Shown: positions 1 through 64,000 of the stretch, piece by piece
Layout: each line of letters begins with the position of its first letter
Position numbering within the stretch: position 1 is the stretch's first letter
NCBI GenBank assembly: GCA_949130485.1
Contig: OX422185.1
Location: 7,045,127-7,109,126 of the forward strand
Direction: 5' to 3'
Source: Agelas oroides
Taxonomy: Eukaryota; Porifera; Demospongiae; Agelasida; Agelasidae
DNA length: 64,000 bases
The notes under the pieces: generated by a model
Database searches by the model: none
Seen by the model: the letters and a program-made list of their open reading frames with translations, nothing else
What the model was told of the DNA's origin: nothing
Program-made: the position numbers and the translations under genes

Positions 1-2916
1 AAGGATGCATTCTGATCCCACTTCATTAACAGGTGGAGGTGAGTGAGGATCAATATCCAATTCTGGGCCATGATCATGTAACAATGTATCTGGCTTCTCT
101 TGTTTGAAACGGACAACAAGATGAACGTGCTTACAAATTGTATTGTGGATTAAATGATCAGGACAGTTACACGAGTAGCTATGAACACATACATTACATT
201 TTGTGCACCTTAGACAGCACTGAACTTGACACCCATCACCTTCCTCTGTTACATAGTACTCATGCCTCTTATCACTGGATGTAACAATCCAGCTGGTGTC
301 ACTGTGCTCTGTCACCAAAGATGTTGGCAGTTTCTGGCTTGTGAGGTGTCTGGCCATGATGGTGTGTATACGACCAGTTACTTTCCCTTTCTCTAGTTTC
401 ACAAGTCTCTCGAATGCCTTGTCTCTTGCAAATTTTAGAAGAACATGTATACATCTATCAACTCGCTTGTTCACTTTTCCTTTCAAATAGATGTGTTTGA
501 GGACGTGATGAAATGCCTCTACATACATGTTTGTATTAACAAAGGCTACCTTACGGTAGCACGCTGCCCACTGCTGTTTTGTTTCAGCATAGTATTGGGA
601 AAAGTAATCACCAAATGTTCGTGCTATTTTAGAAAGTTTTAGCTGCTGAAGTGTTTTTTGTAGCAAAGTTTCAAATTTGGATATGCTGGTTTCCTCCAGC
701 AACACCCTTAAATTGTGGTACACTCTAGCTTCGGTTTCCTTATCTCCAATAAGAGATTTGAGGTTTGTTCTCCATGCCCTATCAACATGCCAGGTACATA
801 ACAGTTTTTTAGGACCAGGCCCGAAGACAGCAATCCAGGCAGTGTAAAACTGTTCTGCGTCATCAGACATAAACCAGGCTGGCACAATGTCTCCCACTTT
901 CTCCTTTAGTCTGTTGAAGTAATTTATCAAAAGAAACTGGTCTTGTCTGTTTGACAAACACCAAGCTACTGGAAACCCCTCACCAAATTCATCAATTACC
1001 AGGACAGAGATGAGTAAAAAGTCATAGCCGTTGGTCCCATGTGTTGCATCCACACAAACAACCCTATTTGGTGCGAAGGTCTTCAGCATATCCCTTTGAA
1101 GTGGAGTTTGAAGAACTAGTACAAAATCTCGGTCTTCAAGGTTATCGCAGTTCTCTGGCTGAGATTGGCCCTGTGATTTAACCAGTAACACAGGGTTATC
1201 TTCTCCCTTAGTTTTCAACTCTTCAATCCAGGCACCAACACTCACTGCATCGATTGGATGTTTTTCTACACCCTTTAACCCATATGTCTTTTCTATGTTT
1301 GCAATGTCCTTCCTTGTAACCAAATGGATTCTATTAAACCTGCTGCCAACATTGTCCCTTATGTCATCCAAAATCCTTTCAAAAGTCACTCCCTGAGCCA
1401 GTTGTCCAGAAATTCTCTGACGGGCTACCTCTGGTAGCCTGAGGTGTCCCAAAGTTTGAGTGTGACCATAGTGTGAGTGACAAACTTCAGCCAATATGGT
1501 GTGTTCAAGTAGGTGACGTGTCACTATCAAGGCTGCAGTGCAGTGAGCATTAATTTTAGATGAGCCTTGTGATTTAAGGTGACGCTTACCTGCACTTTTT
1601 GTTTGAAAAAAACCACTTCTGTTACAGTAGTAGTATGTCAGTGTAGTTTCTCCTTTGCCCTTAACTCCAGTTACCTTTGTGAACCAAGACCTTGTGTCTT
1701 TCTCATACTCTTCCTTCCACTCCATGAATTCTGTTGGTAAAGGAAGTATTTCTGACAAGCATTCATTGACATGCATGCATTGTTGACACATACCTTCATC
1801 ACTTTTGAATGTCTTCTTTTCTGTCATCATTTCAATTCCATGTTCTAAGGATAAGTGTTGACGTAACTGAGCAAGATGTCTAAAGTGAAAACTACACTGT
1901 GCTTCTTTGCAAAGAATGCTTTCGCTTCCAGTTGTATGTGGTTTGTCACTTTTGTGCACCCGCTTCATGTGATGATGTAGACTGCCACGATGTTTATAAA
2001 CTTTGTTGCAGATGTCACATACAAGTCCTTTGTGTACACTAGTGCGAGGGTCACTTTGTTTCACACCTGGAGGGTCATTCTGGGTGATGCTCGTGGGGGA
2101 GTCATTGTGGGTGACGCTCATGGGGGGGTCATTCTGGGTGACAGTCATGGGGGGGTCATTCTGAGTGACGCTTGTGGGAGGGTCATTCTGGGTGACGCTT
2201 GTGGGAGGGTCATTCTGGGTGACGCTTGTGGAAGGGTCATTCTTGATGACACTCGTGGGAGGGTCATTCTGGGTGACGTTCGTGGGAGGGTCATTCTGGA
2301 TGACACTAGTGGGAGGGTCACTCTGGGTGATCCTCATGGGGGGGTCATTCTGGATGACACTCGTGGGAGAGTCATTCTGGATGACACTAGTGGGTGAGTC
2401 ATTCTGGGTGATGCTCGTGGGAGGGTCACTCCGATTGACGTTAGTGAGTGGGTCATTCTGGATGTCACTCATGGGAGGGTCATTCTGGGTGACGTTCGTG
2501 GGAGGGTCATTCTGGATGACACTAGTGGGAGGGTCACTCTGGGTGATCCTCATGGGGGGGTCATTCTGGATGACACTCGTGGGAGAGTCATTCTGGATGA
2601 CACTAGTGGGTGAGTCATTCTGGGTGATGCTCGTGGGAGGGTCACTCCGATTGACGTTAGTGAGTGGGTCATTCTGGATGTCACTCATGGGAGGGTCATT
2701 CTGGGTGACGTTCGTGGGAGGGTCATTCTGGATGACACTAGTGGGAGGGTCACTCTGGGTGATCCTCATGGGTGGGTCATTCTGGATGACACTCATGGGA
2801 GGGTCATTCTGGGTGACACTAGTGGGTGGGTCATTCTGGGTGATGCTCGTGGGAGAGTCATTCTGGATGACACTAGTGGGTTGGTCATTCTGGGCTACAT
2901 CCATACTTGCTAACAT
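1..2916 (-). CDS. MULE-like transposase with C2H2 fingers and SWIM finger (3' partial)
   Basis: The reverse strand is open without a stop from an ATG at 2916 to the window edge (972 codons), so the C-terminus lies outside. In order it shows: about 30 nonapeptide repeats (residues ~5-282); two C2H2 fingers (C300..H321 and C336..H359); a MULE/DDE core with D623 in VCVDATHGT, D685 in MSDDAEQF, the CxxH pair C707/H710 in LLCTWHVDRAW, and a probable third acid E800 in NMYVEAFHH; and a SWIM finger (C916, C918, C928, H930). This order (finger, DDE, SWIM) is known from Mutator-like transposases and domesticated relatives. The frame is also open upstream to a TGA at 2979-2977, with a possible splice acceptor near 2966, so the true start may lie in an earlier exon. 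It sits 105 bp downstream of the USP-SENP gene on the same strand. The intact frame suggests a recent element or a domesticated gene. Confidence 0.88.
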   Translation of the reverse strand, partial: MLASMDVAQNDQPTSVIQNDSPTSITQNDPPTSVTQNDPPMSVIQNDPPMRITQSDPPTSVIQNDPPTNVTQNDPPMSDIQNDPLTNVNRSDPPTSITQNDSPTSVIQNDSPTSVIQNDPPMRITQSDPPTSVIQNDPPTNVTQNDPPMSDIQNDPLTNVNRSDPPTSITQNDSPTSVIQNDSPTSVIQNDPPMRITQSDPPTSVIQNDPPTNVTQNDPPTSVIKNDPSTSVTQNDPPTSVTQNDPPTSVTQNDPPMTVTQNDPPMSVTHNDSPTSITQNDPPGVKQSDPRTSVHKGLVCDICNKVYKHRGSLHHHMKRVHKSDKPHTTGSESILCKEAQCSFHFRHLAQLRQHLSLEHGIEMMTEKKTFKSDEGMCQQCMHVNECLSEILPLPTEFMEWKEEYEKDTRSWFTKVTGVKGKGETTLTYYYCNRSGFFQTKSAGKRHLKSQGSSKINAHCTAALIVTRHLLEHTILAEVCHSHYGHTQTLGHLRLPEVARQRISGQLAQGVTFERILDDIRDNVGSRFNRIHLVTRKDIANIEKTYGLKGVEKHPIDAVSVGAWIEELKTKGEDNPVLLVKSQGQSQPENCDNLEDRDFVLVLQTPLQRDMLKTFAPNRVVCVDATHGTNGYDFLLISVLVIDEFGEGFPVAWCLSNRQDQFLLINYFNRLKEKVGDIVPAWFMSDDAEQFYTAWIAVFGPGPKKLLCTWHVDRAWRTNLKSLIGDKETEARVYHNLRVLLEETSISKFETLLQKTLQQLKLSKIARTFGDYFSQYYAETKQQWAACYRKVAFVNTNMYVEAFHHVLKHIYLKGKVNKRVDRCIHVLLKFARDKAFERLVKLEKGKVTGRIHTIMARHLTSQKLPTSLVTEHSDTSWIVTSSDKRHEYYVTEEGDGCQVQCCLRCTKCNVCVHSYSCNCPDHLIHNTICKHVHLVVRFKQEKPDTLLHDHGPELDIDPHSPPPVNEVGSECIL
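2080..2900 (-). repeat. 27-bp coding tandem repeat with a 216-bp higher-order unit
   Basis: About 30 copies of a 27-bp unit encode a nonapeptide close to QNDPPTSVI on the reverse strand. Eight variant units form a 216-bp block that recurs near 2271, 2487 and, partly, 2703. The frame is kept throughout. The array has spread by block duplication inside the coding region of the MULE-like gene. The long plus-strand frames here are shadows of it. Confidence 0.9.
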
Positions 2917-3021
2917 AGCTGCTCCATTGTATGAGCAATCAAGTCGCTCAAGGCAGTTAGGTCTAGGGGTATGTAGTCAGATATTTAACATGCAGTAGAA
3001 AATATGCCTAGCTGTATAGAC

Positions 3022-6000
3022 TCACAGGATATGTCCACTGATGATTTCAAACAGCATCTCATAACGAATCCTGGTCATCTCTCTCTATGAGATGAGAGAG
3101 AAGGAGGGTGACTCAACAGTGTACTGCATGTATTTGATGTGACATGTACCTGGTTGTATGTTGGATTCTGATGAAGAACAATGCACTCAGCCATCTATTA
3201 TGTGAAGACCAGCATATTCATTGCTGTTAGGTATACTGATGTACAGATTCCATACCTTCAATGCAAACACCCCACAGTCATAATCATTTTCTTGTTTGGG
3301 CAGCTCCTAAACGGGTAAGTAGAAACACATTTAAGATTCTCTAAGCAGAATATCAAGATCATTACTTCACTTACCCAGCAAAGATGGATTGTCCAGCCTC
3401 TCCATGCCAAAGGTTTTCCAGTCTCCTTGATGTGCCTTGCTTGCATGTATAAGCTAAAAATGTAAGGGAGCGAGACACGTATATCTCCCATATTTTGTGA
3501 TTTTAAAACAACCTACAGAAGTTTCTTGATCAATGAAAGTCCACTGCAGCAGTCGATAGAATCACCATATGAAATGACTCTTTTGGAGAAATCAACCACC
3601 TGCAAAGAATAAGCTAGTATCTCCATTCATTCATATACTTAGCATCAATCTTACAAGCATTGCCCAGTGAAAACCAAGGTGTACTGGAAGTATCCATTTT
3701 GTGAAATTAAACAGCTTGTCCTGTAGTGAGAATGGTCAGTTTGGATTACATGAGTAGACCACACAAACTGTCAAGAACTTTATAGTGAAATTTACATGTT
3801 TGAAGAAGTCTTTCACAGTACCCTCCACCCCACTTTTGAGGAGCTTTTCTGAGAAGAAGCTGGTCAAGGGATACACTGTGGAGGACTAAGTAATAAATAT
3901 GTTTGAGATGATTAGCAAGTTATTTCATACTGAAATTGTTTAATTATACCTTGGTGTTCATAGATGTAGCATGTCTTGCTATCAGTGCTGAGTACAGGTT
4001 GACAACCTACATGAGTTTTATTTTAATATAGGTAACTGTCATAACAGTAACTACAACAGTACTTACTTCATCATTGAGCCAGCAGAAACCACTGTTTGGA
4101 ACCATCCACCTTTGCCTGAGTGTTCTCAGACTTTGCCTGCTCACTGTCACTTTCTTTCTCCTGTTGTACCAGGAAGAAGGTAACTCGACAGTGGCAACAA
4201 TCTCAGTGATGTTGCTGCTCTTCAGAAGATCAAGGCACTTGGAAATATCTGGAAGATGAAATAAACTCTGAAATCAAACAGATGCCTGCAGTGCTTTGCA
4301 GTTACAAACCTTCTGGAGTTGGAAACCAAGGATTTCCACCTGATTGCAAGGTTGGAACTTTTATCTTTCTGTTCTGTTGTAGATTACGCAACTCGTCCAC
4401 TGACTGCGGTACGCTTTTGTGTAATTTAGGTGCTGGTTCACTGTTTTGAGCAGACTCCAGAAGAAGTTGAAAAAGCATGAGCTGCTTTTGTTGAATGACC
4501 ACACCTTCATTGCGATTCAGCCTAAGGGACTTTGTGCAGGTTGGTGTACGCCTGCCGGCTTCCTGTTATGCACAGACATCATGTTTATGTTTGTTGGTGT
4601 TTCGTTCACATAACATACATGCACTCACCCTCTCATAGAAGAAAAGGTAGGGCTTCTGTGACAACATACTTTCTTTTTTTATGCATGTAATCTACGTACC
4701 AATAAGGAGAGTGCATATTGACTTGGTGGTGATAATCCATTATAGAAGCCCAATGTCTCTATGCTAACCTTGTAGTCATCCATCTTGTACCATGCTGTGC
4801 CTTTTCTCACATATGCTATGTAGTGGCCTCCTTGGAGGGTGCCTCCCTCATGGCAGATAAACCCCCTTAGTTGATATGTTGGTTTCTGAAAACAAACAAC
4901 TGATTTCAATTGGTACACTGCTTTAGACTTAAAGTATGGTATGACCATTGGCTTACACTATTCCATGAAAGCTGTTCAGGGTAGGCGATGTGACTACCTT
5001 CCTTTTTCATTTTGCCAGCAACTTGTTTGAAACTGTTGAAAAGATCATAAGTATAATAATTATCATCATCTATTTTCATGGAATACTTTTACCCACCGCT
5101 TCAGTTGAATGATGAGGAGATCCAATGTCTTGCTGATCACTGTATCTTTGCTGGCATCTGTAAGTTTCTGGCACCTGAAGAGGTATTGACTCTCATTATG
5201 TAAACTACCCTAGCATACAAACACCCTTTAATTTACTTGGTGCAGAAGTATTGGTTATCAGCTTCCAACATCTCTCTCTGAAAAGCCTTCACTAAACATT
5301 CTCCCAAGCTTGAACCCTATATACGTTGATATAAATAAAAAAATTCATTTTGCAGAATAAGAATTATAGCAGTGTGCATTTACTAACATTAAGAGCAAGT
5401 GAGATGTGGTTGCTCAGCTCTTTGCTTTCTGAGGTAGTATGACATTCGTAGCATGTCACTGTATGAGAAGAGTGGGGATTGTATGTGTACATTCTCTTAA
5501 ACTGAGCATGTACTACCTTTGTGCAGGGTCTGGACTTCACAAATCTCATCCAACCGACTTTGATGGCCAAAGACACTGGTAAATGAAGATTTGTATGAAA
5601 TTACTGTTGATGGTACGTATCTGATGAAAGGCCTCATGGTTACCTATTGCAGCTGACAGGAAGCTCCCTGTTCAAATATTGGAATACATTTATCAGAAAT
5701 TCATGAGCATCTTCTTGCTTTCCTGGTGCCCATGTAGGCAGGATTGCTGTCAGATTGAATCACATCAAGATTTTTGAACACTATTTCATCACACAATAGT
5801 CGGTGCATCTTTACCTTTCAGGTTCCTGTAGAGAGTTGTTGGGACTGCAACCTCACTTGGTCTTTCCAGACAGTGTATTGAGAGAGATCGCAGTGTACAC
5901 AGAAGGCAGAAGCTGGAACTGGTTCCATGTACTGGAGATGTACACCAACAATCAATACTTTATCAGATGTTATTATAAGATGCCTGCACTTGTATATAAA

Positions 6001-6157
6001 TATACTTACAATGCTGAAGTCGTGGTCCAAATTCTGATAGCACACCTTGCAAGCTCGGAGTATGGAACAAACACTGAAGAACAGAGTTCATGAAACATGT
6101 CTTGCCTAGGTTTTCAAGGCCAGCGGCAATTTGACAGTGAGTCATGATCTCTGCCAT
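3022..6157 (-). CDS. USP deubiquitinase fused to SENP/Ulp1 SUMO protease, 20 exons
   Basis: Twenty exons chain in phase to 629 codons plus stop: 6157-6010, 5931-5815, 5722-5644, 5575-5517, 5458-5388, 5316-5237, 5174-5097, 5032-4957, 4885-4700, 4655-4629, 4562-4310, 4248-4067, 4006-3950, 3885-3796, 3720-3655, 3599-3517, 3453-3375, 3306-3256, 3194-3150, 3084-3022. Residues ~13-307 form a USP (C19) domain: Cys21 in GLENLGKTCFMNS (K replaces the usual N of GNTC), QEDAHEFL, zinc pairs C137/C140 and C183/C186, His257 in GGHYIAYV, Asp272/273 in WYKMDD, ending KPYLFFYER. After a linker (~308-390), residues ~391-629 form a Ulp1/SENP (C48) domain: WLNDEVVNLYS, His519 in GFHWAM, Asp536 in YGDS, Gln582 and Cys588 in LPKQENDYDCGVF. 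Both catalytic sets are complete, so removal of both ubiquitin and SUMO is predicted. The start at 6157 is chosen by the USP alignment; the frame is open to an ATG at 6214. The least certain joints are exons 9-10 and 19. Confidence 0.86.
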
Positions 6158-6272
6158 GTTCAAGCAGATGCACGAATTGCACGAATTTCCCGCGAAAAGG
6201 TACACGTGGTACAATCATTGGAGCCGCTCGTTGGGGGGAAATCCCGTGTAAACTACAGCTAACGCCCACGCG

Positions 6273-6455
6273 TGGCAACGTTCCTGTCGCTAACCTCCAC
6301 AGGAATACTAAGCTAGCGCCAGGAATATACTACCGCGCATGCGCATAATGATGGCAACGTTCCTGTCGCTAACCCCCACAGGGATACTCAGCTAGCGCCA
6401 GGAATATACTACTGCGCATGCGCACAAAATGGCAACGTTCCTGTCGCTATCCACT
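6273..6455. promoter_or_regulatory. Tandem-repeat bidirectional promoter with NRF1-like palindromes
   Basis: A 78-79-bp unit beginning TGGCAACGTTCCTGTCGCTA starts at 6273, 6352 and 6430 (about 2.4 copies). Two units contain the palindrome GCGCATGCGCA (6335-6345 and 6414-6424), which matches the NRF1 consensus of animal CpG-type promoters. It lies between the USP-SENP start (minus, 6157) and a plus-strand ATG exon at 6522, so a shared divergent promoter is inferred. No TATA box stands out. Confidence 0.55.
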
Positions 6456-6521
6456 AGTGCAACGGACAGCAGCCTCAGTGTGTTGTGAATCGCTTTTCTT
6501 GACCAGGGTAAATTTGAAGCT

Positions 6522-6587
6522 ATGAAGACGCTGAGTGGTTGGGAAGCTGTGCGCTGTGATGAACATCAGATTTGTGCTAAAATCAAG
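6522..6587 (+). CDS. Putative first coding exon of an unknown plus-strand gene
   Basis: An ATG in an otherwise open 22-codon stretch (starting MKTLSGWEAV) runs to a consensus donor GTGAGT at 6588, downstream of the divergent promoter. No next exon was found with confidence. A diverged inverted copy of this exon and its surroundings lies at 38681-39110, where the same ATG and donor are recognisable. It may therefore be part of a duplicated promoter/first-exon module or of a repeat, not a single-copy gene. Confidence 0.3.
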
Positions 6588-6877
6588 GTGAGTACTTGAG
6601 CTGTTTTCGAGTTATCGTCGTTTTGACAAGTGGTCTGAACAAAGAAAGAAGAAAGAAGAAAGAAGAATACGAAAAATGGCACTTTCATGACCGCACACTT
6701 TTGCGTTCAGCTATCTTCCGCGTGGCTTTTGGCCACTTATATGAGTCTTGCTGATCACAAAGCCACTCAAAGAGGAAGCCTGGGCGCTTAAATAAGCTTT
6801 TAGCGTGTTTGTGGTGAAGTTATACGGCTTTTGCTTAAGTATTGCATATATTGCGCGTCGGCGCCATCCCTACATAG

Positions 6878-6946
6878 AGAGTGTACAGACTCTCTGATAT
6901 AGAGTGTACCGACTCTCTGATATAGAGTGTACCGACTCTCTGATAT
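6878..6946. repeat. 23-bp tandem repeat, three copies
   Basis: Three head-to-tail copies of AGAGTGTACCGACTCTCTGA plus TAT (6878-6900, 6901-6923, 6924-6946). Each unit is itself partly palindromic (AGAGT..ACTCT). A single inverted copy occurs in the related segment at 38681. Confidence 0.85.
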
Positions 6947-6949
6947 ATA

Positions 6950-7595
6950 TAGACAATTTTCCGTTTTCACCACAAGTGTGGGGCTCGCTGCGCTCGCCCC
7001 GAAGATCGAGCTCATGTTCAGTGCATGCACTCGGTAGGTGAAGGCTATTGCGAGAGTTTAGCGTCGGTGACCTGCCCGGAGCATATTTACATTATAACAC
7101 TTTATGCAGTGAAAGTATGAACTTTCTACTACAACAACATTATGAGTTTCATTACAAAATGAACTCTATAGCATAAAACATCACTATTTTACATAACGTA
7201 TTTACATGCGTAAACTGTCAACTACCATATATAGCAACACAATTTTACGTGCTCACTACATGAAATTCAAATTTTATCTCATAACATAAATGTGCTCACT
7301 AGTGAGTACATAAAGTCTGCTAAAACACACACAGGTAAACTCCAAGATTTTTTTTTTCTATAATAATTCTGCCAGCAGGCAAGGATACACAAAAATAGCA
7401 TTAATGCTAATTCGAGGTGCACATCCATACTAACTAAATAAATGGTTCTATTTCAGAGTCTAAGATAAAAAACACCTCTGGCTACTTAAACTCTATTTTG
7501 TGTTCATAAACTCACTACTATAAAAAATGACATGTCACATGCTTATAAAAGCAAAACAATAATTGTATCTGACATTGTATAAATGTTGGTTGGAG
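6950..7595. other. Intergenic, AT-rich, no gene seen
   Basis: No conserved frame, RNA gene or clear repeat recognised. AT-rich sequence with short homopolymers leads to the 3' end of the minus-strand receptor gene. Confidence 0.5.
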
Positions 7596-9338
7596 CTATG
7601 ATCTGTTAGGAAGAGTACCATATGCATCACATTCTGTCATCTTAATCCTTGAGGTTGGGACCTCATATAACACATTTTCTTTCATCTGGATGTCTATCTG
7701 TTCCTTCTTGTTGGCTTCACTTCCTGAAATGATGGTTACAGAAACAGTGACATGCACTCTTATATACCCATGCAGTGTCCTTGCGATATATTCCGCTTAC
7801 ACCAGTGATAAGACTATAATTACATTACATGAGAGCGTGAGCATTCTTAGGTTGTATACATTATTCATGCTGTGTAGTACAGACGTGCTCTATACTTTCC
7901 TCCATGCCAGTCTGTAATAAATTGTTAATGCTCACGAGTAAAAAGCATGTGATTACAATATGACATCCCTCTCACCCCAGTGATGTTACAGTAGCTTTTT
8001 GGTATGAGAAATGGCCAATCACAGTGTCGTAAGAGTAATCATGGTTTATAAGACAGTGGTAGCAAATAGGTACAATTCAAAGCATTGTTTCCAAACATTA
8101 CCACATTAACAGAAATGGCTGACAAATAAGCAAATGCTATTAAATTTTGTGAGGCTTAAAGAAGTATCTAATATCATGAGGCAAGAAAATGAAAGCCGGG
8201 AGTAACCAGGAATTGAATCCAGCTCTCCGAGCTTGAGCCCCCATGCTCTACCACTGAGCTAAAGCAACTGGACAACTGCCAGCCTCCACAATCCTCTCTA
8301 TATTGCTATACAAGTGGGCAAGGTGTTTTAAGCATTTATAATTAAGAATGAGAAACCACTCAGAAAAGGTTATCTCCTGATTGAGAAAATTTTCCGGTTG
8401 ACAGAGTTCTGACGGCACATATATTGAGTGGCTGCCAGGGGTGCAGTACATACAGAGGATTGTGGATGTTGGTGGTTGTTCAGTTGTAGCACAGTAGTGA
8501 AACATTAGCTGGCAGTGCCAGGACCCCTGGGTTTGATTACCGTAAATACTGGCTTTAACACTTCTTGCCTTGGAGCCATAACATCACATGCACGTCTTTA
8601 TCTCCCACTAATGAAAGATATTCTATAGCATATGTGAGGTTGGTTTGTCATCTGATCAACTGAAATCTACAGTGGCAAGTTGCTCTTCTAGGCTCTACTT
8701 TGTTTTCTGAGAACACCAATCCAACTTTGTTTTGCTATAGGGTAAATGGCAAGCTTTATTAAAAATGACTCATAAGTTGTGCTTATTTGGAATGCAATTG
8801 CCTACAGTAATGACTAGCATTTTGGTCACACCTTTACCTCACTGTCATATTGTAACCACACTCTCTTATAGTGATACACAGAGGGGTCATAATTTTGGGA
8901 GTAGTGCCTTTGTCCACACTTGCTTGAATTCTCTGATGGCAGAGTTGCTAGGTGTCAGTAGAAAAGAGTTCCAACTCATTATTAAAAAACTTCTTGTTGC
9001 CAAGTTGATTGACAAGTTGAGTGCCATAGACTTGGATAATGCACATAGAGTCTCATCATCCTCTAAGTGTATTTTGTAGTACCTTGAGGGACAGGTCCTC
9101 TTGAGAAATTTGTTATGATTAATATCTCATCTGAGCACTCTGTTCCTATAAATTCTTTTAAGGATATTAGTCTTGAATGATTCCCGATACTAAAACCTGA
9201 AGCTGCAGCTAGCTTGAAGCAACAACACAGCTACGCTCCACTCACCTAAGGCTTGTCTTCTCTTTACGATGATTACAAATCCAATTATAATGAGGGTGGT
9301 GATAATGACTGTTGGTATTCCTACACCACCAGACACTC
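7596..9338 (-). CDS. Single-pass receptor, TM exon and tyrosine-motif tail (5' exons unresolved)
   Basis: Two exons join in phase on the reverse strand. Exon 9338-9246 (93 nt, phase 1 at both ends) encodes GVGIPTVIITTLIIIGFVII followed by VKRRQAL: a classic transmembrane helix and basic stop-transfer. Exon 7723-7596 (after TTTCAG, ending TAG) encodes a 42-residue cytoplasmic tail with two tyrosine motifs, LYEVP and DAYGTL, followed by the stop. YEVP fits a YxxP SH2-docking site. A symmetric phase-1 TM exon is typical of modular animal receptors whose ectodomain exons are also phase 1. Those should lie at higher coordinates but I could not identify them. The 1.5-kb intron holds a tRNA-derived SINE. 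The receptor family is unknown. Confidence 0.6.
8194..8300 (-). mobile_element. tRNA-derived SINE fragment
   Basis: The reverse strand carries a Pol III A-box-like TAGCTCAGTGGTAGAGC and a B-box-like GGATTCAATTCC in tRNA-like spacing, but the cloverleaf is degraded. Related tRNA-like heads occur near 30.1 and 30.3 kb. It lies in an intron of the receptor gene. Confidence 0.6.
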
Positions 9339-9779
9339 CTGCAAACCAAGAGATATAGCATTGTCATTGATACAGATAAGTATTGTAAATATGACGTTGT
9401 AAATAGATAGTGAGATACATTGATAAGTGAATGATGCTCAAAAGTAAACTGCTCATGTACTTCCTTCTGCAGAAGTTTCAAGTAGTACTTAAGTAATCTG
9501 GTTGTGGGCACACGCATGTATAGTGTGGTAACCTAACACTCATGATTAATATGATCGTAATATGATGCTTGTATCAATGATTTTTGAAAATTAGAAGAGT
9601 AGCTGCACGAAAAGACACCTTGGAAGTACTAGACTGCACTGGCAGTGTTTGCAACTCCAGCTGGTCCGGTTTTGTCTAGACCACTTTCGCTGTTTATCCT
9701 TATTTGTTATTGCTAACCACTTGAATGTCGATTACAAATTGTCAAAGCTCTCCCTCCACCAAACCACTAGCCCCTGCCA

Positions 9780-10100
9780 GGCGTTCCCACCAGGGAGCTA
9801 CACTCCAGTTGCCATAAAGTTTGTGTGGTTACAGTAGTCTCCGATGGCCTCAAAAGCACACTCAGGTGGTCTACATTTCAAAATTTTCCTGGGGGAGCAT
9901 GCCCCCAGACCCTCCTGGAATGCTGTGTGCTATACATGCGCTGCACCAACCCCAACTCTATATGTATGCCCCCCCCTTCTTCAATCTCTGGATCCGCCCC
10001 TGCCAACGTCCAGTTTTTGATCACTTGCAGTATGCAAAAACGGTGGGAGTTTACGATAAAAACTGGACTGTGGGAAGGCCTAGGAATGAGGGTATCCCTG
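9780..10100. mobile_element. Partial copy of the GGGGCGGATCCAG element plus a second small hairpin
   Basis: 9830-10005 matches the right half of the element at 11278-11791 (GTGGTTA..GTCTCCGA, TCCTGGGGGAGCATGCCCCC, TTCAATCTCTGGATCCGCCC). It is followed by a fold-back around GTCCAGTTTTTGATC / AAAAACTGGAC (10009-10070) of the same family as 63730-63808. Coding-looking frames here are chance products of the repeat. Confidence 0.6.
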
Positions 10101-10619
10101 TAATTTGTTTTCCAGTAAGGCACACTGGAAAAAAAGCACCAAATTTTTGTTTTGAGCACTACCAACACGGACTCACCAGTAGCAAATTGATTCAACCAAG
10201 AGCTGTATGGTAGTATGTTTTGTGAGTTGAAAAGCACATGTGCGCCTAGATTTCATTTTCTGTTGCACATAGGCAAGTCACGTACCTTTGTAGCTTAACT
10301 TCTATAGTATAGGTGTGATTAGTTGTGAACAGGATAAACTGGGCTGTCTATAGCTTCATTCTATTCATGATTTCTCTCCACTTGAGACGCAGTTCCTGCT
10401 AGAAGGAAAAAATATTACATAAACATACTTATATATAATATAATTTTTATATGATCACGCAAAGCAGCATTTGATTATAAACAGCTAACTATTTTTGGCA
10501 GTACCATACTGCGGGGATACACTAGCCTACAAACTGACTTCCAATACTAGCATAACAAAGGTATCTTTCCTGAGACAGAATTGCCTGAACAACAACTCTT
10601 CTTACACTACAACTCTCTC

Positions 10620-11060
10620 TAACCCTAATTGAGCCTATGAATCTAGTTAAATCCCGACTGGCTCAAAAATCTTAAATGTTTCGGTCCATTCATGAATATT
10701 AATGAGTTGGCTTTAACTAGACCCCAGCATTGCCCATGAACATTCCTGGGTTCACTCAGCTGTCCAATGGGAGGGTTAGAGTATGTTGACTCTCATGAAC
10801 CTCATTATTGTCCTTCTGTTGAAGCATTGGTAGCTTGGTTTGGGGTTGAAAAGAATGGGTAACTGACGTTGAATATTTATGAGCATCCCTAAGCCTTTAA
10901 TGGACTCAAACCCCAACAGAACAGGGCTATGAATGTCATTAATCCTCCTTGGATACTTGTGAATGTTGTTAATGTCCCAATTGGGATCAATGAATCTCAT
11001 TAAAGGCATGTAATTCTGGCTTGAAGTCAGGCAATCTCTCCCCTTATGCATATTAATAGT
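10620..11060. repeat. Loose ladder of ATGAATnTnATTAA-like motifs
   Basis: Motifs near ATGAATCTCATTAA recur at roughly 10637, 10692, 10736, 10795, 10871, 10929, 10960, 10990 and 11046, at 30-76 bp spacing. No long frame or paired termini seen. It could be a decayed minisatellite. Confidence 0.35.
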
Positions 11061-11277
11061 TGAATTTAACTAGCTCTGTGTGGCACCCATATAGGCAACA
11101 TTCCATTCGTTGGTCCTCAAGAACATGATTAGTAGTGTCATGTTTGTTCTGTGGTAGCACTGGATAGGGTTGACTTGACGAATGTAAAGTGGAATATTCA
11201 TAGTTCAGTTATGTGCAGCATCTTAATAAGGGGTTTCTATTGCTAAGCCTACAAAGAGCTGGCCAACTGTTGCCACA

Positions 11278-11791
11278 GGGGCGGATCCAGGGGGGAGCAT
11301 GGGGGGCCCATGTCCCCCCCTTCGGGACTGAGCAAGCGCTAAACACAGAGGTTTACCAGGCACTTAGCGTACGTAGCCACTCCGACACAGCGCACATCTC
11401 TATTTGAATCACTGCTTCATGTCCTGCAAACATAAAGCACTCAAATCTGCAGCTCCTAAGAGACAGTTCGATCTGTGGCAGTGCCTCATATACAAAGGCT
11501 GATTCCGAAGGGAATGGGCTCCGAGAAACGACCATACGATGAATCACCTGAGTTGCAGTCCAGTCGCCATAACTGCCCCACATAAATTTTGCGTGGTTAT
11601 GGTGGTCTCCGACGGTCTCAAATCCACTCTCATATATGGTCTAATTTGAAAAAATTTTCCTGGGAGTGCATGCCCCCAGACCCCCCTAGGTTATACGGCA
11701 AAAAACAAATGTGCGCTGCACGCGCCACATGGCCGCACCAACCCCCATTCTATGTGTGCCCCCCCCTTCTTCAATCTCTGGATCCGCCCCC
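11278..11791. mobile_element. MITE-like element with GGGGCGGATCCAG ends
   Basis: Inverted ends GGGGCGGATCCAG (11279) and CTGGATCCGCCCC (ending 11791) enclose about 510 bp with C/G homopolymer runs next to the ends. A partial copy lies at 9830-10005. No transposase frame inside, so it is non-autonomous. Confidence 0.65.
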
Positions 11792-12029
11792 ATGCCAGAT
11801 TAAGTTGAATTAGCTTTATTCGAGGACAGGCCTGGGAACAAGGCTCATGTCAAATGAGAAAGCAGAATTGCAAGGGTGTCACCTGCTTTCCATTACATAA
11901 TGATGCATCTCAATCAGGATTGAGAAAGTCCTGCAGTAGTTATGTGGGGGAGCACCAATGCCAGCTGGCACATCGATGTTCATTATGTGAAAATTTCCAC
12001 ACATACATAAAGTGAAGTTAAAACATAAT

Positions 12030-12190
12030 GGGTTATGGGGATGGGCTTCATGGCTTAAATGGGTGGGGCAGTTATGGCAAAGTGTTTATTGGGAGACAGA
12101 TTTGCTAAAAAAAAACAAACAGGGGAGTACCCTTTCCAGTCATCGCATGACCATGGGTTTCGGTCCCTTTGAACTCCCGACCTGTGGCCT
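12030..12190. repeat. Dispersed repeat, copy 1
   Basis: The stretch from GGCTTAAATGGGTGGGGCA to GGTTTCGGTCCCTTTGAA is shared, with moderate divergence, with 40903-41072 (GGAGTACCCTTTCC and CATGACCA..GGGTTTCGGTCCC are nearly identical). Family unknown. Confidence 0.6.
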
Positions 12191-12723
12191 GCTACAGAAA
12201 GGGTGGGACCACCCCCCACCTAAGGCTTGCTTTGAGTGAGGAGCCCAGCTCTCAGTTGGCATTCACAGAGCTATGAATATTCTAATTACTAAGCAAATTG
12301 GGGGTGGGCTCAATGGGTGGAATTATAATAACATTAATTAGGGGGATGGGCGAACTAACGTACTGCACACTCACTGTCGTCTCTTTTGGTGGCCATCTTG
12401 GAGGCTTGATGTTCGATGGTAGGCGTTTCTGTACTGAAGATTTTTTCACTGGAGATTCGGGTCTGTACTGTGGCGACTTTTTCGCAGTGAGTATACTAGT
12501 ACAGTACCTAGGTATACCTAGCCGGTTAGGCGTTTTGCAACAAAATCTCTGATCTCTTGACAATAGCTATTCAAGCCCAACCTGGGGGTTACAAAGCTGA
12601 TGAATAGATCACATTCAACATTTTTGAATTTGGAAACAACCCCCAGAAAATTTTTGGTAGTACAGAAGCTTGTATGCTACAGTATAAAGCAATATTTGAT
12701 TATAGACAGGTAAGCAAATAAAG

Positions 12724-15700
12724 CTACTGAGAATCAGAGTCAATATACACATTTCCCTCAAGAATACTTAGAGCAGACTGGTGTCCTGAAATGATCCTTA
12801 TAAGTTTCATTCGGTCCTGTTTTGAGCTGACACCAAGCTCATGCTGAAGAACGAGTTCATCACACTCTGCTAGAATCATCCCATCAATTAATTCTCGTGC
12901 AAACTCTTTTTGATATTTTCTCATACCCAGAAGATCAAGCAGCCTCAGGATCTGCAAGTATAAAAAAAATTGAGCAGTAATTATTTAATGTAACAAGCAA
13001 TTAACACAGGTGTTATGCATGGTAGGCCACTCATTGCTACAAAATAGCAATTACCAACTCAGTTAGAAATAGTTACTATGACTTAAGTGTGTACAAGGCA
13101 TAGAGCCCAGGCTGTGTCCCAAAATGCTTCATATTTCAGTAGCTAATAATATTTCATGCTTTAGTTTGATGACAGTACTAAGTTGCTAACTGTAACTGTT
13201 ATACATAGGTTAGTTGTACTTTATAACTCAAACACCCTGATGTACAGTAGTGTTCTTATCTACTATACTGTAATCGACAACAATCAAGGTGTGCCCAAAT
13301 TTGGTGATTGTAGTGAGCTAGAGAAGAGGCAAGAGCATTCCAACAATGTATGCGATTCAGAGGATCTCCATTTATGGAGGAAATGATAAGAGGCTGACAT
13401 ACAAGGATACAACATTTCTTTCTTGAACTGTTAGGTGTGCTGATTAAGGACTAGACCCCACACTCTCACATGTCTTGCTGGGAGGCACATATGGGCTGGG
13501 GTATGAGACTGGGGTATGAGACTAATGAAGGACAGGAAGAGACAAACTGCTGAGCAGAATACCAGTGCAACCTTTCATACAACAGCTTTCTACATGATGT
13601 CAAGTAGATAGGCACACAGAGTGCTAACCCGATCTTTCACTTCTGCTTATATTTGAGGCTCTTTTGCAAGCATGTATTAATACCCATTTGCATAGCATTA
13701 GAAAGACACATGTATCTAAATATCCTGATACAACTTAATGTACTACAACCTACTTCAAGTGACATTACAGCACAACACATTGTACCTCTGCTTGTGTCAG
13801 GGATTCTAACTCTGACTTTCTAGTCTCGGTTTGTTCGCAGGAGGACGTTGAAGGTGGAGTTAAAGGAGGAGAAGGCTGAGAATTACCAAGTGCCAGTTCT
13901 CCAACTGTGTGTGCACATGTATGCATGTGTATATGTTTGAATGAATGATGTGAGTGTGTATGTGTATACAGTACATGTGTGTAGCCTCCTACCCAGGTTC
14001 CTCCCCAGAAGAATGGGAGGCACGAGGCTACATGTGTGAGTGTGTGTGTAGAAGTTATGAATTGTGTGCATGTGTGGCATTGTTTTCATGGAAGCCCAAA
14101 TTCTATGAATGTTATCCACAAAGAGAACTGTACAACTATGCTTTTACTTCAGTTTTATGTAGTCACCCAATTTAAGTGCTAGCTCTAATGCTTCTAATAG
14201 CAGACATGGCAGAGATTTGCTTGAAAACCTTATCCAGCCATAACGTATTTCTGATTCTACTCCACTGGCAATGCCGTTAACACACTCATACACAGTACCA
14301 TATCTACCCAACTAGTGTATACCATGTAGAGTGATAGATGACATTTCAAGATTTTCAGCAGATGATGGTGTAGTCGGAGAGGATGGGGTACCTCCAATCT
14401 GAGTATTACTGTAGTCTCCAGCATCTTTGACTGTTGATTTCAACAGAGGTTGATGCTTTGGCAATTTTGGGTGGGGGCAATCTGTCCTGTGACTTTCAAC
14501 GGTTGACGTCCGGAGGTGTGATGGTACAGCATATGTATGATTGTTGGAATGATCCATACAGGCTTGGGTGTCGAGCTTTGCATATACATGTTCAGTAGTT
14601 TCTGCATATAACTTCTCAAATTCAGTGCTCTTGGGAGGAATGACCCTCACTTCAATGTCAAGACTGGCTGGGAGCTCAACAACAGTGTTTTGAAACACAT
14701 CTTTATCACCCACTGGAGATGCTATCAGGAATGTTTCCATGTATTGGTTTGCTAGCAACACAGGCTTTGAAAGTAGATACTCTGGAAATATGCTTTCGCC
14801 TTCAGCACTTAGAAACATTCTAGCCGTCAGCGGCAGTGGATCTAGTACATATCCCATAATTTCAGAAAGGTACAATTGTGTGCAGCATGGATCTGTGGTA
14901 AAGTGTCCCATACACTCTCTTTGTAGAAATTTCTCTTTCTGATCTGTCACACTTACCATCTTTAACATGCGATTCTCTTTCTGAATTCCTTGAATAGCAA
15001 GAATTTCATTTTCTCTTACTAAGGATTTGCTGTTACTGTCACAGCAACTGCTCTTTGCACAGACAACTCTAGGTAGTGGTGTAGAATCCATGAGTTCACC
15101 TACAGATCCAAACTCAATAGGTTCAAGGCAACTAGAATTTTCTCTTCTGTAGATGATGCCAAACCTTGCAGGAGAATTTAATGGCACAGTGAATGACATT
15201 TGACAATTATAATCTTTGAGTGTGACCACATTTGTGTGCTTGACGGAATGAATGCTGTATACCTCCCCAGATGCAATCGCAGCATGTTCACCATAGAACC
15301 CCTGTACCACTTGGACATGAAGTGGAAATGATTGTGAATGCTTTTCTATTAACTTAGACAAAGTCAGTCTCTCACTTCCACTAAATTTATCACCTGTTAA
15401 CATGGTCTTGTTAGGCATATTGAGAGACATTGCCTGCCTTTTCTTCGGCACACTTGTTGATGGTTGCTTTGACTGATTTGAATGCCAACAAACTGAGTTG
15501 GTCTCATGTCGATGTTTTTGAAGTAATGTTGGTGCTGGTGATGGATGATGTGACGTGTATGATACAGGTGGTGGTGGAGCCGGCCTGCATGGTTTTATTC
15601 TAGAAGAGGATCGAGTGGGTGATTTTGCTAAGCATAAATGTCCAGCTTTGATTGAACTTTTTGCTGCAGGTGGTGGCGGAGCAGGCCTGCAGGGTTTTAC

Positions 15701-15985
15701 TCTGGAAGAGGATCGACAGGGTGGTTGCACTATGGATAAACAACCCGTTTCACTTGAGTTGTTCGCTGCAGGTGGTAGTGGAGCAGGCCTGCATGGTTTT
15801 ACTCTCAAGGAGGATTGAGTAGAAGTTGGAACTGGAAGTGATATGTCACATTTTATTTTGTGATCTGGTACAGGTGCGGGTAGCAAGCTGACATAGAATT
15901 GATTGTCAGTAGCTGTAGTGTGGTGAGTTGACTCAGAGAAGGAATGCAAGATGCTACTTTTACTCTGCAGTTTGTTCGCCATCAT
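12724..15985 (-). CDS. GAREM-like adaptor: proline-rich, CABIT and SAM domains
   Basis: Three exons (15985-14323, 13904-13786, 12951-12724) join in phase to 669 aa. The N-terminus holds three near-identical PCRPAP(L/P)PP motifs (within residues ~60-140), likely SH3 ligands. A CABIT-type region follows from about residue 206 (LTLSKLIEKH, then FYGEHAAIASGEVYSIHSV) to about 440. A serine/proline linker includes PSPPLTPP. The last exon encodes a C-terminal SAM domain (LLDLLGMRKYQKEF .. ELGVSSKQDRMKLIRI). CABIT plus proline-rich plus C-terminal SAM is the layout of GAREM/FAM59, adaptors that link receptor tyrosine kinases to GRB2 and MAPK signalling. The start at MMANKL is chosen because a good acceptor (TTTTCCTGCAG) lies just upstream. 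Exon 1 contains several YxxV/L sites (HVYAKL, HTYAVP) that could bind SH2 domains. No breaks seen. Confidence 0.78.
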
Positions 15986-16182
15986 ATCTCTCACACTGCA
16001 GGAAAATATCACATACAGTTATTTTTCAAGTCATTGATCCACAAACTTAATCCTAAATTAGATGTGGCGAAAACTCCGGCAAAACGCTATCAGAATACCT
16101 TGGCCACTTTTCTTTGCAAACAGACTGATACTAGCATGTCCAAACAAAAAATAAAGTTTTGCCATACAGAAAAGATAGAATT

Positions 16183-16730
16183 ACTGGCTTAAAGCGCAGC
16201 TTTAGAGTAACTGAAAAATGTGCATATTGCCTGGATTACCTTTCATTTTACCTCAAGATATGGCTTTCCAAAGTTAAACGTCGCCGTACTCATTGACTAA
16301 AAATAAAAATGCAGGCAAGAATTTTTTAAATGGATGTTCTTACCAGCAGAATTGGAAAGAGGAACCAAAGCGGTTCAATTTGATGTGTGTTGTGAGGCTA
16401 TTGATCAAAATTTCGACTGTGGTTGCATTCTCAAAAAATGTTGCGCAAATTTGCACCTATTAGCAAATCCAAGCAATACAGAAAATTTGGAATTACTGGC
16501 TTAAAGAGCAGCCTTAGAGCAACTGAAAAATATGCATATTGCCTGGATTACCTTCTTTCCGAAGTGAAATGCTACGTACGATTTTAACATAAAAAGTGGT
16601 TAAAATGAAATGCAGGCTAGAATTTTTGAACTGCACATTCTTACCAGCAGAACTTGAAAGAGGAACCAAAGCGCTTCAATTTGATGTGTGTTGTAAGGCT
16701 ATTGATCAAAATTTCGACTGTACTGCGCAA
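16183..16730. repeat. ~305-bp non-coding tandem duplication
   Basis: Two diverged copies, about 16183-16435 and 16490-16730. Shared landmarks are AATTACTGGCTTAAAG, GCATATTGCCTGGATTACCT and TTCAATTTGATGTGTGTTGT. It lies just upstream of the GAREM-like gene, so it could affect its promoter. No gene inside. Confidence 0.7.
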
Positions 16731-17979
16731 TTTTGCATTTGGACTCGCTACTGATACATATATTGTGGTTGATCATCAGTAAACACTGCACTCTCATAGA
16801 AGGGGGACTGCATATATAATTTAATCTTAAGATTTGCAATTTACTTTGGCCATGCTTCCTAAGTTGAAGTCAGTATCTGGCAGATGGACTTTTGTCTGGG
16901 GATTGACCTTAAACGCACTTTGAAATGCTTGAGATGTGGTTAAGTGTTGTTTGGCTGCAACTAGCTGAACCATTAGAGAAGTTTACCTAAAAACATGTTT
17001 ACACTGTTGCATCTTTGCCCACTTTTGAGCATGCTGTATTTATTTTCTGTCATTTGTTGACTTTGCAGGCTAATAGCTTAGTAGCTATTACTAGTTACAG
17101 TAATATGTAGTAATCATACATATCAATCGTAAGTGGGTTCCATTTGAACAAAGTCAAACTAAACACATTGGTGTTTATGTTAGCTAAAATTAATGTGATT
17201 TGGCTTGGACAAACACATTACCTCCTGTTTACTGAAATTGAAGTCTTTGGCAAGTTAAAAGCGCAACAATGATTACGTAAGTATAAATGGAGCTATTTTT
17301 ACAAGCTTCATAAACACAAACATGTTAGCCTTGTTCCTAGGACTCCCCCAATTTTTGTTTCTTCAGACTCTGTACACAGTAAACACATTGACACACTTCT
17401 GTTTCTTTGTATTAATGTTAACGCAAATAAAAAAAAACACATGTAAGGAAGCCTAGAAATGAGATTATCGAAAGTTGTGTAAGCCACAGAGTCTGAGTAG
17501 GGTTTGAACATCCTAACATCCCAACAGCCCAAACCTTCCAACTTCCCTAACATTCCAACATCCCAATGAAGTTAACATCCCAAAGCGCATACGTACACAA
17601 TACAGAGGAGGGAAAGTCCGTATATGAGGAACATTCAGTGGGTATGTTATACTCATGTCTGCATGGCTCCTCCTTCAAATCTGAGGATGAAGCTTTTCTG
17701 CTAAATTAAACTGCAGCACTAAACTCGCAATAAGTTATGGAATCACTTGTGATACAGTATACCAGAAATTTTTGTAACATAATCTGCAATGGGTGTACTG
17801 CTATAGATAATGTGGCCTAATATTAATTATGTAGCAAATCCACCATAAAAGATACTATACAAGGTCTGCTAGTAGCCTACTGCAACATTAGGAACCAAGT
17901 TTACATGTTGTGGTTTAACACAAGTAGCTCACCTGTTGCATTGCATAGAAGACTACTTTAAACCTATTAAAAAAAATCA
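16731..17979. other. Intergenic, nothing recognised
   Basis: AT-rich sequence with short frames only and no protein family, RNA gene or clear repeat structure. Confidence 0.45.
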
Positions 17980-18169
17980 GCAAGATACATTACATCCCAA
18001 GTTATAGACACAATATATGCAAATACGCAATTAGCCTAACAGCAGAAGGACTAGACATGGAGACAGAACAACTTTAACCTTTACATAATCCTTCATGAGA
18101 AAAAATATGGTAAAAGCCAAACCGGAATAGTCTAACCAGCTTTTGTACACCAGCAAGTGCACCGTATCA

Positions 18170-19400
18170 GGCGCTGCATATTTGGTGTTCAACCATGCAC
18201 AGCAAAAGCAAAAGTATGTATTTCATACCAATATGGTTTGATCTTCACCTCAACAAGTTTATCACCTATGGTATGAGTCTAGAGAGTATGACTTTCATAC
18301 TTTCCACATTACGTAGTTCATACCATGGATGATAGAAGATGTTTGTCATACCGAAGCGGAGTATATGAACTTCACACTTAGCCTGGACCCCAGACCCTCT
18401 GGCCGTGCGAGGATCGTCATACCAGATCGTCATGCCATTGCCATTAGGACAAAGGTCAAGAATCGGTCTATTTATGCATTTAAGAGATTGTGTATTCTAC
18501 TTGCTTCAAGATAGAGATATTTCTTATACTAATTAGACATTTCCTGTTGAAAATTAGGATTATCTGTGTATCTAAGCGAGGGTGGGAATTGTGTTGAGCT
18601 GAATTTGAAGTTGCAACCCAACTTGTTTTGCAGTGCATGCATCTTTCTGTCCCATAGTACACCTCCTTCCTTCTTTCTGCCTCAAGCACACTATTTCTGT
18701 TCCCTTCCCAACAGACACACAAAGCTCATGCAGCCTGGAATATTCTTACAATGATGTACTCCATCAATGGGTCTTCCTCATTGCTCTTCTCTTCACCCCC
18801 TCCTCCATACACATACAGAACAGTAACCAAGTGAAGAATTAGAGGAGCAGAACATGTACCGTACTTACATGCACACAAGTACACACGTAAACTTAGTTCA
18901 CCTCCTTGCTCATTGTTATTTTGTTCATGCCCCATAGTATACTCTACTCTCTCCCTACTCACGGCTTATAGTGCACTCTCCTTTTCCTTCTGCTCAATAA
19001 TATACATAGCATACTATATAATATGCTGTCTCTTGTTTCTTCACATGTGCAGATATCTATGCTGCCTCTCCCTTTGTAGCGCAGAAGCAAGAAGTGACTT
19101 TATACTCGAACTAAGTAACTAGATGCTACTTGAGTTTACTTGCTTTTGGTGTCAGTGTATTTCTTGGTGTATATTATAATCTGCTATGCTTGTCATTCAA
19201 CAAGCAAGGACAAGCTGAATGCGTCATGCATAGATTATTCGTTCTCATGGATGAAAATCATACTTTCTAATAGTATGACTATGATATCATACCATTATGA
19301 AATCTGTACCTTTTTAGTATGCTCATTGTAAAAAGTGAAAACTAATCATACCTATTTTGATGTGAAATTCATACCGTTGTTTTGGCTGTGTGCACATATT
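18170..19400. other. Possible non-autonomous TIR element (copy in unit 1)
   Basis: GCACAGCAAAAGCAAAAGTA followed by TGTATTTCATACC (~18196) is partly inverted at 19330-19395 (GAAATTCATACCGTTGTTTT followed by GGCTGTGTGC). GGTATGA/TCATACC motifs are frequent near both ends. The ends are imperfect and no target duplication was identified. The same segment recurs at 23561-24791. Confidence 0.35.
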
Positions 19401-19676
19401 GCTTGCTAAAATCAACTTTTGAGTCCAAGCTGTCAGTCTACAGCAATAGTTTGATGTTCTGTCCAGCCTGGCTAGCTTAATATTACTCAGATAAATATAC
19501 CGGTATACTCACCGTCAGTTAGTTAATCAGTGCAAGATTCGTCGATCTGCAGCCAGGTAGCAAGGCAGTACACTAAATTGTATAAACGTATTTGCTGACT
19601 GTCGTAACTTGGGCGAGCCTAAGCAAGCTTCACGCTTGAGTAGTTGCATTGCATGCACACGCGTGTGTGCGTTTGC

Positions 19677-19960
19677 TTCCTTGCTTGCCTTCGTGCTTGC
19701 TTGTGCTTGCTTACCTTCGTGCTTGCCTTCGTGCTTGCCTTCGTGCTTGCCTTCGTGCTTGCCTTCGTGCTTGCCTTCGTGCTTGCCTTCGTGCTTGTCT
19801 TCGTGCTTGCTTGTGCTTGCTTGCTTTCTTGTTCGCCTTCGTGCTTGCTTGTGCTTGCTTGCGTTCTTGCTCGCCTTCCTGCTTGCTTGTGCTTGCTTTG
19901 TTACCCTTGCTGCGCTTGCTTGCTTGCTTGTTTACTTGCTTCCTTCCGAATTGCTTGCAG
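19677..19960. repeat. GCTTGCCTTCGT microsatellite/minisatellite, unit 1
   Basis: About eight copies of CTTGCCTTCGTG followed by degenerate GCTTGCTTGTGCTTGC runs. It is open in several frames, giving Cys/Leu-rich (plus) or Arg/Ala/Gln-rich (minus) artefact proteins. Repeated at 25068-25351. Confidence 0.9.
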
Positions 19961-20059
19961 CCACTTACGGTAAATTCCAATTCAATATAATTATGCGGTA
20001 CAAAAATATTTACATAACTATTAAGCCCCCAATTTGTTGATTTTTAGTTTTCATCAGGT

Positions 20060-22458
20060 GTACACACAATGCGGGCAAGCATATATAGTATACTGAAAGG
20101 AAGAAGGATAGAACAGTGTTTCTGTTCAAGGACTAGGCATCTGAAGCAAGTTTTTCGAAAGTTCGCTGAGGTCAACCAGAAAAAGAGTATCACATTTTTC
20201 TCAGGGCAAGGGATTTCCCCTGACCCCAAGAAGGTATATATAGAAGCCATCAAAAATGCCAAACCACCGACGATGACCAGTGGTGTGAGAAGCTTCCTGG
20301 GAATGGCCACATATACAGTGTGAAGTTCATCCCGAATTTCAGCGACACCCTTGGAACCGTTACGAGAGTTCACAAAGATGCCAAATTTCAATGGAGTGAG
20401 CGACATATGAGCAGTCGTTCAACAAGATCAAAGAGCTACTCGCCAGTGCCAAGGTAATGGCACACTTCAACCCAAACAAAGAAACAGAACTGGTCACTGA
20501 TGCTTCTCGCTCAGGATTATCTGCCATCCTGATGCAGAACACACCAGGAAAAGAAGACAGATGAGTAGTTACATACTCCAGCCGAGTTCTTACTGATGTC
20601 GAAAGACGCTATTCCCAGACAGAAAGAGAAGCACTAGCAATCGTCTGGGCAGTCGAGAGGCTCCATCTTTATCTCTACAGCGGTCATTTCAAATTTGATC
20701 ACTGACTGCAAGCTGTAGTGTCTGGCCAGTTCACAATAACTCACGGCATATAGTAAACAGGTTGATTCATTATACAGAACATTGAGTGCTCGAATAGCAC
20801 AGCCAAATGATAGTAAACAGAACTAAAAATAATCAGACAGCATTCACAAAAACCAGACCACATTGTATCATCAAGACAATGCTATAATTATGTTCACATT
20901 CTGTCACACAAGCCTGTTCAGCTGATTTTCAGAAACCCTAAGTCAAAAACACCACCTCGCATTGAACGTTGGAACTTGCAACTCCAAGGTTACGATTAGA
21001 GGTGCTTAACACAGAAGGAAGTCAAAACCCTGCAGACTTCTCGTCTAGACACTCCGGTCTCAATGCTGATGACAAACAAGACACTCTACTAGCAGAGGAG
21101 TATGTCAATTTTCTTGCATCAGCCGCTGTTCCGAAGGCAATGACTTTAGCCAAAATTCAAGAAGCAACAGCACAAGACATCACTATGCAATGTTTAGCCA
21201 ACCTCATGCGCACACAGTCATTGAGGAACATTGAAAAGCTTCCCGATGCTGATCATGCAGAATTGAAACACGTTTGACATGAGCTGACAGTCCTTTGGGA
21301 CAGTCGTATAGCTAGTTGTACCTGCAGCCCATCGCGACAAAGCAGTATTGATTGCACATGAGGGTGACTCACCAAGGTCTGGTAAAGATGAAACAACTAT
21401 TTCGTGAAAAGATTTGGTTTGCAGGAATAGACGAAACCATCCAGAGAATGATCAAGAAGTGCATTGCATGCCAAGCCAATGGCCCTAGCCACCATACAGA
21501 CCCCCTCCAGATGTCTCCCTTACCGCCCAACCCTTGGCATACCGTCCACATGGACTTCTGTGGTCCTTTCCTTCAGTAGAGTACTTGTTCGTTGCCATCA
21601 ACGCATACTAACAATTCCCTGAGTTTGGGATCGTTCGTTCGACATCTGCTAGCTGCATCATTCCAAAGTTGGACAGAATCTTCTCAACTCATGGAATACC
21701 ACAAGTGGTGAGAAGCGACAATGGTCCCCCTTTCACAAGTGAAGAGATCAAGGAGAACATGCGTGAGAATGGAATTGATCATTGCAGAATAACTCTGCTT
21801 TGGCCTCAAGGTTAACTCAGAAGCAGAGAGATTTATGAAACCACTCACTAGAGCAATTCGCTCCACTCATGTGGAAGGCAACATGTGGAGGAAACATCTC
21901 TACAAGTTTCTTCTCAACTATAGAACGACGCCACATAGCACAACAGGATTTTCACCAGCAGAATTCCTCTTCAATCGAAAAGTTCGAAACAAACTTCCGT
22001 CTGGGCATACCAGCCAGTCTGATCTTGGTGCAAAGGTGAAGGAAAATGATGACAGGGCCAAAGTCATGATGAAAACATATGCCGATGCTAAAGTGAGAGC
22101 AAAGACATCCACCATCAAGATTGGTGATAGGGTACTTGCTCGACAGAGCAAGCACAAGCTCTCAACACATTTCGATCCCTTATCATTTTGAGTTGTGTGT
22201 ACGAATGGAACTATGATTACAGCACGTCGCAATGGCAAGTATATCACTCGCAATGTGTCTCATTTCAAAGTAGTGGACCCAGTGTTCCACGGAGAAGAGT
22301 CCAATGATGAGGAAGAGGAAGATGATGATCATGTATCGAGTCCAAACTCCAACTATGCTTCAGATGCAAACGTGAACCCTCCTCAAAATGAATTGAGACG
22401 ATCCACCCACAATCGTAGACGAGTCAATCGTTTTGGACACTATGTTTATGGACAATGA
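20060..22458 (+). mobile_element. Degenerate Ty3/gypsy pol remnant, copy 1
   Basis: Fragments in several frames, in pol order: end of reverse transcriptase (GISPDPKKV, GVRSFLGMATY), RNase H (VTDASRSGLSAILMQ), a linker (QNPADFSSRHSG), integrase zinc-binding region (KKCIACQANG), integrase core (HMDFCGPF, RSDNGPPF) and a C-terminal region with an acidic tail (SNDEEEEDDD). Breaks include stops after the RT end, a disrupted stretch around 20700-20950, frameshifts in the integrase core near 21590 and 21790, and a stop near 22190. No gag, no 5' RT and no LTRs were seen, so it is a dead partial insertion. It belongs to Ty3/gypsy elements of an animal genome. Confidence 0.85.
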
Positions 22459-22503
22459 TTTGTGTTAATTTTCCTTTTGGACTACAGGTTTGCAGTCCGA
22501 GTA

Positions 22504-22829
22504 ATGCGCCTATCAATATTATGCCCCACTACCCCCCGTACGGGCAGATAGCGGGCAATATAGGGGCTTTGACCGAAGGAGGCTGCCCCTATAGTCGGGC
22601 ATTTGATTACCTCTGAAGACATCTTGAATACGGCAATGGTCTCCGTATACTGCACAGTTACACTGCGTGTGTCAAATCCCCAGTAATCCCCCACCTTCTG
22701 CAAGGGGATTTGATTATAGGGTATGTCCCGTATATTGGGGCAATTGATATTTAAATTAGTCAAATCCCCACCTTGCCCCACTATAGCCCGTACAGGGGGT
22801 AGTGGGGCGTAACATTGATAGGCGCATAA
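22504..22829. mobile_element. MITE with ~42-bp TIRs, unit 1
   Basis: Left end ATGCGCCTATCAATATTATG followed by CCCCACTACCCCC; right end is its inverse (GGGGGTAGTGGGGCG .. TTGATAGGCGCAT). About 326 bp, no coding capacity. Identical copy at 27895-28220. Confidence 0.8.
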
Positions 22830-23370
22830 AAGGGAGATGTAATGTTGTTATAACGTATGTATACATTATTACGTAATCATGTATCATCACGTGATCACTG
22901 GTAATGATTGAAAAATAGTGATGAATGCCATGTGCTAGAGAAAGCAGTCAATGTACATAAGAGTGGTCTAGATCTGTGCGAATCTGGTCTGCTAATAATA
23001 GCCCTAGCTGGACACTACAATGTTGAAATTTTAGGGTTGGAAGGATGGAAAAATCACTTTGTGGTTGGCTGAATGACAGATTCATGTTTGCCCAGCTCAA
23101 TCAGGTGAGCCCATGCTCTTTTCTGTTCAGCAGAATACTTGTTACCATGTGTGTCATTCAACTTCTGGAAAATCTCATCAACTTTGGCCAGATTAGGGTA
23201 CTACATAAGCCATGTGTAGTACAAGCTAGGTATACTACAGGCTACTGCGCTTTGCAGGTAGGTTGTCACAAGGAAACAGACAGCGGTCATCTTGTGGTTG
23301 AATAATGTTATTTGAAGCCTATGAAGTCCAATGATGATTGATTGATCTGGTAAACCACAAGATGAACACT
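22830..23370. other. Unit 1 distal end with truncated hairpin
   Basis: Holds the left arm (23265-23299, GTCACAAGGAAACAGACAG..) of an inverted repeat whose right arm is cut at 23370 by the duplication junction. No gene recognised; the 86-codon frame starting at 23045 has no family resemblance. Confidence 0.6.
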
Positions 23371-25067
23371 GCAAGATACATTACATCCCAAGTTATAGAC
23401 ACAATATATGCAAATACGCAATTAGCCTAACAGCAGAAGGACTAGACATGGAGACAGAACAACTTTAACCTTTACATAATCCTTCATGAGAAAAAATATG
23501 GTAAAAGCCAAACCGGAATAGTCTAACCAGCTTTTGTACACCAGCAAGTGCACCGTATCAGGCGCTGCATATTTGGTGTTCAACCATGCACAGCAAAAGC
23601 AAAAGTATGTATTTCATACCAATATGGTTTGATCTTCACCTCAACAAGTTTATCACCTATGGTATGAGTCTAGAGAGTATGACTTTCATACTTTCCACAT
23701 TACGTAGTTCATACCATGGATGATAGAAGATGTTTGTCATACCGAAGCGGAGTATATGAACTTCACACTTAGCCTGGACCCCAGACCCTCTGGCCGTGCG
23801 AGGATCGTCATACCAGATCGTCATGCCATTGCCATTAGGACAAAGGTCAAGAATCGGTCTATTTATGCATTTAAGAGATTGTGTATTCTACTTGCTTCAA
23901 GATAGAGATATTTCTTATACTAATTAGACATTTCCTGTTGAAAATTAGGATTATCTGTGTATCTAAGCGAGGGTGGGAATTGTGTTGAGCTGAATTTGAA
24001 GTTGCAACCCAACTTGTTTTGCAGTGCATGCATCTTTCTGTCCCATAGTACACCTCCTTCCTTCTTTCTGCCTCAAGCACACTATTTCTGTTCCCTTCCC
24101 AACAGACACACAAAGCTCATGCAGCCTGGAATATTCTTACAATGATGTACTCCATCAATGGGTCTTCCTCATTGCTCTTCTCTTCACCCCCTCCTCCATA
24201 CACATACAGAACAGTAACCAAGTGAAGAATTAGAGGAGCAGAACATGTACCGTACTTACATGCACACAAGTACACACGTAAACTTAGTTCACCTCCTTGC
24301 TCATTGTTATTTTGTTCATGCCCCATAGTATACTCTACTCTCTCCCTACTCACGGCTTATAGTGCACTCTCCTTTTCCTTCTGCTCAATAATATACATAG
24401 CATACTATATAATATGCTGTCTCTTGTTTCTTCACATGTGCAGATATCTATGCTGCCTCTCCCTTTGTAGCGCAGAAGCAAGAAGTGACTTTATACTCGA
24501 ACTAAGTAACTAGATGCTACTTGAGTTTACTTGCTTTTGGTGTCAGTGTATTTCTTGGTGTATATTATAATCTGCTATGCTTGTCATTCAACAAGCAAGG
24601 ACAAGCTGAATGCGTCATGCATAGATTATTCGTTCTCATGGATGAAAATCATACTTTCTAATAGTATGACTATGATATCATACCATTATGAAATCTGTAC
24701 CTTTTTAGTATGCTCATTGTAAAAAGTGAAAACTAATCATACCTATTTTGATGTGAAATTCATACCGTTGTTTTGGCTGTGTGCACATATTGCTTGCTAA
24801 AATCAACTTTTGAGTCCAAGCTGTCAGTCTACAGCAATAGTTTGATGTTCTGTCCAGCCTGGCTAGCTTAATATTACTCAGATAAATATACCGGTATACT
24901 CACCGTCAGTTAGTTAATCAGTGCAAGATTCGTCGATCTGCAGCCAGGTAGCAAGGCAGTACACTAAATTGTATAAACGTATTTGCTGACTGTCGTAACT
25001 TGGGCGAGCCTAAGCAAGCTTCACGCTTGAGTAGTTGCATTGCATGCACACGCGTGTGTGCGTTTGC

Positions 25068-25351
25068 TTCCTTGCTTGCCTTCGTGCTTGCTTGTGCTTG
25101 CTTACCTTCGTGCTTGCCTTCGTGCTTGCCTTCGTGCTTGCCTTCGTGCTTGCCTTCGTGCTTGCCTTCGTGCTTGCCTTCGTGCTTGTCTTCGTGCTTG
25201 CTTGTGCTTGCTTGCTTTCTTGTTCGCCTTCGTGCTTGCTTGTGCTTGCTTGCGTTCTTGCTCGCCTTCCTGCTTGCTTGTGCTTGCTTTGTTACCCTTG
25301 CTGCGCTTGCTTGCTTGCTTGTTTACTTGCTTCCTTCCGAATTGCTTGCAG
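25068..25351. repeat. GCTTGCCTTCGT microsatellite, unit 2
   Basis: Same repeat count and sequence as 19677-19960. Identity of an unstable microsatellite between the two units is itself evidence for a very recent or artefactual duplication. Confidence 0.9.
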
Positions 25352-25450
25352 CCACTTACGGTAAATTCCAATTCAATATAATTATGCGGTACAAAAATAT
25401 TTACATAACTATTAAGCCCCCAATTTGTTGATTTTTAGTTTTCATCAGGT

Positions 25451-27849
25451 GTACACACAATGCGGGCAAGCATATATAGTATACTGAAAGGAAGAAGGAT
25501 AGAACAGTGTTTCTGTTCAAGGACTAGGCATCTGAAGCAAGTTTTTCGAAAGTTCGCTGAGGTCAACCAGAAAAAGAGTATCACATTTTTCTCAGGGCAA
25601 GGGATTTCCCCTGACCCCAAGAAGGTATATATAGAAGCCATCAAAAATGCCAAACCACCGACGATGACCAGTGGTGTGAGAAGCTTCCTGGGAATGGCCA
25701 CATATACAGTGTGAAGTTCATCCCGAATTTCAGCGACACCCTTGGAACCGTTACGAGAGTTCACAAAGATGCCAAATTTCAATGGAGTGAGCGACATATG
25801 AGCAGTCGTTCAACAAGATCAAAGAGCTACTCGCCAGTGCCAAGGTAATGGCACACTTCAACCCAAACAAAGAAACAGAACTGGTCACTGATGCTTCTCG
25901 CTCAGGATTATCTGCCATCCTGATGCAGAACACACCAGGAAAAGAAGACAGATGAGTAGTTACATACTCCAGCCGAGTTCTTACTGATGTCGAAAGACGC
26001 TATTCCCAGACAGAAAGAGAAGCACTAGCAATCGTCTGGGCAGTCGAGAGGCTCCATCTTTATCTCTACAGCGGTCATTTCAAATTTGATCACTGACTGC
26101 AAGCTGTAGTGTCTGGCCAGTTCACAATAACTCACGGCATATAGTAAACAGGTTGATTCATTATACAGAACATTGAGTGCTCGAATAGCACAGCCAAATG
26201 ATAGTAAACAGAACTAAAAATAATCAGACAGCATTCACAAAAACCAGACCACATTGTATCATCAAGACAATGCTATAATTATGTTCACATTCTGTCACAC
26301 AAGCCTGTTCAGCTGATTTTCAGAAACCCTAAGTCAAAAACACCACCTCGCATTGAACGTTGGAACTTGCAACTCCAAGGTTACGATTAGAGGTGCTTAA
26401 CACAGAAGGAAGTCAAAACCCTGCAGACTTCTCGTCTAGACACTCCGGTCTCAATGCTGATGACAAACAAGACACTCTACTAGCAGAGGAGTATGTCAAT
26501 TTTCTTGCATCAGCCGCTGTTCCGAAGGCAATGACTTTAGCCAAAATTCAAGAAGCAACAGCACAAGACATCACTATGCAATGTTTAGCCAACCTCATGC
26601 GCACACAGTCATTGAGGAACATTGAAAAGCTTCCCGATGCTGATCATGCAGAATTGAAACACGTTTGACATGAGCTGACAGTCCTTTGGGACAGTCGTAT
26701 AGCTAGTTGTACCTGCAGCCCATCGCGACAAAGCAGTATTGATTGCACATGAGGGTGACTCACCAAGGTCTGGTAAAGATGAAACAACTATTTCGTGAAA
26801 AGATTTGGTTTGCAGGAATAGACGAAACCATCCAGAGAATGATCAAGAAGTGCATTGCATGCCAAGCCAATGGCCCTAGCCACCATACAGACCCCCTCCA
26901 GATGTCTCCCTTACCGCCCAACCCTTGGCATACCGTCCACATGGACTTCTGTGGTCCTTTCCTTCAGTAGAGTACTTGTTCGTTGCCATCAACGCATACT
27001 AACAATTCCCTGAGTTTGGGATCGTTCGTTCGACATCTGCTAGCTGCATCATTCCAAAGTTGGACAGAATCTTCTCAACTCATGGAATACCACAAGTGGT
27101 GAGAAGCGACAATGGTCCCCCTTTCACAAGTGAAGAGATCAAGGAGAACATGCGTGAGAATGGAATTGATCATTGCAGAATAACTCTGCTTTGGCCTCAA
27201 GGTTAACTCAGAAGCAGAGAGATTTATGAAACCACTCACTAGAGCAATTCGCTCCACTCATGTGGAAGGCAACATGTGGAGGAAACATCTCTACAAGTTT
27301 CTTCTCAACTATAGAACGACGCCACATAGCACAACAGGATTTTCACCAGCAGAATTCCTCTTCAATCGAAAAGTTCGAAACAAACTTCCGTCTGGGCATA
27401 CCAGCCAGTCTGATCTTGGTGCAAAGGTGAAGGAAAATGATGACAGGGCCAAAGTCATGATGAAAACATATGCCGATGCTAAAGTGAGAGCAAAGACATC
27501 CACCATCAAGATTGGTGATAGGGTACTTGCTCGACAGAGCAAGCACAAGCTCTCAACACATTTCGATCCCTTATCATTTTGAGTTGTGTGTACGAATGGA
27601 ACTATGATTACAGCACGTCGCAATGGCAAGTATATCACTCGCAATGTGTCTCATTTCAAAGTAGTGGACCCAGTGTTCCACGGAGAAGAGTCCAATGATG
27701 AGGAAGAGGAAGATGATGATCATGTATCGAGTCCAAACTCCAACTATGCTTCAGATGCAAACGTGAACCCTCCTCAAAATGAATTGAGACGATCCACCCA
27801 CAATCGTAGACGAGTCAATCGTTTTGGACACTATGTTTATGGACAATGA
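25451..27849 (+). mobile_element. Degenerate Ty3/gypsy pol remnant, copy 2
   Basis: Carries exactly the same stops, frameshifts and internal disruption as copy 1. The decay therefore preceded the tandem duplication, and this is not an independent insertion. Confidence 0.85.
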
Positions 27850-27894
27850 TTTGTGTTAATTTTCCTTTTGGACTACAGGTTTGCAGTCCGAGTA

Positions 27895-28220
27895 ATGCGC
27901 CTATCAATATTATGCCCCACTACCCCCCGTACGGGCAGATAGCGGGCAATATAGGGGCTTTGACCGAAGGAGGCTGCCCCTATAGTCGGGCATTTGATTA
28001 CCTCTGAAGACATCTTGAATACGGCAATGGTCTCCGTATACTGCACAGTTACACTGCGTGTGTCAAATCCCCAGTAATCCCCCACCTTCTGCAAGGGGAT
28101 TTGATTATAGGGTATGTCCCGTATATTGGGGCAATTGATATTTAAATTAGTCAAATCCCCACCTTGCCCCACTATAGCCCGTACAGGGGGTAGTGGGGCG
28201 TAACATTGATAGGCGCATAA
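27895..28220. mobile_element. MITE with ~42-bp TIRs, unit 2
   Basis: Duplicate of 22504-22829, with the same ends and length. Confidence 0.8.
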
Positions 28221-28655
28221 AAGGGAGATGTAATGTTGTTATAACGTATGTATACATTATTACGTAATCATGTATCATCACGTGATCACTGGTAATGATT
28301 GAAAAATAGTGATGAATGCCATGTGCTAGAGAAAGCAGTCAATGTACATAAGAGTGGTCTAGATCTGTGCGAATCTGGTCTGCTAATAATAGCCCTAGCT
28401 GGACACTACAATGTTGAAATTTTAGGGTTGGAAGGATGGAAAAATCACTTTGTGGTTGGCTGAATGACAGATTCATGTTTGCCCAGCTCAATCAGGTGAG
28501 CCCATGCTCTTTTCTGTTCAGCAGAATACTTGTTACCATGTGTGTCATTCAACTTCTGGAAAATCTCATCAACTTTGGCCAGATTAGGGTACTACATAAG
28601 CCATGTGTAGTACAAGCTAGGTATACTACAGGCTACTGCGCTTTGCAGGTAGGTT

Positions 28656-28778
28656 GTCACAAGGAAACAGACAGCGGTCATCTTGTGGTTGAATAATGTT
28701 ATTTGAAGCCTATGAAGTCCAATGATGATTGATTGATCTGGTAAACCACAAGATGAACACTGTCTGTTTCCTTGTGAC
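28656..28778. repeat. Inverted repeat (35-bp arms) at the duplication boundary
   Basis: Arms 28656-28690 and 28744-28778 (GTCACAAGGAAACAGACAG / CTGTCTGTTTCCTTGTGAC) differ at about two positions, with a loop of about 53 bp. The 5,391-bp duplication ends inside the right arm. Confidence 0.85.
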
Positions 28779-29035
28779 ATGCAGCTAGCCTGCACTACAG
28801 ATAATTGAAAAGTGAAAAGTGTTCTAACCTAGTCTCGCATGGCCACACCCCGTTCCGCAAGAGAGGGCAGGGTCTGGTAGCTTTGATGCCCCGCTCTGTA
28901 CAGTGCGTGACCAATCACAGCGCAGTATTCTGTCACATGAGTGCTGTTATCACAACTTCAATAGGAAATTACAAGGTGTAAATCAACTGTGAAACCACAA
29001 GCAGCTGCTTCATCAGTCTTCTCGAGATAATATGC

Positions 29036-31040
29036 CAGTCGTTAGGCCAGCGGTCCAGATAATTGGATTTTAAAGCAAGAACAGGAAGTGCCCGGGAGGC
29101 TTCATTCCAACGTGTAATTAGCATGCCGCTTACTTCCTGCCTTTTCTAAGAGCCAGCTCTCTCCAGCCATGGTAGATTCAAGCCGAACTTGCGCCCGTTT
29201 TTATAGAATGTCACCTGAACTTTGCAGAAATCCACTTTTGTTCGGCGTCGGGTGAAGCTAGGCGGCGTACGAGCGATTTCTATCAACGTTGTCTATCAAC
29301 GTTGTCTATCAACATTGTCACGCGCGACTCGATCGACACCCCCGCACTAAAATTTGGAATATTTTGTTTCGCCTGGACCGTTCTGGACGATCTATATATC
29401 GGCGGACAGCCCGAAGAAAACTACACAAAATATGTGAAAATGGGCCGTTTCCACTGTAAACTTTTTGCACTACCCGAGCGACAAAAAAGTCAAAAATTTT
29501 GCGTTCACGTGGCTGGTTGATAGACTGAGTGGCAGTCTGACACGAGCTCAGGGAGCTGAAAGAAGCGAAAGGCTGTCGATACAAGTTGAAACAAACGAAA
29601 GGTAGGTAACAGCAGGGTAAAACAGTGTGGGCAGTAGCATAACTCTACCACATAGCTAAGGTAATGCCAACCAGTAATGGAACCTGAAATAGCATGCTAT
29701 GTTGCTTTCAGATGCTGAGTGGTAAGTAGTGCAGGAGGGAGTGAGACAAAACTGGCGTATTGATTGAAGATGTGGCACACACTGACTGTGCGGAATGTCA
29801 CATGTTGTAAATGTCATTAGACTTGTGATAAAACCTGTACTCAAGTGTAACTGATTTACCAGACCCATTTTCCTCCAGCTGCTTATTTACTGTTAGCATT
29901 TAGCACTGTATGTTGTTGATTGAGTTGTTTCTCAAAGACTGCTATATAGTTGCCAGTTTTTGTGACATATTCCATCACTATAATTAGCATAATCATCTGG
30001 CTATCTTACCCATAAAACATCTCGTCTTAGCATGTTGGATTATGATGGAAAGTGAGGCCGGCAGTCGCCAGGAGTTGAACCCAGGACACCTCTGGCTTGA
30101 GCCGCCAGTGCTCTGCCACTGAGCCACGACAGTTGGACAACCACCAACCCTCACAATCCTCTATATGGCTGCCAGGTGTGTGACTGAAGCATTCAGTACC
30201 ACCTGTGCAGTACATATAGAGGATTGTGAGGGTTGGTGGTTGTCCGGCTGTCAAGGCTCAGTGGCAGAGCACTGGCGGCTCAAGCCAGAGGTGTCCTGGG
30301 TTCAACTCCTAGTGACTGCCGGCCTTTTTTAACTTTCCTTTATTTTTGCCTCATAACATCTAAATTTCCAGCGTGAGGCAAGATGCTCTGAGCAATACTT
30401 TGTTTCATTTTACCGTTGAATTACTGGCTGTAAATGGCATTACCTTAGCTATGTGGTAGAGTTATGCTATTACCCACACTGTTTTACCCTGCTGTTACCT
30501 ACCTTTCGTTTGTTTCAACTTGTATCGACAGTCTTTCGCTTCTTTCAGCTCCCTGAGCCCGTGTCAGACTGCCACTAGTCTATCAACAGCCACGTGAACG
30601 CAGAATTTTAGACTTTTTTGTCGCTCGGGTAGTGCAAAATGTTTACAGTGGAAACGGCCCATTTTCACATATTTTGTGTAGTTTTCTTCGGGCTATCCGC
30701 CGATATATAGATCGTCCAGAACGGTCCAGGCGAAACAAAATGTTCCAAATTTTAGTGCGGGGGTGTCGATCGAGTCGCGCGTGACAACGTTGATAGAAGC
30801 CGCTCCTACGCCGCCTAGCTTCACCCGACGCCGAACAAAAGTGGATTTCTGCAAAGTTCAGGTGCCATTCTATAAAATCGGGCGCAAGTTCGGCTTGAAT
30901 CTACCATGGCTGGAGAGAGCTGGCTCTTAGAAAAGGCAGGAAGTAAGCGGCATGCTAATTACACGTTGGAATGAAGCCTCCCGGGCACTTCCTGTTCTTG
31001 CTTTAAAATCCAATTATCTGGACCGCTGGCCTAACGACTG
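29036..31040. repeat. Large inverted repeat upstream of the class C GPCR
   Basis: Outer arms 29036-29671 and about 30433-31040 are inverted copies over ~610-636 bp with few differences. Landmarks: CAGTCGTTAGGCCAGCGGTC / CCGCTGGCCTAACGACTG and TTCGGCGTCGGGTGAAGCTA / TAGCTTCACCCGACGCCGAA. A second inverted pair of tRNA-like SINEs sits in the middle; the spacers between (29672-30057 and 30324-30432) are unrelated. The right arm ends 96 bp before the chosen GPCR start, so the GPCR promoter is probably inside it. It could be a fold-back element or an inverted duplication of the promoter. Confidence 0.9.
30058..30323. mobile_element. Inverted pair of tRNA-derived SINE heads
   Basis: 30058-30175 (minus) and 30205-30323 (plus) are mirror copies. 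Both carry the tRNA-like A-box GGCTCAGTGGCAGAGC region and the B-box GGGTTCAACTCC, and end in an ACAATCCTCTATAT-type segment also seen in the SINE at 8.2 kb. About 30 bp separates them, so the centre can form a long stem. Confidence 0.7.
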
Positions 31041-31135
31041 TAGTGCTAGCGCAATGCGAGTAAATGAAATTCCTGTGCAACAAGCGGCTGCAGCGAAAGT
31101 TACCAGATCTCTTCCCTCTGAGACTAGTTCTAACC

Positions 31136-33439
31136 ATGGTGCAACTCATACTATTGTTGTTTGTTTCTGTTTTGGCTGAGAGTGGAGCACGAGCCGACAC
31201 TCCGAACGCAACCATCCATCTGCTTACTCTCGTGCCCCTGGCAGAAACAGTAGGGCTTTCCCACCAGCCCCCTTGCCATCGGGGACAGGAGTTGATTTCA
31301 GCAGCACAACTGGCGGTGGACAAGATAAACATGAGAGATGACATCCTGCCCGACTATAAGTTGGAACTAATCCCAGCGAACACAGAGACATGCAACCAGA
31401 GCCTGGTAACAGAATCACTGGGAAACTTTGTGAGACAAGTGACAGGTGATTTAAAAATAGTAGGGGTGGTGGGGTTGGTGTGTTCCACCGTCACCCAGGC
31501 AGTCTCCCCACTTGCAGGAAGGCCTGGAATAGGCCTCCTCCAGATTTCAGCAGGTGCCATTTCTCCAGTATTCACCAGTGAAGACGAGTATCCACACCTG
31601 TTTCGAATGATTTCTTCTTCAGCCGTCTACAATGATGCTGTCCTGGAATTGATGAACACTTTTCAATGGAGGAGAATCAGCATGATCCGAGATACCATCT
31701 TGATCCAGCACACAACAACAGCAGATGACTTTGTGGCCAAAATTGAGAGAAGAAATGAGTCCGAGCTTGTGCTGTTGGGAGAAGTTTCCCCTACATTTCC
31801 TACCTCTCCTGTCAGGAGCCTCCTACCAAAGGCAGCAAGAATAATATATGCCTCGGTAACAGCAACTGAAGCACGTGACCTTCTGTGTGAATCATATCAG
31901 AAGGACCTTCATTGGCCTGAGTTTGTGTGGCTCCTTCATGACCTCAGCTTTGAGGAGCTGATGGACAGTACAGAGAACTGTAGCAATGACACAATGATAA
32001 GAGCAGTTGAAGGTGTGTTTTTGCTGCAATACAGGTTCCAACCCAATCCCAACACAACCTTGGTTTCAGGACAGTCATATGGTGAGTATCTCATGGAGCT
32101 ACAGAATCGTACAGGCCATAAAGGCATCCTCTACAAACCTGATGACTACCAGTGGCCACTCGATGCTGGTCCTGGAATATGCACTAAATGCTGCCAACAG
32201 GCTAATGCACTGCATGATTCCATCTGGGCTTTTGCTTTAGCATTGAACAACTTGACCTCTTCAGAATTTGGTACTTACGAATCTGATCTTGATAAGAGCA
32301 ATATAACTACAGTAGTGGAAAGAAGTCTGAGAACTATACACTTTTCTGGTACCCTTGGGGATATTGCTTTCAGTGACGAAAGGGAGGTAGTGACTATAGT
32401 GGATATTTCTCATGTGAGAGAGGGGAAGGTGATTTATGTTGGACACTACAATCCACTTACTGGAAATGTAACTGTTCTGAACCAGTTATCAAAGATTCCA
32501 AAAGACGACTTTGAAGAACGCATTGGGGAGCTCCCTCTTGGTTTGCTTATAGCAACACTTGTCCTGGCTGCAGTTCTGTTTGTCTTCACTACAGTTGTCC
32601 TAGTACTCTTTATCTACTATTGGAATAAGCCATCGATAAAGGCAACCAGTCCCAGCTTGAGTATCCTCATACTTGCTGGCTGCTACATGTTGTACATAGG
32701 CTGCTTATTTGCAGGTGCAAGAAGGGTTGTAGATTTTAAGTACTATGGTTCTCTGTGTCAAGCACAGTTATGGTTTTGTGTGATTGGACTGCAAATAATT
32801 TACTCAGCCCTTTTTATGAGACTGCTGAGAATCTATCGAATTTTCTTTTTCATATTCAAGAAGCCTGGGAAACTCTGGTCCAATCCAGCTATGCTTGTGT
32901 TCACCTTTATCCTCGTGTCTGTCGCCATCCTCCTAATGATACTGTGGTCTGTACTAGATCCGCTGGTTACTATGTACCTGCCTTTAGTCTTTGATCGAAT
33001 AAGCGACCCTCCTCAGTACATAGCAAGTGTAGCCTGTCGTGGCAAAGCAATGACTGTTTGGTTATTTATTGCTCTGTATGGGGTAAATGGAGTCACTGTG
33101 TTGGCTGTAGCAGTGCTTGCGGTTCTCACAAGGAAAGTTCATTTGGATAGCTTTAAAGATACTAAAGAAGTGAATGCTTTCGTTTTCTCAACAGTACTTT
33201 GTTTGTGCCTGTGGCTTCCTTACCTGTATGTTTTTACATATTGGTATCCTGTTGTTGTAGCTTCCTACATCTTCAGTGTGTTTGCCTATTTTGTGATCCC
33301 GTTCCTCTGCAAAGTGTTGCTCTTTGTACCAAAGATCTGGTCAGCAAGCCATGAAAAACGTAGGAAGTTGACTGCGAGAAGAAAACAGATTATACCCGGC
33401 GAACATACTCATCTTGTCCAGAAAGATGCAGACTCTTAG
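31136..33439 (+). CDS. Class C GPCR, GABA-B-receptor-like, single exon
   Basis: An uninterrupted 767-aa frame. MVQLILLLFVSVLAESGARA is a signal peptide. Residues ~30-480 form a Venus-flytrap ligand-binding domain (GQELISAAQLAVDKIN, VGLVCSTVTQAVSPLAG, HLFRMISSSAVYNDAVLELM, a CTKCC cysteine cluster, several N-glycosylation sites). Seven hydrophobic helices follow: LPLGLLIATLVLAAV, SLSILILAGCYML, LWFCVIGLQIIYSALF, AMLVFTFILVSVAILL, VWLFIALYGVNGVTVL, VFSTVLCLCLWLPYLYVF, YIFSVFAYFVIPFLCKVLL. A short basic tail ends the protein. There is no cysteine-rich domain between flytrap and helix 1, as in GABA-B rather than metabotropic glutamate receptors. The start at 31136 has an ideal ACCATGG context; the frame is open from an ATG at 31064, which would add 24 residues. 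Predicted to couple to G proteins at the plasma membrane; the ligand is unknown. No introns or breaks. Confidence 0.92.
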   Translation: MVQLILLLFVSVLAESGARADTPNATIHLLTLVPLAETVGLSHQPPCHRGQELISAAQLAVDKINMRDDILPDYKLELIPANTETCNQSLVTESLGNFVRQVTGDLKIVGVVGLVCSTVTQAVSPLAGRPGIGLLQISAGAISPVFTSEDEYPHLFRMISSSAVYNDAVLELMNTFQWRRISMIRDTILIQHTTTADDFVAKIERRNESELVLLGEVSPTFPTSPVRSLLPKAARIIYASVTATEARDLLCESYQKDLHWPEFVWLLHDLSFEELMDSTENCSNDTMIRAVEGVFLLQYRFQPNPNTTLVSGQSYGEYLMELQNRTGHKGILYKPDDYQWPLDAGPGICTKCCQQANALHDSIWAFALALNNLTSSEFGTYESDLDKSNITTVVERSLRTIHFSGTLGDIAFSDEREVVTIVDISHVREGKVIYVGHYNPLTGNVTVLNQLSKIPKDDFEERIGELPLGLLIATLVLAAVLFVFTTVVLVLFIYYWNKPSIKATSPSLSILILAGCYMLYIGCLFAGARRVVDFKYYGSLCQAQLWFCVIGLQIIYSALFMRLLRIYRIFFFIFKKPGKLWSNPAMLVFTFILVSVAILLMILWSVLDPLVTMYLPLVFDRISDPPQYIASVACRGKAMTVWLFIALYGVNGVTVLAVAVLAVLTRKVHLDSFKDTKEVNAFVFSTVLCLCLWLPYLYVFTYWYPVVVASYIFSVFAYFVIPFLCKVLLFVPKIWSASHEKRRKLTARRKQIIPGEHTHLVQKDADS

Positions 33440-34530
33440 AAGAACTCACAATACTTGTGTACTGTAGCAACAGTGATTATAATAGCTAATCACCTCACAT
33501 GCATGATATCACTAGTTGTACTTGATTGATTTCACATGTAAAATTTGAGGTTTTCATGTATGAGGTTTAAAACAATTATTACAGAAACACTGGGCAGAAT
33601 GAAAATGTTGTAGCTGGGTAGTTCGTTTTTACCAGCAGCGCAGCTAAAGGAAAAAAAAACAGTGTAGATAATTCCGCACACAAGAGAAAGTCACTTTGAG
33701 TTAGTACAATGTACGTAGGAAACCAAACAAAAGAGCCAGTACTAACTAGTGCTTAATTTGCATTTGTCTATCGCAAGTAAATGGGTACAAGGAGAGAGTC
33801 AGTACTTCATGCCACAGCAATCCATGAAACACCAACTATAGCCTCATACCAAGGCTCTTTCTCGTGGAGGAAAGAGAAAATGAGTCTGGCCGTGAGGCTA
33901 CACCCACAAGTCGAAACAACATGACACTGTAAATAGGTTTGGGTTACTTCAATCATGTTTTGGTCACTTCAGTTGCATTCCTTTGTGTACATGCATGTAA
34001 AGTTCAAAGAGTGCTTATAACTTTTGGTACTGTGTTGCTGAGCCAGACTCTCAGAGTCTGGCTCTGCGAGACTAGGCTTTTGGTAGCTCAGTGATATACC
34101 TCATCTAACCAACTAGCTTCGTCCCCAGGTTCTCCTGCACGAACATCAAATTGTGGCAACAAAGTTAGATTTGTCTTGGGAGTAGTCTTATTTGACAGAC
34201 TTTTGAATGCTACAGTGTTGTGTGCCTTGTAGAAGCAAAAGCGGTTTCAGAGACTACAAGAAGTCTGCATGTGATAATTGGTGCTGGGAGAAACCATGGT
34301 TTGGCAGGCAAAACTATAGTTTTAAGAATTAAGAAATGGCAATGGTGCATCAGGCTGCTGAATGTGACATAACCATTACCCAGGGAGCATCATGTCGATG
34401 GTGGCTTCATATGCTCTTACACGATTGGCACGTCATTCGGATGCATCAAGTTTCGTTTCATGTTCATGGGAGGCTCTGGTGATGATCAGTTAGACTCATG
34501 CCCATCTTCCACCCTCACACAAGGAAAAAT
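33440..34530. other. GPCR 3' flank, no gene seen
   Basis: AT-rich flank. A small perfect hairpin GCCAGACTCTCAGAGTCTGGC lies at about 34042-34062 (terminator-like in shape only). No canonical AATAAA close to the GPCR stop. Confidence 0.45.
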
Positions 34531-34776
34531 GGTCTGATGAACTAAGTCAAATTTCTTGGGCTAGCACACGCTTTTGGAACTAGTGTAACCTAGCAACATT
34601 CGAATCATTTTGCACAGCATGCACTCAGAAAAAAATTGTTTGGATACCTGGGTAGAGAGGCCAAATTTTTAGTGCTGTAAGTGAAGTGCTCTGTAATAGT
34701 TAATGATCTCACAATTTCATCGGTCCTTACTAATTCTGGAAATAGGCCCAAGGAATTCGCCTTTGTTCACCAGACC
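34531..34776. mobile_element. MITE family A, copy 1
   Basis: TIRs of about 29 bp: GGTCTGATGAACTAAGTCAA at the left and the inverse TTCGCCTTTGTTCACCAGACC at the right. Related ends occur at 52633-53135 and 56822-58216. Confidence 0.75.
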
Positions 34777-35650
34777 ACTTCTTCCTGGGAGTTGCATGTG
34801 GGTGGGGCATGACTTGGTATGTCTTCATGAGCTATGTTAGAATTTGAATGTGACCAGTGAATTGATAATTATTACACTTTTGGATAGATACACTCTGCTG
34901 GAATAAATCGCTTAGTTACTTATTCTGCTGTCCATTGCCGTCTTTCTACGCCACAGTAGACTTCAAGTCAGAAATCATGACTTGAACAGTAGCAAAGTAC
35001 TAAAATGTTTAAGTCCTGTCAATCTGCAACCTAATATTTTCCTGGCCATCTACAATCACTGGACTGGACTAGTGGACCGGACTGGTGGACCAGACTGGTG
35101 GACTGACACTAAAAATCAATTTTATGATTTCTAACAAGACTCACTAGCCTGTAGGGCTGCATGATGCATTATGTTAACCCAAAACTTTCATGCACAGAGC
35201 GATTGGATGCCAAGCAAATATTTTTTCAATGACAATAGCTAATGCATAACCTGGGCTTCAAAATTGTCAGATGGAGGGAGGGGGGGGGGGGGGGGAGCAA
35301 AAGTTGCATGTCAAAGATTTGATGGAGCAGCACCCTATGTTGTTTTGCACTTTACCTCCTGGGAACAGAGATTTGATGGGCCTTGGCTTGTACAAAGAAA
35401 GGAACGAACATTGTATTGGGTATTGAATGAATTGCACACTAATATACACTTGAGCATTACATAGCTTCGTTCCCAGGCGCTTGCTTGAAAAATCGGATTT
35501 TTTCGAGTGAACAAGGCTAGAACATTACAGTGTAGCTGTAGTATGCTAATATGGTGTAATGATGACCTCTATCACTGAAGTCAGGTTGTTTAGCACTGTA
35601 ACATATGGGATGAGAAATCCATTACATGCTGGGTACACCTTGAAGGCCTG
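34777..35650. other. Intergenic; G homopolymer at ~35278-35296
   Basis: No gene recognised. A run of about 18 G residues follows GGAGG; it is a strong candidate for local sequencing error or G-quadruplex formation. Confidence 0.5.
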
Positions 35651-37530
35651 ACTAGCTGGTCTGGCACACTATTTTTACTCAACTAAGTCAACTTGGAACT
35701 ATATACGAACACTTCAAACACACACTATGGCATACCTCTAGAGAGCTTGCTTTAACCTCACTCTAAAAAAGAACGTGTTGAAACTACATGCATTCGTGTG
35801 TTAATCGAATGTCCCAGAATTCAACATGGGGTACACTTGTGTTGCCTTGTGCATGTGTTGTTCTAACATGTTTGTCACTGCCGTCATGTTAAAATAGCAT
35901 GTGTGCCAAAACAGAATACATGTTTAGTGGTATGTGTTGTTTTAGCACAGATTATAAACAACACGTGCACCCCATGTTGTTTCAGGATTACTGATAACAC
36001 AATGCAAATAACAGCTAAATCAGGTATAGCATCTACAGCTAGCAGTGTTGACATTGAGGATGGCGGCATTCTAAATGAAAGAGATGCACATTGAAAAGGC
36101 TTACTGGTTCCTCTGAACCTGATGGTTTTGAAATAGTTTTGAAAGGCTTACTGGTTCCTTTTCATGGCTGACTAGCTGGTCTGGCACACTATTTTTACTC
36201 AACTAAGTCAACTTGGAACTATATACGAACACTTCAAACATACACTATGGCATACCTCTAGAGAGCTTGCTTTAACCTCACTCTAAAAAAGAACGTGTTG
36301 AAACTACATGCATTCGTGTGTTAATCGAATGTCCCAGAATTCAACATGGGGTACACTTGTGTTGCCTTGTGCATGTGTTGTTCTAACATGTTTGTCACTG
36401 CCGTCATGTTAAAATAGCATGTGTGCCAAAACAGAATACATGTTTAGTGGTATGTGTTGTTTTAGCACAGATTATAAACAACACGTGCACCCCATGTTGT
36501 TTCAGGATTACTGATAACACAATGCAAATAACAGCTAAATCAGGTATAGCATCTACAGCTAGCAGTGTTGACATTGAGGATGGCGGCATTCTAAATGAAA
36601 GAGATGCACATTGAAAAGGCTTACTGGTTCCTCTGAACCTGATGGTTTTGAAATAGTTTTGAAAGGCTTACTGGTTCCTTTTCATGGCTGACTAGCTGGT
36701 CTGGCACACTATTTTTACTCAACTAAGTCAACTTGGAACTATATACGAACACTTCAAACACACACTATGGCATACCTCTAGAGAGCTTGCTTTAACCTCA
36801 CTCTAAAAAAGAACGTGTTGAAACTACATGCATTCGTGTGTTAATCGAATGTCCCAGAATTCAACATGGGGTACACTTGTGTTGCCTTGTGCATGTGTTG
36901 TCACTGCCGTCATGTTAAAATAGCATGTGTGCCAAAACAGAATACATGTTTAGTGGTATGTGTTGTTTTAGCAAAGATTATAAACAACACGTGCACCCCA
37001 TGTTGTTTCAGGATTACTGATAACACAATGCAAATAACAGCTAAATCAGGTATAGCATCTACAGCTAGCAGTGTTGACATTGAGGATGGCGGCATTCTAA
37101 ATGAAAGAGATGCACATTGAAAAGGCTTACTGGTTCCTCTGAACCTGATGGTTTTGAAATAGTTTTGAAAGGCTTACTGGTTCCTTTTCATGGCTGACTA
37201 GCTGGTCTGGCACACTATTTTTACTCAACTAAGTCAACTTGGAACTATATACAAACACTTCAAACACACACTATGGCATACCTCTAGAGAGCTTGCTTTA
37301 ACCTCACTCTAAAAAAGAACGTGTTGAAACTACATGCATTCGAGTGTTAATTGAATGTCCCAGAATTCAACATGGGGTACACTTGTGTTGCCTTGTGCAT
37401 GTGTTGTTCTAACATGTTTGTCACTGCCGTCATGTTAAAATAGCATGTGTGCCAAAGCAGAATACATGTTTAGCGGTATGTGTTGTTTTTGCACAGATTA
37501 TAAACAACACGTGCACCCCGTGTTATTTTT
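35651..37530 (+). repeat. 520-bp tandem array, 3.6 units, with an exon-like frame
   Basis: Units 35651-36170, 36171-36690, 36691-37196 (506 bp, lacking TTCTAACATGTTTG) and 37197-37530 (partial). Units 1-3 each contain an open stretch preceded by TGTTGTTTCAG and encoding ITDNTMQITAKSGIASTASS followed by VDIEDGGILNERDAH and a stop. Unit divergence is very low. No protein family recognised. The last unit lacks the exon-like part. Confidence 0.85.
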
Positions 37531-38680
37531 TTAGGACATTTGAACTACACGTGAATGCAGGTTGATTCAACATGCATACTAGCGACATGCATGTAATGTG
37601 TGTTGTTTAAATTAATACAGAGATGTTGGTTGATTCAACATACGTAAGTGTTGCATGGTTACAGTACATTACAGAAACGACATACGTACTTATACAATAC
37701 TTAATCAGTCAATCATATGTGTTCAATTACAAATCCATCTGTGAAGAAATATATCATATAATTATAAGTTGCTCAAATTTATGCATGATGGTAGTCTCGT
37801 CCCCAGACCCCCTTGAACACTCCAAGAGGAAAGGGGGGTCTGGTGAATATAGTACAACATTTTTGTACCTCCGAGGAATTTCGGTGGCACAGTCTGATTG
37901 ACTTGGTTTTCACTCGATCCCTACCTTTTAGTAAGGGGTTTAAGAGTTTTAGTGGTTGAAACTATAACTAACTAAAAATTATGTAAAAACCAGGGAACTA
38001 TAACTAAACTAAACCAAAAGTATTTTCTAAATCCAAAAACTAACTATAACTAAACTAAAAGCACAAACCCCATACTAAAATTTGAAGGGTTTTGTGGTGT
38101 ACATGGTTGGCAAAATGGCACAAGATGTAGGGATGGTGTAAAAGTGTTGTGGTGTTGTTCCTATCTTGTTTGGTTGGTTTTTGAGGGTTCCATCCTTACA
38201 TGTGCTTGTTTTCATTGAGAAAACTTTTTTGTGACTTGTTTGCTTTGTTTTTTTTTTGGTGGTTTTGTTTTGTTTTGTTCAAGCATAAGCACAGCCGAAG
38301 TAGAAAGAAATGGTGCAAGGAATGCGGGTGGATGCTGGTAGACAGCCCAGCTTGTAACAAATTGTTAAGCAAAGGTGCTATGTAATATGTGTTGTGGAAG
38401 TCGGTGTCTGTCAGTGTCAATATATAGCACTTTTCACTTGTATGAAGCGGTTTTTTCTATATCCTTTTAGGTACGTGCTTACTCAGTAAGTATAAACTGG
38501 GGTTCAATTGATGTCTTAATGTTTGTTAATTACCACTGTTTGGTTGTTCACCACAGAGCTGGGCTGTAGATGGGCTGCGGATGCACTGAAGGATGTCTAG
38601 GAAGAGGTGCCTAATAGATGCATTGGGTTTAGTTGTTGGCTTTTACGTAGGTGTATAGCCATATCTTGTTTCAACATATC
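37531..38680. other. Intergenic with AT-rich simple sequence
   Basis: 37930-38065 repeats ACTATAACTAAACTA-type words; 38225-38280 has T- and GTTTT-rich runs. No supported gene. Confidence 0.45.
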
Positions 38681-39110
38681 AGAGAGTCGGTAGACTCTCT
38701 ATGTAGGGATGGCGCCGACGCGTAATATATGCAATACTTAAGCAAAAGCCGTATAACTTCACCACAAACACGCTAAAAGCTTATTTAAGCGCCCAGGCCT
38801 CCTCTTTGAGTGCCTTTGTGATCAGCAAGACTCATATAAGTGGCCAAAAGCCACGCGGAAGACAGCTAAACGCAAAAGTGTGCGGTAGTGAAAGTGCCAC
38901 TTTTCTTATCAGTCTTTCTTGTTACGACTTTTGTTCAAACAACGATATCTCGCAAACTGTTTAAGTACTCACCGTCATTTTAGCACGAAACTGATGCTTA
39001 CCACAGCGCGGAGCTCTACGACCACTCAGCGTCTTCATAGCTTCAAATTCACCCTGGTCAACAAAAGCCATTCACAACACTCTGAGGCTGCTGTCCGTTG
39101 CTTAGGACGC
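38681..39110 (-). repeat. Inverted diverged copy of the 6455-6900 promoter/exon segment
   Basis: The reverse complement matches 6455-6900 along its length: GCCATCCCTACATAGAGAGT, the AAGCCACGCGGAAG-type segment, and the ATGAAGACGCTGAGTGGT exon followed by GTGAGTACTT. The exon copy differs in several codons but keeps the ATG and donor. A GCATGCGCAC NRF1-like half site lies just outside (~39129). Confidence 0.8.
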
Positions 39111-39609
39111 CATTTTCTAATTTTGTACGCATGCGCACACGAAGTCTCGTTCCCAGACCAAAGACCACGGTCATTGGTCTGGAAGCGAGAGTACACAAGC
39201 GAGCGGGCATGGCATGCTGGCACGGTCTTTTCCCTCCGCGGCATTGGGCAAGGCTTATGAACACCACGTAGGTAAGGCGCTGCATTTAGCTGCCTACTTG
39301 TAGCTAAACTAAAAATAGTCTACTCACAGCTTTAGTGAACTGTAAAGCTAGGATAGTCAGTTGTCAGTAGGATAGTTTTCTGTACTGCAGCTGGTCAGTT
39401 GTCATGTGATTCACAACTGAATCACGAAATTGGTTTCACAAAGTTTGGTACGGAGAGTGGTTGGCCCTTCATCAGGTTCTAGCTGGCTATATTGCACATA
39501 ATTATTACATGCCTGGAATCACTACTAAACCGTCAACACCGTTCCAAGTTCTGGTGTTGTGGTTACACTTGAAACATTGTAACTGAGATTAACATCAAAA
39601 AAGTACAGA
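39111..39609. other. Short spacer, nothing firm
   Basis: Contains a fold-back around CCAGACCAAAGACC / GGTCATTGGTCTGG (~39157-39182). No gene recognised. Confidence 0.4.
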
Positions 39610-40231
39610 AACAAGACTTAAAAAAACATTAAAAATGTAAAAAGATGTAGGGATGGCATGCCAAAAAGTATGCAAACAAGGTAGGGATGATGCATGAAAG
39701 CAAAGGTCTACATATTGGCAAAGCCCCATCCCTACATCTTTTCACACTGCAGTTAGACAGCATGCTTGAGAGCTGGATCTGCACCCATCCATGCAGTTAT
39801 TAACACTGTGTATGAGTGCTTGATTTTTACACACTGATTACTATGACCAGTCTGCAGCCCACTCGAGCTCACTGTCTAGGTTATACCAGAGGCATATAAC
39901 AAGGGTACCACTGTCACTACAAGTAGTATGTTGGCAATAAAACTACTAACCTTGGTAGCCACCTACAAGGTACACATATCATATTAGTCTTGTTTCCAGG
40001 CCATGTGGGAGGAGCTAGAAAGTGCATGGCCTGAGAATGAGGCTACAGCCATGAACTGCCAGTAAAGACTACCCATGCACTGTCTAACTGCAGTGTGAAA
40101 AAGATGTAGGGATGGGGATTTGCCAATATGTAGACCTTTGCTTTCATGCATCATCCCTACCTTGTTTGCATACTTTTTGGCATGCCATCCCTACATCTTT
40201 TTACATTTTTAATGTTTTTTAAGTCTTGTTA
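39610..40231. mobile_element. Inverted pair of ATGTAGGGATGG MITEs (157-bp arms)
   Basis: Elements at 39641-39741 and 40099-40202 share ends AGATGTAGGGATGG / CCATCCCTACATCT and a core TCCCTACCTTGTTTGCATAC. Flanking sequence (ACAAGACTTA.. and CTGCAGTTAGACAG..) is also mirrored, giving arms 39610-39766 and 40074-40231 around a 307-bp spacer. Two more diverged single copies lie at 50401-50502 and 51286-51398. Confidence 0.85.
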
Positions 40232-40902
40232 AATGAGTATTAACGTTTTGTATGGCACGTGGTAATACAGTATGCTAGTCCCCCACACAGGTATACAGGT
40301 ACACATATAAGTTTGGGGGGCATTACTTAGAAACACAATAGGTTCTTTGCCAAACAGTAATGGTGTTACTGGTGTAATCCATAGGGTGTGCATTAAATAG
40401 GGTCGTTGGTGTATGGACAGGTAATTGGTCTATGGACAGGCTGTCTGACAAATTGTAGAGGTGTAAACATCAGGTCCTAGTTTGCAGGGAAACACCTTGG
40501 CGTAAAGGGGTTGTGGTAGCTACTTATAGGCTCAAAGGGTATATGGTATGTCTGTGTGCATGAAGCTCATTGCCAGAAATTTGAATAGCGCGGTGGTCAC
40601 AGCGTTATTTCCGTAGCGTACGGAGTTATAAGTAAAACGCGGAAGTTTACGTTGTACCATATTTGCAATTATCCGTAATTGTATATGCTAGCGTACATTT
40701 TTGTACCTATTTTGTACCGATTTGGCAAATTCTGTGAACAACATCTGCAAAAACTTTACGGCCAGTCGGGCAGAGGACATCAAAAATAAGTGAATTATAT
40801 CATTAACCAATCAAAAATGAACTGCAAAAGTGTATATTTTGATTTCAGAAAATTTGAAATGCCTATTTTTTCACACTTCAATGTGTGAAAACACGGTAGA
40901 AA
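40232..40902. other. Intergenic, nothing recognised
   Basis: No gene, RNA or clear repeat seen. Confidence 0.4.
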
Positions 40903-41072
40903 TATGGCTTAAATGGGTGTGGCATTTATGACAAATTGGTGGGGCATTTATGGCTCAAATGGATGGGGCGGTTTAATAGTTTTTGGGAGATATGCTCAAA
41001 AAATACTGGTCTTCAGGGGAGTACCCTTTCCGGTCCTCACATGACCACGGGTTTCGGTCCCTTTAAATCACG
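40903..41072. repeat. Dispersed repeat, copy 2
   Basis: Partner of 12030-12190: GGCTTAAATGGGTGTGGCA through GGGTTTCGGTCCCTTTAAA. No coding content. Confidence 0.6.
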
Positions 41073-41380
41073 AATGGCAAATTCTGTGACCTTCAGGAGC
41101 CATCACTGTAGATATCTGTGGCTAGTAGAGAGAAAGCAGAAGGTGAATATATCGTTAACAACACATTTACGGACAAGGTAAGCTCGTTACTTAAGTTAGA
41201 GTTTGAACCGCCATAGGCTCCCGTAGTAAAACATGAAGTACGTGTAACGGAAATGTAACGGACGTTTCCAAAGAGTGCAAAGTCCGTGTCATTGCATTTC
41301 TGGCAATGTCCTTGTTCGCAGAGGAACATCTTGGCTTAAGGGTGGTGTGATGGTCAGGGTCGTTTTAACTCTTGTCATGG

Positions 41381-41915
41381 GACAAAAGTGTGGGTAGCCA
41401 AGATGTTTCTCTCCCACACACCGCCACGGGGAGGCCAGGAGCAGTCGGTGTGCATGTGTGTGTGTGTAGCATGGGTGTGTGCTTTGTGTGTGTGTGCATG
41501 CATGGGAGGATGCCTTTTTTGCCTCAGGGTCCTCCCAGTAACGGGTATGGGAGGACGCCCTGGAAGATGCCCTTTTGGACTCAGGGTACTCCCAATAACG
41601 GGTATGGGAGGATGCCTTTTTTGCCTCAGGGTCCTCCCAGTAACGGGTATGGGAGGACGCCCTGGAAAATGCCTATTTGGGCTCAGGGTCCTCCCAATAA
41701 CTAGCCCGGGAAGCTGCCCTTTTCTTATCAGGGTTCTTCCAATAACTAGCCCGGGCAGCTGCCCTTTTCTTATCAGGGTTCTTACTAGCCTGGGAAGCTG
41801 CCCTTTGCTTGTCCGAGTTCTCCCAATACTTAGTACGGGACGCTTCTCTTCTATTTTCTTTGTTTCGAAGGTAATTCTGTTTGTTCTGGGCCCGTTTCTT
41901 ACGCACACTAGGCAT
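41381..41915 (-). pseudogene. Lys/Arg-rich YW-D-P-E repeat protein fragment, interrupted by TAG
   Basis: From an ATG at 41915 the reverse strand encodes MPSVRKKRAQNKQNYLRNKE and then repeats of the type NPDKKRAAARASYWK / YWEDPE. At about 41673 a TAG falls inside a repeat unit, after which the same frame continues with more units (HTRYWEDPEAKKASS, HTRYWEYPESKRASS) to about 41381. Such basic, short-period repeat N-termini are common in sponge proteins linked to mobile elements (Helitron- or ULP-type). That link is from general knowledge; no catalytic domain is visible here. Probably a decayed first exon. Confidence 0.5.
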
Positions 41916-41941
41916 GCTGGGTACCTTGTAAAGTGCAGCAC

Positions 41942-42316
41942 AAGTGTATCAACTTCTTTCCACTGAAAGCAGAACGATTACTCGCTGATTCCAACGCGTT
42001 CAGATCAGAACTTCACACCTGCGAAACTACACGTGCTTAGTTGCTTCCGGCCGATGACGTAACTGTCTTATTCAGAAAAATGGCGTATAGAGGCAAGCAT
42101 ATAAGCACATGGAGTTCTAGAAATCGCCGACCAGTCCGAGTTCTTTGAGATCGATAGGTGGTGAGTGCAATACCCGGTGATTTTTTCGCGTTTGAATCGT
42201 TGTAATAGCTTCAGCCGTTATCGTGCTTGCCTGGCTGACAGTTACACTGACAGAAGAAAAGAAAGAAAGAAAGAAGAAAGTCAGAAGATAGACGATTTGC
42301 CCGTTTTAGCGACTCG
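41942..42316. other. Short intergenic, GA-rich tract
   Basis: A GAAGAAAAGAAAGAAAGAAA run lies at about 42250. No gene seen. Confidence 0.4.
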
Positions 42317-42608
42317 CCGGTGTTACAGTGATATATGTTCCCCCGGGGAATGTGTGCCCCCGAACACATTTCCCTAGTGATATCTGTTCCCCGAACAATT
42401 ATCACTAGGGCCAGGAGTTTCCCCTTACGAAAACCTCCGTGACACGCAGTGATATATGTTTCCGTCCTCAAAGCGTACGGCTGTACGATCGACAGCGGCT
42501 GAAGGGTAGAAATGGAGGTGTTAAAGCGACTTTTCTTCATCCAGTACGGAAGCTCAGACTGTGGGTTATTTGCAGTAGCATTTGCTACTCATTGTGTGAG
42601 GGCAATGT

Positions 42609-42751
42609 TCACTTGATGCATGCTAAGAAGTGGCGTCGCATGTTGGGTTGGCGATAAATGCAGGTAGTTGGGTCAATGCGGCATTGACCCAACTACCTGC
42701 ATTTATCGCCAACCCAACATGCGACGCCACTTCTTAGCATGCATCAAGTGA
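42609..42751. repeat. Perfect palindrome, 71-bp arms with 1-nt centre
   Basis: 42609-42679 and 42681-42751 are exact reverse complements around a single G at 42680 (..GGGTCAATGC G GCATTGACCC..). The right arm runs straight on into 42749-42779, which is the inverse of 42374-42404, overlapping at GTG/CAC. The right side thus looks like an inverted copy of the left side with the intervening 204 bp missing. Confidence 0.95.
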
Positions 42752-42778
42752 TAATTGTTCGGGGAACAGATATCACTA

Positions 42779-43474
42779 AGAGATACCCTGCCTGCAGCCC
42801 TGAAGAAAAACATCTACAATGCACTAGTGTTGCCACATCTGGACTATTGCTGTGTACTCTGGCAAGAAAGCGGAATTCAGCTTCAAAAAAGAGTGGAGAG
42901 GATACAGAACTATGCAATGAGGCTTATTTGTTCAAAACCACCCAGGACACCTAGTGAAGAACTGAGGAGTGATATGAACTGGATGCCCCTGTCAAAAAGA
43001 CGGGAGTTGTTCAGGTTGGCACTAGTCCACCGGTGTGTGCATGGGCGGGCACCTGCCTACCTGGCAGAGTGTTATGAGACTAACAAACAGTATGGACATT
43101 GTGTTACACGGGGAGCCAATAAATTGCATTTAAAGTCAGTGAACACAGAGTTTGGCAGGAGAGCTACCATGTTTAAAGGTGCACAAAAGTGGAACAAGTT
43201 ACCGGCAGATCTGAGAAATGTGTAGAGCATTAACACATTTAGAAAACTCTTAAAAACTCAATACATTTGTGGCATTAGTACCTGAGTATATTTTTATTTG
43301 TTTTCTTTAATTTTTGCTACTTCCTGCATGTTTGCAGTATTGCTTTTGCTTGTATGGTTTCCTTTCTTGTTTTGTTCTTTGGTGTTGTATGTATATACAG
43401 GACTCCCTGGTGGACCAGCCATTGGCTGAAGGGACATTCCTGTTTGAAATTAAAATTAATCAATCAATCAATCA
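42779..43474 (+). mobile_element. 5'-truncated non-LTR retrotransposon (C-terminal ORF2 tail and 3' UTR)
   Basis: The frame from ~42779 to 43225 matches the post-RT region of CR1/Jockey/RTE-type LINEs: LPAALKKNIYNALVLPHLDY, RIQNYAMRLICSKPPRTPSE, WMPLSKRRELFRLALVHRCV, QKWNKLPADLR. The 3' UTR ends in GGACATTCCTGTTTGAAATT and an (AATC)n tail at ~43455-43473. Truncated at the 5' end at the palindrome; the RT domain is absent. Confidence 0.8.
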
Positions 43475-43485
43475 ACAACGGCGAA

Positions 43486-43746
43486 ATGAAGCCATTCCCG
43501 ACTGCAAGAATCCGTCGGCCCATCACCAAGCTAGCAAAAAGTGAAGAACTGACAGTGTATTGCACATGCAGAATGCCGTTTCGTGAGCAAGAGGCAGGCG
43601 GTGAGAAGATGATCATGTGCTTCAAATGCAGGGAGTGGTTTCACGACACATGTCTGGTGAAAGCAGTCCCAGAACAGTACTGGATTCCAGGCAATAGAAC
43701 CAAGTGGTACTGTACCTACTGCGAACAAAAACTGCATCAGAAATAG
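43486..43746 (+). CDS. PHD-finger protein fragment
   Basis: An 86-codon frame starting directly after the LINE tail. It encodes a PHD-type C4HC3 pattern: VYCTCRMPF, then MIMCFKCREWFHDTC, then KWYCTYC. A PHD finger would bind histone-tail or protein ligands. In cnidarian and sponge genomes such single fingers often close mobile-element proteins (general knowledge). The upstream part of the protein has been displaced or lost by the LINE insertion, so this is probably a 3' exon remnant. The ATG at 43486 may not be the native start. Confidence 0.6.
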   Translation: MKPFPTARIRRPITKLAKSEELTVYCTCRMPFREQEAGGEKMIMCFKCREWFHDTCLVKAVPEQYWIPGNRTKWYCTYCEQKLHQK

Positions 43747-44239
43747 TTAGATCTACGTATAGATTTACATCGATGTATAGATACTCTGTTGTGTGGTTTT
43801 GCTCTGTGTCTTTACATATATAAATTTATTACATACTATCTTATACGCTGGGAATATTCTATATTGTACCTATGAACACAGACATGAGATTTCCCGTACA
43901 TTTATCATGGGGGAACAGTTATCCCTGGGAAGCATATATCACTGATGTTATAAATGTTGCCAGTTATGGCAGTGATATCTGTTTGGGGGAACAGATATCA
44001 CTGTAACACCGGTCTGGTACTTCAGCGATGCCCTCCAGCAAAGTTAACGGTCCCGTTGCTCATGGAAGCACTCGGTAATGCCTGATATGGCTCATAGAGG
44101 CCTTTGACTAATCTAACGTAGACATTTCGAGCGTGTCATTTGTGCACTTTTATTGTGGCCGCCATTTTTTTTCGGGGTCACCCCTACATATGGCGTACTA
44201 CCGTACGCCATGATACTACCGTACGCCATGATAACCAGT

Positions 44240-44665
44240 CTATGCATGCATGCATGCATGTAAAATGTGTAGGGGCACACTATATATAGCTCTTCCATGC
44301 ATGCATGCATGGATGCCCATCATAAGAGTAGTGATGTCAGAGTTTCCAAAAGTATGTAAATATTCTTCTACACAGGCCATTTCTCCACAATGTCTTAATG
44401 TATTCACATCAAATTTGATATAGAGGTTCTTTAGAGGCTGGGGTATATTTCCTTGCACAGCTTTGTTAAAAATATCTGCCTCGATCAAAACTACACACAA
44501 TTTTTTGTCACATCTCGCTACTTTTCTGCAAATTGTTGAAGTATTAAGACATTTTGTGATGCTGCTCACAGTTACTTCAATATCCAACAAAGCACAACCA
44601 GTTCTGTATACTAGAGTAGTTGTCCAATGGGATGGTACAGGTTTTTGATTGGAACCTTGCTCCAA
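44240..44665 (-). CDS. Orphan 141-codon frame, function unknown
   Basis: A long uninterrupted reverse frame with ordinary composition for residues 1-120 (LLDIEVTVSSITKCLNTSTI, KKLCVVLIEADIFNKAVQ). The last ~20 residues are translated from GCATGCAT repeats and may be intron or UTR. No family recognised, and no flanking exon established. It could be one exon of an unknown gene or a chance frame. Confidence 0.3.
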   Translation of the reverse strand: MEQGSNQKPVPSHWTTTLVYRTGCALLDIEVTVSSITKCLNTSTICRKVARCDKKLCVVLIEADIFNKAVQGNIPQPLKNLYIKFDVNTLRHCGEMACVEEYLHTFGNSDITTLMMGIHACMHGRAIYSVPLHILHACMHA

Positions 44666-46327
44666 CTTCCCCGGAAATGCAACTATTTATGGCCACAAAA
44701 TGCCGTTTTTTAACCATTTATCAAGCCTAGTGCAAGGATTATACTAGATATCTAAAAGCCACAACCTTCATTGGACTGAATAGGTACAGACTATCCTTCA
44801 CAGCGAGTTTCGTTCTGATCGGGCTTACAGCGGCTTCCGGAAAGGTAGTGACCGGAATATTGCGCTAAAATGACGTAGAAAAAATTTGGCAAACCGGTTA
44901 CATTTCGAAGACCGTACCGCTTGCTGTATTCACCCAATCTCATTGATATGGGTACCGTTGGAATCGCCATTTTATGCTCTTTTCGAAAATAAAGGTTGTT
45001 GTTGTGATAAACGAATTTTGATTTTCACCCCGACATCGCTAATAAGAGGAATGATGTCATAGTGTAATTTTCGAGTGAAGCACACTCACAGGTATAGAGG
45101 GTAAGTTACGGTCCAAGCTAGGCTACAGTACCATTGCATGCATGCATCAACTGCATGTACCTGTGTTCCCTCAGCTCTTGAGAGCTGTTGTTTTGTGCTT
45201 GCACATGCAGGAATTCCAATGAAAGTAGATATCTATATATGTATCTTTGCAAGAGCGCATAAGAACGGCGGCTAGAGTAAGAGTGTGTAACTACATAAAT
45301 TTGAAACCAGTTGGAATTATTGAACCGTATACTAAAAATGGTAACACGTACTGTGCAGCTGCGTGTAGACATAAGCCGTTGTTGCTAAGCACATGGCAGG
45401 TGTTCTATCAATAATTTTGACCGGACTGTGCGCTTCTATTGGAGTTACATGCTCTTAATCTAGCTGCCTGTCCTTATGCACTCTTGATCTTTGTCTTAAT
45501 GTGCATGCATGGCTAGCCTGCATGTGAAATCCAGGTGCATGCATGTGTATATATATATATATGCATATACATGCATGGGAAAGATGGGGCACCCATGTTA
45601 TTACCATGAAATATGTCATGTATCTAGTGAATGTACCTAATTCACTCTATCCATCCTATTTCTTCTCCTGGCCTACCTTTTTCTACGTAAGGCTATCATT
45701 TTACAAGAACTATATGAGCTTGAGTGATGAAGAAGCTCAGACATGTAATTATAAATTAATTAACCAAGCTATAACTCTGCATGCATGCAGTCAGGAAGTA
45801 TTCAACATGTGGTTAACATATGGGATCTGGGAAAACATGCATGGCTGATTCATCGGCTTTTCCAAATCAACCCCCCAGATGAGAGCATGCATGCATGCAC
45901 ACATGAGGACATTAATTGTTGTAGCTTGCATGCATGGATATGTATAAGCAAAAATTTTGATATAATGTAAATACCAGTATATATATAATTATATATATAT
46001 GTTTTGTGTATAAATTTTTTTTTCTGTAAATCAGAAGTTCGGTTATTATGTATATATATACAACTTCCATGGGTAGCTCTGCCTTTGAAAATAGCTGCGT
46101 TCCTTTCAGCAGTTGTTTGTTTGCTACATGCTCATGACGTTTCCTCACCGAAGTACATTGTAACCTGCACCCGCTGCTTCAGAGCACAGGCGAGTTGTAT
46201 TCGTTTGTCCATGCATCACTATCTGGAAGTGCATGTGCAGATTTTGTTTGCTGTGCATAGTTACTAGTGTCTTCAGTCGATGCCATGCACCCAGCCCCTG
46301 GCTTTTTGTTGCTTGTGATACCAACAA
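44666..46327. other. Intergenic, AT-rich, no gene supported
   Basis: Contains TATATA runs (45549-45565, 45979-46000, 46050) and GCATGCAT tracts. Several 60-100 codon frames lack any protein-like features. Confidence 0.45.
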
Positions 46328-46430
46328 GATCTACATGATTTAGAAAATCTTAATTACAAGTAGTGCCTTACTGCATTCAGGATGCTACAGCCTGGGGGCC
46401 CTCAGGTTTCTAAATCGTGTAGATCCCGTG
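46328..46430. repeat. Fold-back around AGATCTACATGATTTAGAAA
   Basis: 46328-46347 is inverted at 46408-46428 (TTTCTAAATCGTGTAGATCC) with one mismatch and a ~60-bp loop. Small MITE-like hairpin. Confidence 0.6.
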
Positions 46431-47309
46431 GTCTCAGTGTCTAACTATTATATATATATATATACACATGCACACTCTCACTTTTTGTTGCCCCCTCCCT
46501 CTCCGAGCATGTAGCATCTAAAAACTCCCTCGAACTGAACATCGTAGCTATATGCATGCATGCATGGTCTCATTCCCTGCATGAAAGCTAGGGCTAAGTT
46601 ACCTCCTTGAAAATCTAGACCACCACAATCAGACAGGATCAGTGGAAAAAAAACCTGGTCTGGATTGTCTGCATGCATGCATGGTAATGGGGGAAAAGGG
46701 AAGAAGGAGGGAGGGTATATATAGCTAGAAAGGGAAGGAGAAAGGAAAAAGAGGGAAGGGGGAAGGGAAGCTAGGGCTAAGTTACCAACAAAGAAAAGCC
46801 ACACATGCAGTCAAACTGGTGGTGTCAGACTGCGGCATTTGCGAGCTCACGTTTACTGGGCAATTAACACAAGACTGATTAGTTCCTCAAGTTACTCTCA
46901 AACAACGATATTGAATTGACATTTATAGATGTCGCTCGAACAATGGCATCACTTCCTATAAATAACTTCATTTGAATCTATGCTCTGTCAGTAGCATGCA
47001 TATGCCAACAACAAAGCTATAGACAAAGCAATTAAGGCAAACTCCTCCTAGCTTCCAATCTATATATATACCCAATATTTTGCTGTTACTGTCTTCTTTA
47101 CTAATTAATATGGCAAAATTAAATGGTAACTACACAATGTTTAGAATTGTTGCCAACTTGTAAAAGTCATGCATGTTAAGTGTGGAATATGCATGCATGC
47201 ATGTATATATACTACCTATACGAGGAGCTCTATATCATCTTATATTCTCCACTTCACCCTTGTTTCTGTGGGGTAACAGGTGGGTATTATTTTCCATATA
47301 CTGACAGGA
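46431..47309. other. Intergenic with purine-rich low-complexity tract
   Basis: 46690-46770 is GGGAAGGA-rich. GCTAGGGCTAAGTTACC occurs twice (about 46588 and 46770). The 108-codon reverse frame here is low-complexity and not credited. Confidence 0.45.
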
Positions 47310-47310
47310 A

Positions 47311-47400
47311 GCGAAAAAAGACATTGAGATCCAGCCAGGATTCGAACCTGGGTCTGGTTTCGAATCTCAGGCTGGATATCTCAATCTGTACTGCATGGGT
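47311..47400. repeat. Partial tRNA 3'-half copy with inverted repeat
   Basis: GCGAAAAAAGACATTGAGAT and the following CCAGCCAGGATTCGAACCTG recur at 47594-47633. Immediately downstream, TTTCGAATCTCAGGCTGGAT inverts the same segment. It looks like SINE debris. Confidence 0.65.
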
Positions 47401-47609
47401 GAGTATACCGAAGCACTTTGTGCTGCACCCAGCGAACTGGGTATCAGCAGACACCTTGCATGCATGTGCCATATGTTGGAACCCCACAGGGGCTGACCGG
47501 AATCATTTCTCCTTCCAAAGGAAAGCCATACAAAGTGTTTGTCGGCCTAAGGCAAATTGTGAAAGGATTTTTATTTGCAGAGTTATTTGATGGCGAAAAA
47601 AGACATTGA

Positions 47610-47681
47610 GATCCAGCCAGGATTCGAACCTGGGTCTTCTGAATTCTAGTCAGATGCTCTTACCAACTGAGCCACTGGAGC
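47610..47681 (-). tRNA. tRNA-like gene, anticodon AGA, short variable loop
   Basis: A 72-nt cloverleaf folds on the reverse strand: acceptor GCTCCAG/CTGGATC (one mismatch, C2-T71), D-stem GCTC/GAGC, anticodon stem TCTGA/TCAGA with loop CTAGAAT (anticodon AGA), T-arm CCAGG TTCGAAT CCTGG. AGA would read serine UCU, but the 4-nt variable region is class I whereas serine tRNAs have a long variable arm. It is therefore likely a tRNA-derived element or pseudogene. Its 3' half is duplicated at 47311-47355. Confidence 0.5.
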
Positions 47682-47907
47682 TCTGGCAGCAAGTTGTAGA
47701 TTCTGTTCCATACAGCACAGGAATTTGTATAATGCTGTTTGCCAGGGTTTTCATTTTACATCCTCTCTGACGCAATCTGGGACAAAATTCCAAACAACAT
47801 TTTGATGACTGTAACGGACCGAAGCGGTGAACTTTTAATTCGCCAGATTTCGATGGAATACAATTATGTTCAGTAACATGTAAATAGGTAATATTAATAA
47901 CCATACT

Positions 47908-48450
47908 CAATTTCAAGATTTCTCGGGAGGGGGGGGATTCCAGGCTCCCCCTTCTGTATGAAACCTTTGTTTACAGTATAAACTAATTTGCTAATAACAT
48001 ACCTTCTTTACAGTGTATAAACTACCATGCATGCATGTTTATACTAATAACAACAAAGACCAATCAATTTCAAGATTTCTCGGGAGGGGGGGGATTCCAG
48101 GCTCCCCCTTCTGTATGAAACCTTTGTTTACAGTATAAACATAACAGATGAACCACAGTAGACAGAGATTTATGGCCATGGCATAAACAACCCTTGCCCT
48201 CGGGGTTGGGTGGTTTATGTACCAGAAATCCCTGTCTACTGTGGTTTATCTATATACAGGAAGTTGTAGAATCATTTTCATATGCTTTAAAATGGTATAA
48301 GCTACCTTGTTTACAGTGTAAACTATTTCATAAGTTTACTAATAACATACCATGTTTACAGTAAGGACCAATCAGAGTGGAGAATATAACAGATGAACCA
48401 CAGTAGACATGGTTTATGGCCATAAATCCCTGTCTACTGTGGTTTATCTA
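47908..48450. repeat. 75-bp direct repeat and two hairpin MITE-like copies
   Basis: TCAATTTCAAGATTTCTCGG.. occurs at 47908 and 48064 over about 75 bp. GATGAACCACAGTAGACA .. TGTCTACTGTGGTTTATC forms a hairpin at about 48147-48250, with a smaller copy at 48387-48450. Both follow AATCAGA/ATAACA-like words, suggesting one non-autonomous family. Confidence 0.65.
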
Positions 48451-49506
48451 TTAAATACTCAGAGTGAAGGTAGTATATCCAATTTATATCACATTGAGAC
48501 AGTAAACTATAACTCAATTTTGTGTAAACTATTCTGTACATCATGCAAGTTTTGTATGAACTATTATTTTACAATTTTTACATAATAGAAGTATATGACC
48601 TAGCAGTTATATACTCTGCTCTTTAAATATACTTAGAAAGTGATGTAATGTGGCATAATGCTTGTAAAAGTCATGTTTAAGTATATATCCTATTACACGA
48701 CTTAGTGTGGTATTTTCATGACCCGAAGGTGAGTGAAAATGCAGCCCACAAGTGCAACAACTATGATAAGCATGCTAACGAGTGTAATAAAATATTTATT
48801 ATAGATTACCAAAACAGCATCGTGTCTCTTCTTATACACAAAGTACTAAGTAACTCACTGTTTGAATGCATTAAAGCACATTGCGGTTGCTTGCAGGCTA
48901 TTGTGTAGCCCACGGCCCATGCAATATTGGGATTTAGAGTAGCTAACTCGTTTATAGCAATTTGATTGGTCGATGAGAGGTAACTAGTTACGTAACTCTC
49001 AGGAGTTAATTATATTCTCTCAGGAAGTTTTCTATAAACAATAACTTGTTTTGATAAAACTGCAGATTATATATACACAATACGATACAGTGATTAATAA
49101 TAGCCTATATAGTGATAGCTGTTGAAATTGAAATTCACAATTCCACATGAACTAAAGTTGAAAGTGAAAGCATGAACTGTACCTTGGGAATTACCAATTT
49201 GTGTCATTCAATGAAAGTTGTGTGTGCAAATTCTTGTTGAGTGTGGACAGAATACTCCAATTAAGCTAGCATGCATTGTTTCTTGAGGTTAAGAATCGGA
49301 AATAGCAGCATGTAATTTTTTTACACATTGTCAGAATACTCAAGGTACAGCCTGTCTCCTTCACCTGTATTTGACGTGGTTTATGCCGCAGTTGGCTATA
49401 TGTTCGGTGCCACTATACGCAAAGCAAACTAAACCCCATTCATGTATATCATGGTGTTGAGGAGTGCCTGTGGACTGTGATCTAAAACCTTGGCCTGCCA
49501 TAACTA
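48451..49506. other. Intergenic, nothing recognised
   Basis: AT-rich, no protein family or RNA gene seen. The 67-codon frame at 48705 is not supported by any motif. Confidence 0.45.
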
Positions 49507-49614
49507 CTCTTCATTCTCTTCAGATAGAGGCTCGGCTTTTTGAACCCAGTCCTACTGATTTCAGCCACTTCAGCTCAGCATCCAGTGTTTGAAGAAAGCT
49601 TGCAAATTCAGCAT
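49507..49614 (-). pseudogene. Crypton-like (KIAA1958-type) recombinase fragment
   Basis: The reverse strand encodes DAEFASFLQTLDAELKWLKS then VGLGSK and, after a one-base frame change, KAEPLSEENEE before a stop. This resembles the segment just before the recombinase core in Crypton-derived proteins of animals (LDAEMKRL..GVGS..AEPLT pattern, from memory of the family). About 35 residues, frame-broken, no catalytic part. Confidence 0.45.
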
Positions 49615-49639
49615 CTTGAAAAAAGTCAATGCATGCATG

Positions 49640-50400
49640 CATGTGTAAGGTTGAATTATTGCATGAAATATGTTTTAAACTTATACATGCTTTATTCACA
49701 TAAATAATGTGCTTCAAAATTAGACCTCATCATGTACCGCCACGTTATGTGAGGTTAATAATCTTTGAGTAAACAGTTTCACCAGAGGTAGGTAGCTACA
49801 AATGCAAAGAAATCAGTTCATTTATGCATCAATCTGTCCTGCTAAGCAGCAACTACGGCTTAGTCTCACGTAGCCAGACTCTAGTTGGGCCTGGCTACTC
49901 AATACGATCGCGCTGTGGTGAGCAAAATTGTTGACTTCCGTTTTAGGCGTCCCTTTCCGTTCCCGTTCCCGTTCCCGTTTCCGTTTCTGTTCCCGCGTTT
50001 CCGTGTTTTCCAGTTGCCCGAAGCAGTTCAATACTATGAATCTGAGCAAGGGTATTTATTCAGAGTGGGTGGAGAGACACAATTAACTGTGAATATGAAT
50101 TATTACAGATATATCAGGGGCGGAGATATAGGGGGGGCAGGGGGAGGGGGGCTTAGGCCCTCCCACTTTTCAGATTGGGGGGCTCAAATCACTCATGCAA
50201 GCATAATTAAGTAATAACAAGTGCTGTAAGCCTAATTATGCACGCTTGAATAATTTCCTACAGGGCAAAGGTACCTAGCTCGCTACCAAACTGTAAATAC
50301 TGTTTTAAGTTCTGGAGTTAAACTTGTGGTTATAATATATATATAGTGCTTTTTTAACATTGTAATGTAGAACACACACAAAATTAATTTATATGAATAA
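49640..50400. other. Intergenic with CCGTTC hexamer run
   Basis: 49955-49998 is (TTCCCG/TTTCCG)n. 50115-50180 is a G-rich segment (GGGGCGGAGATATAGGGGGG) resembling one end of the GGGGCGG family. No gene. Confidence 0.45.
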
Positions 50401-50502
50401 AAAAATGTAGGGATGGCACACCTAAAAGTATACAAACAAGGCAGGGATATATGATATAAAAGTAAAGGTAGATATACATACAAAGACCCATCCCTACATC
50501 TT
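50401..50502. mobile_element. ATGTAGGGATGG MITE, copy 3
   Basis: Ends AATGTAGGGATGG / CCATCCCTACATCTT with the core ACAAACAAGGCAGGGAT. Diverged from the pair at 39.6-40.2 kb. Confidence 0.7.
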
Positions 50503-50520
50503 CTTCACACTGCAGTTATG

Positions 50521-51158
50521 ACTCGGTGTCACAAGATCAACTCTCATGAGATCAACCTGTCACAAGATCGATTTGCCACGAAATCAACTTATTTTAATGT
50601 TGTGAAAAAACATATAAACAAAAATGAAACACATGTACTCAACCTAAACTTCAGTTTGATATTTTATGGCAACTAGATAAACACTAAGGCTGAGTTAATT
50701 GTCCCTTCACCACGAAAGAAACCAGTTTCTTGGTATTATTTGATGCCTCATCTAGTGGATGATTGTGTTCTGTAGTTCAGTGTATGTGACATCAACAGCC
50801 TCACCAACAGATGTAGCTCTTCCTTTGCACCCAGCCTTGTGAAACTCACATCTCCCAAACACTTTACCTTCTTTGAGGTATGAGGTATGCAGACATGCTG
50901 ATTTTATACGTGAGTCTAGCAAGATCAAAAACATTTTAAGTGTTCAAAATCTTTTTTCAGCATAGAAAATTTAGTTCATCTCATGATATATTCTTGTGAG
51001 AGTTGATCATGTCTCATGATAGTCTATCGAGCTAGACCAAGCTTCTCTCGCTCGCTGGAACCCAACTTCCGGCGAGCGAGAGAAGCTTGGTCTCGCTCGA
51101 TAGACTAGTCTCATGAGGGTTGATCTGGTGGCAATTGATCTCGTGAAAGGAAGCCGCA
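50521..51158 (-). mobile_element. TIR element with FLYWCH zinc-finger remnant
   Basis: Left end TGTCACAAGATCGATTTGCC then ACGAAATCAAC (from ~50552) is inverted at 51117-51150 (GTTGATCTGGTGGCAATTGA then TCTCGTG), with extra GAGATCAAC/GTTGATC copies inside. The reverse frame 50934-50752 encodes SYLKEGKVFGRCEFHKAGCK then GRAT..H, a FLYWCH-type C2H2 pattern often found in MULE transposases. No transposase core remains. Confidence 0.5.
51019..51105. repeat. Long hairpin with ~36-bp arms
   Basis: TCTATCGAGCTAGACCAAGC followed by TTCTCTCGCTCGC is inverted as GCGAGCGAGAGAAGCTTGG followed by TCTCGCTCGATAGA, with about one mismatch and a ~16-nt loop. Embedded in the FLYWCH element. Confidence 0.85.
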
Positions 51159-51285
51159 GTTATGTACCATGCACCAGGAGATTTTCTGCTCAGGAAGAGA
51201 ACTGAAGGGATAAGGCTTTTATAACTAGGTAAATATGATCCTGAAGGTACATGCCAGTCCTGAGTCCAGTATACAAACATGTGAA

Positions 51286-51398
51286 AAAGATGTATGGATG
51301 GGGCTTCTCGTGCATATCTAGCTACCTTCATGCACTTTTATGTCCTTCCTACCTTGTTTGTGTACTTTTTGGAGTGCCATCTCTATAACTACATTTTT
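51286..51398. mobile_element. ATGTAGGGATGG MITE, copy 4
   Basis: AAAAGATGTATGGATGGGG to TGCCATCTCTATAACTACAT with the core TTCCTACCTTGTTTG. It has decayed ends. Confidence 0.6.
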
Positions 51399-52632
51399 AT
51401 CTCGATAGGAACCACTTCCGAAAGTGCTGGGGAGCAGGAGAGTGTGGCAAAGAAGACAAGTCAAGTGTCGGGCTGTAGAGGTGGAAGATACCTTCCAGTA
51501 TGTTCCCCTTCTGGAATCCCTAAAAAGTTAGTTAAATGATATACAATGTACACCCTCTTTGCATGCAGTAGTGACTGCAATGCCTATGATGCTGTGTCCC
51601 AGTCCCACTCCATGTAATTTGATCATCATGGCGCATTTCAAACAATTGCTATAGTGCCAGTGATTTATGGCAGTAAAGGAACTGAGTGTAAGGTCAATTT
51701 ACTGTAAACACTTGCACATGTACAGATGTGTTTATAATAATAACAGCAAGAGACCCATCAGGTGGGATATATATTAATACTGACTTTAAAACTGTGTACA
51801 CTCAGCATGTACTTTCTACTCATTTGTTATATATACTGAACATACCAGATAAGTACCTTAGCTTATGATTTTCAGATTGTACTGATACTCAAAGCTGGCT
51901 CAGCAGGGTATGCTGTCATAATTGCATTCTGTGCACCTTCCTCTACATAAATGGTCCTCTGAACATCTCATGCTAATATCATTTGTACCAACGTTAATGT
52001 GTGTTCAATCATAGCTTATGATTCCATATGCATTCAATTTCTCCCATTTGCAGCAATTCCTAGCTAAACCAGATGTGCTAGATGAAGTCTTGAATGGGTA
52101 CACTAGTACTGGTGGAGTGCTGAGGGATTTCTGCAATGGGGAGTTTTTCAAAAACCACCCCATGTTACACGATGCCAAAGTATTGGTTTTAGGACTGTTT
52201 TACGATGACTTGTCCGTGGTCAATCCACTGGGATCACGAAAAAAGAAGCATAAACTTGGTACATAAAAATTTTGTCATGAGATAGTATATTTGAACTATA
52301 CACTATATATAAATATATAGTATATAGGTGAATATCTAAATAATATCAGAGTCGCCTATTTTCATGGCCTGAATCTTGCAGGTTTATTCTATTGGGTGCT
52401 CTTGAATGTTCACCCATGTCATCGCTCCTCACTGTGCTTCATCCAACTCCTTGCTGTGGCAAAGAGCAACCATATCCAGTCGTATGGTATTAATGCTGTT
52501 CTTGAGCCTGCTATCAATGACATACAGACACTGGCTAATGTAAGTTATCTCACTGCCATATAACGACCACTTCCTTAGGTACTCTAACTTTAGTCTTGTC
52601 CCTATTGATCCCACCATCTCATGAGGAATAAC

Positions 52633-53135
52633 AGTCCGGTGAACCAAGTTAAATTTCTGTGACTAGTGTAACCAAGAGTTTATAACAGTAAGAGTGTGCA
52701 ACTCCCATATGGTTTCTATACCCACCATCTGGATAGGATGATGTAGGCAATCTGCAGTGAATATTGTAAGCTGTGAAAACACAGCAGTAAAGAGGCGGCT
52801 TTTGCTACATTGTTCACTTAGCTAATATACACTAGCACCTAGAATGGCTTCATGTTAAGTACCTGCTAAGCATATTCACTGCTGATTGTTACGTCATCCT
52901 ATCCAGATGGTGGGATATGGGAGTTGCACACTCTTATTGTTATGAACTTTTGGTGTAACCTAGCAACATTCAAGAACACATCAGCTCAAAGAACATTGGG
53001 ATACCCAAGTAGACATGCAAAGTATTTTTACTGCTGTTAGGAAAGTGCTATGTGATAATTAACGATCTTACAATCTTATTGGTCCTCACCACATTTTGGT
53101 AAGAGGCCAAGAAATTCAACTTTGTTCACCAGACC
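52633..53135. mobile_element. MITE family A, copy 2, split by a nested MITE
   Basis: Ends AGTCCGGTGAACCAAGTTAA and TTCAACTTTGTTCACCAGACC match family A at 34.5 kb. The interior is interrupted by the element at 52689-52936. Lies in an intron of the CACTA-like gene. Confidence 0.75.
52689..52936. mobile_element. MITE family B nested in family A
   Basis: TIRs of about 48 bp: TAAGAGTGTGCAACTCCCAT .. ACCCACCATCTGGATAGGAT and the inverse ATCCTATCCAGATGGTGGGA .. ACTCTTA. The outermost TA may be the target duplication. No coding content. Confidence 0.85.
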
Positions 53136-54484
53136 GTTTCTCATTCTCGCCAGGATGTGCACGTGCTGGGCATGAGACTGTCATCCCAAAATTCTCAATT
53201 CACAATTACAATATATGATGAAAAACAACATTGCCTATGTGACACACAGTTAGAAAGTTGAATTTTTGAGATCAAGGCCACTAACAATTTGTAGCACTAG
53301 TGCATGCCCATCTGCAAAACCTTGTTCACATGGATTTCTCATCCAACAGGATGGTATTTGTGTATCCTCTGGTGGAGAAGAGCACCACTTTCATGGCTGC
53401 TTGCTTGTCTTTCTTGCTGATACACCTGCTTCCAACTGTGCTGGAGGCTACAAAGAGAGTGTGTCTGCCTACAGAAAGTGCAGGTCATGCATGGTTATGC
53501 CTGGAGAACTGCAATGGTATTCACAAAGTGAACTAACATTAGATAGTGAAAAGTAGCTTCTGAATGTGAAATCATATCAAAAAGTTTTACATTTAACACC
53601 TAGAATCGTCACATGGAAATACAATTAATCTAGGTATAATCGTTAGCACCTGACAGCTCATAATGTAGCTGTACTAGCTAAAACTTCTTAATTGACATGA
53701 AATCACATGCTGTAGCTGCTTCAGTCGAGCTTAATTTCCATAAACATCACATCAAATGGTCCATCCTGTTACACCTATAGCTTATGCAAATGGGATTTGC
53801 AACAACCGTCATGGTCAAGAGTACAAGCCTAAACCTCAATCAATACCCTTTATATTTTATCAAATGAGAGTTACAAGCAGATTGTTTGACTTCACCTTTT
53901 TGCTTGAGGTGTGATAATATTGCAGTGTTTTTATTTATTTATTTATTTTTATCCAACAAATACAGTTCAATTCCTCTACAGTTTGGTTACGAAGTCTCAG
54001 AACCCATAGACGACACTGTCAGTTGTTGGGCACAGGCTGTCTGATCACTTCTCAAGGACGTATATGGGGTAAATCGGCTCAGCATCCTCGACAAGGCACC
54101 TTACTTTGATGTATGCCTGTGTCTGCCACATGACATTATGCACATCATTTTTGAGGGTGTGCTAGTGCTCCATTGTAGAAAGCTTCTGACCTACTGCATT
54201 AAAAAGAAAGGGTACTTCACCCTAAGCTTTCTCAATGACAAAATCCAGAACTTTCAATATGGCTATTCTGAGTCCAGGACAATCCCTAGCCTTATTGATG
54301 GTGATTGCCTGGTAGAAGATAACTCAACCAATCAGGTGAGTATTAAATAGTTGCATAATTCCTAGGGTTGATTTTCATCAACTTCAGTATAATTCTGAGA
54401 GTATGAGCCCATACACGTTAGTTTTGCGATGACGACTGTTGTCAATACCATGTGTCCATGAAACGTTCCAGTTTTCTGCATCTT

Positions 54485-55047
54485 ACCGTATAGCCAGAAA
54501 ATTTGACAGGGAATTAAATTTAATTGGTGGTTTGGCGGTTGGTGTTGAAACCGCCAAATTGAAGTCCGCCAATATTATTTTTGCCTGCAACGCGCCGAAT
54601 GATGTAATGTGTGCAGTAGCGCTCTTGGCCCCGCCCGGCACCCCTCTATGCGAGCTGTGCATATAGCTAGCTCGACGCTAGCACGCTGCCAGGTAAAAAC
54701 TCACGGCATTGCTCTAGTGAGAGAACGACAACGCTCCCTGATAAACACGTACGCAATGTTTATGATGGCGGATGGTGGAAAGAGCGACTTATTACCTGGA
54801 TCAACCTTGAATTTTTGTGACTGTGGTTGTGATTGTGATTGTGGTTGCATTGTTGTGTTTATATATGTATGCCATACCCTCTGGGTCAGTGCAAAATGAA
54901 ACTTTGAACTTTGAACTTAAACTTTGATGATGTATTACGATGCAGGGTGCCACTGCCAAATTTAAATTCTGACAATATTTTCTTATGCTTGGTTTGGGGC
55001 CAAACTGCCAAATGTAAAGACCGCCAATATTTCTGGCTATACGGTAT
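54485..55047. mobile_element. MITE with TACCGTATAGCCAGAAA ends
   Basis: Left TACCGTATAGCCAGAAAAT and right ATATTTCTGGCTATACGGTA are inverted. Subterminal GACCGCCAATATT / AATATTGGCGG-type words occur near both ends, and the length is ~560 bp. It occupies an intron of the CACTA-like gene. Similar ACCGTATAGC ends are common in sponge genomes (general knowledge). Confidence 0.8.
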
Positions 55048-55945
55048 ATAATTGGTATGTGATGTGCTTGACATGTATGAACACTTCTTTCAAACAGCCA
55101 ATTCCTTTGCCCCTTTCCTTAGATTTGAAATTGATACCTGCATGACATGAACTTCTGCCAAAAACTTACTTTCATATTTTCATATCTACTAGGCAAGACT
55201 ACAGATGACTTTTGTAGCTACTGGGATGGAGGGCAAGAATCTGGCATATACATTTGCTACACATGCAATTTCTCTTTTGGAAGTACATGACCATATTTTA
55301 TGCCAAAGAATTAGCACATTCCTTTGTGTATTATCATTGCATCATATATCAGCCACACAGATGTGGTTGCTGGGCCGTTTGCTACCACTGATGGTTGGGC
55401 AGTGTGTCCCAGAGAGAGATGAGCAGTGGAAGTGTTACATCCAACTTTTGAGAATCATAACACTCGCTACTAGCTATGAAGTGACTGAGGGTACTATTCC
55501 TACGATGACACTACTGATTGAGACCTACCTTACACAGTATACAAACTTGTATCCAGGCCATATGGTGCCCAAGTTGCACTATCTGATATATCTTCCACAG
55601 CAGATCAAACTGTAAGTAACCATTTTGCTGCCTATGTAATGAACTATATCTTGAAACTTTATTGACTTGGTAACTCATTGCCATAGCAACAGGTTATTTG
55701 CTCTAAACAGGTACATATACCCACCATTCACGTAGGTTTGGACCTCTCCGAAACCAGTGGTGCATGCGCTTCGAAGCCAAGAATGCCCAAATCAAAAGCT
55801 TTGTTGGCAAAAATTTAATAAACCTGCCATACACAGTGGCAATCAAGCACCAACGCTACATGTGTCTGCAGCTCAAATCTGCTCCTGGTGTGGAAAAATC
55901 AAATTTCTTGTATAAAGGAGATGAAATAGGAAAAGGTATGCGTTT

Positions 55946-56821
55946 TCAGTATTTGAAGGATCATAGATTACTATAAATTATCTTTCTAACACATATGTTT
56001 CTGTACGATCTTGCTGAATTTGAAATCTAATTATTTTGCATTATCTATATTTCCTTCACTGTTGTCATTTACTCTGTTGCACACTAATACTTGTCAATTT
56101 AACTGTAATAAAACCCATAATCTAACCATTTATAGAGTAGGTTTTTCAAGTGTGCTCTCATACCAGTGGCTGATCCTGGATTTGTGGATGGGGGTTGGCT
56201 GTGTTGCAGTGTGCAAAGTGCACCACCTAATTAATTATTCATGATGTACATAGAAAGTGCTGTTTTTGAGTAAAAATTTGAGAAAAATTGCAAAAAGCTG
56301 TTCTTCCAATGAGCAGTGCAGAAGCAGAGAGGTCATCTTCTTGCCTCAGGCAGATACACACGACAGTTAACGCATTTGTGGGTTTTTTTTAAAGTAAAAC
56401 CCAAGGGAATACTTCTGTTTGATGAGATATCTTTACTTCCTCGTATACATGTTACTTTATGTTCCTGTAATAAGGAATGCATGGGACTGTAAACACACAA
56501 ACAAATTTTTCTTTAAGGGGGGGTGGCTAGCCACCCATTTTAACCCCCCACCCCCACCCCAGGTATCAGTCCCAGTCCTGCGTACTGTGTAGCTAGTCTC
56601 TCAGGCCAGACTCGCACACAGGAGGAGTGAGTCAGGTCAAATCGCCACGCTTTCTGAGTAACATGCCAAAAAAGGCAACCGTGCGCCCCATTTGTCACAA
56701 AATATAATTTGTAAAGTCAATTAACATGCAAGGCGTGTTCAATAGACACGCACGGCGTAGGGTGCTTAATTAAGTAGGTGTGAACTGTTCCGAAGTCTCC
56801 GTGCCTAGCCCGCGCGCGCCT
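55946..56821. other. Intergenic after the CACTA-like gene
   Basis: 56511-56563 has G then C runs (GGGGGGGTGGCTAGCCACCC is a hairpin). A possible family A left end begins at 56822. No gene seen. Confidence 0.45.
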
Positions 56822-56973
56822 CCTGGTGAATGAAGTCAAATTTCTTGGGCTAACCCCCATAAGTGGTAAACCAGGGGTAGTCACTTATACATCACCTGTT
56901 AAGGTGGCGGCGGAAGTGTCTCGGCGGAGGTTAACGAAAACATAAACCTGGGTTACAGTGTTACTCCTACTTC

Positions 56974-58019
56974 AAGGGGTAGTCACTTATATGTCGCCTA
57001 TAGAAGCGTTTGCGACCGCGATCAAGTTTTTTGATCAGCAAAAAGTGTGCTTGATCACTTGATCGTTCCCTTCTGAGGCTCTTGATCGCTTGATTTCCAA
57101 GGGTCAAAGGTCAAAGTGCAGCCGCGCATTCTTGATTGTTGATTTTTAGCAGTTCGGAGGTAACCTTGATCCCTTGATCGGCCCCCCAAAAGGGCTTTGA
57201 TCGCTTGATTCTATTTTGATCCCGGTCAAAAAATTCACAGCTTGTCTACAGGAGGGGCTCATTCACAAGTGGAAGCAAGCATTACTAGCCCCACCTCTCC
57301 CCCCTTATGTTGCTAAACAACTCACAGCTCTGATACGATCGCAAGACCTGGGCCTACCCAATTAATGAGTGCAGTCTTGGCCACTGTGGCCTTTCTGCTG
57401 CTTCTAGACACAAGCTTGCATTCACAAGCAGGGATTACGCACTACACACAGCTACTGACACTACAGCACTCTACTAAACTCCTTTTTTTTTTTTAAGTCG
57501 ATCTAAGCTTATCTTCAAAGTTCCGACCACCACATGAGGGGTTCCGCCAGGCCACATCTTAACTAACTTAATTATAAACTGATTATTGGATGCCAATGCC
57601 AACAGGAATGGGGAAAATCCCCAATTTTACGGATAGTGAACGGTTGAAGACTCCCAAAACTGACTGTGCGGTAAAAGTTTAACAAGACAAAGAATTCTAT
57701 CAGCTTGGATTCCAGGTTTGTTGACCTTGGAAGTACAGGGTTCTCTGCCACCTTAAAGCGTTGGTGACTGGATCAAGATTTTTGATGGGCAAAAAGTGTG
57801 CTTGATTGCTTGATCGTTCCCTTCTGAAGCTCTTGATCGCTTGATTTTTAGCAGGTCAAAGGTAAAATTGGAATGGCACGTTCTTGATCCTTTGATTTTC
57901 CCTGTTTGGAGGTTACCTTGATCTCTTGATTGGCTTGCAATAAAGGCTTTGATTGCTTGTTTCAATTTTGATATCGGTCACAAACGCTTCTACAAGGGAC
58001 ATATAAGTGACTACCCCTT
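56974..58019. mobile_element. TIR element rich in TTGATCGCTTGAT, carrying an exon copy
   Basis: Ends AAGGGGTAGTCACTTATATG and TATAAGTGACTACCCCTT are inverted, with GAAGCGTTTG / CAAACGCTTC further in. Two arrays of TTGATCGCTTGAT / TTGATCGTTCCCTTCTGA words (57017-57235 and 57765-57980) run in the same direction. Between them lies a ~430-bp copy of 58800-59210. Confidence 0.75.
57330..57760 (+). pseudogene. Decayed copy of a SAMD3-like upstream exon
   Basis: Shares CGATCGCAAGACCTGGGCCT, TTAAGTCGATCTAAGCTTAT and the coding stretch ATGGGGAAAATC .. ATCAGCTTGGATTCC with 58800-59210. One-base insertions (AAAATCCCCAATTT, GTTTAACAAG, AAGAATTCT) break the frame, while the 58.8-59.2 kb copy is open. Confidence 0.75.
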
Positions 58020-59632
58020 GTGGTAAGGACCAATGAGATTGCGAGATCTGTAATTATTATGAGCAATTCCCTTACAACAGTAAAAATTATTATCTGTACT
58101 TGAGTATCCGTACCTTTGTTGAGCAGGTTTGGCATAACATGTTTTGAGCGTTACTAGGTGACACTAGTTGTAAAAATATACGCTATCCCAGGAAATTCGA
58201 CTTGGCTCACCGGACTGTTTCTCCTCATGAGAGGATGGGATCTGGGGGAAAGACTACGTGTTCTGAACAGGCAGGCCAGGACTTCTGTTACAACGCCACG
58301 CAGTGTTCCAAAAAATTAACACACCAAGAAATTCTTGGTGTTAGGCACAAGACAATGATTTTGCCCCCCCTCCCTATGACAGTCTAGTATATGACACTAA
58401 ATTCACATGCTAGTTTCTAGTTCATGAGGCCTTACCAGTTTATAATCCGTGATTTGACAGCATTTCAACTGGATGTTCCATTTGTTCTCAGGGCATAAAA
58501 GAAGAAAGGGTGTAAATGCCTGAGCTCAACTGAGAGACCAACCTTTTGATAGTTGGAGCATGTTTACCTTGTAAACGCTAATGACGAGCAAGATTTCAGA
58601 ACTTGGTACAAAACTGCTGGTAAGTGTCTACTACTTATTACAGAGAGATGATTTGGTTGTGTACACATAGCACTAATGACTGATTTCATGTTTTTATGCA
58701 AAATTATGTACATGAAATTAATGACATAAATGCAACCCACTGAGCGAAAACTGGGCACATCCCGCGAAGTACCGGGCCACGATCACCTACTAGGCTTGGC
58801 ATACGATCGCAAGACCTGGGCCTGCCCAATGAGTACAGTCTTGGCACTTCGCCTGCCCAATGAGTACAGTCTTGGCACTTCGCACTACTCACAGCTACCG
58901 ACACTACAGCACTCTACTAAACTCCTTCTTTTTTTCTTTTTTTTAAGTCGATCTAAGCTTATCTTCAAAGTTCCGACCACCACATGAGGGGTTCCGCCAG
59001 GCCACATCTTAACTAACTTAATTATAAACTGATTATTGGATGTCAATGCCGACAGGAAATGGGGAAAATCAATTTTACGGACAGTGAACGGATGAAGACT
59101 CCCAAAACGGACTGTGCGCTAAAAGTTTACAAAGACAAAGATTCTATCAGCTTGGATTCCAGGTTTGTTGACCTTGAAAACACAGGGTTCCCTGCCACCT
59201 TAAGTATTGCGTATATTGCGCGTCCGCGCTACATAAGACTCTCCGATGTAGGTTCTTAACAACTGACATTATTTACACAGACCAAGACATTGATGGAAAG
59301 GCCGTTTTGGACATGATTGAGGATCTGTCTGAGTTTAAAGAAGTCCTCCCAAAGGCTGGAGATCGGCTGGCTGTGAAAAGGGTTGTGGAGAGGCTTCAAA
59401 AGGCAGAAAAGGTATTTTTAAGGTTACGGGATATAGTTTTTGCCAAGCCCAAGTTTTATCTTGGTTATCTTGAGTTCTGGGGTTCGTCCTCTGTATGTAC
59501 ATGTATATATTTCACTTCAAATGAAGTTGGTTTTTCCCCCCTCAAGAGTGCATAAGAACGGGCGGCTTGAGTAAGAGCGTGTAGTTCGGTATAATACAAC
59601 TAGTATAGCTACAATATTTATATAAAAAGTGT

Positions 59633-59740
59633 AGTATTATTTTGAATTACCACACTTGTTGACCAATCAAATTAGTATTACACTTTTTTGACAGTAAAGT
59701 ATCAAAGAAGTGTAATACTGATCCGATTGGTTAATTCGAT
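59633..59740. repeat. Hairpin MITE in SAMD3-like intron
   Basis: ACCAATCAAATTAGTATTAC and its inverse GTAATACTGATCCGATTGGT flank a short centre. The outer parts (TTTTGAATTACC / GGTTAATTCGA) also pair. Confidence 0.65.
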
Positions 59741-60067
59741 TGCGTACTGTGCGCATGCGTCCTAATTTGAGTTAACTGGCTGGTTTTGGTGTGGGTGTGG
59801 CCCATCCTCGGGTTACAAGGGCAAGACTCTATTCATTGTTCACCTACACGCTCTTATCCGTGCCGCTCGTTTCTTATGCGTCCTCGTTTGTTTTTGTTTT
59901 TTTGTTTTTTGTTTTTTTTATAGTGTTAATGCTGACAGACTAGTTGTACAACAAAGGGCAGTCCCAATAGCACTCAGGCTAATATGAAGGGAACCCTTGC
60001 AAAATAAAACAAAAAACAATGATATGCACAATGATGAAGAAAACAAAAACAAACACTGATACACTAA

Positions 60068-60343
60068 TTACATGCCTAGATGCTGTTTAAGGCGACACTT
60101 AAAAATCTGAACAGATAAAGCATGAACTACATCATAAGGAAGGGAATTCCAAACTTTTACAGAACTACAAACAAAAGAAAACAAGAAAGAGTTAGTTATC
60201 GGCCCACAAGCACTGACGACTCTGTATGGACTTTGAACTGACGCGCGATTAGCACTGTCGAAAATCTGTTTATGAACCAAATATCCTACATCATGCTCTT
60301 CCTGAATATCATATGTCCTGTAGGTGGATGATGGTAAAAACAT
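60068..60343 (-). mobile_element. Non-LTR retrotransposon C-terminal fragment
   Basis: A 91-codon reverse frame ending NSFLFSFVCSSVKVWNSLPY .. ALSVQIFKCRLKQHL. The SF..SVKVWNSLP..V..A.S...FK..L pattern is the usual C-terminus of LINE ORF2. The rest of the LINE is absent. It lies in an intron of the SAMD3-like gene, and its 5' edge abuts a possible small exon (GTGGATGATGGTAAAAACAT). Confidence 0.65.
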
Positions 60344-60529
60344 TGCTGTGCTAAATGAGGTATTTATAGCTACCTTACATCATAATTATACTCCTCAGGG
60401 GAAGGGACCTGGGGACGTGGGTACAGCCACAACTGAACACAACTACAGTGCTCCAAAGCAAAGAGCAAAATTTTTCAAATTTTTCAAATTATATAGTAAA
60501 GCCCTCCTATCATCTTATTTACACATATA

Positions 60530-61690
60530 AACGGTGCAAATCATCGTTATTTGCACGTACACGGCCTGCGCTGCGAGTTTTAGCTTCTCTATATACTTGC
60601 CATACTTAAGAGCCGTTGTGACATCACAGATAATTTGTGATGTCACAGATATGCACTACGATGCTAAAAAACCATCAGCCAGCTAGAATTTATCATATTC
60701 GAACCGAGTATTAGCTAGAAATTCGGTTAACTAGGCTTCGTGGAAAACGTGGCAAGCTCAACTACAACCGGTTCTTCTCAGAGCCAACTCACAACTTCCT
60801 TGATCACCCAGCAACCAGGAAGTGAGTCCTGGGAGTCAAACAGTACTGCGCAATGCCAGCAACGTGCGCTCTACCACGAGAAACTGTAAGATTTCATACT
60901 CTGTACCTAGAGCCAGTCAACGCGGATCAATGAAGACAGCAGCCATACTGTTCACCTAGCCACGCATTGTGGTTAATGACATCATGAAAGGAACGCCCAC
61001 CCATGATACGGCACTAAAATGGCTGAAAGTTACTATTTCCACGCAAAAGCGCTCCCATACCTTCCAGGAAGGCTTTTTTTCTAAGAAAAGTACTTGAAAC
61101 AAAATATCTAAAAGCCATCTTTCAAGTAAATCCTGTTAACTCAGAGTTTTACAGTTATACTATGCTAAACACTTTTGCCTCTCAAAAATCAGTTTTTAGG
61201 GATTTTCCTGACAATGCTTGGGAGTGAACCCTGTTGACTACCCTCATAACAAACTTCCAAGTAAAGGCTACTTTCACACCACACCTGGACACTTAACTTC
61301 GAGAAACAGGGCTATACTATGCTAAACACTTTTTCTGAATGAGGTGACTTTTGGCAGCCATATTGACGAGGAGACATCACGTGACACTTAATTAAATTAG
61401 GGAAACATAACAAGTGTTGGGTCATTGCTTTTGTGTACTTTGTAAACACATTTGATGTGTGCGTCAAGCATTACAGCTAAAAGTTTCCAAAATTGAAAAA
61501 TTTGCTCTCTTGCTTTGGAGCATTGTATACATAGGACAATATAACAACTTAAAGTGTTGGTGATGATTACAGTGCACTAATGTAAAGAACATTTATTCAT
61601 GTCACTGTGACTTACTTGGTCTGAAGTCTGACAAATAATCTAGCAAAATTGTGCTTCTGTTAGCTACTCATCTGCCTTATTTTCGACCTC
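60530..61690. other. Long intron or intergenic, repeats only
   Basis: CTATACTATGCTAAACACTTTT occurs twice (about 61154 and 61312). No exon supported. Hairpin TGACATCACAGATAATTTGT / GATGTCACA at ~60619-60648. Confidence 0.4.
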
Positions 61691-63729
61691 TTACAGAAAG
61701 AAAGGAAGCGCAGGACTCCAGTGAGTCCTCCTCCTCCTAAAAGAAGATCACTTGATGAAGCTGACCTGAAAGTCCCTCCTGTATGTTAATTATAACAGGC
61801 TAGTAGTCTATGCAAGATACCTTAGGGATGTACAATTAGAGGTTTATACCTCAAGAAATCAGTTCATGAGACACATGACCAGAATGACAATCCTTAATAC
61901 TGATGACTGGAAAAAAAAAACATCGTCTGACTTTGGCCGCATGTTATCATGCAAGGTAGGATAGGGGAGGTGGGTAGGTGTGACCCTCCATGTGAGAGCA
62001 CATGGTGGATGTTGTGATGGGATGTAGAAAGGCCTTGGTTGGCACTGAGTAAGCCATTTCTCTCCTCCTTTGCACAAACAAGCTTACAAAATGCTCCTCT
62101 TAACTTGTAGGAGTTCCATTTCTGTCACTGTAGGCAGTTTTCAGTCAGAACAAGCATTCACTGGTCAGAAAGCTCTGGTTACTAACACTCACTAATGAGT
62201 GGGTGTGCTCTGAGTCACAAATCTTCACAAAATAGTTAAGAAACTTTGGCTCAAGTCTCCAGTGCTAGCTCCCAGCAGGTTGAAATACAGATCAAACAGG
62301 ATTATACATATTATGTGCACAGTGTGTCTTGACCAAATGTCACTTTTTTTTTTTTAGGAACCCATCTTCAACATTTCCAAGATACCGCTGCCCCACTTCA
62401 GCAAAAAAAACCAAGCAGCCATTGCAAGTGGGGACATTGTCCTGACACTTCCGAGGGCAGCATTTCTGAGAGAATGTGTTGATGCTACCAAGACCCATGG
62501 AAGAGCAGTATACTGCAATAACAATGGCATTGCTGAAACAGTACCCGAGCCTTAAGGATAGAGGCACTCACTATTGGGTAAGTAAAGTATGGGACATTTT
62601 CCAGTTAAGCATTCAGGTAACTAGGGGGGGAAGGGGGGTACATATCATAGCTAAAGCTGCAATTCTATGTATATTTTGTTAGAATGGAAGAGTATACCTT
62701 CTTGACATTCTCAGTCTTGTTTAGATAACTACTGTAAATGGATATTCCCCTCAAGGCTGATTGTCCCTTCAAGAGTTTAATACTTGTCAGTACGGAAAAT
62801 TTGTACAACAGGACAGAGATTTATTTAGTAATATAGTGGTGTGTGGAATTTGGGAGCACATGCACATGAAGCACCAGAAATAACAATTACCTTTACAGCA
62901 ACAAACCATGTTACAAGTAGTGTCTTACTATTACAGGAAACACTAGCTAAAAGGGCAGATCATGATGAGATATCACAACATTCGAAGAAAGAGCTCAGCT
63001 GCAAAGGAACAGAAGCTGAAAGGGTTCAAGCTGCCACCTGTGGTAGCTAAGCCCATGGAAAACATGGATGAGTGTGAGGAAACAATGAAAGAGGCAATTC
63101 AAGCACTATACAAGACTTATTCAATGGGAAGGCTTCTGTTGCAAGTGCAACCGTCCAGACGCTTCTAGAAGAAACAAGGCCACATAGAAATGTGTGGCTG
63201 CAAGAAGCGGTGTCAATTCATGCCATCATTAAGGAGTACCCGCCACTCCGTGTCCCAAAATGGGTAAGAATGCATATAAAAGTGGCTGGCTGACAGTTGC
63301 ATTCCATATAAATATACTGCTTTGAAATGTGCAGGTTTAAAGATTTGGCCTACCAGCTAGCTGCACATGCATATACTCTGTCCTTACAAGAACTCCTATA
63401 CGATAGCATTATATTGATCGAATTGATTATTATTTCCAACAGCTTATGTACGAGTTTCAGGAGGAGGTGGGGGAGCCAGTAAGCGAATTGTTCGAACACA
63501 ATTGGATCAAAGTGTGTTCGAAGCTGACTGGTAAAATGGGGAAACCCTCCTTCAAACATGAGTTGAATGTTCTAACCATCATCAAGAAAAACATTCTATT
63601 ATAAGCCCCCTCCAAAGGATGTGGTAGAGGTGACCCTTGTAAGTTATGTTCTAGCTAACTAGTTTAATGTAGAACATTGTAGGGCGAGCCTTAGCGAGCA
63701 TTGCAGAGCAATACTTCCCGCATTACCAG

Positions 63730-63808
63730 GCCTTCCTACCATCCAGTTTTTGATTGCTTGCAGCATTTTTGCATACTGTAGGCAATCAAAAACTGGACAG
63801 TGGGAAGG
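63730..63808. repeat. Hairpin, same family as ~10.0 kb
   Basis: CCTTCCTACCATCCAGTTTT.. (63731) is inverted as AAAACTGGACAGTGGGAAGG (ending 63808). The related fold-back at 10009-10070 shares CCAGTTTTTGAT and AACTGGAC.TGGGAAGG. Confidence 0.75.
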
Positions 63809-64000
63809 TGTGGGAACAAGGCTAGAGCAACATCGTTTGGCTAATTAAGGCTTCACCAGTTTTATTACTTGTTACCAGGTTACAGCATACAGGTCATTTA
63901 TGTCTGCAGCTAGCAGGGATAACGTCTGCCCTCCACTAACCTCTATTGACTCTCAACACACTGCCTTGCTTGTCATGCATAGTCCTTACACATTGTCGAA
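63809..64000. other. Window end, nothing recognised
   Basis: No gene or repeat identified in the last ~190 bp. Confidence 0.4.

Follow-up and report, generated by a model that had tools for sequence, protein, structure and literature searches.

The window analyzed here is a 64,000-nt stretch of Agelas oroides DNA (C3:7045127-7109126), whose minus strand encodes protease domains of two families in a single spliced frame. Between positions 6157 and 3022, 20 exons join in phase to give 1914 nt, i.e., 637 amino acids plus a stop; the 19 introns are all of the GT-AG type and are 44 to 78 nt long, with a mean of 64 nt. The USP (peptidase C19) part occupies exons 1 to 10 (4629 to 6157, minus strand), and the SENP/Ulp1 (peptidase C48) part occupies exons 12 to 20 (3022 to 4248, minus strand), both assigned from the exon chain, Pfam and PDB matches, and catalytic residues. 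Linker exon 11 (4310 to 4562, minus strand) follows the USP part after a 66-nt intron and keeps the phase of both neighboring exons, 10 and 12; no stop codon lies between the two domains, exon 10 (4655-4629) and the linker included. A sequence-only reading of this DNA had reported 20 exons joined in phase at consensus splice sites, with linker exon 4562-4310 reading straight through from one protease to the other, and both points hold; its length of 630 codons (629 amino acids) gives way to the 637 amino acids and stop found here.

The profile search that had been called for at that stage finds Peptidase_C19 (UCH) and Peptidase_C48 together in one model. PF00443 (UCH) matches residues 12-313 over its full length (profile positions 1-254 of 254, E = 5.6e-40), and PF02902 (Peptidase_C48) matches residues 456-630 over nearly all of its length (positions 2-211 of 217, E = 3.1e-22). 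The top-scoring solved structures are USP36 for the first domain (8bs9, E = 3.3e-33) and SENP1 for the second (2xre, E = 1.7e-26), cellular proteins with similar protease domains but encoded by the host as separate proteins. On the C48 side, the best PDB matches are SENP1, SENP5, SENP2, and SENP3, a ranking that favors action on SUMO rather than on NEDD8 or ubiquitin but is suggestive only. The USP part has its catalytic Cys21, His265, and Asp280/281, together with two CxxC pairs that we take to be as in the USP zinc ribbon, and the SENP part has His527, Asp544, Gln590, and Cys596. The two parts thus belong to the USP (C19) and SENP/Ulp1 (C48) families by domain and catalytic residues alike. 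Both catalytic sets had been called intact before, correctly, and Cys21 was numbered as here; all the other residue numbers were 8 too low. Because the gap between the USP and SENP parts is intron sized (66 nt), it leaves little space for a separate SENP promoter, and the two domains very probably sit in one polypeptide. From one spliced frame and two intact-looking proteases one would naturally predict a dual deubiquitinase/deSUMOylase, and we think it reasonably likely that both proteases would be active. Such an enzyme had earlier been suggested as a possible editor of mixed SUMO-ubiquitin chains.

A reading that ends at 3022 misses both the transposon ends and a second long frame on the same strand, which opens 45 bp downstream of the SENP stop. 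This transposase frame (1 to 2976, minus strand) has 992 uninterrupted codons before the window ends and 1134 altogether, ending at C3:7044698. Near its start lie 31 units of 27 bp (2056 to 2892, minus strand) encoding 9-amino-acid repeats of the QNDPPTSVT type, the last unit being degenerate; we accepted this reading frame since, of the three on the minus strand, no other runs through the repeats and on to the transposase without a stop. A C2H2 zinc finger, CDICNKVYKHRGSLHHHMKRVH, follows at 1954 to 2019 (minus strand), with a Pfam E value of 0.0053 that falls below the curated cutoff. The MULE transposase core (500 to 1075, minus strand; Pfam) contains a D in DATHGTN, a D in FMSDDAEQ, a C..H in CTWHVD, and an E in NTNMYVEAFHH. 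It matches PF10551 (MULE) with an E value of 4.4e-8 and 33.9 bits, against a cutoff of 27.6, and the frame also matches the ZSWIM1-3 RNaseH-like domain (E = 5.8e-8, Pfam). The D/D/E and C..H residues, presumably the DDE catalytic triad and the C2H motif, are invariant between this transposase and that of relative E described below (two sequences, 49% identity). A CxC...CxH motif, CNCPDHLIHNTICKH, read by motif at 127 to 171 (minus strand), is one that we take to be of the SWIM type; Pfam gave no SWIM match in the transposase frame.

The two frames lie inside a Mutator-like element (MULE), of which the USP-SENP gene is cargo; it had been read as an ordinary gene. The element spans C3:7043472-7051584 (8,113 bp), running leftwards from window position 6458 and past the window edge for its last 1,655 bp. 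Comparison of its ends and a search with the terminal inverted repeat (TIR) core place the 5' TIR, ACTAGTGGATAGCGACAGGAACGTTGCCAT, at 6429 to 6458 (minus strand) and its partner beyond the window at C3:7043472-7043501. A 79-bp subterminal tandem repeat of 2.3 copies, found by repeat analysis at 6273 to 6449 (minus strand), carries the TIR core. MULEs make target-site duplications of 8-11 bp, usually 9. Flank comparison and the empty-site paralogue identify a 9-bp duplication, GTCCGTTGC, at 6459 to 6467 (minus strand) on the 5' side, and a perfectly matching second copy lies beyond the window at C3:7043463-7043471. The signs of transposition seen here are insertion footprints of this sort, among them a paralogous empty site found by a joined-flank search: at 38676 to 39537 of the window (plus strand), an uninterrupted paralogue matches the joined flanks with 87% identity over 893 columns and contains the 9-bp target once. 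The flanking repeat is itself abundant, with at least 41 matches (40 of 1,999 candidates scored).

A search of the whole genome (259 Mb, 141 contigs) with the USP-SENP exons found four copies: A on C3, in the window; B and C on C4; and D on C2. In all four the proteases lie inside a common unit rather than in an ordinary host USP or SENP gene outside mobile DNA. The 3' end of the unit is common to the four copies and the 5' end to A, B, and C, which have TIRs of ~30 bp, while D begins about 170 bp further in and has no 5' TIR. Exact 9-bp target duplications flank three of the four, namely A (GTCCGTTGC), C (TTCAAAGTG), and D (GGTCTTCAC); the D 9-mer occurs once more within the 20 kb around D. 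Copies B and C are 99.99% identical over 8.5 kb, of which 1.3 kb is right flank; the left flank of B differs from that of C, and B has no target duplication. The TIR core has 80 genomic sites at up to 2 mismatches, compared to 0 for the reversed control. The 40 exact sites, which were the ones taken for pairing (the 40 mismatched sites were left out), form 18 convergent pairs, copies B and C included. Thirteen of these pairs are 1-2 kb apart, as expected for internally deleted derivatives, and three are larger (10.5 kb at C3:9244707, 11.1 kb at C18:4542489, and 4.0 kb at C11:6610435).

Only copy A has unbroken USP-SENP exons, and both of its frames are open. Copies B and C each have a one-base length loss in exon 4 and another in exon 13 but keep open transposase frames (1008 aa); their linker exon 11 is 94% identical to that of A. 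In copy D, exons 11 and 15 are altered in length and stops interrupt the transposase matches. Exons and introns diverge alike: the A-B comparison shows 9 differences in 1912 exon sites and 6 in 1222 intron sites (0.47 and 0.49%), and the A-D comparison shows 33 in 1913 and 24 in 1190 (1.73 and 2.02%). The codon changes among copies are mostly non-synonymous. By these measures purifying selection on the proteases is not seen among the recent copies, whose state is, judged from these comparisons, ordinary neutral decay since insertion. A genome-wide Pfam C48 search listed 20 other places and missed the present locus, owing to its short exons.

Two diverged relatives, E (C17:4449-4463k) and F (C19:3745-3754k), keep the order of A, all on one strand: pieces of USP come first, followed by pieces of SENP, a tandem repeat, a C2H2 finger, and the MULE transposase. 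The transposases of E and A are 49% identical over 466 aa. The tandem repeat of the relatives is Pro/Thr rich and differs from that of A, and their C2H2 fingers match that of A weakly (E values of 0.13 and 0.2). The distance from USP to SENP is ~7.8 kb in E and ~1.3 kb in F, the latter as in A. Pfam recognizes UCH pieces in both (E values of 7.2e-6 in relative E and 3.1e-9 in relative F), C48 in F (2.3e-4), and MULE in E (3.6e-9); the spliced SENP tail plus repeats of E gave no Pfam match. Relative F is decayed: the last of its SENP exons contains an in-frame TGA, a stop separates the SENP His and Asp boxes in the frame read, and a USP Cys box was not found. A third and more diverged USP-SENP pair at C8:5712701-5714200 has, in order, the USP motifs GHY and ND and the SENP motifs HW, DS, IPRQ, and DCGVF; none of the matches listed places a MULE close to it. 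By eye, the SENP His/Asp/Gln/Cys set is present in A, F, and the C8 pair, with Gln/Cys in E, and on the USP side His/Asp is present in A, E, F, and the C8 pair and Cys in A and E. The USP-SENP arrangement is beyond chance, being common to four genomic copies and to more diverged relatives, and its linkage to a MULE is no recent accident, since it is present also in a lineage whose transposase has 49% identity to that of A.

A SENP piece lies upstream of each of two MULEs on C2, near 13.51 and 13.69 Mb, where the USP query had no match. The MULE at C1:27592954 is 76% identical in its transposase to E and is decayed, with eight stops; searches with short-exon queries found no USP or SENP near it. 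Nor did the matches listed for such queries place a protease near other MULEs of at least 40% identity (C1 at ~20.21, 28.38, and 28.40 Mb; C4 at 5.15; C7 at 4.79; C8 at 4.89, 4.99, and 5.07; and C21 at 4.01 Mb). Scans with short peptide patterns found no relatives of the USP-SENP protein in viral contigs and none of the transposase alignment in prokaryote genomes or viral contigs.

The short interval between the SENP stop and the transposase frame can be read as an intron. This candidate intron 20 (63 nt, 2963 to 3025, minus strand) has a donor, CCT/GTGAGT, that overlaps the SENP stop TGA and an acceptor AG at 2964-2963, and its removal joins the transposase in phase. The predicted fusion would be ~1,766 aa long (1,624 within the window plus 142 codons beyond), and its order would probably be USP-SENP-repeat-C2H2-MULE-SWIM. 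Of 174 decoys, 6 score as well as the donor. The acceptor is weak, with 67 of 209 decoy AGs scoring equally well; the acceptors of introns 9, 10, and 12 of the model are as weak or weaker. The SENP stop of relatives E and F is TAA and overlaps a donor, GTAAGG, in the same phase as in A, and an AG 29 nt (E) or 71 nt (F) past the donor opens the repeat-C2H2 exon in phase. At 29 nt, the equivalent intron in E is very short. We consider it probable, from these sites and their phase, that the USP-SENP protein is joined to the transposase. The 629-aa product, taken before as the whole protein, is then probably no more than the N-terminal portion of the ~1,766-aa protein, or else a short isoform, and retention of intron 20 would yield a free double protease of 637 aa.

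The element might instead hold two genes within its TIRs: one for USP-SENP, which would terminate with the TGA at 3022, and one for the transposase, with its start codon an ATG around 2920-2900. Such an arrangement would accommodate the weak acceptor of the joining intron and the in-frame ATGs past 2976 in copy A (MLASMDVAQND), which could start a separate transposase; the SENP frame also ends alike across lineages (GHIL-stop in A, GHLL-stop in E), as a real C terminus would. Against it, the 45 bp from the SENP stop to the transposase frame is too short for a usual promoter, the donor and its phase are common to both lineages, and intron retention could produce both forms. E and F, moreover, have no ATG ahead of the C2H2 finger: the first Met of the transposase-side exon follows the finger (residue 296 versus 264 in E, 270 versus 238 in F), so that this exon can hardly by itself start a finger-bearing protein. 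We regard two separate genes as the less likely arrangement.

Our preferred reading, which we hold to be likely on the whole, is a MULE whose USP-SENP gene runs on into the transposase and whose proteases would protect the expression and mobility of the element. The DNA-binding parts of the transposase would bring the protease pair to the element ends. There the pair would deconjugate SUMO and ubiquitin, whether attached to silencing factors, to repair factors, or to the transposase; removal of these modifiers would protect expression and mobility. SUMO promotes small-RNA silencing in animals, Argonaute-directed silencing in worms being the case described (PMC8131101). The gene may help the element to evade the silencing of the cell rather than serve the host, and an anti-silencing or self-protection role of the proteases seems possible, at somewhat under even chances. 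A more specific form is offered tentatively: the transposase would be a locus-targeted double eraser, the ~1,766-aa protein stripping silencing or repair marks at element ends, and the splice site overlapping the stop would switch between a free and a targeted double protease.

The proteases could alternatively act on the transposition machinery, i.e., on the fused transposase or on repair factors, or they could function as binding modules; chromatin silencing would then be unaffected. The likely fusion in one chain would suit this, as would the proposal, made in PMC2836005, that Ulp1 and OTU domains act in transposition itself via DNA repair factors; by itself, though, it leaves unexplained why two different modifier proteases are kept, and we give it a minority chance. 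That a host USP-SENP gene merely neighbors a MULE or was duplicated along with one, or that it was recently captured as cargo useless to the element, is improbable: the host-like intron density, the decay of some copies, their neutral divergence, and the C8 pair with no MULE among the matches listed nearby are all compatible with it, but the genes lie inside TIRs, a target duplication, and empty-site boundaries, and the MULE linkage recurs in the lineage with 49% transposase identity. The element boundaries refute a host gene that is a mere neighbor, and four genomic copies, three with their own 9-bp target duplication, rule out an assembly join or chance neighbors.

Single Ulp1, OTU, or C19 domains are a recurrent finding in transposons (PMC2836005), and Ulp1 is on record there for Mutator elements of plants as well as of animals. 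The Ulp1-bearing Mutator elements of hydra and lancelet are likewise MULEs encoding a Ulp1/C48 protease; the passages that describe them do not mention USP (PMC2836005). The Kaonashi (KI) MULEs of Arabidopsis, with their KIU genes, and the ULP MULEs of grapevine, melon, and rice have likewise captured ULP, and the ULP domain in these plant elements is described as conserved in eudicots (PMC2528002, PMC13317346). The KIU genes are VANC genes, a class that brings about hypomethylation in related elements (PMC2528002, PMC13317346); they have a Ulp1 domain and sit in elements able to escape silencing (PMC13317346). KI-MULEs, in the sections that describe them, are non-TIR elements with the ULP gene reverse to mudrA and no mention of USP, whereas ULP in melon and other MULEs occurs in both orientations relative to mudrA (PMC2528002, PMC13317346); the present element differs from the Kaonashi type in having proteases and transposase on one strand and TIRs at its ends. 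A USP-type protease is likewise joined to a transposase in Trichomonas XP_001314237.1 (transposase_11 plus peptidase C19), but the transposase is of an unrelated type, and the entry in PMC2836005 does not mention SENP. Ginger1 transposases likewise carry a protease; theirs are Gypsy-integrase-like transposases with a C-terminal Ulp1 or OTU depending on the family, never paired in the table of that source (PMC2836005). MuDR-6_HM of hydra (MULE group 14) has an "Ovarian Tumour Gene" motif, likewise of a deubiquitinase type, but this is OTU rather than USP, and SENP is absent from its listing (PMC6446971). The main text of that MULE survey makes no mention of peptidase, protease, ubiquitin, SUMO, or sponge.

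The earlier statement that no protein with this architecture had been described is uncontradicted among the open-licence papers listed, none of which was seen to describe USP and Ulp1/SENP in one protein or transposon; each component, however, has a transposon precedent. What is new is that a single MULE has the two proteases and that these are, it seems, fused to the transposase. The finding carries a caution: a USP-SENP "gene" annotated in a genome of this kind may encode a transposon protein. With two lineages that keep USP and SENP together with a MULE, an old proposal becomes testable, namely, that transposons edit the ubiquitin and SUMO marks of their hosts to move or to escape silencing.

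The copy of the Mutator-like element (MULE) on contig C2 of the A. oroides assembly (G000), copy D (C2:18014-18022k; stretches L036 and L037), has a 5' start that falls within the third subterminal 79-bp unit; despite this it is flanked by a perfect 9-bp target-site duplication, as if an internal repeat had been used as the transposon end. The insertion target of copy A, the copy in the window, is a high-copy dispersed repeat (window 6459-6900), to which window 38676-39101 also belongs and for which the own-genome search gave at least 41 matches at 92-100% identity. In both element lineages, minisatellite-coded repeats precede the C2H2 finger at the same position (window 2056-2892; stretches L060 and L065:4752-5708), and their sequence differs by lineage, QNDPPTSVT versus TKPPTTVPSGPLN.

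Three large terminal inverted repeat pairs, at C3:9244707 (spacing, 10.5 kb), C18:4542489 (11.1 kb), and C11:6610435 (4.0 kb), have no USP-SENP or transposase among the matches listed and may enclose other cargo or nested insertions.

Elsewhere in the window, a 5,392-bp unit stands in tandem (17980-23371 and 23371-28762; span, 17980-28762) with 100% identity between copies; either the unit was duplicated very recently or the tandem arises from an error of assembly. Two long open frames are ordinary in appearance: a class-C type GPCR with ANF_receptor and 7tm_3 domains (31064-33439, plus strand) and a CABIT-domain protein (14312-16018, minus strand).

At C10:7402586-7406370, the own-genome search also revealed a MULE-like match followed 3-4 kb downstream, without a change of strand, by SENP-like matches; this may be a further MULE that carries a Ulp1 gene, with the two in reversed order. 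A SENP piece at C14:2704815-2704964 is 86% identical to that of the C19 element, its closest MULE among the matches listed lies ~25 kb off, and it is perhaps an element fragment. Finally, a diverged third USP-SENP pair, both on one strand, was found at C8:5712701-5714200 (stretch L066), with no MULE nearby among the matches listed. Either this pair represents a further lineage of the element, or it is a fusion gene, the host's own or domesticated, that could be the source of the element's USP-SENP cargo.
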